Assembly (NCBI RefSeq): GCF_000003815.2
Contig: NC_049982.1
Coordinates: 23,101,835-23,165,834 of the forward strand
From: Branchiostoma floridae
Taxonomy: Eukaryota > Chordata > Leptocardii > Amphioxiformes > Branchiostomatidae
Reading direction: 5' to 3'
DNA: 64,000 bases
Shown here piece by piece: positions 1 to 64,000 of the stretch. A program made the position numbers and the translations under genes. The notes under the pieces were generated by a model, which searched no databases, had not been told where the DNA came from, and saw only the letters and a list, made by a program, of their open reading frames with translations. Each line of letters opens with the position of its first letter. The stretch's first letter is position 1.

Positions 1-48
1 AAAATTTTAGCATCTCTTCTCCCAACCGGATGGTTTATCAACACAAAT
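1..48 (+). repeat. Left copy of target-site duplication of the 5' retrotransposon
   Basis: The first 48 bases are repeated exactly at 3666-3713. The two copies flank the retrotransposon that fills 49 to about 3.5 kb, as expected for target-primed reverse transcription. The window starts inside or at the edge of this copy, so the true duplication may be longer than 48 bp and may include part of 3530-3665. Confidence 0.85.
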
Positions 49-3000
49 TAGGTGCGGGTGCGGCAAGGTTTGCAAGAACGAGAGAGGGTTAAAAATCCAC
101 CAGGGCAAGATGGGGTGCCTGAAAACTCAAAGTCTTGAGCAACGCACGAGAACTTTTGATCTTGGTGAGACGGTGGAGGTCCCAAGGCAGGACGATAACC
201 ACAGCCCTAGGGACCACCAAGCAAGAGACAGAGAGCAGCCAGACACCCAGGGGACAGAGCCAATCCCCGAGGAGAGAGAGAGAATTGAGGAACCCAGTCA
301 AGAGATAGGAGGGCCAGAAAGACCGGTAGAATCAGAGAGAGGAAGACAGGAGCCTAGGAAGAGCCAGATAAAATGGCCCCCGAGTAATGCTGATAAAGTA
401 TGGGAACAACTGGATGACGACTTGGAGGGCATCCTTGAAAGTGTCCTTGCGGGAAGCGCGGAGAGGAAGATTGAGGCTATGGCGGGAATGGTCTATAGCG
501 TAGGATTGGAACGGTTTGGCGAGAAGCCGTCAGGAGGTGGTAGGAAGACATCAGAGCAACCAAATAGAAGAGAGAGGGAAAGACGGCAGATAAGAAAGGA
601 CCTGAAGGCCCTGCGTAAAAGATGGAAGAGGGCAAAGCGATCAGAGAAAGAGGCCCTGAGCAGACTAAGGGAGGATCTGAGAATTAGACTGAATAGTCTC
701 AGCAAAGCAGAAAGAACCAGGAAATAGAGGAAGGAGCGAGAAAGGAGACGAGCAGCATTTATTTCCAATCCCTTTAGATTCACCAAAAGGATGCTAGGGA
801 TAAAGACTAGTTGGAAGCTGACCTGCAGCGTGGAGGAGGTTGAAGATTACCTCAGGATGACTCACGGAGATAACAACAGAGAGGCAGATATAGGGGACTT
901 AGAAGAGCTACAGGACACCCAGCTGCCAACGCAGGAAATGGACTGTAGTGAGATAAAGTTGGCAGAAGTCAGGGCTATAATAAGGAAGGCGAGAGCAGGT
1001 TCAGCCCCAGGCCCCAGTGGAATCACGTACCAGGTGTACAAGAAGTGCCCCAAACTGACGATACGTCTCTGGAAGCTAATAAGGGTACTGTGGAGAAAGA
1101 GGAAAGTACCTAACAGTTGGAAGAGGGCGGAAGGAGTCTTCTGTCCAAAGCAAGAGAATGCAGAGTCGATAGGCCAATTCAGAACAATTTCGCTATTGTC
1201 CTTAGAGGGAAAAGTGTTCCTTGCAATTATCGCAAAACGGCTCCTGAACTACATGATGGGGAACCATTACATTAATACATCCATACAGAAGGGAGGAGTG
1301 CCAGGCTTTTCAGGATGCCTGGAGCACACAAGCATGCTGACCCAGATGATAGAGGAAGCCAGAGCAGGGAAGAAGGACCTGGCAATTGTGTGGTTAGATC
1401 TGGAAAACGCTTATGGATCCGTCCCCCACCAGCTAATAAAGACAGCGCTAGCCAAGTACCACATACCAGACCAAGCAAGGGAAGTAATTACCCAGTACTT
1501 AGATGGCCTGCAAATCAGATTCACCGTGAATGGCATGACTACAGCTTGGCAGAATCTAGAGAGAGGAATAGTGACCGGCTGCACTATATCTGTTATTCTT
1601 TTTGTGGCAGCGATGAATCTGCTGATCGAACCGTCGACGAGGCAGAGTCGAGGACCAAAGACAAGATCAGGCGTAAGACAGCCACCAATAGTAGCGTTCA
1701 TGGATGACCTGACCCTCTCAACAGAAAGTGCGCTGGGGGCAAGGTATATGCTGAGAAACCTTGAGAAAGCAGCAACATGGGCCAGAATGAGGTTCAAGGC
1801 AAAGAAGTGCCGTAAGCTAGTGCTCAGGAAAGGAAAGCTGTGCGACAAACTGCAGCTGGAAATCCAGGGAGAGAAGATCCCTTCTGTGTCTGACCAACCA
1901 GTAAAGAGCTTGGGGAAGAAATTTGATAAGACACTTGGAGATGTGCAGAATGTAAAGGAGTTTAGAAAGCAGGCAGAGGAAGGGCTAAGGAAGATAGAAG
2001 AGAGTAATCTACCAGGAAAATACAAGTTATGGTGCTATCAGTATGGCCTTTTACCGAGATTGACATGGCCAATGACAATGTACAACATTCCTCTCACCAC
2101 TATGGAACAGGTAGACAAGAAGATCGGCAGGTACATCAGGAAATGGCTAGGGGTGCCTCCAGGTCTCACGAGTGTGGGGCTGTACAGTACCTCAGCAAAG
2201 CTACAGCTACCCCTAACCTCAGCACTGGAAGAGTACAAGGTGGCAAAAGTAAGGGCGCAGACGACCCTGGATAACAGCAAAGATGGAATAGTCAGGGAGG
2301 CTGGGATTAAGCTGAGATCGGGAAGAAAGTGGTCAGCAGCAGAGGCGGCAGAAAGCGCTAGAAGTAGGCTGAGGCACAAAGATATTGTGGGAGTGGTGGC
2401 CCAGGGGAGGCTAGGCTTAGGAGCAGGGACATCTGCAGGTCAGAGATGGAAAGATGCTGCGCCCATTGTAAGAAGGAAGATGCTGCAGGGTGAAATTAGA
2501 CGACAGGAAGAAGAGCAGAGGAGAGCTCAGGCAGTTAGCCAGGGTGTACAGGGAGCCTGGGTCAAATGGGAACAGGCTCGAGAGAGGAAGATTACCTGGA
2601 AGGAGCTCTGGTCCTGGGAACCACTGAGGACACAGTTCCTACTAAAGTCTGTGTACGATCTCTTACCCACCCCAGCAAACCTGAAGAGATGAGGCAAGGA
2701 GAGTGAAGAGAAGTGCGTGCTGTGCGGGAAGAGAGGGACTTTAAGTCACCTGCTGACAGGATGTGCCATAGCCCTAGGACAGGGAAGGTACAGGTGGAGA
2801 CATGACAAAGTGTTAAGGGTCCTAGCAGCCGCACTTGAGGAGAAGAGGGCACAGATGAGAGGAAGAAAGCAGAGAAGGCTGAGGTTTGTAGAGTTCGTGA
2901 AGGAAGGAGGGAAAGGAAAAAGGAGGGGAAAGAGTGCACTAGACGAAGGTCTAGGAATTCTGGCCACAGCAGGGGACTGGGACCTACGGGTCGACCTGGA

Positions 3001-3525
3001 CAGGAAACTAACCTTCCCAGAGGAGATAACAACAACGAACCAGAGACCAGACATAGTGATATGGTCAGCAAAGACCAGACAGGTAGTCATCCTAGAGCTC
3101 ACTGTACCTTGGGAGGACAGGTTGGAGGAAGCATTTGAAAGGAAAGCTGAGAAGTACAGTGAACTGAAGCAGTCCTGTATAGAGAAAGGGTGGAAAACCT
3201 GGTATTACCCCATAGAAGTTGGGTGCAGAGGATTTGTAGGACAGTCAGCATGGAGAGGGTTAGGAGCATGTGGGATTAAAGGAAGGAAAAGAAAAGCGGT
3301 TACCAAGAACTTGGCAGAAGCAGCGGAGTCTGCGTCAAGATGGCTCTGGATGAAAAGCAAGGAGTACACGTGGAAAACCTGACCCACGACAGGTGACGGA
3401 CTGGCCAACGTCACCGCCCCGCCAGCCAGAGGGGGTCCTGACAGAGGGGGCGAAACCCCTGAGGAAGGCTGGACGTCAGCTGATGATGTCGTGGGTCAAC
3501 GCAGTGCAACCAGCTGTTTCAAGTA
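49..3525 (+). mobile_element. 5'-truncated RLE-type non-LTR retrotransposon (R2/NeSL/HERO-like)
   Basis: The element holds one long reading frame with an N-terminal Cys/His finger, a reverse transcriptase, a CCHC knuckle and a restriction-like endonuclease, which is the order found in RLE-type LINEs such as R2, NeSL and HERO. The 5' end is cut off just upstream of the finger, at the junction with the 48-bp direct repeat. The 3' untranslated part runs to about 3490-3525. The exact 3' end is uncertain, because the right-hand duplication may start upstream of 3666. Assignment to the HERO group, known from amphioxus, is an inference from overall style. Confidence 0.8.
50..3382 (+). pseudogene. 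Reverse transcriptase/endonuclease ORF broken by two in-frame stops
   Basis: A single frame is open from 50 to 3382 except for TAG at 725-727 and TGA at 2690-2692; I see no frameshift. In order it encodes a C-x3-C-x8-H-x5-C finger (codons at 59-118), a charged linker, the reverse transcriptase (about 950-2000, with the catalytic box AFMDDLT near 1700), a thumb/linker rich in basic helices, a zinc knuckle C-x2-C-x7-H-x4-C just after the second stop (2717-2770), and a restriction-like endonuclease with RPDIVIW followed by ILELTVPWE (3049-3115), the PD-(D/E)XK-like signature. TAG and TGA could each come from one C-to-T change (CAG, CGA), typical of decay of methylated DNA. The start codon lies upstream of the truncation. 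The copy is dead but young in appearance. Confidence 0.85.
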
Positions 3526-3665
3526 AGCTTTTATTAAAAATACAAATGTTTGGCGTAGTGTATTGACAGAATTTCATACGGCCCCATACGGACTTGAAAA
3601 TATTTGCACGTGTGAATTTACCCATACTAGCATGTAAAAACTTCTCCGCTTGAAGTGTGGTCCAC

Positions 3666-3713
3666 AAAATTTTAGCATCTCTTCTCCCAACCGGATGGTT
3701 TATCAACACAAAT
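3666..3713 (+). repeat. Right copy of target-site duplication
   Basis: Identical over 48 bp to bases 1-48. It marks the 3' side of the retrotransposon insertion and the return to host sequence. Confidence 0.85.
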
Positions 3714-4892
3714 GAAAGGTGTGAGAGTTTATTCATTTGCTTGATTTATTTATCAAAACAGTCAATAATTGTAAACAACAACGAAAGTTGGGACATCGAG
3801 GAACGAGTTATACGTCAAATCGAAGACGCGCACTCGACAGCACGCCAGCACAGTCCCCAAAACTACTAAAATTCTATTTCTGTTTTGGCGATCCTATGCA
3901 ATAACCCCACAGACTTCACTATTTTAGCCGGGCTGATATCCAAACAGGAGACCATTGTCGCGATTAAGTATTGATGACACCCGTCTCTCCCGCCCTTCTT
4001 GGTGGATGTAGCAAGGAACAAAACTGTGTGCAATGGATATACATGACTAACATGTAGAGCGAGACCAACCGGGAGTTATTCGCATCATCAGCCGAGCAGG
4101 CATCAGATCTGACGTGCCCGAATTGACCAACTCTCTGGTCTATGTGTGAGGAAGGCGCCTTTGAACTGTTCAAGCAGATGCTGCAGAGTAACCACAGAAT
4201 ACGTAATTTTGTACAAACTCACAGATCTACAGCTACAGAACCTACACTTAGAAAATCAAAACACCATCTCCATCTCCACAAAAAGGAAGAAGCCAGTAGA
4301 TGGAACAGTACGTACAGGTACCTGTAGCACAAATCTGAATAAATATTTGTTTCCGTATACCCCCCTCACATTAGGCGAAAATTGATCGGTCGACGAGTCT
4401 GCAAGCTCTAAATTACGAGGAGGCATGGCCCTGACGGGAAGGGGGGAACTCTGCCATTTCTTCGTCGGCATCAGGGTCATGTTTTCTCGTGATTTAGAGC
4501 TCGCAGACTCGTCGTCCGATCGATTTTCGCCTAATGTGAGGACGGTATTACCCAACCAAGCCTAGAAAACCTACCGGACCTAACCTTTCATTGTCCGGCC
4601 ACTAGTAAAGGGAATTCAATTTTCGATATGACATATACATGTACATTTGTAATTATGATCACATATGCATAATTACAGCATAATCTTGAACATTTCAATG
4701 CCTGAGTTATTTCAGTTTCATATTGCTAATCTGCATTAGTTCGATCACTTCGGCCCAAATCTAAACAATATTGATAGAATCGCTACAAACTAACTCTATT
4801 TTTGAGAACCGAAAGCTGAAATACAACAATCTAAAGTACATGTAAGGATTATACTCGTTCTGGGTATTTTAGGCCTGCTTTGTGACATTTAC
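3714..4892. other. Intergenic, no gene seen
   Basis: Only short open frames without domain features. The one structure I see is the foldback element at 4365-4540. The right end lies just beyond the 3' end of glycosyltransferase copy A. Confidence 0.6.
4365..4540. mobile_element. Foldback (hairpin) MITE, about 176 bp
   Basis: The ends CTCACATTAGGCGAAAAT and its complement start and finish an imperfect palindrome. The first 48 bp pair with the last 48 bp, and the arms continue to pair, less well, through a GC-rich middle. No coding capacity. No clear target duplication. Confidence 0.7.
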
Positions 4893-4898
4893 TTTATT
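4893..4898 (-). terminator. Candidate polyadenylation signal of glycosyltransferase copy A
   Basis: TTTATT on the plus strand reads AATAAA on the minus strand, about 70 bp past the stop codon of copy A. Confidence 0.45.
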
Positions 4899-4966
4899 AT
4901 AGTACTGAATTTTTAACGGTCCGTCTAGCACTAGCCGTAACTCATAAAACAAGACGCCGTAGCATC

Positions 4967-7900
4967 CTAAACATCATGTTTGGGTTGATATTCCCAGTTC
5001 AAGTTCATCAGATCTTTCAGTCTTTTACTGTCAGGCTGAAGACTTGCAAACTCTTTCCTACACCTGCTCTGTCTCACATTCTTGTAAAAACATTTAACGT
5101 CACTGAACAAACTGTCTGAGTCTGGTCCAAAAATGCCCCACAGTAGCAAGCTCCTAGTTTTCCACCAGACCCAAAGCCAGTCATGCCCAAGGGAAATGTC
5201 CCGGATGTTGCTCGTCTTTCTAACAGCGGCCTGACGAAGGAGCTCCTGAGAATCAAACCGAGGTTTCGCGTTCAGCCGCCTGTGGTCCGCGGAGTCTCCG
5301 CTGACAAAGAAAGATCTGAGGTTCGGGTTGAAGTAGTACGCCACGGCTGCCACACTCGACTCGTCATGGACAAGATAGTCGCACTTAGACAGCAGCAAGA
5401 TATCAGTGAACACCTTATCACCTCTCGAACGCGCGGAATCTTTGTCCTTTTCCTTAAGCTTTAAATCATCTCCCCTAGCAGCTTGGATGTTCAAGACTTT
5501 GTCATCTCCGAACTCGGCCTTGAACACCCCCATAACTTCGTCGATATCACAAGCCAGAAATATGCGGAGCTCTTTCCCAGCATTTGTTGCCGTTGGCGTT
5601 GCATTTTTGATGAGCTGACGTACAACTCGTACGAAATCCTCGAGGTCTGGTGTCTTCTGCCCGAACTCCTCGCTCATCTCTTCAATGTGGTCTCCCCCCA
5701 GTCTCACATGGACACCTGTGGATGAAATAGATCATGAGATACTCACGTATCGTCGTCACCCCAGGCCCACTGACTGGTCCCTGAAAAAGTAGGCGAAACA
5801 TTAATTATAAATTCTTTTGATATTATCTTTGGAAATCTAAATCAAGGAGCCTCTGTATTAGACAATCTTATTATTTTATTTGCAAAAATGTACATTTACA
5901 AATGCAGAGAATCTAAAAGAATTAATTTCATATCCTTTATTAATTATGTCAACTTCTTCGAGAAGGTTGAAGGTCAAATTGCAAACAGGAGAGGGAAGAT
6001 GATGAAGCATCATGGCAAGTGGGACATTTATTTAAAAATGATTCATCAGCCTTTGTTTGATTTACGTTTTACTTAATAGTAATGTTTATTTGTATATGTG
6101 ACTTAAGGTTTTGGATGGTTCACCTTTTGTTTTTTGTTTTGTAATGTTATTTGTAAATAAAAAAAACATTCTTTTTCTGTTGCTACGGGGGAAATGACCA
6201 ACACTCACTTCAACCTTGGGACTCCTCGTACTAATGTTCATGTTAGTAATGTAAAAGTAATGCAAAATCTAGTCTTTTGTAACTTAACTGTACCATCGGC
6301 ATCAATTTGAACAATAAAATTAGATTTTGTCAATATTCAAATGTTCAAACAAACGTGAGCATGATTATGTACACAGGCCATCCTTAAGCTTTTTAAGACC
6401 TTGTATTTAGTAAATGCGGGTCGTTTCGCCTAATAAATATAAAGATATTTATACAAACTATATTTCTATGGGAGGTTACCATTGTATTCACACAAACAGA
6501 CTGACCTATGTTGACAGTTTCCGCCATAAAGGATTTATAGAAAGCATTCACGGTGTTGTGAAATCGGGCAGCAGGCTTGACGTAACCGGATATGACGTGG
6601 TTGACAAGAGCACGAGTCTCTGCTGTGATTGGCTGAATGTATGTTGTCACCTTGTGTTCCATGTCGGCAAACCGGAAATCTACCAACTTGCCAACTGCTC
6701 CTCGTCGAGTCAGGTATGGCTGGATGACATCAATAAGATTGTATCGATGAATCTATGCATCTATTTATTCCTTGAACAACAGACACAAGCATGGCAAAAT
6801 ACTACAATAGCCTCTTTTCCGAAAATCAGACTTTCATAACTTTGGCAACTTATGCTATTTGGGTGACTTGTGCAACTATTTGCATTATTTGCATATTCCA
6901 CAAGAAACCTTCAGAATGAATCAGGGCTAAAGTCTAACATCATTTGGCGAAGTTATGAGGTAGCGAAACTCTAGTTTAGGCCATGTTGATTTGATTATAT
7001 AGGTGACATCCCCCGGGAACTTCAAAACTGATGCAAGTGAGTGAATGAAAAAAAAGTTTGGCCAAAAAAAGTTGCTAGGGTTTTAGAATGCCAGTGGGAG
7101 TCCAATAATCCACCAAAAAGATTCCTTTGTAGGTTGACCAATTACCATTGTTTTGAGTATTGCCAGTTCTCAAGTTTCCACAGACAATCAGGTCCAGGTT
7201 CAAGTCCGGACCTGGAAATGATCTCTGGACCTGAACGGGACCTGGACCTGAAATTCTGTCCTGGTACCTCCCCCTACCAACAATAGATTTTTTTTCTTTC
7301 TGTCCTTTCACATCTTATTCTTTGACTTTAGATTCATTTTGGCATTATATGGCATTAGTTATCTGTTTTCTGATACCGTAAGTTTTTTTTTCAATCTACG
7401 GAATATCTGTGCTCATTTTACAGCTGCTTTGCACAATTTATTGTGTGGTCGAAAACTTTTTTTTCGAAACGTCCGAAAATCGGTGCGAGCGCGGATGTCA
7501 TCCATATAATCAAATCAACATGGCCTTACTAGAATTTTATTACGGGAATTATGGGCGACAGAGTCATCTGGAAGAACTTTATAGTATCACCTGATAAGGA
7601 CTGAATTATTATCAATGCATGGTAATTTACATTCTTTTGGTTCTCATCCATTGAAGGAAATACTGGTACAGAAGAAATATGCACTCTCACTGCACTTGCG
7701 TCAAGCTTGCGTCATTGCGGGGTTCGAAAGATACTCAACGAATTTCAGTGATAAAGAACGAATGTTCTTACTTTTGTGTATTTTTTCGTCTTCTAAGTAA
7801 TACTTTCACGTATTACGCAATATCTAAATTATATAAAATCGGAGAAATGATAAAACTGACGCAGTGAACGAACCCCGCAGTGACGCAGTGACGCAAGTGC

Positions 7901-8942
7901 AGTGAGAGTGCACCTGAAGACAGCTATATTAGTACACATAAGGTAAAAGATCATGAGTAACACTACTCGTCACATTTCAGCACCTGGATGCAGATAGAGA
8001 GAAAACAAAGTCCCTCCCCCCCAATAACAATTCCTCATCATCAAAGATACATACCGATTTGTTGACTACATTGTAAATTCCAGGCATGACGCACACACGA
8101 GTCTTCGTGCTCTGTTCTATGCCTTCGTTTACAGCTGAAGAAAAGAAGAGAAACAAAGGGTAGGAAACAAAAAATGGAACAAATACACATTCACGCTGGA
8201 GTCTATCAACTCAAGGATGAGAACATTAAAGCAGAATGTTTGACCTGGCGTATATGAAAACAACTGAAATAATTGAAATTATCATATAAAGCACTGAAGC
8301 TACTTGATAACAGTATCCAGCAGATATGCCCTGTAATGTAACAGCTAGAGGGCGCAATTTGCACACCTATTCTTTCCACCTTTGTCCGAACCCAAATGCT
8401 GCCTGTCACAAATGCCCATAACATGCCCACAGCAAAAGATGCAAAAATACTTCAGGACATGCATTCGCGGACTTTCGCTTAGCACATGTGTGATTTCTGG
8501 AATACTTTCAATTCGTACAATTCGTAATAAGGTAGGCTCCGCTCCTGATACGTCGCCAAAACTCGTCACTAAATGACTAATTATACATAATTATAGACAT
8601 GATAGACAACATATGGAAAGGCTCTACCTTCGAAGTACCATGTCCAGTAATTCTTGCCATGTCCAGGCGGCCCGCAGACATCGCAATCCGTCCAAATGAC
8701 AGTAGGAGTGAAGCCTTGAGCCTGTTGTATGATCATGGAGGAGGAATATCCTCTGTTTCAATGACATTAAACATTATAATTATTGATGCATAATTCGTCT
8801 GTCGTCTTGAATAGAAGGAGCAATTCTTGAGTCCGGGCGCACAAGAAAGGTATCATGATCATATTGTTGTGTAAGAACGAGGGCGACGGAGAGGAAGAGA
8901 AGGCTAGGGAGATGGGAAGAGAGAAGGAGAGAGCAAGATATA

Positions 8943-8993
<51 letters not shown>

Positions 8994-9032
8994 CCCAAGG
9001 AGTTAAGAATAACTTATTTGGATAACTCCATG

Positions 9033-9065
<33 letters not shown>

Positions 9066-10361
9066 TATCTTAGGACTAGATCTCATAATTACCAGACAGG
9101 TTGTGATATCGTCGATTGTCTGCAAAACGAGGGCGCCAAAACCGACTCCGTCGCAGTATGTGAGAGACGGTTCGACGACGCAGGCCGTGACGTCAGCGGT
9201 GTGCCCGTCATACTTGGAGTTGTGGTGGACGGCGACTGTGGTCTTTGTCAACGGCTCGATGTAACTAAAGGCTGGAAAGGGAAGGGAATTTGATGGGAAG
9301 TTTACGTCTCAAANNNNNNNNNNNNNNNNNNNNNNNNNNNNNNNNNNNNNNNNNNNNNNNNNNNNNNNNNNNNNNNNNNNNNNNNNNNNNNNNNNNNNNN
9401 NNNNNNNNNNNNNNNNNNNNNNNNNNNNNNNNNNNNNNNNNNNNNNNNNNNNNNNNNNNNNNNNNNNNNNNNNNNNNNNNNNNNNNNNNNNNNNNNNNNN
9501 NNNNNNNNNNNNNNNNNNNNNNNNNNNNNNNNNNNNNNNNNNNNNNNNNNNNNNNNNNNNNNNNNNNNNNNNNNNNNNNNNNNNNNNNNNNNNNNNNNNN
9601 NNNNNNNNNNNNNNNNNNNNNNNNNNNNNNNNNNNNNNNNNNNNNNNNNNNNNNNNNNNNNNNNNNNNNNNNNNNNNNNNNNNNNNNNNNNNNNNNNNNN
9701 NNNNNNNNNNNNNNNNNNNNNNNNNNNNNNNNNNNNNNNNNNNNNNNNNNNNNNNNNNNNNNNNNNNNNNNNNGTGCAGGGGGGGGGGGGGTGATGGCTG
9801 GGGAGGGGGGGTGCAAGCGGAATCACACAGGGGGTCAAGAGGAGTGACGGGGGGCCAGATGAATTACGCCGGGGGGCAAGGGGAAGTCCGGGGGAGGTGA
9901 ACGGTTAGGGGGGGAAGCTGAAGGAGTTAGGTGGGGGTGTGGAATACCGTAAAGAATTTTTTATTTTTTTTTTGCTTTTGGACAGACGGGGACAATGTGG
10001 CACTGCACTCAAGTTTACATACACGGTACAGACAGAAGTCAGGTACCTATTTTTACACCTGGGTGAAGAGAGAAAGGTCGTGTAAAGTGCCTTTCTCAAG
10101 GGCACAACGTCGGGGGGCACGGTGGGGATGGAACTCAGAACCTCTAGGTTCCCAGCCGAACGCTCTACCACGGTTACGCCACGCCCGACGCCACATAAAG
10201 AAAATTGACCCACCTGTTACACCGGAATAAATGCGCTGTGCCAGGTTCAGGTGCAGAACAGTAAACAAAGACACAGTCAGAACTGTTGTTAGGAACAGTT
10301 GACGGCGTTTATAGATCATCCTTTTCGAGAGAGGATAGAGGAGGCGACGCCAAACAAACAT
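4967..10361 (-). CDS. Type II membrane glycosyltransferase, alpha-fucosyltransferase-like (copy A)
   Basis: Six exons on the minus strand: 10361-10214, 9271-9093, 8721-8628, 8134-8055, 6719-6506 and 5715-4967, all with GT-AG introns and matching phases, giving 487 residues. Residues about 17-40 form a basic-flanked hydrophobic signal anchor, so the enzyme should sit in the Golgi with a lumenal catalytic domain. Near the middle lies GFGALVLQTIDD, which resembles the nucleotide-sugar fold entry of fucosyltransferases. Exon 6 opens with IGVHVRLGGD, like the HVR loop of FUT8/NodZ enzymes, and later has CDYLVHDESSVAAVAYYF, like their sugar-nucleotide pocket. Copy B has the same exon layout. Copy A differs at the HVR loop (HVRLGGD against HVRLDEG in copy B), which may matter for catalysis. 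The fucosyltransferase assignment is inferred; acceptor unknown. Confidence 0.75.
7070..7285. mobile_element. Decayed hAT-like MITE copy in intron of copy A
   Basis: Starts near GCTAGGG and contains GGTCCAGGTTCAAGTCCGGA and other CAGGTCC-type palindromic runs that are also found in the well-preserved element at 43611-44043. Ends are eroded and no target duplication is visible. Confidence 0.5.
7680..7912. mobile_element. MITE with long terminal inverted repeats (first copy)
   Basis: Begins GCACTCTCACTGCACTTGCG and ends with the complement. The inverted ends extend about 45 bp to the GCGGGGTTCG motif. A related copy lies at 23962-24173. It sits in an intron of glycosyltransferase copy A. Confidence 0.7.
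8939..8992. repeat. (TA)n microsatellite
   Basis: Nearly pure TA dinucleotide run in an intron of copy A. Confidence 0.95.
9032..9060. repeat. (TA)n microsatellite
   Basis: Second pure TA run, 40 bp from the first, close to the exon 2 splice donor of copy A at 9093. Confidence 0.9.
9314..9773. other. Assembly gap
   Basis: 460 N. It falls in intron 1 of copy A and is bounded on the right by a G-rich low-complexity stretch. Confidence 1.
9774..9935. repeat. G-rich low-complexity sequence beside the gap
   Basis: Long G runs, including 11 or more in a row near 9781, and repeated GGGG blocks. Such sequence can fold into G-quadruplexes and probably caused the neighbouring gap. Confidence 0.7.
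9960..10191 (-). mobile_element. tRNA-derived SINE
   Basis: Read on the minus strand it starts GGGCGTGGCGTAACCGTGGT, an A-box-like tRNA head, followed by GGTTCTGAGTTCCATCC, a decayed B box, then a tRNA-unrelated body containing CACCCAGGTGTAAAAATAGG. Its head lies only about 20 bp inside the exon 1 splice donor of copy A (10213). Confidence 0.65.
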
Positions 10362-10539
10362 TGCTATGGAACCGCAGGTCTCTCGTTCGACCGGTACGAC
10401 CTGTGATTAGTTGTCTTCAAATATTCTGTTGTTATCACAACCAACAGCCAATGAACTGCACAAATTTACTGTAATGCATCACCTCATGCTTCTATACATG
10501 TGTGTTGAATATAATACATTTCACATTCAATACGCTGTA

Positions 10540-10755
10540 ACATCAACTCTCCATAATTCAACCAGGTGTCATAATATCGCCACATCTTCATATTGTTATA
10601 GCACCCTTGTCAAGATAGTCTTGAACACCTCAACATCTGAAGTGTATAAACCTCAGATGAGGTTGCTATACTGGAATGGTACATCCCTTTCAATTCATGC
10701 ATTTTTGTCATGTGGCAGTATTATGGCACCCGACACAATTATGAAAGTTGATATT
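10540..10755. mobile_element. TIR MITE (CATAATTCCACC family)
   Basis: Left end CATCAACTCTCCATAATTCA and the complementary right end pair across about 45 bp, including the GCCACAT / ATGTGGC step. The same family occurs at 41052-41240 and, interrupted, around 43575-44190. It lies about 180 bp upstream of copy A. Confidence 0.65.
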
Positions 10756-11152
10756 ACAATACAGGAAGCCGAATTCAGATTAATGTGCGTGATTGATTAT
10801 CATAATGACAGCGTTTTCACGTAATATCAGAATCAATTACTCTTCACTGCCAATTGTTAGATTATATTTTCCGCAGTCTACTGCTACGTACAGTGAACGC
10901 TTTTGAAGTGTGAAAAATAATACAAGTGCACCTGTTTGGGCAAAAGCTCACCTGAAGCATGTTCAGATCGTTTGTTTCCGCTTCGAATTCATCTCTTCAA
11001 ATTATGTAGCACAGGACTTGATTCAATTGATGTATCAACCACTCAAAATCGATGTGAATGTGCGCAAAGTATTAAAGATGACGTTATGAAAATGTTATAA
11101 CGTGGTATAATACATACTAGTACGCTAGATTATTTCTTCATCAGGGAGTAGG

Positions 11153-11438
11153 TTGTGGAAAAACTAAACTTTACTTAACCAACACCACGTTTAATTAGGA
11201 CTTAATTGGGACCCCAAATTTTCAGCCGACTCCGTCAGCCTTGTTCACGGAATGGACCCGTCTGCTGTAGCTTCCGGACGTGACGTCAGGGACACACGAC
11301 TGAAGTAAGGGGTCGTAAATGCCAGATAACCTGTGTCGCCCCCCGACTCTGTTCGGTGATGGACGGAGTCGGCTGAAAATTTGGGGTAAGTCCCAACTGA
11401 ATGTGGTGTTGGTTAAGTAAAGTTTAGTTTTTCCACAA
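11153..11438. mobile_element. Foldback MITE with about 75-bp inverted ends
   Basis: Left arm begins TTGTGGAAAAACTAAACTTT and the right arm ends with the complement. The arms include the matched blocks ACCAACACCAC and AAATTTTCAGCCGACTCCGT. The centre is GC-rich and unique. Confidence 0.75.
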
Positions 11439-11764
11439 TGTCATGTACCAACACAGATGAACTTTCATGCTAAGGGAGTAGCTATAGGTTGTGTTGTCGT
11501 TCAATGTATATACGAAGCCCAAGAAACGTTTGGCCTTCTATACATACAAATAAAGCTTAAACACTGCATTCTTGCCCTGTCACTTTGCGCAACACATGTC
11601 AATTAAAATGGAATAAAGGCAGGCAGTTATTTTTAAAAATAGCATTTTTTAAAAGTCTAACAGTACCCTTACCCGAAACTGCCTCAAGAATAGACCTAAA
11701 ATATTCCGAACGTATCAGCCTCGAACGAAAGTTACAAATGACTGAACAGGACCCGTTAAACATT

Positions 11765-12860
11765 GTTTGTTTGTTTGTTTATTTATTCGCACACAAAATA
11801 TTACATTAAAACACAAAACGAAAACAATGGATAAAACAGGTACAGGAGGAGGGAAAAAGCTCGTGAAGCGTATGCTTAGCCCTCCTCCTTTAAACTAAAC
11901 AAAATTGATTATGATTTATAATAATAAAGTAAAGTAATCCATAGAATAATAATGATACAATAAGGATAAACAAGTAATTAATTGTATGAATAAACAATGA
12001 ACTAGAAAGGCCGACATTTGCTTGAGAGCAAATACAGCATATTTCAGCCATCTCCCTCCTCATGTAACAATAGACTGTTCCAAAATCACTCGTGCAAAAA
12101 TGGAACACTTCTGCTTAAAATGACTTCTAACTACTAATCACACTTATGAACAGAAATGAATCTTACAAAAACCCCTTCAAGAATGGACTCAAAAAAATAG
12201 ACGACTCCAAAACACTTCCACTAAGAGATGGAATTTGGAATCATCAGCCGTCCAAAACCATATTTGAAACCCCCCCCCCCCCCTCTGTGCAAGAATCGAC
12301 TCTTCCTGCCTTATACCCCTATGTAAAGTGGAGCGATCCAAAAATATATCAGCTAAAATAGTCAGAAAAGTCCACAAAATAAATTTTAAAAAAATACCCC
12401 CTTCGTCGAAGAATGGAATCTCCCAGCTCACCCTGTTTGAAATTGCACAATAGACAAGTCCAGAAATACTCACAGTACATGGCATTTTGTATAAGAAGCA
12501 ACCCAGTCCAAAACTGAATCTTAAAAAAGACCCCCGTGCGTAAATGGGCTCTTCCAGATAACACAAGGCTTGCTGATTGGCTGCCGAATCCTCCTCATGT
12601 ACAGTCTTCAGGTTGGGTTAAACTTCCATTTAACAAATGGAATTCGGAATCATCACCCATGTCCAAAACTGATTTTTTTTAAATCCCCCCTATGTGCAAA
12701 AATGGACTGTCCCAGTAGTAGTCTTATGTCAAGTGGATCAGTGCGAAAACACTTCCACTAAAAAAACATTGGCATTATCACCAAAGTCTAAAAGTAAATT
12801 TTAAAATGCACCCCCTGTCCAACAATGGACTCTTCCAGCAAAATAAGCTCGCTCATTGGC
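11765..12860. repeat. Interspersed repeat with degenerate tandem array
   Basis: The first 350 bp (GTTT-rich head, AGTAAAGTAATCC, then CGACATTTGCTTGAGAGCAA) look like the 3' end of a dispersed repeat; part of it recurs inverted at 35450-35565. From about 12160 to 12860 follow about five degenerate units of 120-150 bp, each with a GGAATCATCAC-like block, a TCCAAAACTGAATTTTAAAA-like block, a C run and an AATGGACTCTTCCAG-like block. Confidence 0.55.
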
Positions 12861-13069
12861 TGGCCATTAATTGGATTTACCTTGTCCACCAACCACCTGG
12901 ATGTCTATGGACTAGGTAGGTAGGTAGATAATTGGATCTACCTGGCACACCTGTGGCCCTGACACACCAGAATGACCTAGAGGTCGTTGAACTCGGCACT
13001 CCAACCTTACCTATCCTAAACTCTCCCACAAAAACCTCCTTAAGGAGCCATTTTGAAGTGATTTATACC

Positions 13070-13420
13070 GCATATTATACATGGATCCTTTGAATAAGTA
13101 TCTAGGGCACCTCTGTGCCAAATTTCAGGTCATTTGGATGTAATACCATGGTACAGGCGGCCAAAATATACAGTTTTGGTCCAAAAGTTGCATTAAAACC
13201 TCAATAATATCATTTAAGGAGCAGATATGAAAAAAATGAAAAAAACACATTTGGGAATTTGCCCACTCTACCCTTGTGCCAAATTTCAAGTCATTTGGTC
13301 CAGAAATGGCGGAGATGAATCGCTTTGAAAATTTGACAGGAGAAAGAAAGAAAGAAAGAAACATTACGAATACAATATATTTCACCATACCTATGGTATG
13401 GCTGAAATATAATGATAAAG
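13070..13420 (+). repeat. Dispersed repeat carrying the GTGCCAAATTTCA core
   Basis: Contains two copies of TGTGCCAAATTTCA followed by AGTCATTTGG-like sequence, an AAAGAAAGAAAG run, and ends near CCATACCTATGGTATGGCTG. The same family is present inverted at 31440-31620. Confidence 0.7.
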
Positions 13421-13651
13421 TAGCATATGTTACCAACGCGATTGATTTAGTTAATATTGATGTGCTAAGATCGAAGTGAAGGACATCTGAAATATGATGG
13501 TTGCGTTGTGCGCGTTTGCTAAATAACCATTTGTATTTCTCGTATTACTATACCAGTGATACCGGCGTAACATTATAATAATAAGCTTATCTATCGCCTT
13601 CTCAAATTATAATTACAGCCATATTTATGAATAAGTCTAAAACAATGAGAC

Positions 13652-16600
13652 TCATTTTTTCTTCCTTGGTTCAGCGACCATTTGAAATGGTGCCGGGGAA
13701 TGTACAACTGAAAAGACCCCATCGGCAGACGGCATGCGGCTGCCCTCTGGCGGTTTGAAGGTGAAGCGCTGTAACAGGGAGGTGAAGATCAGGAACAGCT
13801 CCACCTTGGCTAGCCGTTCACCAGGACAGAGGCGACGACCTGGAAAATACCCGTTATTCCGTGTGTGTTGTATCCAACTTTCGTCAGTATCTACTTTTCG
13901 TACTAGGCCGAATCCTGGATATCCAGGATTCGGCCGAAACAGGACGCATCCTGGATAAACAACGGTGTTTATCCAGAACGTGTATGTGGGGGTGGAGCTT
14001 CCTGTTTTCGAGGGAGGAGACTATGCGGAGGGCGGAGGCACGGTGTTTTCGTGGTCAGAAAGCCGCCATGTTTGTATCTCCCCGCAAGAGGTTTATTTAG
14101 AATTTATTCTGTCACATCCTGGTGTTAAAGAACTTAAACGAATGTTCATAATGATACTTCGATGTTTACATGTTACTTACGTATCAGGCCCAAAATGCTT
14201 TTTCCGTAATGAATCAACAAATGGCAGTCAAGATGGGATAAAGTCACTGTTGTTTTCCATTTCATTTCCAATGTCCATCTGGAGCTCGCCAACAACTCGG
14301 CCGAGCTAAATTATTGATTTGTAAAGGGGGCTTAATCACATTATTTACAATTCAATTTAAATTCACCGTGTAACTTCCAGTTCACAGTTTAAGGCATCCA
14401 TCAGAGTAAACAATCCCCATGTTCACCTGCTTGTAAACACCCCATACAGGCCCTCCAAGGGTTCCAAACTCACCCATAGAAAACAGGATCAGTTCCTCCC
14501 TCCTAACAAACTTCCCGGACCCGTCAAGAAAGCGTGTCGGGTCAAACTTGTACGGCTCGGGCCAGAGCTGTGGGTCGCGCAGCACCGACCAGATGTTTAC
14601 CTCCACTCGTGTAGCCTGAGAGAAATATAACATGTCCGTCCATTTGACCCGTACGTAGCTTGTCAATCGCACGTAGCTTGAAAGTAAACTTTTATCATAT
14701 TTCACCCATACCACAGGTAGGGGATGACATATATTGTCTCTATATGTTGCTTTTGCACTATTTCTCCGTCTTCTGCTAAATTTTCAAACGGATTCGACTT
14801 TTGTACTTATTGGCCAAATGACCTGAAATTCGGCATGGGGGTACAGTTAGGAAATACCCCCGGGTGTTATTTTCATTGTTTTAATATAGGCCCTAGGAAT
14901 TACTTCAGTACTGAATTTTCGAACCCAAGTGTCCTGCATGGTATTACAAGTTTATAACCAGAAATAATGACTAGAGAAAAGTGCCCATAGATTGCAATCA
15001 AATACTGGAAACGGATAATGTTACGTATATCGTAGAAAGTGGATTCGAAGGTCAAAGAAGATGTGAAAGAACAAAAATAAAGAATCAACTGTTCGGTATA
15101 CCATACTACTCTGTTTGTTTAGTCATTTGTTCAACCTTCACTTAGATTTCAGAATGAAGGCAACTTTTTAAAACACTTACCAGACTTCCTTTTATTCGCA
15201 CGCACGCATCAGTTTGGAGTTCCCGGAGTATGTCATCCATATAATCAAATTAACATGGCCTAACGAGACCTTTGAATAAACACAGAAATGGGTCCAACTG
15301 TCTACTGTACTGTTAACTCTGCCCTACCTTGGGAATGTGGTAACCCCTGAGGAATATATCACTGGTGGTAAAGTGTCGAGGTGCCATTGGAACCGTTGCT
15401 GCCATCCTGCTTATTTCACTCAAGGTGGCCTCTGTATAGGGCATCTGTGCCGGAAAAATGAAGTGTTTGAAACTCTATCACGATACTAGGACTTCATCTG
15501 TTGTACGACATTTGTCAAAAGACCATTACCAAGTATGACAGAGCCGACCATCGATTGGGATCTTCAATAACATGTTCAGTCAGAAGACTGCTGAAGTCGG
15601 ACTATACATTTCCACAATTTCCCAAAGGATGTCTCGTGTTTTCGCCGTTAACCAATGGTACGACGACTATAACAGGGCCATAAAAGCACAGTTATATTCG
15701 TCATAGGTTGCTGTTTTTTCAGAGTAGTCGTAGTCAAATGTACTTTACCTTGCTGCGATGTTCCATGGAGGGGTCCTGGTTCGGTCCTACCACGCTGTCT
15801 ATCTCCTGATGTACTTTCTGCTGGATGTCCGGATGGAGAATCATGAACAGTACGGCCCAGTGCAAGGTGTTTGCTGTTGTGTCACTACCTGCCAAGAACA
15901 GTTGGCGGACGAGCTTCGGAAAAGAAAAGCGTGGAACGTTATACCTTGCAGAGGAGCGTCATGTGAAGATCTTTATCTGCCCACTCTGGTCATGTCAACT
16001 AACGAGTAACTAAAACTACGCAAAAAAGGTAGTTAGTGAGTTTCAACTAGCATCTCATCTACTAGTTTTTGTCAGTGTCACTGACGAAAACTAGTGGATG
16101 CTAGGTGAAACGTCTGACCGTTTCCAAAACCATATCCAGTTGCTTGAGTAACTACTTTTTTGGCGTATCTTATTACCTGGATGTCTAGCCTTCATCGACG
16201 TAACTAGAAATATTTTTTTTTTACCCAGGAGGGTTGTGAAGCATAATGTGTTGAGTATGTATGCCATTGAACAAGGAGTATGCATAGAATTCCATCTCCT
16301 TTTCAACGTTACTCGTTCCTTTTCTTACTAATACTTACCGAAACAAGTTGCTCTTCGGTGAAGGTCGAATTCTGGTCTCCCTCTCGCTTTGTAGCTTCTA
16401 GAAGGAATGCGTCTAAAAAGTCCCTGATGTCATTCCGGTCAAACGTTTCCTTGTGTTTTGCTATCTCCTCCCGGATGTGCTGCAGAATCTTGCGTTGGTT
16501 GTTTTGATACCGTTCTGTTGCCTTCTTTAAACTAGGAATCATACGAGCCGCTGGAAAGGCGATTGGCAGCAAATCAAAGGCCTTAGTAGAGAACGTTTGC

Positions 16601-19080
16601 TCGATCATCAGTAGAAGTTCGTTACCCTTGACATCATCGTACTCGTAGCGAGAACCGAAGACGAGTGAGCAGATGACATTGGAAGTTGTATTCTTCAACA
16701 GCCTAGAGATGGAAAAGGCCTGGTTTTCTGTCTTTGTGATGACATCGATGAGGGCTCGTACCTCTTCTAGAATCTTCCCTTCCATGCTCCTCTTGCCAAC
16801 ACCGAAGTCCCGGAGAGCGGACATGGTGAACTTCTTCTGCTCCTTAAATCGAGGAGTGTATGGTTCAAGGATCAATCCTGAAAGACAGCCAACCCATGAG
16901 AAATTAGAAAATATGTGTATCTTTTTTTAAACCTTTATCAGCATTCACATACCAGTGTACAGACAGTATAATACAAACATAATAATACATTAAAAGCAAT
17001 TCTCATCAAGTTGTGTTCATGAGGTTACAGAGATATGTCTATAGTGTTATTTAGCATGTTTCTAAAATATGCAAAAGTTGGTTTGACGTTGAAAATATGT
17101 GTATATGCAAATATTTCTGTCCAGAAATAAAGAGTTCTACTGCTTATAGCACAACTTGCGGGAAATTCCTGAGCAGCTTTACACCTTTCTCTTGCATCTG
17201 TTTGGCATCTGGTACTGCATGTTCCAGATAAATGTTCCCAAAGATAAAGAACTAGAGTTCCAAGACTTCATATTTCTACAATGCAAATGTGCTGATATTG
17301 GACTGACCCCCGACGAGTTTAACCACTTGTTAACGACAGACGTACTCTGTGTGGATATAAGGCATAAACATATTTTCTGGTACTAAGTCAATTGCACCTG
17401 AAGAATGAATGTAGCTTCCTGTGTGACAAGGAATGGGAATGTAAGATATCGCCCACAACAACAACTTGTGCATTCGGCGATACAGTTGTAGTGACTGTAC
17501 ATGTCATGTTTCTGAACTCTTACCTTTTGCATTCTGGTCTGGCCCTAGAATAGAAGTCGGAGGACGGCTGGAGAAAACATCTGCGTTCGTCACCAAAGTC
17601 TCGCGGATGGCCCTAAAGCCATTCAGAACAACCCTTGGCTGGCGAAACATGTACACGGTGAAGACGTCTCCGTACTTCTTAGACCACTCTTGGAAAACCA
17701 AAGGCATATCCTAGTGGTCAAGAAACATACATGTATATAAATGTTGGGCGAATACAGATTCACAAACCCTGGTATGAATGTGATCAAAACCGAATCAACA
17801 GTAAGATTCGTATATTGTTGATGAATCTGTAAAAAAAACTCTGCCAGAGGATAAATATATAGAAGAACTTTATTGCACGACAATTGTACATGATACAATG
17901 TATGGCAAAAACTATTACATAAAGTACAAAATAGAGGTATAGGATAAAGCTTAACAACTTAGTTAACATAACAAGAAGGGCTAATATAATTCTTTGATAT
18001 AGTATTACAATGGAGTATAGGCTAATCATTAGTTACGGTATTCTTTCTAATAGCAGAGCAGTCCTTGATATATTTGCCTATTTTTGCATTCTGGGAGTTC
18101 TGACATCTAAAGATATGTATAAATCTGTTTGTAGCATCGAGTCTCCTGAAATCTGTTGTACTTGACTCGAGAAATATGAATAATTCATTACGTAAACTAG
18201 CGTATCTAGGACATTCCATTATAAAGTGTAGTTCATCTTCAATATATGTATATGAGACCATGTAGGAGCACACACCATATAGATAATAGCTAGTCCCTTA
18301 TCTTCGAAGAGATGAAATATTACAGTCTTGTGACTAAAGATGAGTGTGTAGTGTACATCGAGGAGCTGGGTTAATGTGCAACATTGTTGAGGACTAGATC
18401 ATAGCGGCCTTGTCTGATTGACCAATCAGCCCCTGGCCCCGAGACATTGCACAACACCAGCTAGTTCTGGACTATGACCCGGTGGATGTTTGCTGTCTTG
18501 CTAAATTCGTGGTGCCACAATCATCTTAAAACAACACCGTTTAACGCTGCCACTTACTACACGGTGAATCCACAAACCACGAATGTTCACACGAGGCTAT
18601 GGTATATAGAGAGGTTTCTCACTACAGTCTGTTCTAAATACAAGCTAAAATAAAGTTGTATTCCGAAAACTATCCGTGCAAATCATATCCTGTAAATATA
18701 GGACGTTCACCAGCAGCTGTCAGTTACGTTTAACATCGACCACTGAAAATCAAATCCAAAATTACTTGCCTCAGTAGAAACTAGATTGAAAGCGCATATT
18801 GTTTTGCATATTGTTTTACATATACTTAAAGTAACCTTAGGTTACCCAATGTAACCCAAATCTTCCTTACTTACCTAGGTAGAGGTCGTAGAGATTTCAA
18901 TCTTACCTTAGTCATGCTGAACAGGTTCCCCACCAGCGGAAGTCCTCTCGGTCCGGGCGGCAAGCCGGGTATTGAAGACCGCTTACACAGCACCGTCGTG
19001 ATGATGACCACAACGCCAACTAGCAACGCCTGGAGGCTCCATGGCCAGGTGAGGGCCAGCAGAACACTCATGATCGACAT
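13652..19080 (-). CDS. Cytochrome P450, CYP2-like
   Basis: Seven exons: 19080-18907, 17710-17524, 16877-16339, 15913-15749, 15444-15328, 14615-14474 and 13839-13652. They splice in frame to 503 residues, the usual size for a microsomal P450. Residues about 15-32 form the membrane anchor, followed by the proline hinge PPGPRGLPLVGNL (41-53). The I-helix oxygen-binding motif AGSDTT is at 308-313, the K-helix E-x-x-R at 365-368 (EISR), PTRF at 420-423, and the heme loop FSMGRRLCPG at 439-448 with Cys446 as thiolate ligand; this loop is split by the last intron. The layout fits a CYP2-clan monooxygenase of the endoplasmic reticulum; the substrate cannot be told. Exon 3 (539 bp) covers a region that is several exons in vertebrate CYP2 genes. 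It is transcribed away from the PM20D1-like gene, 2.1 kb distant. Confidence 0.93.
13906..13935. repeat. Perfect 30-bp palindrome in P450 intron
   Basis: GGCCGAATCCTGGAT is followed at once by its exact complement, with no loop. A second small hairpin, CTGGATAAAC ... GTTTATCCAG, follows at about 13951-13975. Confidence 0.85.
14710..14835 (-). repeat. Dispersed repeat fragment with GTGCCAAATTTCA-type core
   Basis: Shows GGCCAAATGACCTGAAATTC near 14811-14830, the complement of the core seen at 13106 and 13275. It lies in the intron between P450 exons 5 and 6, just beyond exon 6 (14474-14615). Confidence 0.5.
16040..16200. repeat. Dispersed repeat with hairpin head (CCAGTTGCTTGAGTAACT family)
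   Basis: The hairpin CTAGTTTTTGTCAGTG / CACTGACGAAAACTAG (about 16061-16095) is followed by CGTCTGACCGTTTCCAAAAC, a CCAGTTGCTTGAGTAACTAC block and GGCGTATCTTATTACCTGG. Related copies are at 39780-39905, 44200-44300 and 49200-49290. Confidence 0.65.
17865..18275 (-). mobile_element. 3' fragment of a LINE reverse transcriptase
   Basis: An 83-codon minus-strand frame (18273-18022) reads IEDELHFIMECPRYASLRNE, the C-terminal Cys-containing motif common in CR1/L2-type LINE proteins, then ends at a stop. An AT-rich tail follows to about 17865. It sits inside P450 intron 1. Confidence 0.65.
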
Positions 19081-21169
19081 AACTGTATCTCCTTTGTGTA
19101 ACCCAGGTGTGCATGCGCCTCGTATGCAAATAACAACCCATATCCTTATCTAGAATAGTCCATTCTGAAAAGTTGGCGAGTCATTTTTTCCCTTCCTCTT
19201 TGAGCATGAAGCTATACCAGTTGAGGACTTTGTTAGCCGTTTTAACTATCATGTGGCTGGGTTATTAAAATACCTGCACATAAACGGAGACTTTTGCTAC
19301 CAAATAAAGCAAAGAATTGAAAGCCTTTGTGATTGTCCACCTTCCAAACTCGTAGCCATGGTAGGTTCCTGGACGATTTTCCCAGACACTAGCTTTACAT
19401 CACGCCACAGTGTCCTTCACAAGATCCTTCTCAGCTCATTAAGCAAACCCAGGTACATGGGTTGGTGTAGTTGTCCCGATGGTCAGACCAGATTTTTGGC
19501 CTCCTGGTGGTTGAACTTGATTCTGCAGGTGGCCTCTTGTTAGTAGATGGAACGCTTCCGGTGCCAGTTCTACAGAAGGAAACGAACTTGCGGTGATGTT
19601 TAGTACATATAGGTTGGTGAACTGGTGTTGTCCTGGCGATTAGGTTTGAAGTTGGGCCTCCTGGTGGTGGAACTTAATACTGAAGGTGCCCTTTTTTGTT
19701 TTAGTGTATTTGGCCCTGGACATATTCTGTGCTTGTGATTTTTTGGTGTAAGGTGGAGTCGGTGTAACTTTGCATCCCCCCTCCCTAGCAGCATGCCGTG
19801 GAGGCAGTTTGGTCCCACCGACATCTGCTTGGCTAGGCCTGGTCAGATTCTGTTGCCCATGTAGGCAACAAGGGCCCACATTCCCCCAGGTGGCTAATTG
19901 TAGTATACATGTACTATTCACCGAGAGGGGTGTAGCTGTTTTCTGGATATTTGTAGCCAGCAAAACTTAAGAACCTTTGAGTGGATTGTGATTATATATG
20001 GATAGGTTTTGCGAAGACAAAGGTTACAAGCAGCTTGCCCTGGAGCTGCAGAGGAAGTTTAATATCTGAGTAACTGAACACAGAAAAAACGGAAGTCCAT
20101 GATATTCGGCATACAGGTATGTTACACACAGATGTATACAATCAGATATGGATTATGCAAATTAGGAATGAATGCATATTACTAATGAGTATGATATATG
20201 ATACAATGTTTTCAATAATTTTTGGGGCTTATAATATAGCTTGGGTACCTACTGACTGCAAATACACCAGATATATTATATATCTCTTATAAATGTACTT
20301 AGTTACTTGTACGTCGCCTCAATGACATTAACATGCCTTCCAAAAAAGGTAACATAGCAAGCCCGCAAAAAAAAATCTCGACTCGAAGAGCCTGAGAATG
20401 AGTCTCGGTGGTCATAGACGTATGTGACTTCTGGTCTTTGTCGTCATAGACAGGGGCCACCCTGGAGACAAGCTCAGCAAAAGCTGGAGATTCCTGCAGC
20501 GTTGATTTACCGTAGCGGGAACATTTCCCCAAAGAGATCCACGAAGTCATTTGTCACCTCTCTAAGGCTTAGGTCCGAAACGGGGCTGAAACGAAAACAA
20601 AAACGACATTATTTACCAAGGGATATATACAAATTATGCTCCTGAGTATCTTTTACGTTCTGTGTGTTTTGTTGCCCTTTTATCATTTTTTCCGTTTCCA
20701 AAAGCTACCCGGCCGGGCCCCGGGTTGGGAATTGGGACCTAAAAAAAAGACTCAGGCTTAGTTCAAAACGGGGCCCGGTCAGGATATTTGCTGAAACGAA
20801 AAAAATAACATTGTTACCAAGGAATATATACAAATTATGCTCCTGTCTATCTTTTTACGTTCTGTGTGTTTTGTTGCCCTTTTGATCATCTTTTCCGTTT
20901 ACGAAAGCTACCCAGCCGGGCCCCGGGTTGGGAATTGGGACCTAGGCCTAATCAGTTCATAAAATTTAAACCGTTATTGAATTCCGTGTACTTGTGGCAG
21001 GATGTTTATGTAATACAATCAGCCGCTGCCGCGTGCCTGCAAGGCTTGTTGCTTCTATTATACGCACGAGTGGTTGATCCGGTTGAACAACACAGATACA
21101 CAGACAAATACTGCCATCGATATGTGATGCACTTTAACCCCTCCACCTGTCTACTTTGTCCTAGCCAAG
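19081..21169. promoter_or_regulatory. Divergent spacer between P450 and PM20D1-like genes
   Basis: About 2.1 kb separate the two start codons, which face away from each other, so both promoters must lie here. I cannot point to a specific TATA box with confidence. The spacer holds a loose direct repeat (about 19471-19530 and 19625-19700, sharing GGCCTCCTGGTGGT) and the tandem duplication at 20580-20945. Confidence 0.45.
20580..20945. repeat. Tandem duplication, two units of about 165 bp, period about 204 bp
   Basis: Both units run from GCTGAAACGAAAA through ATATACAAATTATGCTCCTG and TTCTGTGTGTTTTGTTGCCC to GGGCCCCGGGTTGGGAATTG. The second unit ends about 230 bp before the PM20D1-like start codon. 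A weaker relative is near 43210-43320. Confidence 0.8.
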
Positions 21170-23120
21170 ATGTCTGCTGCACAAAAGCTGTTGCAGTGGG
21201 TCGGCGTCCCTTTGGTGTGTGTGGTCGTGATTGTGGTGGTCCGAACCGCCACGTTCCCTTCCTACCAGACACGCCCACCGCCCTGTAACGCTACAGATGA
21301 AGATTTTATCCCCGCCACCGAAGATAGGCTCAACAGGCTCAGCCGGGCAATAACCTTCCGCACCATCTCGTACGAACCGGGGCGAGGAACGCCCGAGGAG
21401 CTGCTCAAGTTTATCGCCTTTATACGCGACAGTTTCCCCGTTGTTCACTCCTCCCCGCTGGTGACGAGAGAGGTAGTTGGGAACTACAGTCTACTGTACC
21501 GCGTGGAGGGTTCGGACCGCTCCCTGAAGCCTGGTCTCCTGGCAGCTCACCTGGATGTAGTACCCGTGACCGAGGAACCTGGCTGGGAAGCTGAGCCGTT
21601 TTCTGGGCAGCGTAAAGACGGGTTCATGTACGGCAGGGGGACCATAGACTGCAAACATAACGTCATGGGACAAATGGAGGCGCTGGAGTTTCACCTGAAG
21701 AGGGGTCATCGACCGAGACGAACCTTGTACCTTGCGTACGGACACGACGAAGAGGTTTTAGGTCTCTACGGTGCGAAGCAGATTGCAAAACTGTTGGCGG
21801 ATCGCGGAGTAAAATTGGAGTTTCTTCTAGATGAGGGTTTTAGCGTAACTAAAGAATACGTACCAGGAGTGGCAAAGAAAGTGGCCCTACTTAGCGTCAC
21901 GGAGAAGGGCTACTTGACGGTAAAGCTCAGTGTACGGATGAAAGGAGGACACGGGTCCATGCCTGAGAAAGAGTCCGCTATAGGCGTTCTGTCTCAGGCG
22001 GTTACCAACTTACACAGGAACCCACAGCCAAACCTCTGGGGGTCGGGTCCAGAGCGGGAGTTCGCTGAGCACCTTGCTACCGAAATGAGCCTTCCCCATC
22101 GCGTGATGATTTCTAACCTGTGGCTCTTTACCCCCATCATTCGATGGTTTCTGGCTCAAAAGGCCGGTACTAACGCTCTATGCCGCACCACCACGGCCGT
22201 CACACGATTTAACGCCGGGATTAAAGATAACGTTATCGCTCCCGAAGCAGTCGCCATCGTGAACCACCGAGTTCATCCCAGACAGACGATACAGGAAGTG
22301 GTAGATCACGACGTCAAGGTTATCAACGACCCCAGGGTCAAAGTGGAAGTTGTGGCGGCTCTGGTCCCTGCACCCATCTCTCCGAGTGGTCCCGAGTCTC
22401 CAGCATTCATGACGATACAGGAAAGCATCCAACAGGTCTACCCAGACTCGCTTGTGGCTCCCTATGTTCTGTTGGGCAACACAGGTACGTAAAAAAATGC
22501 TTTTATAATTTATTTCATGATATGTGTTCTTTTCTATATCCATTCTACCCTCAATTGGCCAGGCTCTCTTCGGAGCAGATAAAGCTTTGGGGCAATCTTT
22601 CGGACCCGGTAGGAGTTTTACGGAATAGGAGCCAACAAATATCGTGGATGGCCAATTACCGCGTGAAACTCCTACCAAGTAGTCTCTACCAAACTCCCAC
22701 CTGGACCGAAATCCCGAGGCAACTTATTCACGTTACACTTCTCTATTTGGCCAAACTCTTCTCTTTTACCGACTAGAATTCCTACCAGATGCGAAAGATT
22801 ACCTCGGCGTATGAGCTTCATCTGCCCCAAAAGAGAGCAAAATAATCCACGATAGACTGGATAGGAGGTTATCATTTGTTCTGTTTGAAAATGTTTCTTT
22901 CTTACGTGTAGATACTCAACACTACTGGAACCTCACGAGCGCCATCTACCGGTTCTCTCCTAACGTCATGGGCCCAGAAGACTTCGCGAGATTTCACGGC
23001 GTGAACGAGAGGATCTCCATCGAGGACTACGGGAGGGTGATGAACTTTTATTTCCACCTGATGAGGAACGTTGATAAACCCTTGGTGGTGAGGAGACACG
23101 AGCATGATGGGGATTTGTAA
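21170..23120 (+). CDS. PM20D1: PM20D1-like M20 family peptidase / N-acyl amino acid synthase-hydrolase
   Basis: Two exons, 21170-22484 and 22912-23120, give 507 residues, close to the length of vertebrate PM20D1. Residues 11-25 are a hydrophobic signal or anchor, so it is likely secretory. Metal site residues are visible: H127 and D129 in AAHLDVVPV, D160 in GRGTIDCKHN, the E194-E195 pair in GHDEEVLGLYGA, D221 in LLDEGF, and H442 in NTDTQHYWNL just after the intron. Vertebrate PM20D1 joins and splits fatty acids and amino acids; whether this copy does so is inferred from family membership. The gene is almost intronless, unlike its many-exon vertebrate relatives. The single intron holds a foldback element. 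AATAAA is at 23756. Confidence 0.92.
22560..22845. mobile_element. Foldback MITE filling the PM20D1-like intron
   Basis: Left arm GGCTCTCTTCGGAGCAGAT and on through CGGTAGGAGTTTTAC pairs with the right arm near GTAGGAATTCT (complement) and TGAGCTTCATCTGCCCCAAA. It occupies most of the 427-bp intron. Confidence 0.6.
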
Positions 23121-23755
23121 CTCTTTTTGAGTTTTTTTTTCATTTCAAGGCACAACATAGTAGCTAAGGTCTGTGCTGCATGGTAAGCTATATAATAAGG
23201 GGAGTAACGGACTAGCAATTGGACAGGTGGTTTCAGAGAAAGTATTGACTTAATAAAGCCATTTAGTGTACATTTATCCCAGACCTAGCTAAGTACAGGT
23301 CACAAAAAAAGACAGAACGTACATGCAAAAGTATCATAGAGTTAGCCTAGTACAGAATGTCGACTTTTTCTCGCTTCTTGGCAATGGTGGAAATATGGGA
23401 TTGTATGGGTTTAGCAATAGTCGGTCGTCGAAACTTCAGTGCTACTCGTATGTCTAAACACTCCATATTTCACACGAAATATTATTTTTGCTCTTGTTAT
23501 GAGCATGATGAGGTTTGGTAGCTTTTATGAATTGTTAATCTTTGGAGTTATTTAAATACAACGTTATGGCAGGTAGAGTTAATTTTATCAGCGTGTTCTG
23601 CTTTTGATCGTGGCATAAATTGTCACTGTTTTTTTAGCAAATCTCACTCAAGAAATAGAAAATACATGTTCGCAGAGATGAATTTTTCACATGTTGAATA
23701 CGTGTGGGATGTACATCCTTCATGAGAATTATGTGACTTGAATGTTTGTATAAGA

Positions 23756-23761
23756 AATAAA
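23756..23761 (+). terminator. Polyadenylation signal of PM20D1-like gene
   Basis: AATAAA 636 bp after the stop codon, followed by a GT/T-rich stretch (GATGTTATTTGTATATGG). Confidence 0.55.
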
Positions 23762-23961
23762 GATGTTATTTGTATATGGTTTCGGGTATGTGTATTAACT
23801 TGCATCTCGGGTTTCATAATTTGGAGACCACCCTAGACACAATGTAGCAAATATTTCAATCAAAATCCTTGACCGCAATGTTAGATTTGCACATGACGTA
23901 ATTCATTCTGACGATAGTTTGTGTTAAGCTGTTACATAGTACCTAGAATTCAAATGAGTTA

Positions 23962-24173
23962 AGGTGTACTCTTACTGAACTTGTGTCAAGCTTGCGTCAC
24001 TGCGGGGTTCGAAAGATACTCAACAAATCCTTTTTGTGTATTTTGTCGTCTTCTAATTCGTACTAAGCAATACCTAAATTATAAAAAAAATCGGAGAAAA
24101 TAACAAAACAGTGACGCATTGAACGAACCCCGCAGTGACGCAAGCTTGACGCAAGTGCAGTGAGAGGGCACCT
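23962..24173. mobile_element. Harbinger-like MITE with TTA target duplication (second copy)
   Basis: Inverted ends AGGTGTACTCTTACTGAACT and AGTGCAGTGAGAGGGCACCT, extending inward to GCGGGGTTCG. TTA flanks both sides (23959-23961 and 24174-24176), the 3-bp duplication used by PIF/Harbinger elements. Same family as 7680-7912. Confidence 0.65.
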
Positions 24174-24666
24174 TTAGATTTGTGTATGACAGATCGTTCG
24201 ATGTATCAGCCGCTGTCCGCCCATGCCTGCAGCATTGGTTTGTTTAATAACAAGCTATGCTGAAGAAATGGTTATCAATGTTGAACAACCATTTTCCCGG
24301 ATCTCTGCCGTCCCGTTACAAATATTGTGGTTCCGCAACAGCAATGGCAGCCCTGCAGTTCCAGTTTCCAGCTGCTAGACGTTGCTCTTGCAACCTTTTC
24401 GCTTACCTGAATGCGTCACAGGCAAGACAACTGCATCGCAATCTAGGGGGTCCGGATTGTCTGCATTTTGATATGCAAATCATGCTGTTAATAGTAGTTG
24501 TCTGTCGTTCTTTTAATTGTCACTCCTTTGAATAAAGGGCGGTGTATGTTTGTAAGGCCATGTATATACAAAAACACATGTTGCTGTGTGAACATTATAA
24601 CTTATCTTAATCTAGTGTGTCCGGATTTAGAATTTTTCATTATCTAAAATGTCATTTTCCTGCATT

Positions 24667-24766
24667 NNNNNNNNNNNNNNNNNNNNNNNNNNNNNNNNNN
24701 NNNNNNNNNNNNNNNNNNNNNNNNNNNNNNNNNNNNNNNNNNNNNNNNNNNNNNNNNNNNNNNNNN
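24667..24766. other. Assembly gap
   Basis: 100 N. Confidence 1.
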
Positions 24767-25177
24767 GCCAAGAGCGGTTGTAAGTTACGCTCTCATCATG
24801 TATCGAATTACATTCCTGATTTTCGGTATTTCTGCCGATATATAACGTTATGTGAGCGAACTGTAGCAAGATTTCATGTAAAATGATAGCAATTTTGTGG
24901 AACATTTCCAAGTTGGCAAGAACATGGAAAGAAATGAGAATTGTCGGTACTTAGGATGATATATGTATATAACCGATACGTAAAAGAAAAAAAAATATAT
25001 GTCCCGAACCCAACTCGGGCACCCCAAAATTTTTCCATGGCCCTTCTTCCCTTTTTGCACAAAGCCCCCCACTCACCCCCTGCTTGATATCGTACAGTCC
25101 CCAACAGGAGGGAAAGACAATAAAATTTACATAGCCCGTACCGGTTGAACGAGAGACTTTCGAGGTTTTCGACAGCG

Positions 25178-28100
25178 ATGTTTGTTTCGCGTCGCTATTT
25201 CTATCATCTCCTGAAAAGGATGGTCTATATTACAAAACGCCGTCGACTGTTCCTGGCAGCAGTGCTGACTGTCTCGTTGTGTGCAGTTCTGCACCTGAAC
25301 CTGGCTACGCGCATTTATATCGGTGTAACAGGTGGGGCCGTTTCTTTACGAAGTTATAGGCCAACAGGTGATCTGTTCGGTGACTGACCTCCAAGCAGAT
25401 GTTATGGAGGCAACTTTTTTTTTCTGCAGAGAGGGGCAGCTAGAAAAGCAGAACAATTTATCCTCTCCAAATATGCTTCGAGATTATCTAGTTTGAGACA
25501 AAAAAGGCAGCTAGGAAAACGTTAGCCTCCATAGCAGGCCTTTTTTTGGCTCATGATACACTTCTGCTGGCCATTTCTATTTGTACTCGGTCGCTGATTG
25601 CTGGCGTTTTCTGATTGCCGGCCTCCGGAGGTATGTGTATTATGAGCCAAAAAAAGGCCCCAGAAAGCCTGCTATGGCGGCTAGGAAAACGTTATGATTC
25701 AGCTTCCTCAACATATTACATGGAGATTATTGAGATACAAAAAAGGCGAGAAATGAATTTGTTGTTTTTGAGATAAACTTTCCATTAAATTCCATTTCCT
25801 TTCCTTTCCCAGCCTTTAGCTACATGGAGCCGTTGTTGCAACTGAAGACTCCTATGGCCGTCCACCACAACTCCAAGTATGACGGGCACACCGCTGACGT
25901 CACCGCCTGCGTCATCGAACCGTCTCTCTTATTGTGCGACGGAATCGGTTTTGGCGCCCTCGTTTTGCAGACAATCGACGATATCACAACCTGTCTGGTA
26001 ATTATGAGATCTAACCCTACATTATTCCTCCCCTCTTTCTTTCTCCCTTTCTCTCTCTTTCTTCCTCTCTTTCCTACACAACAATGATGATAAATTTCTG
26101 CGCGCTCAACAACCGCTCATTTTATTCAAGACGACACACAAATGATAACGCTAGTTCGCCTTTATCCGTTTGGTAACCTATATCCGTTGCTTTTAAAAAC
26201 AGGGTTAAATAGGGACATCACATCAACGGACATTGGTTTCAAATTGCAATATTTTCAGCATTTTTGCAGTTTAGAAGTACCGCCTATTCCCTTGATGTAC
26301 CTAAATACCCTGCTTTGAATGACAATGAATAAAGGTTACCCCGCGGATAAAGGTGAACTAGCGTTACATCACCTGTTATAATGTTTGGAACATTGAGACA
26401 AAGGAATTATATTCATCCTCTATAACCATACAACAGGCTCAAGGATTCACTCCTACTGTCATTTGGACGGACTGTGACTACTGCGGGCCGCCTGGACATG
26501 GCAAGAATTACTGGACATGGTACTTCGAAGGTAGAGCCTTTTCACATGTTGTCTACCATGTCTTTGATTAGTAATTCAATGACGAGTTTTGGCGACGCAT
26601 CAGGAGCGGAGCCTACTTTACGCTAATAGTACTGAGTCCGACTTGAAATTTTTCCAAAATCACACACGTGCTGTGCGAAAGTCCGCGTATACACGTCCTG
26701 AAGTATGCTTGTATCTTTTCTTGTGGGCAAGTTGTAGGCATGTGTGGCAGACGGCACTTGGATTTGAACTAAGGTGGAAAGGTGTGCAAATTCCGCCCTC
26801 TAGCTGTTACGTTACAGGGTATATCCGCTGGAAACTTTTATCATGTAGCATCAATGCTGTATATGACAATTTCAATTATTTCTCTTGTTTTCATGTACGT
26901 CATAAATATTCCAGGTCAAACATTCTGCTTTAATTTGGTTCATACTCTCATCCTTGAGTTGATAGACTCCAGCGTTGATGTGTATTTTCCTATCCTTTAT
27001 TTCTCTTCTTTTCTTCATTCAGCTGTAAACGAAGGCATAGAACAGCGCACGAAGACTCGTGTGTGCGTCATGCCTGGATTCTACAATTTAGTCAGCAAAT
27101 CGGTATGTATCTTTGACGAGGAGGAATTGTTATGTGGAGACTTTCTTTCCTCTCTATTTGCATCCAGGTCCTGGAATTTGAAGAGTAGTGTTACACACAA
27201 ACGTTTGCTATATGTACATAGTACTGTATGGCCGTCGTCTTCTATATCAGTATTTCCGTCAATTGATGCATGATAACCAAAAGAATGTAAATTATTATAG
27301 ATTGATAACAATTCCTGTAATGCTCTAGTAAACTAGAGTTTCACTACGCAATAGCTTCATCAGATGAGGTTTAACCTTTAATATTGATGCATTCTGGAGG
27401 TTTCTCTTGGAATATGCCAATAATGCAGCTGCATACGTCATGTCAGTGAAGGATCTTCTATAACGTTACCCAAATAGCAAAGTTGCCCAAATAATGAAAG
27501 TTTCATCTTCTGAAAAAAGGCTATTGTAGCATTTTGCCTTGCTTTGTATGTCATGAAATTGTTGTTCAATGAATAAATAGATTCATCGACGCAATCTTTG
27601 ATTTAATTCAGCCATATTTGACTCGACGAGGAGCAGTTGGAGAATTGTATGATTTCCGGTTTGCCGACATGGAACACAAGGTGACAACATACATTCAGCC
27701 AATCACAGCAGAGACTCGTGCTCTTGTCAACCACGTCATATCCGGTTACGTCAAGCCTGCTGCCCGATTTCACAACACCGTGAATGCTTTCTATAAATCC
27801 TTCATGGCGGAAACTGTCAACATAGGTTAGTCGAACTTAGTAGTTGGCATATCGCGGTAAATAAATATATATTCGAATACAATGTTAACATAAACATATG
27901 CGTACGAATATCTTTATATCCTCACTTATTTAGCCTAAATACAAGCTCTTAAAAGCTTAAGGATGGCCTGTGTACATAATCATGCTCACGTTTAGTTGAA
28001 CATTTGAATATTGAAAAATCTAGTTTTGTTATTCAATTTGATGCTGGTGGTACACTTAAGTTACAAAAGACTACTTTTTTTTGCAATTCTAACCTGAACA

Positions 28101-29421
28101 TTAATAATACTGGAAGTCCCACGGTTGAACTGAGTGTTGCTCATTTTCCTCAACAGCAACAGAGGAGTAATATTTTGTAAGAAGGGGTATACTTGACTCC
28201 AACCAGTCCTCTGGTATCAGGCTAGTCCTTAACCCGTCTTTGTACACGTTAAAGGGTCATACATCTGATAGGAGAATCAGAACAATGTTTGATGACGATT
28301 TTATGACTTCGATGAAATGAAAAGCTGTCTCATATCATCCATGGCCACTGCTTGTGTACAGCAGGGCATGGTCCTGCTGTGCTGGCCTGCGATCCGACCT
28401 TGTCACTGCTTTAGCTTTAGCCAGTCGGCACCAGCCGATCATCTCCTTCGGTCAACAGCTAGCGTGATTGGCTGGTACGTTTCCCTCCAATAATAGGAGG
28501 GGGAGTACTGTATTTGATTGGCTGACGGCTGGCTATGACTAAATAACACAGCGCGAAGGACGGATCACGCAAGGGTAGTTGCTTAATACATACAATCAGT
28601 GGACCTGGTGTGACACGATGTCTCACGGTGACACGTGAATATATTATGATCTATTTTATCTACGTACAGGTGTCCATGTGAGACTGGATGAAGGCCACAT
28701 TGAAGAGATGGGCTATTTCGGGCAGAAGACACCAGGACTCGAGGATTTCGTACGAGTTGTACGTCAGCTCATCACAAATGCAACGCCAACGGCAAGAAAT
28801 GCTGGAAAAGAGCTCCGCATATTTTTGGCTTGTGATTTGGACGAAGTTTTGGGGGTGTTCAAGGCCGAGTTCGGAGATGACAAAGTCTTGAACATCCAGG
28901 CTGCTAGGGGAGATGATTTCAAGCTTAAGCTCAAGGTAAAGGATAAAGATTCCGCGCGTTCGATAGGTGATGAGGTGTTCACTGATATCTTGCTGCTGTC
29001 TAAGTGCGACTATCTTGTCCATGACGAGTCGAGTGTGGCAGCCGTGGCGTACTACTTCAACCCGAACCTCAAATCTTTCTTTGTCAGCGGAGACGCCGCT
29101 GACCACAGGCGGCTGAACGCGAAACCTCGGTTTGATTCTCAGGAGCTCCTTCGTCAGGCCGCTGTTAGGAAGACGAGCAACATCCGGGACATTTCCGTTG
29201 GGCAGGACTGGCTTTGGTCCGGGTTGGAAACTAGGAGCATGCTACTGTTGCACCTTTTGGGACCAGACGCACGCAGTCCTATCAGTGCAGGCAAATGTTT
29301 TTACAAGAATGTGGGACAAAGCAAGTGTAGGAAAGAGTTTGAAAGTCTTCAGCCTGACAGTAAAAGAGTGAAAGATCTGATGAACTTGAACTTGGGATAT
29401 CAACCAAAAAATGCTGCTTAA
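25178..29421 (+). CDS. Type II membrane glycosyltransferase, alpha-fucosyltransferase-like (copy B)
   Basis: Six exons: 25178-25331, 25813-25997, 26437-26530, 27023-27102, 27612-27825 and 28670-29421, in frame for 492 residues. The start ATG at 25178 begins MFVSRR, matching MFVWRR of copy A. A hydrophobic signal anchor (about residues 23-45) predicts a Golgi type II protein. Shared features with copy A include GFGALVLQTIDD, IWTDCDYCGPPGHGKNYW, the HVR loop (here HVRLDEGHIEEM) and CDYLVHDESSVAAVAYYF, the last two resembling FUT8/NodZ-type fucosyltransferases. Exons 3-5 of the two copies are exactly the same length, and introns also align in places (for example the 3' part of intron 3 and the first part of intron 5), so the pair arose by duplication of genomic DNA in inverted orientation. 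Acceptor and exact donor sugar are unknown. Confidence 0.78.
25528..25680. mobile_element. Foldback MITE in intron 1 of copy B
   Basis: Arms GCCTCCATAGCAGGCCTTTT...GGCTCATGATACAC and GTGTATTATGAGCC...AGCCTGCTATGGCGGC pair over about 40 bp. Copy A has no equivalent that I can see at this spot, so the insertion probably post-dates the duplication. Confidence 0.65.
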
Positions 29422-30029
29422 ACTTAAGTTAAAGCGAGTATCTGGCTGACGCTGTGGCACGTTGGCGATGTTGCTTGATTTTGACTAAAATTTGGATCGA
29501 TCGATTTGACAAAAACCCATGAACGAATTTCATCGGAAAGAAACGAATATTTTACCCTTTGTGTGTTTTTCATGACACTCCTACCATCAAGTCAAGGATA
29601 AGAATTTAGGACGCAGCCGTCAGCGTACCACTACTTCAGTGAGGTGCCCGTTATAGCCTATAGCTAGGTTGCTTGGATCTCTTGTCATGTTTTCCTCGGT
29701 ATTCCTCTTAGGTAAAAAAATTGTTTGCTGATGTGTTAATTTTTTTTTAATTTTTCCTTTTCCGCTTGTAGCATATCGTAGCGTAGATTGGACATTAGGT
29801 GTTTTAGATTTTGAGTACTAGTATGAGCAATGTTTTTACTTGCACACAATTGGGGAGCTTAATAGTATAGTATACTTATGGTAATGAAATATGTATTATT
29901 TTACTCGCTCACAATACACTAGGGCAAACATGTAGGGTACAGAATTGTGTGAGAATAGCTTGACAAAAACATTTTGAATTTTGCATTTTCGCGAAGATGT
30001 TGCCTTTCTAGTTTTAATTCATGGTTTTC

Positions 30030-30640
30030 TGTTCTGAGAGACGAACTGTTAAAAATGCAATACTATAGAAGGTATCATAGAAGAGTAATTACGCAACAAA
30101 GCACAATCTTTCAAAGCGGTTTGCGGGATTACAATAATGTACCAACACATATTTCCATCGATACCAAGTTTAGCAAACCGGAAGATGCTTTCAGATTGCG
30201 GATTTTCTAGCTGTGAGGTTAGTTAGTGGCTATATAAGGTGAACCTATTATCGAGAATATCTCGGCAACAAAGTAACGAAGCAAAGCAACAAATTGTTCT
30301 ATAATGATGATTACCTTTATTGTACATATCTGGCCTTTCGGGCTAAGTACATGTGCACAAATACAAGGGTCGACTCATAATAAAGTGACAATTGGTGACA
30401 GTCAGATTGACTTCTAACACGGCGGTTAGTTAGTGGTTAGTAAAGGTGACCCTATTATCGAGAATATCTCGGCAACAAAGCACGATCTTTCAAAGCGGTT
30501 TGCGGATTACAATTCCTTACCAATGGAACTTTCAAAGGATACCAAGTTTAGCCCACCGGAAGTGAAGGGTGCGCATTTTCTAGGGTGCCACGAGCGCTCG
30601 GTGGTTAGTTAGCGGTTAGTAAAGGTGATCCTATGATCGA
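30030..30640. repeat. Degenerate tandem repeat (GGTTAGTTAGTGG units)
   Basis: Three diverged units share AATCTTTCAAAGCGGTTTGC, GATACCAAGTTTAGC, a GGTTAGTTAG block and CTATTATCGAGAATATCTCG. They run directly into the 210-bp array and share the GATACCAAGTTT / CATACCAAGTTT motif with it. Confidence 0.6.
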
Positions 30641-30652
30641 GAAGTCATCAAC

Positions 30653-31282
30653 CTACCCGGTGCCGTGACAGGCGGTGCTTCCAAAATACAGCTAGCGGTT
30701 GCGCCCAAATAGACTCCGTATACTACAGAATATCTCGACAAGGAAGTATCCGAATATTTTGCGGTTTTCATCTTTCTATTCCTTGCTAAGCGACCTTGCC
30801 AACCATACCAAGTTTGCCAGCCCGGAGTTTGAACTCTAAGCTACAATCGCAGTCTTAAGTCCCTACCCGGTGCCGTGACAGGCGGTGTTTCCAAAAGATA
30901 GCTAGCGGTTGCGCCCAAATAGACTCCGTATACTCAAGAATATGTTGACAAGGAAGTATCCGAATATTTTGCGGTTTTCATCTTTCTATTCCTTGCTAAG
31001 CGACCTTTCCAACCATTACAAGTGTGCCAGACCGGAACCTGAACCCTAAGCTACAATCGCAGTCTTAAGTCCCTACCCGGTGCCGTGACAGGCGGTGTTT
31101 CCAAAAGATAGCTAGCGGTTGCGCCCAAATAGACTCCGTATACTCAAGAATATCTCGACAAGGAAGTATCCGAATATTTTGCGGTTTTCATCTTTCTATT
31201 CCTTGCTAAGCGACCTTTCCAACCATACCAAGTTTGCCAGCCAACTCTAAGCTACAATCGCAGTCTTAAGTTCCTACCCGGT
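30653..31282. repeat. 210-bp tandem repeat, three copies
   Basis: CTACCCGGTGCCGTGACAGG starts at 30653, 30863 and 31073; a truncated fourth start is near 31275. Units are nearly identical and include CTAGCGGTTGCGCCCAAATA and TCCGAATATTTTGCGGTTTT. Confidence 0.92.
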
Positions 31283-31439
31283 GCTTCCCTACACCGTTCC
31301 AGAGGTGTGACTTGATAAGGATCAGAGGACTGATCGAAAGCTTGTTGGTAAGCGCTTTATTTTGTGTACGGATATAAGGTCTTAAAATTGTAACATAATA
31401 ATTATCTGATGCAACGTTGAATGTAAATTTACATCGCTA

Positions 31440-32060
31440 TAATTATATTTCAGCCATACATAGTATGGTGAAATATATTGTATTCGTAATGTTTCTTCTT
31501 CTTCTTCTTTCTTTCTCCTGTCAAATCTTCAAAGTGATTCATCTCCGCCGTTCCTGGACCGAATGACCTGAAATTTGGCACAGGGGTAGAATGGGCCAAT
31601 ACCTTGATGCTTTTTTCTCAGTTTTTTCATATCTGCCTCTAAAATGATTTTATTGAGATTTTTTGGTCAATTTTAGACCAAAACTGTATATTTTGGCCCC
31701 TGTACCCTGGTATTACAACCAAATGAGCTGAAATTTGACAGAGATGTGCCTTGATAATGCCCCCATATAAATTCGATAACACTTTTGGTGTACAGTACAA
31801 CAAAATGCTTATTTTTTGCGATTTTTTGACCAATTTTTGACCAAAAAATGACACTTTAGGCTCCTGTACCTTGGTATTGCAACCGAATGAGCTGAAATTT
31901 GACACAGATGTGCCTTGATAATCCCTTCATATAAATTCAATAACACTTTTGGTGTAAAGTGCAACAAAATGCTTATTTTTGCGATTTTTGGCCAATTTTT
32001 GACCAAAAAATGACACTTTTGGCTCCTGTACCCTGGTATTACAATTAAATGACCTGAAAT
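31440..32060 (-). repeat. Dispersed repeat with internal 163-bp tandem units
   Basis: The head (CAGCCATACATAGTATGGTG to GAATGACCTGAAATTTGGCA) is the complement of 13070-13420. Then CCTGTACCCTGGTATT-type blocks begin at 31697, 31861 and 32023, a period of about 163 bp, each with GAGCTGAAATTTGACA and TTTTTGACCAAAAAATGACA. A further partial start is at 32645. Confidence 0.75.
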
Positions 32061-33338
32061 TTTGTATAGATAGGCATAAGATACTTGGTACAGATTTTCA
32101 AGTATAATTTTTGACATAAACAATTTTAAAATGATTAATTTTGGCACTTTTCTGAGGGGAAATTTGTTTTCTTTTGGCCTCCTGACGTGACCTTCCGTGA
32201 CCCCGCACAGAGCCACACCTGTGCGCGTCAGCCGGAGAGTTAATTGAATCAAAGACCTAGCCAATCAGCGAAGAGGAGGCCAAAGGCTAATTAATATTCA
32301 TAAGCGGGGCCTCATGATCCCGTATATAGCAGTGTTCCCGCCAGGGGGAGCGAAGCCCGCCTAAGGCTCTCGCATTTTAGACTATTCAGAAGGCTTTATA
32401 TTGTATCAGTTCTTAGGGGCATATCTATGATAATCGCAGCAGTCACTTAACTTCTCTTCAGGAGTTTAGCGTAACACTATTTCAGGTCAAACCGTCAAAG
32501 GCAACTAAAAACAAACTTTAACGTTACTGAGTTCAACAGTACTTATAACTTGTTATCCGAAGTTGAAACGCTAGCGATGGTATTTTCGCTGCGCTGTTAG
32601 CTCCGTGCGACTGTTGTTGACGGTCTTATAACGGTATATTTTGCACCCCTGTACCCTGGTATGAGTAACATTTGGTATAGATAGGCATAAGATAGTTGGT
32701 AAAATGATCCAAGTAAAATTTTTGGCATAAAGTACTGTAAAAGGCTTAATTTCAGCACTTTTTTTAGGGGAAATTGGTTTTCTTTCGTTCTCCATGCCAT
32801 GACCTTTCGGACGTTCACCCCACAGAGCCGACATCTGCACCTGCGTCTAGCCGGCAGGAAGAGTTAATTCAATTAATGGTTCAGCCAATCAGCGAAGAGG
32901 AAATCGAGGGCTAATTAATATTCATAAGCGGGACCACACAATACGTTAACTTGAAGACTCAGGCCGTACAGACTTCTCGCCGTACAGACTTCTCGCCGAC
33001 AAAGCATCGGACAGGGGTCCGGGGGCCGCCGAATGTCCCTGGCGGGGTCCAGGGGCAGGGCCACTGTGGGGGGGGACCCAGGTGGGCGAAGCCCCCCCGG
33101 AAGCTCTTGCATTTTTAGACTATTGAGAAGGCTTCTTTTATCAGTTTTTAGGGCCATATCTACGATAATCATAGCAGTCACTTACTTCTCTTCAGCAGTT
33201 TGACTTTAAAATATTTCGGGTCAAAGCTTCAAAGACAACTAAAACCTCATAAACAACAAACTTTACTTAGCTCAACAGTATACAAAAATATTGTACGGGT
33301 TGCCATCCTTAGTTGAAGCGCTTATTTATAGCGCTAGT
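32040..33338. repeat. 600-bp direct duplication
   Basis: The first unit, about 32040-32640, and the second, about 32640-33338 continuing after the mariner-like element at 34264, share GATAGGCATAAGATA, AGCCAATCAGCGAAGAGGA, GCTAATTAATATTCATAAGC, CATTTTAGACTATTCAGAAG-type blocks and the CGCTGCGC-GTTAGC-CCGTGCGACT ending. Confidence 0.7.
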
Positions 33339-33339
33339 A

Positions 33340-34263
33340 CGAGGGCGCTTCAAAAAGTAATGTCACTAGCTTTATAACAGACTAATTTTTTCATCGAATG
33401 AGTTGAAATTTGGCACAAAGGTAAAGCAATATCTCCTTTTGAGATTGAGATATCTCACTTTGTTGTTCACATTTTTATAAGTGGCCGACTTGAGTTCTAG
33501 CTGACCACACCCTTGTTATCCCGTCGAAAGAAATTAGAGGTTCAATTTATGTGCAATTGATAATGTCCCTGACTCACTTGTAGCTATTGTATGAAGCTGA
33601 AATTACTCATGTATTAAGTTCTATTTCTTCATAATGCACATGCCAATGTTCACCTTTGAAATCCAATCATGTTTTCTTTTTTCGTTTCTTGGGTGAAGTG
33701 AGGTCATCGTTGTCGTTAATCAGGGGTGGGCTGATTAAAGTTTCTGTAGTGGACTTTTCAATAAACAGAAAGAAACCAAACATTGCACACTTCTTTGTCT
33801 TGAAACAACCAATAACTGTGCTAAGTTTCGTATCTTTTGGTTGATGGAAAATGGTTGATACAAAACCTTTGATAAATAAACCACGTATTTGGCTATTAAT
33901 CAAACTGCCTGTGATATAGTAACTCGCTCCTTTCTACCACCTGTAAAACATGAACCATTGGGAGTTCAGAAATGAAAATTGGCATGTGACCTATAAAGAC
34001 ATGTGTTATCATATGGGCAAAATTTCGGCTTCCTACAGTAGTTAAAAGAGGGTCAGGTCTAGAGGAACTGATCTTCTGACAAACTTCCAGGGGTATGGTT
34101 ATCTAGAAATCAACTCAGTTGCTCATAAAAATTTGAACAACAAATTGAGATATTTTAATCTCAAGAGGATATATGCCATTACCTTTGTGCCAAATTTCAT
34201 CTCATTCGAGGAAAAAATGAGCCTGTTATAAAACTAGTGACATTACTTTTTGAAGCACCCTCG
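33340..34263. mobile_element. Non-autonomous mariner-like element, 924 bp, long TIRs
   Basis: Ends CGAGGGCGCTTCAAAAAGTA and TACTTTTTGAAGCACCCTCG, flanked by TA on both sides (33338-33339, 34264-34265). The inverted ends are about 115 bp and over 85% alike. No transposase frame is present. It lies inside the second 600-bp unit; the first unit (about 32570-32620) shows the uninterrupted site. Confidence 0.82.
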
Positions 34264-35449
34264 TATCTTCGCTGCGCCGTTAGCCGCCGTGCGACTTTTG
34301 TTGACGGTCTGATATCGCCGTCGCTGCCTCGCTGATATTCCCACGGACATGTTTCAAGAAAAATACCCAGCCAAAAACGCTGTTCTGTGTCAAATTCTAT
34401 TCTATAAAACATGTGGGACTCAGTGTTACAGTCTAAATATTTTGTAGAAGCACCGCTGTAGGAAAGAAGGTCCAAGCAATGTAAAACAGCACATAGCATG
34501 AAGTTCGCTGTCAACTGGCACACAGCACATGACTGTTTGAAACTCTAAGTCTAATCAACAGCCGTGTTTGATTGATAGCCGGCGGTCCTTTGATGAAGTC
34601 GGCGAAAGGTGCGTTAGTTAGAAAATCTGCGTTTAGTTTTGATACGTAATTATAAGTTAGACAGTGGCGAGAATGATTATTTTCTCATCAATATTTCTCT
34701 TCAGAATTATTTGAACTTAATTGTACATCTAAACAATTGGCTTACCTGTGCAATGTTTAGATGATTAATGATCAGTGTACTGAAATCATGTGTAACGTAT
34801 GGCTCCTAGTCAATAGATCAGCATTTTCTCTATAGTGACCACCTGTCTATAGTGGCCACATTTCCTAGTGCTGTTGTTGTTTGACATAAACTTTGAACAT
34901 TTAAATTGTAAGTAACTTTAAACTGCCAGAGTTTCAGCCCAATAAAACACTCTCAGCGCCAGGGTATGAACAGACTGACCAGACAGACGAAAATAAATCC
35001 TCGAACAAGGTTCAATCGTATCTTCCGGGTCTGGCAGGAAGTTGTTAAACTTAAAAATAAGAATAGGCTCGATGGCTCATTGCATACAAAGTAAAACAGT
35101 TTAACAGTTTTACAGCTTGAAAAAAACGAACGCTCCTACAGTACCTGCACCTGCTTGATAATTATTAAATCGTATGCCCTACTTGAATAAAAAAAGTTCA
35201 CTGCAATAATAAATGTACCCACATCACAAGGAGCTTGTACTTTTTTAAACTTACACCTAGTTATCGTACTGAAAATTTTTAATGACATTACATGAAGTCA
35301 TTCAACAATTTTCAGTCATGATGAAAATTTTCTGAATGGAAGGTGTGATTATTGTCATTTTCTGAAAAATAGAAGCAAGCTCTGTTTTTACCTGGAATCA
35401 ATTCACAATACCAGTCCACTTTGGGGGATAATGTACTGTTAAGAGGATG

Positions 35450-35565
35450 TTCCATTTTTGCGCAGGGGTGATTTGGAACAGTCCAATGTTGCGTGGGATG
35501 GGGTATGGCTGAAATATGCTGTATTTGCTCTTAAGCAAATGTCGGCCTTTCTAGTGTTAAATAGC
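35450..35565 (-). repeat. Inverted copy of the 12015-12100 repeat
   Basis: Complementary to GGCCGACATTTGCTTGAGAG and GACTGTTCCAAAATCACTCG of the repeat near 12 kb. Confidence 0.65.
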
Positions 35566-36072
35566 TAACGTAAAAAAACTTATGTAACGCATAATTGTTA
35601 TTATCAACGTCAATGTCCCATTAGGCGGATAATTTCATTGATATTTATCAAATTCCAACGAGAAAGCCACCCACCTCAGTGTTTCGTGTAAGCACCAGGC
35701 CGCCAGTCCAGGACAATGAAAAATTCCCAACAGACTTTTGAATTTCCCTTGAAGGGATGAAAATCCTCAGGTAACTGTACCACGTGCCCAACTTTTGTTA
35801 TAAGTCCACGGCACTCGCCGCCGTATAATTCCTCGACTGCAAGCTAGTGTTTTACAGATCGATTATAAAGCCACGGAGAGCAAATGCGATTCTCAATGCA
35901 ACGCGACGTCGCTGTGTTTTGTTTTGATCTGTCCACCATCTTGGGTGTCATACGTCTCGTACCAATGGCACTCAGTGTGATACTGTAAATGCATTAAAAG
36001 TTCGTCGGAATTTACTTTCGCGGTAGCGGGAAATGGGGTGTTCTCGGTGGTAGCGCCATAGACTGCAGTCTC

Positions 36073-36083
36073 CTGCTATAATG
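36073..36083. repeat. 11-bp target-site duplication, left copy
   Basis: CTGCTATAATG, repeated exactly at 36372-36382 on the other side of the inner element. Confidence 0.85.
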
Positions 36084-36371
36084 CAAATATACAAAAGTAA
36101 CGGTCTCCTCTGTCAGCACTGGAACACCAGTGCTGCAGTGGTCGTCAGCACTGTAAGTCCAGTGCTGAGCCGGCGTCAGCACTGAAAATCCAGTGCTGAG
36201 GCAGCTTCAGCACTCGAAGCCCTCCTGTCAGCACTGGAAACCGAGTGCTGAGACTACAATCAGCACTGGATTTCCAGTGCTGAGGCACTGGAAAACCAGT
36301 GCTGAGGCCGATTCGACCCATTGATTCAGCACTGGAACATCAGTGCGGAACCCGTTACTTTTGTATACTTG
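36084..36371. mobile_element. Inner TIR element holding an array of CAGCACTGG palindromes
   Basis: 20-bp inverted ends (CAAATATACAAAAGTAACGG and the complement of CAAGTATACAAAAGTAACGG). Inside, TCAGCACT-type half sites begin at 36113, 36145, 36176, 36207, 36228, 36260 and 36326. Most pair with a following CCAGTGCTGA to make a hairpin of about 22 bp, at a spacing near 31 bp. Flanking 11-bp direct repeats are CTGCTATAATG. Duplications of 9-11 bp are typical of Mutator-like elements; that placement is an inference. Confidence 0.82.
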
Positions 36372-36382
36372 CTGCTATAATG
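36372..36382. repeat. 11-bp target-site duplication, right copy
   Basis: Exact match to 36073-36083. Confidence 0.85.
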
Positions 36383-36624
36383 GAAAAATGTTCGCGATGG
36401 CTTTAACTTCGCGCTGAATTCGTCACAGCGAAAACCGCGAACATAAAACCACCTCGAACATTTCTGCATAATTTTTTACAGTCACGATCTAAGCTGGAGG
36501 AAGAGAGAATACAGTAACGTTAGCTTGAGTCCAATTTCTGAATAATCAACCGCTTCGTTGTAAGCACAAACTTGAGTCTCAACATGTAGATATATGTGGA
36601 GAAGGAGACCTCAGCCAACCGTTC

Positions 36625-36750
36625 ACACTTACGCCACATCTTCAGAAAAGACGCTGGAGCCGCATGTTCCCCGTTTAAGAACTTTATTCGAACCGACACA
36701 CAACAAACATGTTTCGCCGTGTGGCTTCCTCAGTGTTATGGGCTCGAAAT
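36625..36750 (-). repeat. Dispersed repeat (GAGGAAGCCACA family)
   Basis: Complement of 38140-38262, sharing the ACACTGAGGAAGCCACA block and the TCTGAAGATGTGGC block. One copy lies upstream of RNASEH2A, the other in its intron 2. Confidence 0.65.
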
Positions 36751-36984
36751 GAGTCTCAACATGTTTCAGAAATAGTTGGGTCAACGATTCGGTGACTTTT
36801 ATCCACAGCCGAGGGCAAGTCTGTTTAGACGGCCCTTCTAAGATACTGTACTGACGGAGTAATCAGGTTATGAATAGAGGTTAAAGGTTAAAGTTGAATA
36901 AAAGCGCGGGAAGTCGAAAACTGACTGTATTTCCAGGGAGGATTGGTGATTGCGGCTTTCTCAAGTTCTACCACCTGAACCAAC

Positions 36985-37264
36985 ATGAATCTGTGTGATT
37001 TTGAAACAGACAATACGAAAAGTTGTGTAGTTGGGTCTGAAGTACCAGACGTGACGAAAGGAGAGCCGTGCTGCCTTGGGATCGACGAGGCAGGCAGAGG
37101 TCCGGTGCTCGGTAAGGTGCCCCCCTCCCACCCCCGTCGCGATGTACTAGTATACGGCATTCCCCCTCTAGCTACTGTACCAACTCCAAACTTGACCAAA
37201 GGATACAAGATGCCGGTTTAAGTCAACTAGTCTTGGCGTATCATCACACGGCACGAATGTCTCG

Positions 37265-37318
<54 letters not shown>

Positions 37319-40300
37319 ATACGTGCACCGAGTTACCAGGTACCAGGTGTACCAAGTATATTTTTTGTACCTGCATGATGCACCATTTTCCTTTGCTTTG
37401 CAGTCCATATTATTAAAAAAAAAACAATTTAACATGGTTATCCTGGTATATCTGTACCGTTTCAAATTTCGTGATCTGTTTCATAACATAACAAGATGCA
37501 ACTAATGCAATGAAAAATTTTATTATATATATTTTTTTTGCTGTCAGGAAAAACAAAGAGAAGAGATGTAGAGGCAATGCCATTATACAGTTTAGTCAAG
37601 GTTGGTCATGGGGGTATTTTGTGGGTTTTGTGTGACATAATGTAAAAGATGTTGAAGAGACCCTCCAAACTGACAAAAGCTGAACACTGTAGACGCATGT
37701 ACTACATGTAGCATCCCTGGTCAATCTGAATATTTTGCTTGCCAGAGAATCTACTCACCAGGGTAAGGGGGCATACATGTATGATCAAAGCATAGAGGCG
37801 TAGCACCCATGTTCCTCCCTGTAAAAAAAAAGCCCTGGACTTGTACCAGACATGATTATCCTGAGCCTAACTTGTTCTCTTGGTGTTCCTCCCCAGGACC
37901 AATGGTGTACGGCATCTGCTACTGTCCACTGTCAGGGCAGGACAGGCTCAAGGACATGGGATTCGCAGGTGGGTGGGACCACCGGGTCCAGCCAATAACT
38001 AAGTGGTCAATAACTGCTAGGGTTAGGGTCAGTAAACTTGTGGTCAGTATTCTCTGGGGCCAGGGTCAGTACTCTAAAGGTATCTAACTTGGTCTTGCAC
38101 CATACAACTGGTCTATGAAAGCTAGGACACACTGTACCTGTGTACTGAGCCCAAAACACTGAGGAAGCCACATGTCTGTTTGTGGGTTTGACTTCTAAAT
38201 GGGAAACAACTGGTTCCAGCATCCTCTCTGAAGATGTGGCATAAGTGTGTACGGTTGACTTGAGGTTGTCCACTCCCATTTACCTCACTGGATGGTGCTC
38301 GTTTGCGCCTGTTTGCGAAAGACAGTTGCATTACTGGTGCCAATTTGCTACCAACTGGCTCAAATTTGTTGGGTACGTTGGGTATGGACAATATAGAGGG
38401 GTACGGACACGTGTGTATCTCCTGACAGTTGGTATATTCTGGTCAGTTTGCAGTCAGATACGTAACATTAGTAACCTAGGCCTACTGGAAGCATAGGTAA
38501 CCTAGTCACTACAAGGTTTAGAATATTGCAGTAGACAGATGAAAAAAATGAATGAACTGTTCCCCTCCCACCTCCAGATTCTAAAACCCTGACAGAGGAG
38601 CAGCGAGAGAAGCTGTTTGAGGCCATCGCCGGGGCAGGAGAGTTCATGGGCTGGACCATCCACATCCTGGCACCCAATGCCATCTCCAACTGTATGCTCA
38701 GGAGGTCAGGGGTCACATTGCACATCATTGGCAATAAGCATGGTCATGGTTTAGACTGCAAACGTGTAGCTTGATGAATTCTGAACATACATTGTAAAAT
38801 TGATAAAATGGAAACCATTCATTCTTTATTTAGGTGAAGCATGGTGCTGTTTGAAGTAGCTTAGTTATATAACAATTGATATTTTCTATGCCTTGTAGCC
38901 ATGGAATAGAAACATTCAATTAAAACTAAACACAAATTGACATTTATTACAAAGGTATGTGTTTCTATAAAACATGGTCTAGGCAAAGACCTGTTTACAA
39001 GGGAGGGTTCTTTGACCTCATACATGTACATTTCAAACTGTGAAGCTACCTGTTCTTCCTTGTGGTTACAGTTAATCCATTTGTCAATGTATGAAAAGTT
39101 CAATTCATTGTTTTCAATGTCAACTTGCCTGGTATGTTAAATTTGTGGCTTCCTGCCAGATCACTTAATTGCCTACACAAGTGAAAAAATTATATTCTTA
39201 TGACCTTTATCAGATTTAAGATTTGTGACCTGACTTGCCGTACTGCTGTACGTAGCATCTGTTTTCTCTCTCACGACCAGTAACAAATTTGCTTTTCACT
39301 AAATTTCAGTGAGCTAAACTGGCTTGACTAAGATCTTTTTTCACTTTACCTCTCAGGAGTAAGTACAACCTGAACACCCTGTCTCACGACACAGCCATCG
39401 GGCTCATCCAAAGAACCTTAGACAGTGGGGTCAATTTGCAGGAGGTAAGACTGTAGATGCTGATGCAGAATGCAGTGACTGATGACTGAAGACTGTTACC
39501 TCATACTACTTTGTACTTCTGAGGTCTCCTCAGTCATTTCAGTGGTCTTGTCAAGGCTTGGACTACTGTTACTGTTTACTGCATAGCTTTCACAACAAAA
39601 CATTTTACATAAAGTTAGATACTTAATGGCTATGGTTTGTGGTGGTCAATAATGGTCTTGTCATTACTAATGTTTGTTTTTATTTTGTTTGTATCGCATA
39701 ATATGAGTAAACCACGCTAAAAATCAGTTACTCTGATTTTTGGAAAGGGTCAGACGTTTCAGATAGTATCTAGTATATATATCTATCTTTAGTGTGAAGG
39801 AAGAAGTGGGGAGCTGGTGCTATCTAAATGTCTGGCCGTTTCCAAAATCATGTCCAGTTGAGTAACTGTCTTTTGGCGTATCTTATTACCTGGGTGTCGA
39901 AACTTCTTAAATGTAATGAATAAAGCAACTTATGGCAAGCCAGTAGAATGCCAGACTGATTTGCTCACACCAGGATCACCTATTATTAATTGATAAGTGT
40001 GGTGGGTTTCAACAAATACAGGAGCTCAGCCGAACCAAGCCTAAGTACTTTTTACTTGAGCAAATTCGTGTAACATGCCTTATATCACTAGTGCAATATT
40101 GAGACCTGCTAGAGATTCAAAGCCAAACTGGACTTTTTGAGACAATTACGTTAACACTAACTACAAGGTCCAACATATGTTTCTAGTAACACAGCGCCTG
40201 ATTTAATTGTTAGGCCTATGTAACAATGTTCTTGCTGTTTTGTAATCTTTTTTTTTGTGCCCTGACCGTCCTCAGGTGTATGTGGACACAGTAGGTGATG

Positions 40301-42460
40301 CGACCAAGTACCAGGACAAGTTGAAGGGCATTTTCCCCGACCTTGACATCACCGTCACTCCCAAGGCTGATGCCAAGTTCCCCATCGTCAGTGCTGCCAG
40401 CATATGTGCCAAGGTCAGAGACAGTCATTGCATTTTTGCTTAATTTTTTTCACATTACACCGCAGGATGTTAGGGTTATTACATCCATTCAGCAAAGAAA
40501 GTTGTATCTGCTTCAGTTCTAAATCTTACTAAAACTAAGCAGTATGTGTAGTAAGGGAGTGAAGTCTGCCATCACTGATTGTAACCTAGGTATTCTATTA
40601 CAGGTAGCGCGAGACAGGGCTGTGAAAGGTTGGACATTCTTCGAGGAGAAAGATGGCAACTCAATCAGCCGAAAGTTTGGCTCAGGCTATCCCAGTGGTG
40701 AGTATGCTTCAACCCTGAGGCGTGTGTAGTATAGTGGTTTAAGCAACTCTGCCTCTGGACCTGGAGGCTGGGAGTTTGAATCCTGGCCATATAAAACCAC
40801 CATCAGTCCATCACACATTTTAGATTTCAAGTTAAAGACAAGAAGGAGAAGCAATACACTAATGTCTTTGATGAAGCATAGCTTTATATGTTTAACTGTT
40901 TGTAAACGAGAGATGATTTAACATATACAATACATTTGTAGCATACTGATTTTTATGCTTCATTATTGTTCTGTTTCTCCCCTTGTTTACTAACAAAACT
41001 ACAAGTTATAATATTCTACCTTTGATGTAATTGTATGAATATTGCATTTAACATCAACTTCCATAATTCCACCTGGTGCCATAATACTGCCACATTAGAA
41101 AAAAAAACCTATGTGGATAAAAAGTGATTTAAAGAGATGCACCATGCAGATATTCAGGCATTCCAGACAATCTTAAGAAGGCCTCTATAACAATTTTTTA
41201 TGTGGCGGTATTATGGCACCTGGTGGAATTATGAGATTTGGCCATGTTGGCAATATTAGAACACAAAGATAAAGATGATTTATCATCATTCATTTTTATT
41301 CTACCAGATCCTGAAACAAAGAAGTGGCTGGCCAGCATGGTGGAGCCGGTGTTTGGTTTCCCTCAGTTTGTTCGCTTCAGCTGGTCCACAGCCAGCAAGA
41401 TACTGGACGACAAGGCCGTCCCTGTCAACTGGTCAGTAATAATGCAGCAGCATTCATTTACTTGTTTTTTTATTTACTGACAAGCTCCAGCTTTAATTCC
41501 AGACATGCAGTTTAAATCAAGAAAACATTAATCCTTTGAAAATGGATTTACAGTTTTAAGTGAAATGAATTGATAGTTTTAAGTATAATATATTAAAGGA
41601 TATTAAATCTATAGGTTGGAATTAAATGTCTCCAGATGATGAAATAGAAAAGTCGCCAGGGGAAAAAGGTGAACACCAAAAACACACTATGAAGACCTAA
41701 GGATTACTGATCCCTTGGACTCCACTATTTGTTACCTTTGCCAGAATGGCAAAAACGTAATATTTTTGCTTGGTTTGCCGTGTGATTTAGTGTCATCATT
41801 CAGCCATCATCACACAAGAATGCCTCTGTGGAATGTGTTGAAGTTTGGCATGTGTTTAGTTGTCAATCAGGTCTTGAATGAGATTGAATTTGGGCCCCCT
41901 AGCTGTTATGGTGCTGTAGCAGAACTTACGGGTTTTGTATTTTTTATCTGAAGATGGCATGGCTATCAAATTGGAGCGGTAGATAGGTCTTATAAGGCTG
42001 ACAAAGAAATGACAGAGGTTTTGGCTAGCCTCCAATAAGTCTTCCTACAGGGGTACAGGAATAGTAGAATTCTGAAAAAAAATCGGGAAATTGGCCAGGG
42101 AAGTCAGTCCACACTAAGTCTCATGTTTCCCCTCGGTGGCGACCAAGCTCTCTAGAAGCAAAACTCCCCTGGCAAATTTTTCTCTGTATAATAGCCAGCA
42201 TAGCTAATCTGATAGATACTAGATTTGGGCCCTCTAGTCTGGAATGTGTACATGTCTTATATATAGGGTACCTGGTGAGATAACTTACCTGATCCCTGTT
42301 GATGTGTTCTGTCTCTAGGGATGATGAGGATGAAGATGAGAAGGCGGCGACCCCTTCTGTCATGTCCTTCTTTGCTGCTAAGGGAGAGGATCCCAAGCAG
42401 AAGAAACACCAGTATTTCCAAGAACGGTTCCTTCACACTGTTACAGACTTTGGGTCTTAA
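36985..42460 (+). CDS. RNASEH2A: Ribonuclease H2 catalytic subunit A
   Basis: Eight exons: 36985-37111, 37897-37968, 38578-38704, 39357-39444, 40276-40413, 40604-40697, 41308-41431 and 42319-42460, in frame for 303 residues (about 300 in vertebrates). RNase H2 removes ribonucleotides and RNA-DNA hybrids in the nucleus. [12 protein letters not shown] supplies D34 and E35; the other expected carboxylates are D142 in VYVDTVG and D170 in [26 protein letters not shown] and [14 protein letters not shown] are family hallmarks. The C-terminal tail is acidic (DDEDEDE), then [10 protein letters not shown], which loosely recalls a PCNA-binding motif. The gene ends tail-to-tail with the cystine-knot gene; their stop codons are 415 bp apart. 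Confidence 0.97.
37268..37317. repeat. (TG)n microsatellite in RNASEH2A intron 1
   Basis: About 25 TG units. Confidence 0.95.
38140..38262 (+). repeat. Dispersed repeat (GAGGAAGCCACA family), plus-strand copy
   Basis: ACACTGAGGAAGCCACATG, then CTCTGAAGATGTGGCATAAG; matches the complement of 36625-36750. Lies in RNASEH2A intron 2. Confidence 0.65.
39780..39905 (+). repeat. Dispersed repeat (CCAGTTGAGTAACT family) in RNASEH2A intron
   Basis: GGCCGTTTCCAAAATCATGT, CCAGTTGAGTAACTGTC and GGCGTATCTTATTACCTGG match the copy at 16040-16200. Confidence 0.65.
40727..40795 (+). mobile_element. tRNA-like SINE head in RNASEH2A intron 6
   Basis: GTAGTATAGTGGTTTAAGCA resembles an A box region and GGGAGTTTGAATCC a B box, spaced as in a tRNA. 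There is no clean acceptor stem, so this is a tRNA-derived repeat and not a working tRNA gene. Confidence 0.55.
41052..41240. mobile_element. TIR MITE (CATAATTCCACC family), intact copy
   Basis: CTTCCATAATTCCACCTGGT followed by GCCATAATACTGCCACAT, mirrored at the right end by ATGTGGCGGTATTATGGCAC and CTGGTGGAATTATGAG. Lies in RNASEH2A intron 6 and shows the uninterrupted form of the element around 43.6 kb. Confidence 0.78.
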
Positions 42461-42647
42461 ACTGATGTAAGTTTAAGTTGATCAACAATTCATAGAAGCA
42501 ATGCTCTGATGATGAGATGCAGAAGATCTGTACCAAATAGAAGTAAACTATGTAAACTATATCTCTGTTATATACGTTGTCTGACCCTTGCCTCTTCTCT
42601 CATGACCTCAATGAAAAGCAGCCTGCAGGCTGATTTGAGCTTTCATG

Positions 42648-42653
42648 AATAAA
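42648..42653 (+). terminator. RNASEH2A polyadenylation signal
   Basis: AATAAA 187 bp after the stop codon. Confidence 0.65.
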
Positions 42654-42875
42654 CAAAGGTTCAAACTCAAAATAAGCATACACAAGCAAAGAGCTTTCAT
42701 CAACAAGCCTCCTTGGTACTAGGTTGTGTTTGGGAATGTAAGGTTGGTTACCGTACTCAGATACAATCTTGACCAAAGAGACTCTGAGTCTATAGTAGGT
42801 TTTTGTACCAGGATATATATTGTATACGCATTTTGACGTCCTAGTTACGTACAGTTGGTGTAAAACATGAACTTT

Positions 42876-45800
42876 CTAGACAAACATGGTGAAGGTGGAG
42901 TGTTGGTTGATCATGCATTCGCAGAAGAGTCTGATCTGTTGTGAGTACACCTCCCACTCCTCCAGGTACACCCGGGTGCCGTCGCGAACCGTGGGCGAAC
43001 ACTGGCCCTTACGCCGCAGGATACTGACGGAGAAGGTGCCCTGTTTACACGTGCCATGTCCTGGTGAAACATGAAGAAGGATTGCAGACTTAGTACAATT
43101 CTATGTAGTACAACATCAGGCTAGAGTTACATTTCCAAACCTGGGCCTGCCCGGGCTGTTAATGAAATGTTAACGTAAAAAATATACACAAACAATGCCA
43201 CAACTATTCTCTTGCGTTGATTGGTCGTTTGGTGTCTTTTATATCATACTTTTTCTTCCCCAAAGCTGTCTGGCCAGGCCCCGGTTTGAAAATGTGACGT
43301 TACAAGGCCTCAGGCCTCGGATCAACTAAAATTGCATCTGTAGTTCAAATGAATTTCATTGATGAAAGAGTGTGTTTTTTAAGTTTTGTCTGTCTGAAAT
43401 CATATACTTTTATGGATCATACTCAATCTATCAAATCATAGGTCATACAGATCTAATTTTGTGTCAAAATATACGGTTCTCATAGCACAATGGAGACTGC
43501 AAAAACTACCAAAAAGTTATAATTATGCATGCATGATATGCTCAATGTTCAGTTGTGCACACTCCATGATATCTAACATCAAGTCATAATTCCACCGGGT
43601 GCCATGATACTAGGGCTGGGTATCGGTACAGCGTACCGGTACAAAACCGTTTTTTCTTATTGGACCGGTCCAGAAAAACCGGACCTGAAAAAATTAGGTG
43701 GACCGGATGTTGGACCGATTAGAAAATTAACAGATCATTTGATCAGGCATTCACACGTTTTGACGCTTGCAGGTGGAAGAAAATAACAAGAGTGAAGTAG
43801 AGTAGAGTTTTTAGTCATTTCTACCAAGTTTTACAGTCATTCGTACAGGTGCAGTTAGCTTTGTATGATTTTAAAACGTCAGTGTAAGTCTAATACTCCA
43901 CCAAACAGATTTCTTTGTAGTGAAATGGACCATTGGTATGAGTCATACTGCATCAGGTCCAGGTTCAGGTCCGGACCTGGACCTAATCCTCTGGACCTGA
44001 ACCGGACCTGGGCCTGAATTTTATGTACCGGTACCCAGCCCTACATGATACCACTACTTGAGAAAAAAAATGCCTAAATGTTAAGTTATTTAAATTGATG
44101 TACCAATGCAGCATCAGTAATCCTGAGGTACCGGTTTATACACTTCAGATAGTTAGGTGCTTAAGACTATCTTCAGAAGGCTTCTATGGCAAAGTTTTTT
44201 TGTAACTGACGAAAGATGGTGGATGCCATCTGAAAGTTTGACCATTTTCAAAATCATATCCAGCTGATTGAGTAACTGCTTTTTTTGGCTTCATTACTTA
44301 CTTACTTACCGTAACCTTGCACCATGAAGCATCCCCTATCGGAGCTATCAGTACTGCAGATGGCCTCGTTGATGTATCGCGGGAAATAGTCCTCTCCCAG
44401 GTCGGTGGTGGCGGCACACACCGTGCACAGCCGCTTGTACCCGTCCTCTGTCACCGTGCCACGCTCCAGGCAGTAGTCAACTTCTGTTGACCCTGAGATC
44501 AATAATCAACGGAAACGGTCATCTTTCGTCTACATGTTCACGCCTGACCTATTTGAAGATATGTGGCAGTCAATACTGAGCATAGTATTAGTAAAATCCT
44601 AATTAGCATCAACCCAACATGGTCACGGTCACATATGTCGTACGCTCGTCGTACGATCACTAAATTAGGGCTTTTGGGACAGCACGTGTCCTGCAAAGTT
44701 CAGCAGTCTTTTCACACGAAAGTCTGCCATAGGTCCTCTGCAGTGGTTGGTTCTGCCATAGCCTGCTTGAAAATTCTATGGCATCAAAATCCTACGACAA
44801 TGGCACAACGTGTATGGCCATGCTATATCGCTAAAAGCCAATTATCCGTCCTTTGAAATGCAAATCATGGACACCAACATGGCGGTCAACACCTACCTGC
44901 TTCATTGATTCGGAAAATGAGTAAAACACCCCACGCGTGAGAGTTAAGACCCTACCTGTGTCGCGTATGATTCTACGGGAGATGTTCAGAACCTCGGGCA
45001 GCACGACGCCCCTAGCGAGACTCTCCGGTAGGACATAGCGTGTGTTGATTTCGTCTATCTTCACCTGACGGCTGGAGACAGGAAATGCGAGAAGCTAGGA
45101 ACAAAGGATGAAAAGACATCAGCGATCGTCCATGTGACACATGGACACTGGATATTATGTCATGTCGCAATTCTAGTTATAGCCAAAGGATTTTCTGTGT
45201 CCGTATAGAACGTTTTATGTATTATGAATGGGGCTGGGGGATTCAAGGTTTTGATACCTTTTCCAGTCCTTGTGACAGGGACGCTTGCTTTGCTTCCTGT
45301 AAATCGTTGAAGAGTTGCTTCTGGATCTGTTCCTTCAGCACGACATTGGCCAGGTCCATGTCCACGTGACGTGACGTATCAGAAGGGTCCTGTATGAAGC
45401 ATGAGTCATTGCGTGTAACGTTACTGAACTACAGGTATAATGTGAAGATATATCCTGTGAAGGGAAACTCATGACCTGGAATGTCTGTCAGTTGTTACAA
45501 AAGTTTGATAAGGCCCCCTGTCCTATTGACAGTGACTGCTGAGTAACCAGAATTTGATTTGTAAGAATGATTCATGACAGAGTCATTGCGTGATCTGTCA
45601 AGCGATTGTAGCATGGCCACAGCCTCCATCGTAAATACTTATTCTGCTAACTTTGAACTACACTTCCTATCACTTGCGATTCTGGTGTTTGCCTTTTTTT
45701 ACTCCCTGTGATGGCGAAACCTGTCAATTTGGAAATAAACTGTGGAAACAATGCACGTCATGTACCTCCGATCACGTTGCAGCTATACATAAGAAAAGTT

Positions 45801-48800
45801 TTATGTTTTGAAATGAAAGCACATCCTTCGTGTAGATAAAAAGGCGAGATAGGGTGTTACTGTTCCTTACACCGTACGTCTCTGACAGAGCAATGACGTT
45901 AGGAAACTTCCTGGCGTCCTCCCGTGACACGGCCATGTACCGCCTGTTGAACTCCCCACGCTCCCGCAGGATGTTGAACAGCTCCTTGGAGGACCGCGTG
46001 TAGCACCTGTGCGGGAGGTAAACATGCGACTAGTACAGAGTACGAAGTACTGGCACAGCCTAGGCACAGGGAGATGGACTTTACAGACACATAAAATTGA
46101 CATACATAGTTAGAGAGTAAAATTCCTTCAGAAATAGCAAGAAGCTGTTGTCCTCGGATACGGCTATCCTGGTTAGTCCTGTGTTTTCACGATATCTGGT
46201 CTTTCCATAGCTCGGGGAGTCATCGCCCGCATGGGTCTGGTCATTGAAATTTGCAAACTTGTTTTTGTATACTTAGTGAAACTCTTTGATATCGTAAATC
46301 TGTTGTAATTTGAAGGTGTTCAAACTCGGTCTTACCGTGTCCGTAAGATCTCTGCCTGAGCCTCCTCGGCGATGTCCTTGATGGGGATGCTGACGTCCTG
46401 CCCGTCCCCGGTCTTCGCGCTCAGCTGCGGGACCACTCCTTCCACTCCCGGCGGGGGGACTGCCATCATGAACCGCTGAGGCCCCAGCAGTCCTTCGGGG
46501 TAACCCTCCGGGTGATCTGAAACAGGCTACAGGAACGATGTCAGAATAAAAGACCTACACAGTTTTGAGGACATGTTCGACGTTGGACCCCTTCCGACTA
46601 GACGACAATCGTTGCGCGAACGAGCGCAGCGACCAATCTTGGATTTGTGCTACCCTTAAATTCATAATTGGAGTATGACGCAAAAGTAAAAAAATCATTA
46701 GAAAAATCCGTTCTTTTTCTATAAATTCGTTGAGGGATCTGTCCAACTTTTGATCGCTCAGTGGTCGCAGCCTCTATAAAGGAAAGGGGTTATTACTGAA
46801 ATTCGCTAAAGAAATCAAGCTTCACGGAGGCCGTCGTTGTAGGCCGCTGTGCGATTTTGATGTGTAGTTTTTAAGCAAGTTGGGCAGCTTAACCAAAGAC
46901 AGCTGACTATGCATACATGTATTTTGCACGGCTACAGATGTACAGCAAGTTCAAAAATGCCCTCCAAGTTTGAGGTGCGACGATCGCACGATGAATGTGA
47001 CTGGGTCTCAAGCTTAAGCCAGAGAAACAGAGAAAATGATCAAACATATCGAGGCACTGTAGACCCTACGTTTGGGCAAGGTGAGCCGTTTAGAGAATGT
47101 TTAAAAAGTGTCAACAAAATATTCATTACCTCCACTGGCCTGAAATTCCTTGTGTCCAAAATCTTGTCAATGTCGACCTCGTTGACCATTTCAGACGCTG
47201 TGTAAAAGATCGTGAACAGTTCGTGTAAGAGATCTCCTGCCTTATAAGCCATTAGCCTCCACCAGGCCTTCATGGGTGGTTACGGATTGTGGAATTTGGC
47301 GAACGTAGGTTTAATATTAAATTGGTCAGGAGGGTTAGCCCACAGTAAATGTAACATTTCTCCATTTTCTAACGACTTAATATTACCCTAGCCCACTGTG
47401 GCCAACACTCCAGCAAATTATTTTTCTCCTTTGGTTAAATCAAGTATTGTTCAGCCAGTGTATCTAGTCTGGTGGAGGCTAATATAATATGGCATACTGA
47501 AATTACAAATAGTACATTGCACAATTTGTAATTTCAGTATGCCATATCATATTATTCTCAACGGAAGCTAAAATACTCATTTCACCTGAGTCTGGTGAAG
47601 AAATAGTCTTCAAGTGCAATTCCCAATGGAACAACGTGACCGCTCAAACGTTGACCCACCCACCTGACTGACGTGTTCTGTTCAGCGGTAGTGTTGGCGG
47701 CATGTGTGTAGTGACGTCACCGGTAACGGCTGCACCCGTTGTAGCTGCAGCTGCTTCTGACTCGGCACCTGACTCGGCCTGGCGTCTCAATCTGGGGACC
47801 GTCTTTCTCAGAAACGATGTTTTCAGGTGCAAATTTATGTGTGGTTTTCTAGAAGGTGCGCCCTCTACCGCACATAGACAGCACAGCAGTATCATGGTTA
47901 CGGTGGAACTTACAACCTATGACAAACAAGAGAAGGGTAGAACATGTTCATTTATACATGATATACGATTATAAAAGCGTATAGCTAGAGTACTTTCCCA
48001 TGCATTCTACCCTTAACTCCAGCAACTGGATATGATTTTTGAAACGGTCAATCCGAAATACGCAAATCTTGTTTGATAAGCTTACAAATAATCGCACATA
48101 AGATACCAGACAAAAAGTTTCCTCAATAAGAGACATTACAAAAGACATATACGTAACTTTGTTCACTTCATTGCTAAGATACATTGATCCTTTGTTTCAA
48201 TATCCTCGTCCAAATTTTGACAAAATAAAATGCCCCTGCAGTTCCAGAACAAGTCATCTTAGGGTAAAGCCCACACCACTTTCCACAAAGTTATCAAAAA
48301 GATCATGAGATAGAATTTCCAGAACAGAGGACAAAAACTGGACGTTCTGCTACAATATCAAGGAAAGCCACTAGGAGGCGCAAGATCGATCTTGTCCTTC
48401 CCACGTACCGATTTTCACAATGACACAATCCATTCATAGATTCTCAGGTTATGCTGGCCCAAGTATGCAGCAACGCAAACCAACAGAAAGACCAAAAACA
48501 ATACCTCCGTTTTCATGGAGGTAACAAGGACACAGCCCCGGGTGGGATCTTGAATTCTTTGCAATTTTGAAGGTATGTAAAAATCTCGACCCAATTCCAC
48601 AGACTCTGATCAAATCTTAATCTTAATCCAGGAAATAGATACACTGTAAATCATTCCCATCGCATGGGGGGACAGAGTCCTGGAGTGTGATTGTGGATTG
48701 AAAACGAAATCCATGTTTAACTGTCCCAATTCTGCCCGATATTCCAAGAATGTGGATGCTAAGTCCCCCATTCACAAACACAATCCCTCAACGTGGCTCA

Positions 48801-51302
48801 TTCATAATTTGGTATCTGGTCAAATATTTGGCGCAGAAATTTGGGACCTACACAACATTTTGGTGTCCTCGAAATACTATTTTTTTCATATCAATAATCA
48901 AACGTTTTTAGGCGTAAAGAAATTATAATAAATTAGCGTTACGCGGTGTGCACGCGTTTTATATCAGGGCTCAAAATCTCGAATATTTCATTTCATACCG
49001 CTGTGACATTTAAGTAATGTATCATTAGTCTGACATAGGCCCCACCTAGAGTCTCTCGTGCTCGTGCGTAGGAGGTTACAAAAATGTAGGTAACGCAGTC
49101 CTGGTGTGTGAACAGGTGTATCCATACGCATGACCGATGACAAGTCGCTTTTCCTACGTCAAATGGGAGTGGTAGGTAGAGTTATATACGAGTATATGCC
49201 AAATACCAGTTACTCAAGCAACTGGATGATTTTTGAAATGGTTAGATGTTCCTGGTAGCCGCTACCTTTCTTCGTCTGTTACACTGAGCAGATCTGTTAC
49301 ATAACCATTCTTTGATTTGTAATATAGACCTTACGAAAGTCGCTGTACTTATGTTGTGTATAATAAAGATTTCTATGTAGAGGAGCTGAAGACAAATGTA
49401 TAAATTGTATACATTGACTAAGGAAGCTTAGGGTGTGGTCACATTCGTCGTCGTACAAATTCAAGCACACTGTGACAGAACCAACCACCAGTCTTCTCGG
49501 TAGAAATACAGCTAAATTGCATTGTGCCCGTCTCATTCACGACTATCTAAAGAATGTCCTTAGTTTGAGATCGCACGACGATTGCGCGACTGTTATAACC
49601 TATTAGAGCTCCGAAAATTTTAAGTAGCTATTTCATTACACGCGAACTCCGTGTATATCGTCTTATAAAAGTTGATACCAAAAATGGCAGCTTAAACAAT
49701 ATAGTACAGTCGTGATAAAGGTAGTCCTCATGCCAGAAGTTAGATAACTGGAAAAAAAAACACAAATTTGTAACAAAAAGTTTCCATGTTTCGACATGTC
49801 CTGTGGTATTCAGAACCCACGTTACAAATCCCCAAATGGAATGTGCGAAAAATATTTGCAGTGTCTGCATATCATGAATATAGAGTGCTTACTTTAAAAG
49901 TGAAGAATAGAGGGCCCTTTATACAGATAGATGACTTACAAACAGTGTATGTTTGACCAGTTTCTGTGCCACAACATTTCTCAAGTACAGTTGCCACTGT
50001 AATGTTTGGCAGTACCAACACTGCTGACACGTCGGGAGAGCTTCCGGACTGGTTTGTGGGAGTGCCGTCAAAAAACTGCCATTAATGTGACAACTTCGAC
50101 CCGGCCTTGTGCAAATAACAGTCTGTATAATCTCCGAGCAGATGTAAGGGCCGTCGTACTGTTTTGTTTGGCCTTTTACGTACATTTTTTTCGGCGGCCT
50201 GAATTTTCGCCTTTTCCCCTAGAAAGACGTATATAAAAAAAATCCAACTTGACCTTCGTCTTCCCAACACCTACCTACATACCAAATATCAGTGTGATCT
50301 ATCAAGACGTTCTTGAGTTATGATGACTACATAAATCCGGAAACACATACAAACACGCCCCAAACAATATCTCAATTTTTCATGGAGATAAAAAGTCTCA
50401 AAGACACTGAGCCTTACCCTACCTCTGCTTGGAGATTTGGTCTAGTCTTCGCTATTTAATTTCCGTGTTTTATTCAACGTAATCTATTTGAAGTAGAACC
50501 GTCTTAGGTTGGAGCACAAGGAATAATAGTGTCTACCAGACTCCAAAGGTCGCTGGATAAACCGTAGAAAAGGAACAAATAGAGGAGTAAGCCGACCAGA
50601 GGAGTACAGCCAGCTAGGGAACAGCTCGCGACCTACGTAGAAACTAAAGGATTACGCTGGAAAAGTAAATGTGATTGAAATAGCAACTCCATCCGATCTT
50701 CGAACAAACATATACATTGAACCTCGTTGAAGAAGAAACGCAATCTTAACTCAGCTGTAGAAAGGCAAACCGAGAGATTAGAGGACAACGATTCTTCGCA
50801 CCTGTCTCCTCTCATAGTCATACACTGATACATCATGCCCCATAACCAAGTGTAAATCTCAATCCCTTGAAAAATATAAGCTACCGAGTACCGACCGATA
50901 TACGCCCATTGTCCCAAGTAAGTTACATCTATCTACTGAAGAGAAGCGGACGCCTACCATATTGTTCACAACTTGCACTTCCCGGCCTTCTTTTCCATAC
51001 CGACAGCCAATCTAGTATATACACTTCATCAGTAGATAATAAAACAAAATCACGCCACCACCACGAACCACTAAGAACGCGATTTCGGCCCTCAAATGCG
51101 GACAGAAAAGAGAGAAATCCCCACAATGAGTCACCATGAGGGAATATTCATGTGGTCCGTCTGTTGCTCCAGTAACAAACACAACCGAATTTGTTTCAAT
51201 GTAAAACGCCTTATAATTAGCTTGCGTAAAACTTAAAGAGCCTACAAGCATAGCATATAGTACAATACAGTCGACCATTCTTGATCTTACCTTGTGCTGC
51301 AT
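42876..51302 (-). CDS. Secreted cystine-knot protein, Trunk/PTTH/Noggin-like
   Basis: Eight exons: 51302-51291, 47916-47664, 46516-46336, 46006-45871, 45389-45258, 45064-44956, 44492-44310 and 43060-42876, in frame for 396 residues. The first exon gives only MQHK; with exon 2 it makes a signal peptide (STVTMILLCCLCAVEGA). A long prodomain follows, with RLRR and later RRIIR as furin-type sites. After RRIIR come about 125 residues with nine cysteines: CTVCAATTDLGEDYFPRYIN, then C-x7-C, GTCK, SILRRKGQC and a final CEC. A DLG-x2-(Y/F)-x-PRY step before paired cysteines, with a C-x-C end, is the pattern of Noggin and of arthropod Trunk/PTTH. It should be a secreted ligand or antagonist; receptor unknown. 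Exon 1 is the least certain part; an in-frame ATG at 51356 also exists. Confidence 0.72.
43575..44190. mobile_element. TIR MITE (CATAATTCCACC family), interrupted copy
   Basis: CATAATTCCACCGGGTGCCATGATAC is cut at 43610 by a hAT-like element and resumes after 44051. Its interior resembles that of the copy at 10540-10755. Lies in the last intron of the cystine-knot gene. Confidence 0.6.
43611..44043. mobile_element. hAT-like MITE, 433 bp, 8-bp target duplication
   Basis: Ends TAGGGCTGGGTATCGGTAC and GTACCGGTACCCAGCCCTA. CATGATAC flanks both sides (43603-43610 and 44044-44051). TAGGG-type ends with 8-bp duplications are the hAT hallmark. The interior has nested CAGGTCC / GGACCTG palindromes also present at 7070-7285. 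Confidence 0.88.
44200..44300 (+). repeat. Dispersed repeat (TTGAGTAACT family) copy
   Basis: CTGACGAAAGATGGTGGATG, then ATATCCAGCTGATTGAGTAAC; related to 16040-16200. It ends next to the splice donor at 44309 on the minus strand. Confidence 0.55.
47252..47482. mobile_element. TIR MITE with TTAGCCTCCACCAGG ends
   Basis: Left end TTAGCCTCCACCAGGCCTT, right end TCTGGTGGAGGCTAA. A single left-end-like GTAGCCTCCACCAGGCCTTC also occurs at 53443-53462. Lies in intron 2 of the cystine-knot gene. Confidence 0.6.
47481..47553. repeat. Near-perfect 30-bp-arm hairpin
   Basis: Arms 47481-47510 and 47524-47553 pair with one mismatch around a 13-nt loop. It abuts the right end of the MITE at 47252-47482. 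Confidence 0.85.
49200..49290. repeat. Dispersed repeat (CAAGCAACTGG family) copy
   Basis: ACTCAAGCAACTGGATGATT and TTTGAAATGGTTAGATG are the reverse-orientation form of the 16040-16200 family. Lies in intron 1 of the cystine-knot gene. Confidence 0.5.
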
Positions 51303-51591
51303 GTTTTCTCGCCGTTTTCGCCCAGATCGCGGAACAGAATGTTGGTGACTGAGCAAAGTAAGTGCCGTAGTGAGGAAATCAGTCGTTCTCTTGATATTAT
51401 TATTCCTGTTTGCTGTCCACGCTGTTTGCCCAGTTCCCGCTCCTTTTGTCCCGTCGTGAGTTCCTGCGTGCCCGGGTGAAAAGCTGAGATCTACAGCTGC
51501 GCTTCCTGAGAGTAAACTGTCGACAGAACTAGTCTCTTTGCCGAGGCGTTAACGTTTGTTGCCGAGGCGTAACGTTTGCAGTTGTACTTTT

Positions 51592-51691
51592 NNNNNNNNN
51601 NNNNNNNNNNNNNNNNNNNNNNNNNNNNNNNNNNNNNNNNNNNNNNNNNNNNNNNNNNNNNNNNNNNNNNNNNNNNNNNNNNNNNNNNNNN
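51592..51691. other. Assembly gap
   Basis: 100 N. Confidence 1.
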
Positions 51692-51967
51692 GTTGGTTGG
51701 AGGCTGGTGGCGTGAATCAGACCATACATAGACTTAATCCGTCCCGCCTAGTTGCATTAGTTGACGGACACTTCCCGTTTCAAGACAGCCAATCTGATTA
51801 AGGCCACAGTAAGTACATTTTATGTGTGACATCCACTGCAGACACAAAATTTGATGCGGTAGCGGCAAAAACAAGATGGGTATTAAAAAGCTCCCCATAC
51901 CAAGAGTCCACATACCTTCTATTCAGTGAATTGTGCATGTTTGATTTATCTCCATGAAAAAGGGAGA

Positions 51968-51972
<5 letters not shown>

Positions 51973-52045
<73 letters not shown>
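51973..52045. repeat. (TG)n microsatellite
   Basis: About 36 uninterrupted TG units. Confidence 0.95.
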
Positions 52046-52047
<2 letters not shown>

Positions 52048-54420
52048 CCGGATTTTGGTACTCAGACTAAATTGAGAAACTCTTACTAGATTATCATGAT
52101 ATTTGGTATATTGGTAACTTTAGGTGTTGGGAAGACAAAGGTCATGGTCAATTTTGGACCCCCTAGTATGTGACCTTGTTTTGCCAGCTTTTGGGTCTAC
52201 ATTATGTACTATCGGCTCCCGCCGCGGCACACGAGTCGGGGGTAGGAGGAACCCCTTACATCCTAGGAGGCGGATACTCCGAACAACAAAGCTGCATCTG
52301 CTGGAGCCGCCTCACACGTTGCATACAGTTCTGCCCCTGTGAGACTTAGTGCTCCAGTAGACCAAGGAGGTTGAAAGAGGGGTGGAGAAGGAATTGCACA
52401 CCCCTCCTTCACCATAGAAAATGTCACGTGCAGGTCAGGCAAACAGGCAAGAAGCCTGTCTGCCTCCTCATCTGTCCACTCGACAGGAGAACCCCCCAAA
52501 AAATGTACTATCCATGTCTTTCGTAGGATTTCACTTTTCAACTTTTTAAAGGCTTACTATTAACCATGTATAATGTCAATGTGACCAAAACACGCATAAT
52601 TAACTAAAACGCTGAGCTGGATACTTATATCTGCTCGGAGACACGGAAAACACTTCGTTAGTAACAGGTCGTGTGGTGCACTCTGGGTTGGACGGTAACC
52701 AATGCGGCACGGCGAGGGAAGAATAGCACACAATTACACGGAGTAACACGTTTATTCACGCACATGATCCACTTAATAACATAGCTTACAGTGTATTGGT
52801 AGTCTCCCTCCCACGCGCAAAGTATAGTCAGCCCCTAATCATCAAGCAGATGTTGGATGGACAATTGTTGAGGGTGGGCAGGACGAGTTTTCGGACAGTC
52901 CTCTACCCAACTGCCAGAGAAGCCACCTAAACATCTGCTTGGAGACTGGCTAGACCCATAAATTAACTAGTACTACAGTAAGTAAAAAAGCTAGGTAATT
53001 CCTCTGTCAGAGCAAGCTCCTTGGTCAGAGCTAAACTTTGCTCTCCCTTTCAACCCTATAGATGAACGGTCCGGAATTCGCTGTTCAAACTAGGGTTACA
53101 TAGCGTCAGTGCATTACACAGTCATATGAGTTGGTAACATACATCGTCAAGAAATGAACTGTTCTCCGACTCAAAAAAATGTGAAAAGCCGACTCAGTCC
53201 AGAAACGTCCGTTGAGTCAATTCTTGTCCTTGGAGAACTTCTTCAAAACGTACCTGGATTTGTCCATGTGTAGACTATTGTTACGTCACCGTCAGACGAC
53301 ATTTGATGTTTCTCCTTGACCACGGCGTCGCCATGGCTACGGCATATCCGCCCGCGAGAGAAAAATGAACAGGCGATGAAAACCCACGCTGGTTTGGATA
53401 TTTGCTCAGCAATGCTCGCATGTAACAGGGTCGTTTTTGTTTGTAGCCTCCACCAGGCCTTCCTATGTAGTTTGTTTTAATTGTGTAAACTTTTGGCCAG
53501 AATCAATTGGTGTTTCGGCCATTAAGCAGGGTTATTGACTCTCTATATTACAAATGGTGAAGAAGAACCAAGGCTGCATATTGGACAGTAGAATTTGGAA
53601 AAATAGGGACTGGGTGGATTATTTGCCAGAAGTGTCAATCGGCGGAAAGAGTGCATTTTCTCACACAATCAAAAATGACAGTTTGGACGTTTGAACTTAT
53701 TCATATGTCTTAGAAACACTGCAAAAATATATGTGACCGGTTCTGTACTTTATTGACTTGTGAATGAAAATCTCTTTATTTAGAATAATTTTTAAACATA
53801 TACATCTATGATTTTCGTTCGCTGGAAGAACATATTCTAATAATTTTCCTGTTTTTCAAATGGTAGATTTGGGTTATTTCTATATATAACGGTAGGTGCT
53901 AAGCTAGCTGCATTGTTCGCTTCTTATGTTTTAAGATTTCACACCTGGACAATGGTGATTCCCTGTATTTTCAAGAGATGTGTAGTTTGTACGTATACAA
54001 GTCAAGCATTCAACTTAAGAAAATTTCTAAATTTTTGGAATACGATATAAAATATTTAGAAACATAACCATGCGCTATTCTGGCCAAGGTAAAAACAAAC
54101 TGGTATGGTCTGGTCAAACAAAGGTTAGAAATTTTTCTAACGGTTACTTATCTCAATGTTAGAACAAAAGGCAACAAACACCCTTATGGTAATGTGAATT
54201 GACTTCAAACATTGTCGTGACGTTTAGAAAAGGGACGTCATCCCTACTCTAACACAATACCCACGCCCGCGAGAGAGAAAAGCATTCCAACAACTTTCCT
54301 TCACCATGGTATTTATTTAGTACTGAACTTCTATATTCCTTAAACATGTACGTATATATCGCATGTAGTACTACTTTGCAAGAAACACAAAACAAGTAGA
54401 ATTTCACCAAGAACAATATC

Positions 54421-54498
54421 ACACACAGATACATCCAACCACACACACACGCACACACCGTGACACACGCGCACACACATACGCGCACGCACGCGCAT

Positions 54499-54540
<42 letters not shown>

Positions 54541-54620
54541 ACACACACACACACACATACACACACACATACACACACACACACACACATACACACACAT
54601 ACAGACACACACACACACAG
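54421..54620. repeat. (CA)n microsatellite, interrupted
   Basis: 200 bp of CA with ATAC and GCGC interruptions. Three overlapping open frames here are artefacts of the repeat. Confidence 0.95.
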
Positions 54621-55566
54621 TAGAACTTGACATACAATTTCTATGCGAATCTTTCTTCTGAGTGTGTGTGTCAAAAGTTGTTTCATCACTTCAGTGTGCA
54701 ACAAAGCTATGCAGGGGACTCCCACTCAGCACGCCACATTCACAGCCAAAATTCTGTAAGATCGTCATTTTCTGGAAGTTGCCACCGACGCTTTGCAGAA
54801 CGGTCAACTGTTGGGTGCGCTGTTTACACTGCCCATAGCCTGAAAAACAGAGTTGTGAAACAATATCAGCTTTGCACAGCTTGAACTATCAACTGTATGT
54901 GGGGTAATTTTTGTGTGGTGTTTGTACAAAGTGTCTCGAAGATTTGTGGATGGATCCGTATAATATTTATTAGGGAGGGTTCACAGGTACCGCGTATATT
55001 TCACCGCCCCACCCCCAAGCCCCCCCCCCCCGAAAGGTGACCCTAGAAGGTAGGATTACCTGAAAGGCATCTGGTGTCCGTATCGCACCGGAGCTCGTTC
55101 AAGATGGGTGGAAAGTAGCCAACAGGAAGCGTCTTTACGTACCAACACGTCGAACACAACTGTACTCTTCCATTCTGCAGCTGATCGACATCACCTCGCA
55201 TGGTGCAAGACAATTGCTGATCTCGTGTTTCTGTACCAACATCATAAGCTTCAATACAACTGCTGTCTATTTATTTTGACAAGACTGGGCCTGTTATGGG
55301 GCTCGGGGCTTTATTTGTGTCTGTAAAGCCGACATAACAATCCTTAGGCCTTCTGCGCAACACACCAGCTTCTGTATCTTTATCTAAGACCATGTTTTAA
55401 ATTATAACTGCCTTTCGTCGTAGCATACCAGCGTATTCTAATTGGACACGAGCTAACCAGATCTTAACATCTGCTTGATGCTTTTTTCTTTATTACACGT
55501 TTTTGCACCCGCTCCTCGCCAGAGACCCCGACAAGCATGTACAGAACTGGGGATGCAGGTGTGCCT

Positions 55567-55572
55567 TTTAAT
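55567..55572 (-). terminator. Polyadenylation signal of the small peptide gene
   Basis: TTTAAT on the plus strand reads ATTAAA on the minus strand, 30 bp after the stop codon at 55605-55603. Confidence 0.5.
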
Positions 55573-55602
55573 AACATGATAACAATAATATGTATTGTCT
55601 GA

Positions 55603-57896
55603 TCACCCTCTCTTCCTGGTCAGTCTTTTGCCAACCAATTCATGCTTACCAAATTCGTGGGTCTCCTCTTCACCGACATCGCCAGTTTTATCTGTCGGGA
55701 CAAAATCGTCAATATGTGAGTACAGAAATCCTACCAATGGACAGTTTATAGCTTGAATTCTCCATACTAATAAATATATCGCAGGAGATACGTTCAAGAG
55801 ATATCTGAAACTGTAAATTGAGCATGTACAAAATAATTTGTGTAAATGCAGAGCCATCCAAATATGAATGGAAAAAGCAAAAGCTCCATGATATCACATG
55901 TCGATGACTATAGCTCACCCCGCCTCGCCTTGATCTTGTTGAGCAGAAGAGCCAACAGTCTCTCCCCCCGCTGTTCCACAGTCTGCAGGGCGGCCTCAAG
56001 GTCATCCTTACCGTCATTCCATCCATGAGCCTTCCCAACCAGCAAGATGGAAGCTAACACCAGCTGTGGGAAACAGGAGGACGTTGAGATCACATTCGTT
56101 TGTGTAGTACAATGGTAAACTTTCTTTCAACACAAAGGTATACACAAATCGAACATTTGGCGAACACTGTCGCCTTCTTCAGGATCAATACCGATCAATA
56201 CAGTATCATACGTATTGATCCTGAAGAAGGTGACAGTGGCCGCGTTGAAAATTTGATCCGTGTATACCTTTGTGTCTGAAGAAAGTTTAGCATTGTACTA
56301 TGATTACTACCGACACAGATGAGCTTCCATGATAACCTTCGTTTTTGGTCTGTTTGTTTGTCCTGGTGTGTGTTCAGGTTTGTTGCTACTGGCCTGAGCA
56401 CTAGTTTGTTCGAGGGTGAGTTGATACCGAAGCCTGGTAGGATGCGGAGGCTGAGCACAAATTTCTTTGAAAAGTCTGACAGGAAGTGAAGGCTAGCATA
56501 AAGGAACTGGAAGATGGCAAGTGCCCGAGAGTCAAGCATGCAATATTTTGAATGGACATGCTTTTGTTATATTTTCATCCAGAAATTCAGAAAACAATAC
56601 TCTTAACATTTCCCGAATGTATGGGATATTTGATTTCTTATTTTCGAAAAATGCTCGTATCTTTCATTTTCTTTACATGTGTCTGTGTTTTTGCATTTAC
56701 CAAAATATAAACAGGACATTGTTATCGAACATCCAAAGTGCTTGTATACTGGAAGGGACTACCAAAGGATCATGGGTAAGGGGTGAGGTATGCCCTCTCT
56801 GATTGTCGGATGTTAAAGGAAACGCACTGAACAAATCTTAGCGTGTAGTGAGAGTGCACCCTCTCCAGCTATCCTTACAAATGAAAGATGCCTGTCATCA
56901 TTGACATGTAGCAGGCTAATTGATAAGTAGAGTGGAGTCATTAGTCTAAAATGGGTGACATGTGCCATACGCCAGTCAGTATAATAGTTTGATTGACAGA
57001 AACGCACTAAACCTCACATAGGCAACTGGCTGACATTTTCACTAAAGAAACGACGTCTGATAAAATAGGCAGAAGAATTTTAAAGGGGTAATGACCTGGG
57101 GCGTGAAAGGGTTTGCGGACCATTAGAGGGCAGCTGGCGTGAAACAAGTCGGGCTCTGCATTTGCTTAAAGGTTAGCCTGTGCATGTGATCTGCCTTTTG
57201 TGAGAAGGAATGTGGTTCAACGGACCTTTGATGATGGGTGATAACCACAGTGGCTACTAAGGGTCAAATGTGGCCTAGCCTCAAGGTGGTAGCTACAAAC
57301 ATGTAATTATGAAGACAGGGAGCGACCTTGTAATGAGGTAGATTTGTTCTCAAAACCTGCGAAAATTGAGATTATAAACCAGAGTACGAATCAGGAACAC
57401 ACTGTAGTACGACTGTACTAAGCTGAATCCAACTTAACATAATAAAACTTCGAGAGATTTCATGTTCTTTAATCTAATAGACAAATGGATAATTGGTTGG
57501 CCTTGGCGTGCCTAATAGTGCCTCCCCCCAGAGTTGTCTGCACTCTTGTTTTTTTTCCGTTCTCTTTAAGAAAGTGGTAACTATTTCTGGCTATTTGTGT
57601 TCAGTCAAGCTACATCGCTTTAACAGAGTTATTGAAATAACGTTTGAGAATTCATGTAACCAAAGTGCCTTTTATCAAACGTAAATTGCACCCTAGGCAC
57701 GAAAAACTTTATGCAGGTTTGAATTTGTCAGTTGCGTCTTAAGATCTGTCTTATTTCTACCTACCTAGTTACTTCACGACATCGACCTTACATATAACTT
57801 CTTGTTACATGAAGGGGAAAAGCAAACCCAAAGACAACTAACCCCGTAATATTGTGAAAGAACGAACAAGACAGAAGTACCCACCAGACGTTTCAT
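55603..57896 (-). CDS. 81-residue secreted peptide precursor, family not recognised
   Basis: Three exons: 57896-57885 (MKRL only), 56063-55919 and 55691-55603, with clean GT-AG introns, matching phases and a stop in exon 3. Residues 1-18 (MKRLLVLASILLVGKAHG) form a textbook signal peptide. The next stretch, WNDGKDDLEAALQTVEQRGE and on through RLLALLLNKIKARR, is predicted to be an amphipathic helix ending in a dibasic site. Then an acidic segment (DKTGDVGEEETHEF), a GK step, HELV followed by GKR (a possible amidation-cleavage signal) and LTRKRG at the end. There is no cysteine. Size and processing sites suggest a neuropeptide or peptide hormone, but I cannot match it to a known family, and an antimicrobial helix is also possible. 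ATTAAA follows 30 bp after the stop. Confidence 0.62.
56103..56302. mobile_element. Foldback MITE in intron 1 of the peptide gene
   Basis: Left arm TAGTACAATGGTAAACTTTC through CACAAAGGTATACAC and CTTCTTCAGGATCAATAC; the right arm is its complement over about 85 bp. Confidence 0.78.
57165..57395. repeat. Direct repeat, copy 1 (within the peptide gene intron 1)
   Basis: GTTAGCCTGTGCATGTGATC through CTTTTGTGAGA, GGGAGCGACCTTGTAATGAG and AACCAGAGTACGAATC. Diverged copy 2 is at 58445-58680, on the other side of the first exon. Confidence 0.7.
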
Positions 57897-59631
57897 GACG
57901 ACAAGTTGAGATTTGCGTCCTTGAACTTCTATCCTCGAGGATCCAAAACCGGCCTACAAACTCAACTATCTCATGCACTACTACTGGTGCACTGGTAGTG
58001 AAAGTTGGGGAAATCGCCGTCTGGAGACTAGAGTTTTAGAAGATCCGACGTGGGCGCTCCTGTGGTGGACAGAAAAGGGGGCGTATGTCCGAGCTTGGGA
58101 AAACAAAGCGGCAGCTATATCAGATCTCATTCACAGCGCATGTCCAAATGTGCTAGCTTAATACGTCACTGTACCTCTGGACCAATGGGTGATAACTTCA
58201 GATAAAGTTCAGGTTGCAGGTTTGACCTTCTTTGAAGGTTTTACAAAGGATAATGATTAACGTTAACCTTCGGCCGATAATGTTAACGTTTGTTTATTTT
58301 GCAAACTTGTATCTCATCATAAGATGAAGTGTTTGAAGAGAAAATATAAGTCTAGTTTTGCGTATGACTCACATGTAACTACGGACCACCAGAAAGAACC
58401 ACAAACTGTTCTAATAACGCGCGTAAAACAAGCATGGTCTTACGTCTGATTGGATATTAGCCTGCACATGTGACCTGTCTTTTGTGAGACGGAATTTTCT
58501 TCTACAGTTTGATTATGATTGATAACCCTCAAGACTACCTGGGGTCAGCTTTGGCATAGCATCAAGGCTGGTAACAATAGACATAGCACTATGTAAGGAC
58601 GGAGAGCGGCCTTGTAGCGAGGGAGACTTAAAACCTGTAGAACTGCCATGTGACTTCATGAACCAGAGTATGGACGCCCATATGGAACGAGTTTAAACAG
58701 ATTTAACAAGCAAATTTCTACACTTACCTATTGCATTATGCAAATTACCTGCTGATTTGTATAACGAGCATAGAACTATGTAACTCATTATATAAGCTAT
58801 CTGCATACCAATAATCATTACGATCCCTCAATTACATACCAATAATCATTACGATTCCTTCTTGAATTATTCCTTGTCAAAACCTGACACAACATCGGCC
58901 TCTACCACCCAAGGGAAACCGCTAGGGGTCGGAAAATTACACACCTTATTATCCTTTCCAACAGCTACCTACCACTGACGAATAATGACTAGAGCAAGTC
59001 CAGAACAGCTTTGTGTGCGAACGTCATCGCCAGTTTACCTGAATAGAATCAGGGACAGATGTGTGTGGATGATGTTCAGCACCAGGGACAGGTATGTGTG
59101 TAAACGGCGTTCAGCTTCAGGGAAGTTGACTGAGCCGTAATGTTGTTTCCAGATATATTGTTAGTTCTACTCAATTGTCTTATATTGATAACATATCAGA
59201 TAGTTAAAAGTAATGGCATATCAGATAGTTTAAAGTAACTTTTAGGATTCAATATTCATAAATTATCATACATATTTGAAAAAGTCATTGGTCAAACTCC
59301 AACATGGCGGACCAAATTAACCACTGAGGTATATTCAACTTGTTGCACCTTGGAATTCGTTACTGCACTGAATTTATTCAACAGCACCAAATATTCAAAT
59401 AAACGTTTTCAGTCTATATTCATCGTAGTTTAGGGCTAGAAAAATATTTTACCTTCATATGTATGTGGTCATTTTGCGATGTTAATTTGACATCCTTGCT
59501 GTTGCTATTTCTAACAGATGCCTTAACAGATATCAACTACTCTTTTCGTAGTTTTATGAATAACATGAAGTTGTTTCAAAAGTAACCAAAACATGTTCTA
59601 TATGCTATAAGAATACTAGTGTCAAATTAAT
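57897..59631. other. Spacer upstream of the peptide gene, with direct repeat copy 2
   Basis: Contains the putative promoter of the peptide gene, repeat copy 2 (58445-58680), a short tandem repeat (ACATACCAATAATCATTACG twice near 58805-58855), and the 3' side of the sulfotransferase, with TTTATT at 59373-59378 as a possible minus-strand AATAAA. No other gene seen. Confidence 0.5.
58445..58680. repeat. Direct repeat, copy 2 (upstream of the peptide gene)
   Basis: ATTAGCCTGCACATGTGACC, CTTTTGTGAGACGGAAT, GGAGAGCGGCCTTGTAGCGA and GAACCAGAGTATGGAC line up in order with copy 1 at 57165-57395. Confidence 0.7.
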
Positions 59632-60937
59632 TCAAAGTTGATTTAAAATTCTGCGCTTTTCCTTGTCGTGTAGCTCACGTGTAAATGGTATTTCTGATTT
59701 TGCCATGTTTACACAAGTCTTGTTCATCAGGGCATTTTCCTTCAACTGGAAGTGCTCCATATGAATGCCGGCTGGTTGGAACACGCCAAAGCGTTTGTCA
59801 TCCATAGTTGCGTTACTAACACTGTCAGACTGAAGACACTCGTTTTGTATTTGCAGATTTTTGGCTTTTAAAACTTCCACCTCTTTTCTCCAGTCGAAGG
59901 GGAGCTTGGAAAGCTTAGACCACAATGTTTTGTTGAAGTGATCAAACAACATGGCATCCGCCTTGTTCCATTGCCGGATTTTTTCCGCCATATCTGCCGT
60001 CATGCTACGTATGGATTCATTTTCTCGTGCGTTCATCTTGAAAAACGTGACGTCATTGATATCCCAGCAAAGCGTGTGTTTCAGCAAAACCAAGGACTCT
60101 TCGAAATAGTCTGCTATCATTACAACAGAAAAGATTTTCTCGATTCGATCAATGTCAAATTCTATGCTTTGTTCTGTGTCAGACTCTGTCCTGATATTCC
60201 CAAATTCAAACAACATGGGGTTACGGTATAGCGCTGCGGGTCTTTTTGTCCCGAACTTGACATAGTAAGAGGGCTGTTCCAGAAAGGTCTTTAGAGGCTC
60301 AGTAGTATTTTTTATCCGGAAATCTTTGTCGAATCGCATGTAACTGAAAATCGATTCAAACATGTAAACTGGGTTCCTAATGATGGTGATATATACAGTA
60401 TCGTCTGGCATAAGTTCTCGAACGTGCTCGTGATGAAACCGAATGTGGTGGCAGAGGATATTGTAGGTGGTGTTTTTCTTCGAAAGGTCCTTTTGGAGCA
60501 CAAATGACTTCTGAAATAATTTTGGCCAGCCCATTATGTGTCCATTTCTTGGTAGAACAAAGGTGAGGTTTCTAGTACTTCCGAACCGCATAATTATGTT
60601 TTGTACAGTAGAACTGGCCGTCTTGTGGGTCTTCAAGAAAACAAGGTTTGTTTTTTCGTTGCATGTGTTGGATGTATTACCAAATCCGGCACCTTGTTCT
60701 TGTTCTTTCATAGAGGTGATATCAGAAGCATCGTTTGGCCCTTTTCTGAAGCCTTTGTGTGTGCGAATTCTTCCTCCCGAAATGGTGTTGTTCTTGTGGT
60801 CGTTTGGCTCATCAGTTACGGCATTGTTGTCCGAAGCCTGTGTGTGTTTCTTGACTTGTTGGCTTGCTTCGTTGTTGTCTGAAGTCCGTGTCCTCGTGAT
60901 ATTGTTAGTAGTATAATAAGCCATCTCTGTCTTCAAC
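59632..60937 (-). CDS. Galactose-3-O-sulfotransferase (GAL3ST) catalytic exon, partial gene
   Basis: A 434-codon exon begins after the acceptor ATAAATGCAG at 60938 and ends with a stop at 59632. The frame enters with one base, so an upstream exon must supply the start; it was not found in the window. GAL3ST enzymes are Golgi type II proteins that move sulfate from PAPS to the 3-hydroxyl of galactose on glycolipids or glycoproteins. LVFLKTHKTASSTVQNIIMR is the 5'-phosphosulfate loop and TIIRNPVYMFESIFSYM the 3'-phosphate loop. Several N-x-S/T sites suit a lumenal domain. The first 90 residues are low-complexity stem (Asn/Thr-rich) and there is no membrane segment, which supports a missing 5' exon. 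The next ATG at 60924-60922 could start a soluble form, but I think this less likely. Confidence 0.85.
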
Positions 60938-60952
60938 CTGCATTTATAAGGT

Positions 60953-61001
60953 GTCAATCAATCAATCGATAGATCGATCAATCAATCAATCAATCAATCA
61001 A
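60953..61001. repeat. (ATCA)n microsatellite
   Basis: Tandem ATCA/ATCG units just upstream of the sulfotransferase acceptor. Confidence 0.9.
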
Positions 61002-61168
61002 TTCTATAGAATGAAAGAAAAAGACAGAAGTCAATAAAATTCTTTCTCATTTCATACAGTGTAGAAATACACGTTTGCGTACCCATCTTTCCTTGCAGCT
61101 CCTGTTTTATCCCTGGGCCCAAACGTTGTGGGTAGTGATGGACGGCCACTCTCACGAGTATGGCAAGT

Positions 61169-62045
61169 CTACAGGTTTACAGTTGCAGTTCTACTTTGAC
61201 GGGCCTTCCTCGCCTTTCTCTTCGCCTCGACGGCTGCTACCCTCTCGGTCTCGAAGGTTGTCACGGTGGTGTTGGTTAGCTGCCGCCAAGCATTGCGGTC
61301 AGAACATAGTTTCTCAAGGCTTGTTGGGTCAACATGTCCCTTCTTCAGGTAATGTTTCAAAGTGTCCTTATATCTCTTTCTCTGTCCACCCCTTGGGCGT
61401 GTCCCTTGATCCAGTTGGCCAAACAGAATCTGTTTGGGAAGACGGCTATCTGGCATTCGAACACAGTGCCCGGTCCATCGTAGTTGGCTACGCATAATAA
61501 GTGCCTCTATGCTACAGGAGTCAGCCTCAGCTAGCACACTAGTGTTAGTACGGTAGTCTGTCCAGGAAATGTTCAGAATACGTCGTAGTGAGCGCTGGTG
61601 AAACTGTTCAAGAGTCTTAATATGCCGTCGGTAAGTAACCCAAGACTCACACCCATAAAGTAGGGTTGGAAGCACTGTGGCTTTATACACTTGGAGCTTT
61701 GTTGCCGTCTTAAGGTTTTTGTTGTCAAAGACCCTCACCCTTAAATTTGCAAAGGCTGCACATGCGCTTCCTTGCCTATGTGAGATTTCATCATCAATGT
61801 TTCCTCTGTTATTAAGGGTACTGCCAAGATAAGGGAAATGTTTGACACACTCGAGACGCACTCCGTCCAGGTGAAAGCTGACTACTGGTGGTGGTTGACC
61901 AGGAGCTGGCTGGATCATGACCTTGGTCTTTGACTTATTTGTAGTCAGGCCAAGGAGTTTGTATGCTGAGTTGACCCATATGTGGGTAGTAGATGCTTGC
62001 GTGACAGTGTCATCAACAGGAGCAAAGCCGTCACGAGCGTCAACA
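61169..62045 (-). mobile_element. 3' half of a LINE with endonuclease-reverse transcriptase ORF
   Basis: A minus-strand frame ends at 61169 and is open to about 62045. It reads HFPYLGSTLNNRGNIDDEIS, VLPTLLYGCESWVTYRRH, LRWTGHCVRMPDSRLPKQ and GGQRKRYKDTLKHYLKKG, the thumb and C-terminal part of an RTE/Craig-type LINE protein. The catalytic palm is missing, so the copy is 5'-truncated. It lies upstream of the sulfotransferase exon, probably in that gene's intron. Confidence 0.85.
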
Positions 62046-62279
62046 CTATTATATCACGTCGACAAGGCATGCTGGTCTGAGCTCGCCACTCGGTCGGTAT
62101 GCTTTATTCCTGTAAGGGACATTTCATTCCGTTGTGAAGATTCATTGCAGGTGAAGCATAATTTACAAGGGCAATTTTTTAGAATCTTAACATATTTTTT
62201 TAGTCAAAAATAGCCAATTATCCAGAAATAACTCATTTGTTAAATAATTGATGCAAAACTGAAGGCATTTATCCAATGC

Positions 62280-62470
62280 AGCACTGTATCAAATTTTAGG
62301 TCATTAGGTTGTAATACTAGAGTACAGGGGCCAAAATATATATTTTGGTCCTAAAAATGACAACAAAATCTCAATAGAATCTTTTTTAAGTCCTCTATTA
62401 AAAGAGTGCAAAAGCAACATCTGGGGTAGTCTCTATCTCTGCCTCCAGGCCAAATTTTACCTATTTCTGC
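62280..62470 (+). repeat. Dispersed repeat with ATCAAATTTTAGGTCATTAG core
   Basis: Matches the family at 13070-13420 and 31440-32060 (TAGAGTACAGGGGCCAAAAT, TTTTGGTC). Confidence 0.6.
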
Positions 62471-64000
62471 TAATTTTCTTTTAAAATAAATATATACTTT
62501 ACTCAGACAGAATGTAGGCCAAGAGGAAATCTTTTTAGGATCTACAAGGTGTACCATGAAAATTGGTTGTCCTACCTGGACTCTCCAATGTCACACGGTG
62601 TTTGTGTAGTACAGTTGAATCATGCCTACCTGTACTTAGAAACCGGTTTGTTAACTTACTATGACCTTTGAACCACTGCAGTGTCACAGTGCACCAACTT
62701 TTGCATCTACACTAATTACCTCAATTAAATGTCATGGAGGTTATATTTACCTCCATGATATGTCATAGAGGTTATATTTTACCCAGCATTTGTTTGTCTG
62801 TGTACAAGATAACTAAAGAACGACTGGGTCAATTTGTTTCATGCTTGGTGTGTTGGTAGTGTGTGATGAAAGCTGGAAATGATTAGATTTTGGGCCCTTC
62901 TTTTGGTACTGCAGCGCAACTTCCGGTTTGCTATCTCATGTTCTGAACAAGCTATGGTCACGATTTTGGGGTGTTAGATAGCTCTTGTACTCAATATAAA
63001 TGACTAGGGCCCCCTAGTGACTAATTTCGGGATAGCAAGAACATTTTTGTCAAAAACTTGCAGTGTTATGACAAAGTGGGGGCAGGTTTCATCCCCCTAA
63101 CATTAAATTTTGGAACTGCAGGGGCGTTTTTGTCAAGACATTTCAAAGAAGATAACTTCAGAAAGGATTGACGGATTGGCATCATTTGAGGCATCATTTT
63201 AGGCATTTGGGTAAAGATGTTCATAATGATATGCATGTATGCAAATGAATGTCTTAATTTGCATAATCAACGAGGAAATTGTATAGTTCCATAACTGAAC
63301 TTCAATAAATGTAACACTTGTTAATTATCGAAATATAAGCAGATACCTAAGATGATAATGAGGAAGTTATTTGCATAATCTATGTAAAAATTTCAAACAG
63401 CTTTATGATCAATGATGGGAATTTTATCATTGTTACATGTGTACGTTAGTCAATGATGAACAACACCGTACCATGCATAAATCATGTTAATGTGTTAGTC
63501 AATTGCATGAAATTTAACGAACTCTAGTCTTCGCTATTTCTTTTGTGTACCTATTTAACATGTACCTATGTTTAGAGGTTGCAAATGAATTTTTTATTGA
63601 TGTAGTTATAAAAGTGAAACTAAAAATTTATTTAGATAGTTGTAAAAGTGGCCCAAATATGGAAGCCATGAGAGTTTTTGCCATGTTGGTAAGTGATACC
63701 TGTCTACCACTCTAGAGTCGCCTTTACTACACTAGTACACGTCTCGATCACAGAAATGAATGCCTCGTAGGCTGTGATACCATGTTTCGTCGCTTCAATT
63801 CTCTTTTACGTTTAACGTTAGTGCATATAACGTTATTTGGAAAATTTAGCCATCTTGTTTCTTTTTACCCATCATTGTTTTTTGGCGCCCAATCTCACTA
63901 TTTTTGCCGTCTGCAGTGGATGTCATCCATAATATTTACTTGCTGTGGCCTGAGGGTAACTTACTTGCTCATATTTTTGCGGGCATACCCCCACATTGTG
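62471..64000. other. Unassigned AT-rich sequence
   Basis: No gene seen. 62730-63130 resembles dispersed repeats of the TCATGGAGGT type (CTCCATGATATGTCATAGAGG, GGGCCCCCTAGTGACT); a similar GGGCCCCCTAG block is at 41891. Confidence 0.4.

Follow-up and report, generated by a model that had tools for sequence, protein, structure and literature searches.

Does a non-vertebrate chordate carry a ligand gene standing between Noggin and the ligands of Torso, and if so, to which of the two types does its product belong? Related as they are, these proteins act differently: vertebrate Noggin blocks BMPs, and Trunk and PTTH of insects activate a receptor kinase. Where a chordate lineage has retained Trunk-type genes, one can ask which of these activities arose first. 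An earlier note on a 64-kb stretch of Branchiostoma floridae DNA, the whole of which is referred to here as the window, had proposed a Trunk/PTTH/Noggin-like cystine-knot ligand between positions 42876 and 51302.

The proposed gene is real. The minus strand from 51302 to 42876 holds a single gene (gene 1) of nine exons, which join in phase to encode 422 residues and a stop; its ATG at 51302 and its stop at 42876 fall exactly on the ends proposed. Exon boundaries were placed manually, guided by splice signals and reading phase, so that the model derives from the DNA alone, and all eight introns have a GT donor and an AG acceptor. The two remaining frames of the joined coding sequence carry 17 and 15 stops, and its third-position GC is 68%, against a window GC of 42%. 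The exons are as follows.

51291 to 51302, minus strand: exon 1, MQHK (start, four codons), donor AAG|GTAAGA; very short, and of the gene 1 exons the one placed with least certainty
47664 to 47916, minus strand: exon 2, signal-peptide-like hydrophobic stretch VTMILLCCLCAVEG (from hydropathy) and start of the prodomain with RLRR
47130 to 47197, minus strand: exon 3, prodomain (splice model)
46336 to 46526, minus strand: exon 4, prodomain (splice model)
45871 to 46006, minus strand: exon 5, prodomain (splice model)
45258 to 45389, minus strand: exon 6, prodomain (splice model)
44956 to 45064, minus strand: exon 7, cleavage-like site RIIR near the exon end (splice model, motif)
44310 to 44492, minus strand: exon 8, first half of the Cys domain with C308, C323, C326, DLGEDYFPRYI, C346 and C355 (splice model, Pfam, PDB sequence search, shuffles)
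42876 to 43060, minus strand: exon 9, second half of the Cys domain with GTCKQ, SILRRKGQC, Trp, CEC and the stop (splice model, PDB sequence search, shuffles)

The encoded protein begins with a hydrophobic leader (the top hydropathy windows start at residues 8-13), followed by RLRR (46-49), a long prodomain, RIIR (295-298), and the Cys domain. Downstream of RIIR lie 124 residues with nine cysteines, at positions 308, 323, 326, 346, 355, 366, 382, 408 and 410. This agrees with the ∼125 residues and nine cysteines noted earlier, and CAATTDLGEDYFPRY, SILRR, and CEC are likewise all found in the C-terminal part. CEC had been called terminal; it is present, but 12 residues follow it, making it near-terminal. 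The same order of sequence features is the precursor plan described for Trunk/PTTH in passages of PMC8398477. The gene 1 product is a predicted secreted precursor of the Noggin/Trunk/PTTH superfamily.

Placement of the domain relied on Pfam, a sequence search of the PDB, and shuffle tests. The best Pfam family was Noggin, with an E-value of 4.4e-4 when the C-terminal 158 residues were scanned and of 0.001 when the full protein was; the corresponding 20.6 and 19.4 bits are below the curated cut-off of 24.1, and the match is confined to the core of the family (profile positions 132-183 of 211). A weak line for PilB3_C in the scan of the full protein (E 0.13) was taken as chance. The PDB search, with E-values up to 10, returned two sequences, PTTH (5aoq, E 0.17) and Noggin (1m4u, E 0.67), neither significant by itself. 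The PTTH alignment runs from before DLGE through the final CxC, and the Noggin alignment covers the core only. When the domain was aligned directly, it scored 64 with PTTH and 65 with Noggin, against a shuffle mean of ∼26 (SD ∼4.5) in each case, and none of 2000 shuffles scored as high, also when the cysteines were held fixed. The likeness of the gene 1 domain to PTTH and to Noggin exceeds chance, and the family assignment made earlier is backed by all three approaches.

An IL-17-like or neurotrophin-like cystine-knot cytokine, in which the DLG..PRY step would be a coincidence, is highly improbable. The Pfam IL17 family does reach nearly its whole length on the C-terminal part (profile positions 10-80 of 81), at an E-value of 0.077 compared to 4.4e-4 for Noggin, but this match is not significant (13.8 bits, cut-off 24) and is absent from the scan of the full protein. 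Moreover, IL-17A and NGF align with gene 1 at the level of noise, their scores being reached by 1294 and 650 of 2000 shuffles, respectively. Placement in one of these families, which the earlier note had named as refuting its proposal, did not occur.

Domains of the PTTH type have six knot cysteines, arranged in pairs. In the alignment from the PDB search, five cysteines of gene 1 are matched to cysteines of PTTH. C323 precedes DLG by seven residues, a spacing shared by PTTH and Noggin. For C355 the alignments disagree: the PDB-search alignment and one further alignment match it to a PTTH cysteine, and both shuffle-test alignments leave it unpaired.

PTTH and Noggin themselves scored 56 (0 of 1000 shuffles as high), and with scores of 64 and 65 to gene 1 the three are at about equal distance from one another. 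Since the two gene 1 scores are equal, sequence similarity does not by itself choose between PTTH and Noggin. Other features favor the Trunk type: no Noggin clip turned up, the C-terminal third is PTTH-like (a Trp, then CxC), the precursor follows the Trunk/PTTH plan, and a trunk gene has been published for a lancelet. The N-terminal part of gene 1 scored 23 with the clip region of Noggin (shuffle mean 27.7, reached by 1849 of 2000), a pairwise comparison that a very diverged clip could escape, and 26 with the N-terminal part of Noggin (mean 30.6, reached by 1753 of 2000). The gene 1 product reads as a Trunk/PTTH type rather than an ordinary Noggin, and we consider a Trunk-type ligand the probable identity.

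A clip-less Noggin-like protein that is still a BMP antagonist, or that has both roles like NL1 of the pea aphid, is an unlikely alternative, with evidence on both sides. Among Pfam families Noggin ranks first and is alone below E 0.01, gene 1 scores equally with Noggin and PTTH, and the nine cysteines of its domain equal the number in the human Noggin chain. According to passages of PMC9071555, both pathways respond to pea aphid NL1, which still blocks BMP when its clip is absent; the missing clip in gene 1 is therefore not decisive against BMP binding. In addition, a noggin-like gene, which may differ from gene 1, is counted among the BMP modulators in a comparison of five species, B. floridae among them, as given in passages of PMC13121700 (2026). 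On the other hand, the local match to Noggin ends around ILRRKGQ, whereas that to PTTH continues via the Trp to CxC, and neither the clip nor any above-chance similarity to the N-terminal part of Noggin was found in the comparisons given above.

If gene 1 encodes a Trunk-type ligand, its product may work by analogy with Trunk and PTTH. A signal peptide would direct the precursor out of the cell, and a proprotein convertase would cleave it after RIIR; passages of PMC6303783 discuss the cutting of Drosophila Trunk by furin. The freed cystine-knot protein of 124 residues, probably a dimer, would then bind and activate a Torso-like receptor tyrosine kinase and thereby the MAPK pathway. These steps are taken over from Trunk and PTTH; what the locus itself shows is the gene structure, the layout of the precursor, and its relatedness to PTTH and Noggin.

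The earlier account of the locus was right about gene 1 and did not mention a tandem paralog, at 54691-56063, outside its coordinates. This gene (gene 2) lies 3.4 kb upstream of gene 1 on the same strand, with four exons within 56063-54691 and a tentative start exon further upstream.

57885 to 57896, minus strand: tentative start exon MKRL, the sole candidate in 59631-56064 that fits the donor pattern; weak donor CTG|GTGGGT; completes the leader MKRLLVLASILLVGKAHG
55919 to 56063, minus strand: hydrophobic leader LVLASILLV and propeptide to KIKARR (splice phase)
55650 to 55691, minus strand: short acidic linker (splice phase only)
55060 to 55230, minus strand: first half of the Cys domain, CTMRG..LCSTC..GYFPP..NELRC..TRC (tblastn, alignment)
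54691 to 54839, minus strand: second half of the Cys domain, GYGQCKQ..L..CEC, and the stop (tblastn, reading, phase)

The gene 2 product has 172 residues, comprising a leader, KIKARR, and a Cys domain that is 33% identical to that of gene 1. A tblastn search of the window with the C-terminal domain of gene 1 matched 55207-54935 at an uncorrected E-value of 4.2e-5 (1.7e-4 over 55207-55073 with composition correction). A weaker match was found at 54879-54784 (E 0.025 uncorrected, 0.16 corrected), and the best uncorrected E-value in the reversed window was 1.2. The two products aligned with a score of 100, against a shuffle mean of 28.9 and with 0 of 2000 shuffles reaching it. Each gene has a phase 1 intron within the codon for the first Gly of GxGxCK (GHGTCK in gene 1, GYGQCK in gene 2), and the glycines align; a further phase 1 intron lies 7 or 8 residues ahead of the first domain cysteine in each. 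Homology of the two genes follows from the tblastn matches, the shuffles, and the common intron. Two exons of gene 2 ranked 3rd and 4th of 2112 reading frames (E 0.54 and 0.94) for a profile made without gene 2; a profile including it finds it strongly, which is circular. A PDB search with a profile of both paralogs placed a histone deacetylase first (E 0.26) and PTTH second (E 0.66) of three matches, and Noggin was not among the three; this left the placement no sharper than before.

From its sequence, gene 2 reads as a fast-diverging tandem duplicate of gene 1 with a shorter precursor. That it is instead a decaying pseudogene, leaving the locus with no second working ligand gene, is rather doubtful. 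Its start exon is tentative and has a weak donor, and DLG, PRY, and one cysteine have been lost. Taken alone it matches PTTH and Noggin at chance level (509 and 178 of 2000 shuffles reach the respective scores), and a Pfam scan assigned it to no family. Against decay, all four main exons are open and joined in phase at GT-AG introns, the leader, the KARR site, and the stop are in place, and all eight of its cysteines align with eight of the nine in gene 1. Returning to gene 2 as a diverged duplicate, no description of a tandem Trunk-type pair was found in the open-licence literature, among the matches listed (titles, starts of abstracts, and passages). It is conceivable, though we think it distinctly unlikely, that the pair has diverged in precursor length and surface residues such that one member keeps an old Noggin/Trunk double role and the other is a short, fast-evolving hormone, or else acts together with the first or against it. 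If so, how BMP blocking and receptor activation came apart could be tested within one non-vertebrate chordate.

The remainder of the window holds several other genes and reading frames. RNASEH2A (ribonuclease H2 subunit A) runs tail to tail with gene 1 on the plus strand, from 37057 to ∼42460; its exons, joined by hand, match chains that the PDB names Ribonuclease H2 subunit A, the best of them at E 8.4e-97. Cytochrome P450 exons are found on the minus strand at 13655-14020 and 16309-16926. Single long reading frames encode an M20 peptidase (21128-22492, plus strand) and a galactose-3-O-sulfotransferase (59635-60957, minus strand). Two similar frames on opposite strands, 4967-5731 (minus) and 28639-29421 (plus), are identical at 208 of 247 aligned residues. 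The first has a weak match to alpha-1,6-fucosyltransferase (FUT8) with an E-value of 5.6e-4, below the cut-off, and the second has none. A retroelement reverse transcriptase with 654 open residues occupies 728-2692 on the plus strand. Rfam at gathering scores and a tRNA scan found nothing in the window.

A chordate with a Torso-type ligand has been reported before. Passages of PMC6660194 (eLife 2019) report trunk in B. floridae, credited to Jekely 2013, as well as in hemichordates, lophotrochozoans, and others, and report torso in deuterostomes. Trunk/PTTH has been added to the list for Xenacoelomorpha in passages of PMC11521371; those of the centipede genome paper (PMC4244043) mention noggin and PTTH and make no mention of a lancelet trunk. 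The earlier note had held that such a ligand in a chordate would bear on the origin of both systems, and the published reports of B. floridae trunk and deuterostome torso in PMC6660194 take away that weight. Gene 1 is probably the trunk gene reported from B. floridae, or its ortholog. What is added here is the complete structure of the gene, together with its tandem copy; it is not a new principle, because lancelet trunk and deuterostome torso had already been reported (PMC6660194).

Compared to known systems, gene 1 shares with insect PTTH (5aoq) the DLGE..PR.I and CK...S..ILKR motifs, the Trp, and the final CxC, with possible counterparts for six cysteines. It differs from PTTH in having nine cysteines in the domain rather than seven, longer loops, and ∼300 residues ahead of the cleavage-like site. 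With Noggin (1m4u) it has in common the DLG..PRY core, the spacing of the preceding cysteine, and the nine cysteines; it departs from Noggin in that no clip was found, in the last third of the domain, and in missing the Pfam cut-off. As they are described in passages of PMC9071555, ApNL1 and ApNL2 of the pea aphid belong to the same superfamily and, like gene 1, stand between Noggin and Trunk/PTTH. By description gene 1 also resembles the Trunk of PMC6660194, a secreted precursor in which a cleavage site separates an N-terminal region from a C-terminal cystine knot of the PTTH/Noggin type; the passages on Trunk in that paper mention neither exon structure nor a tandem partner, and both are given here.
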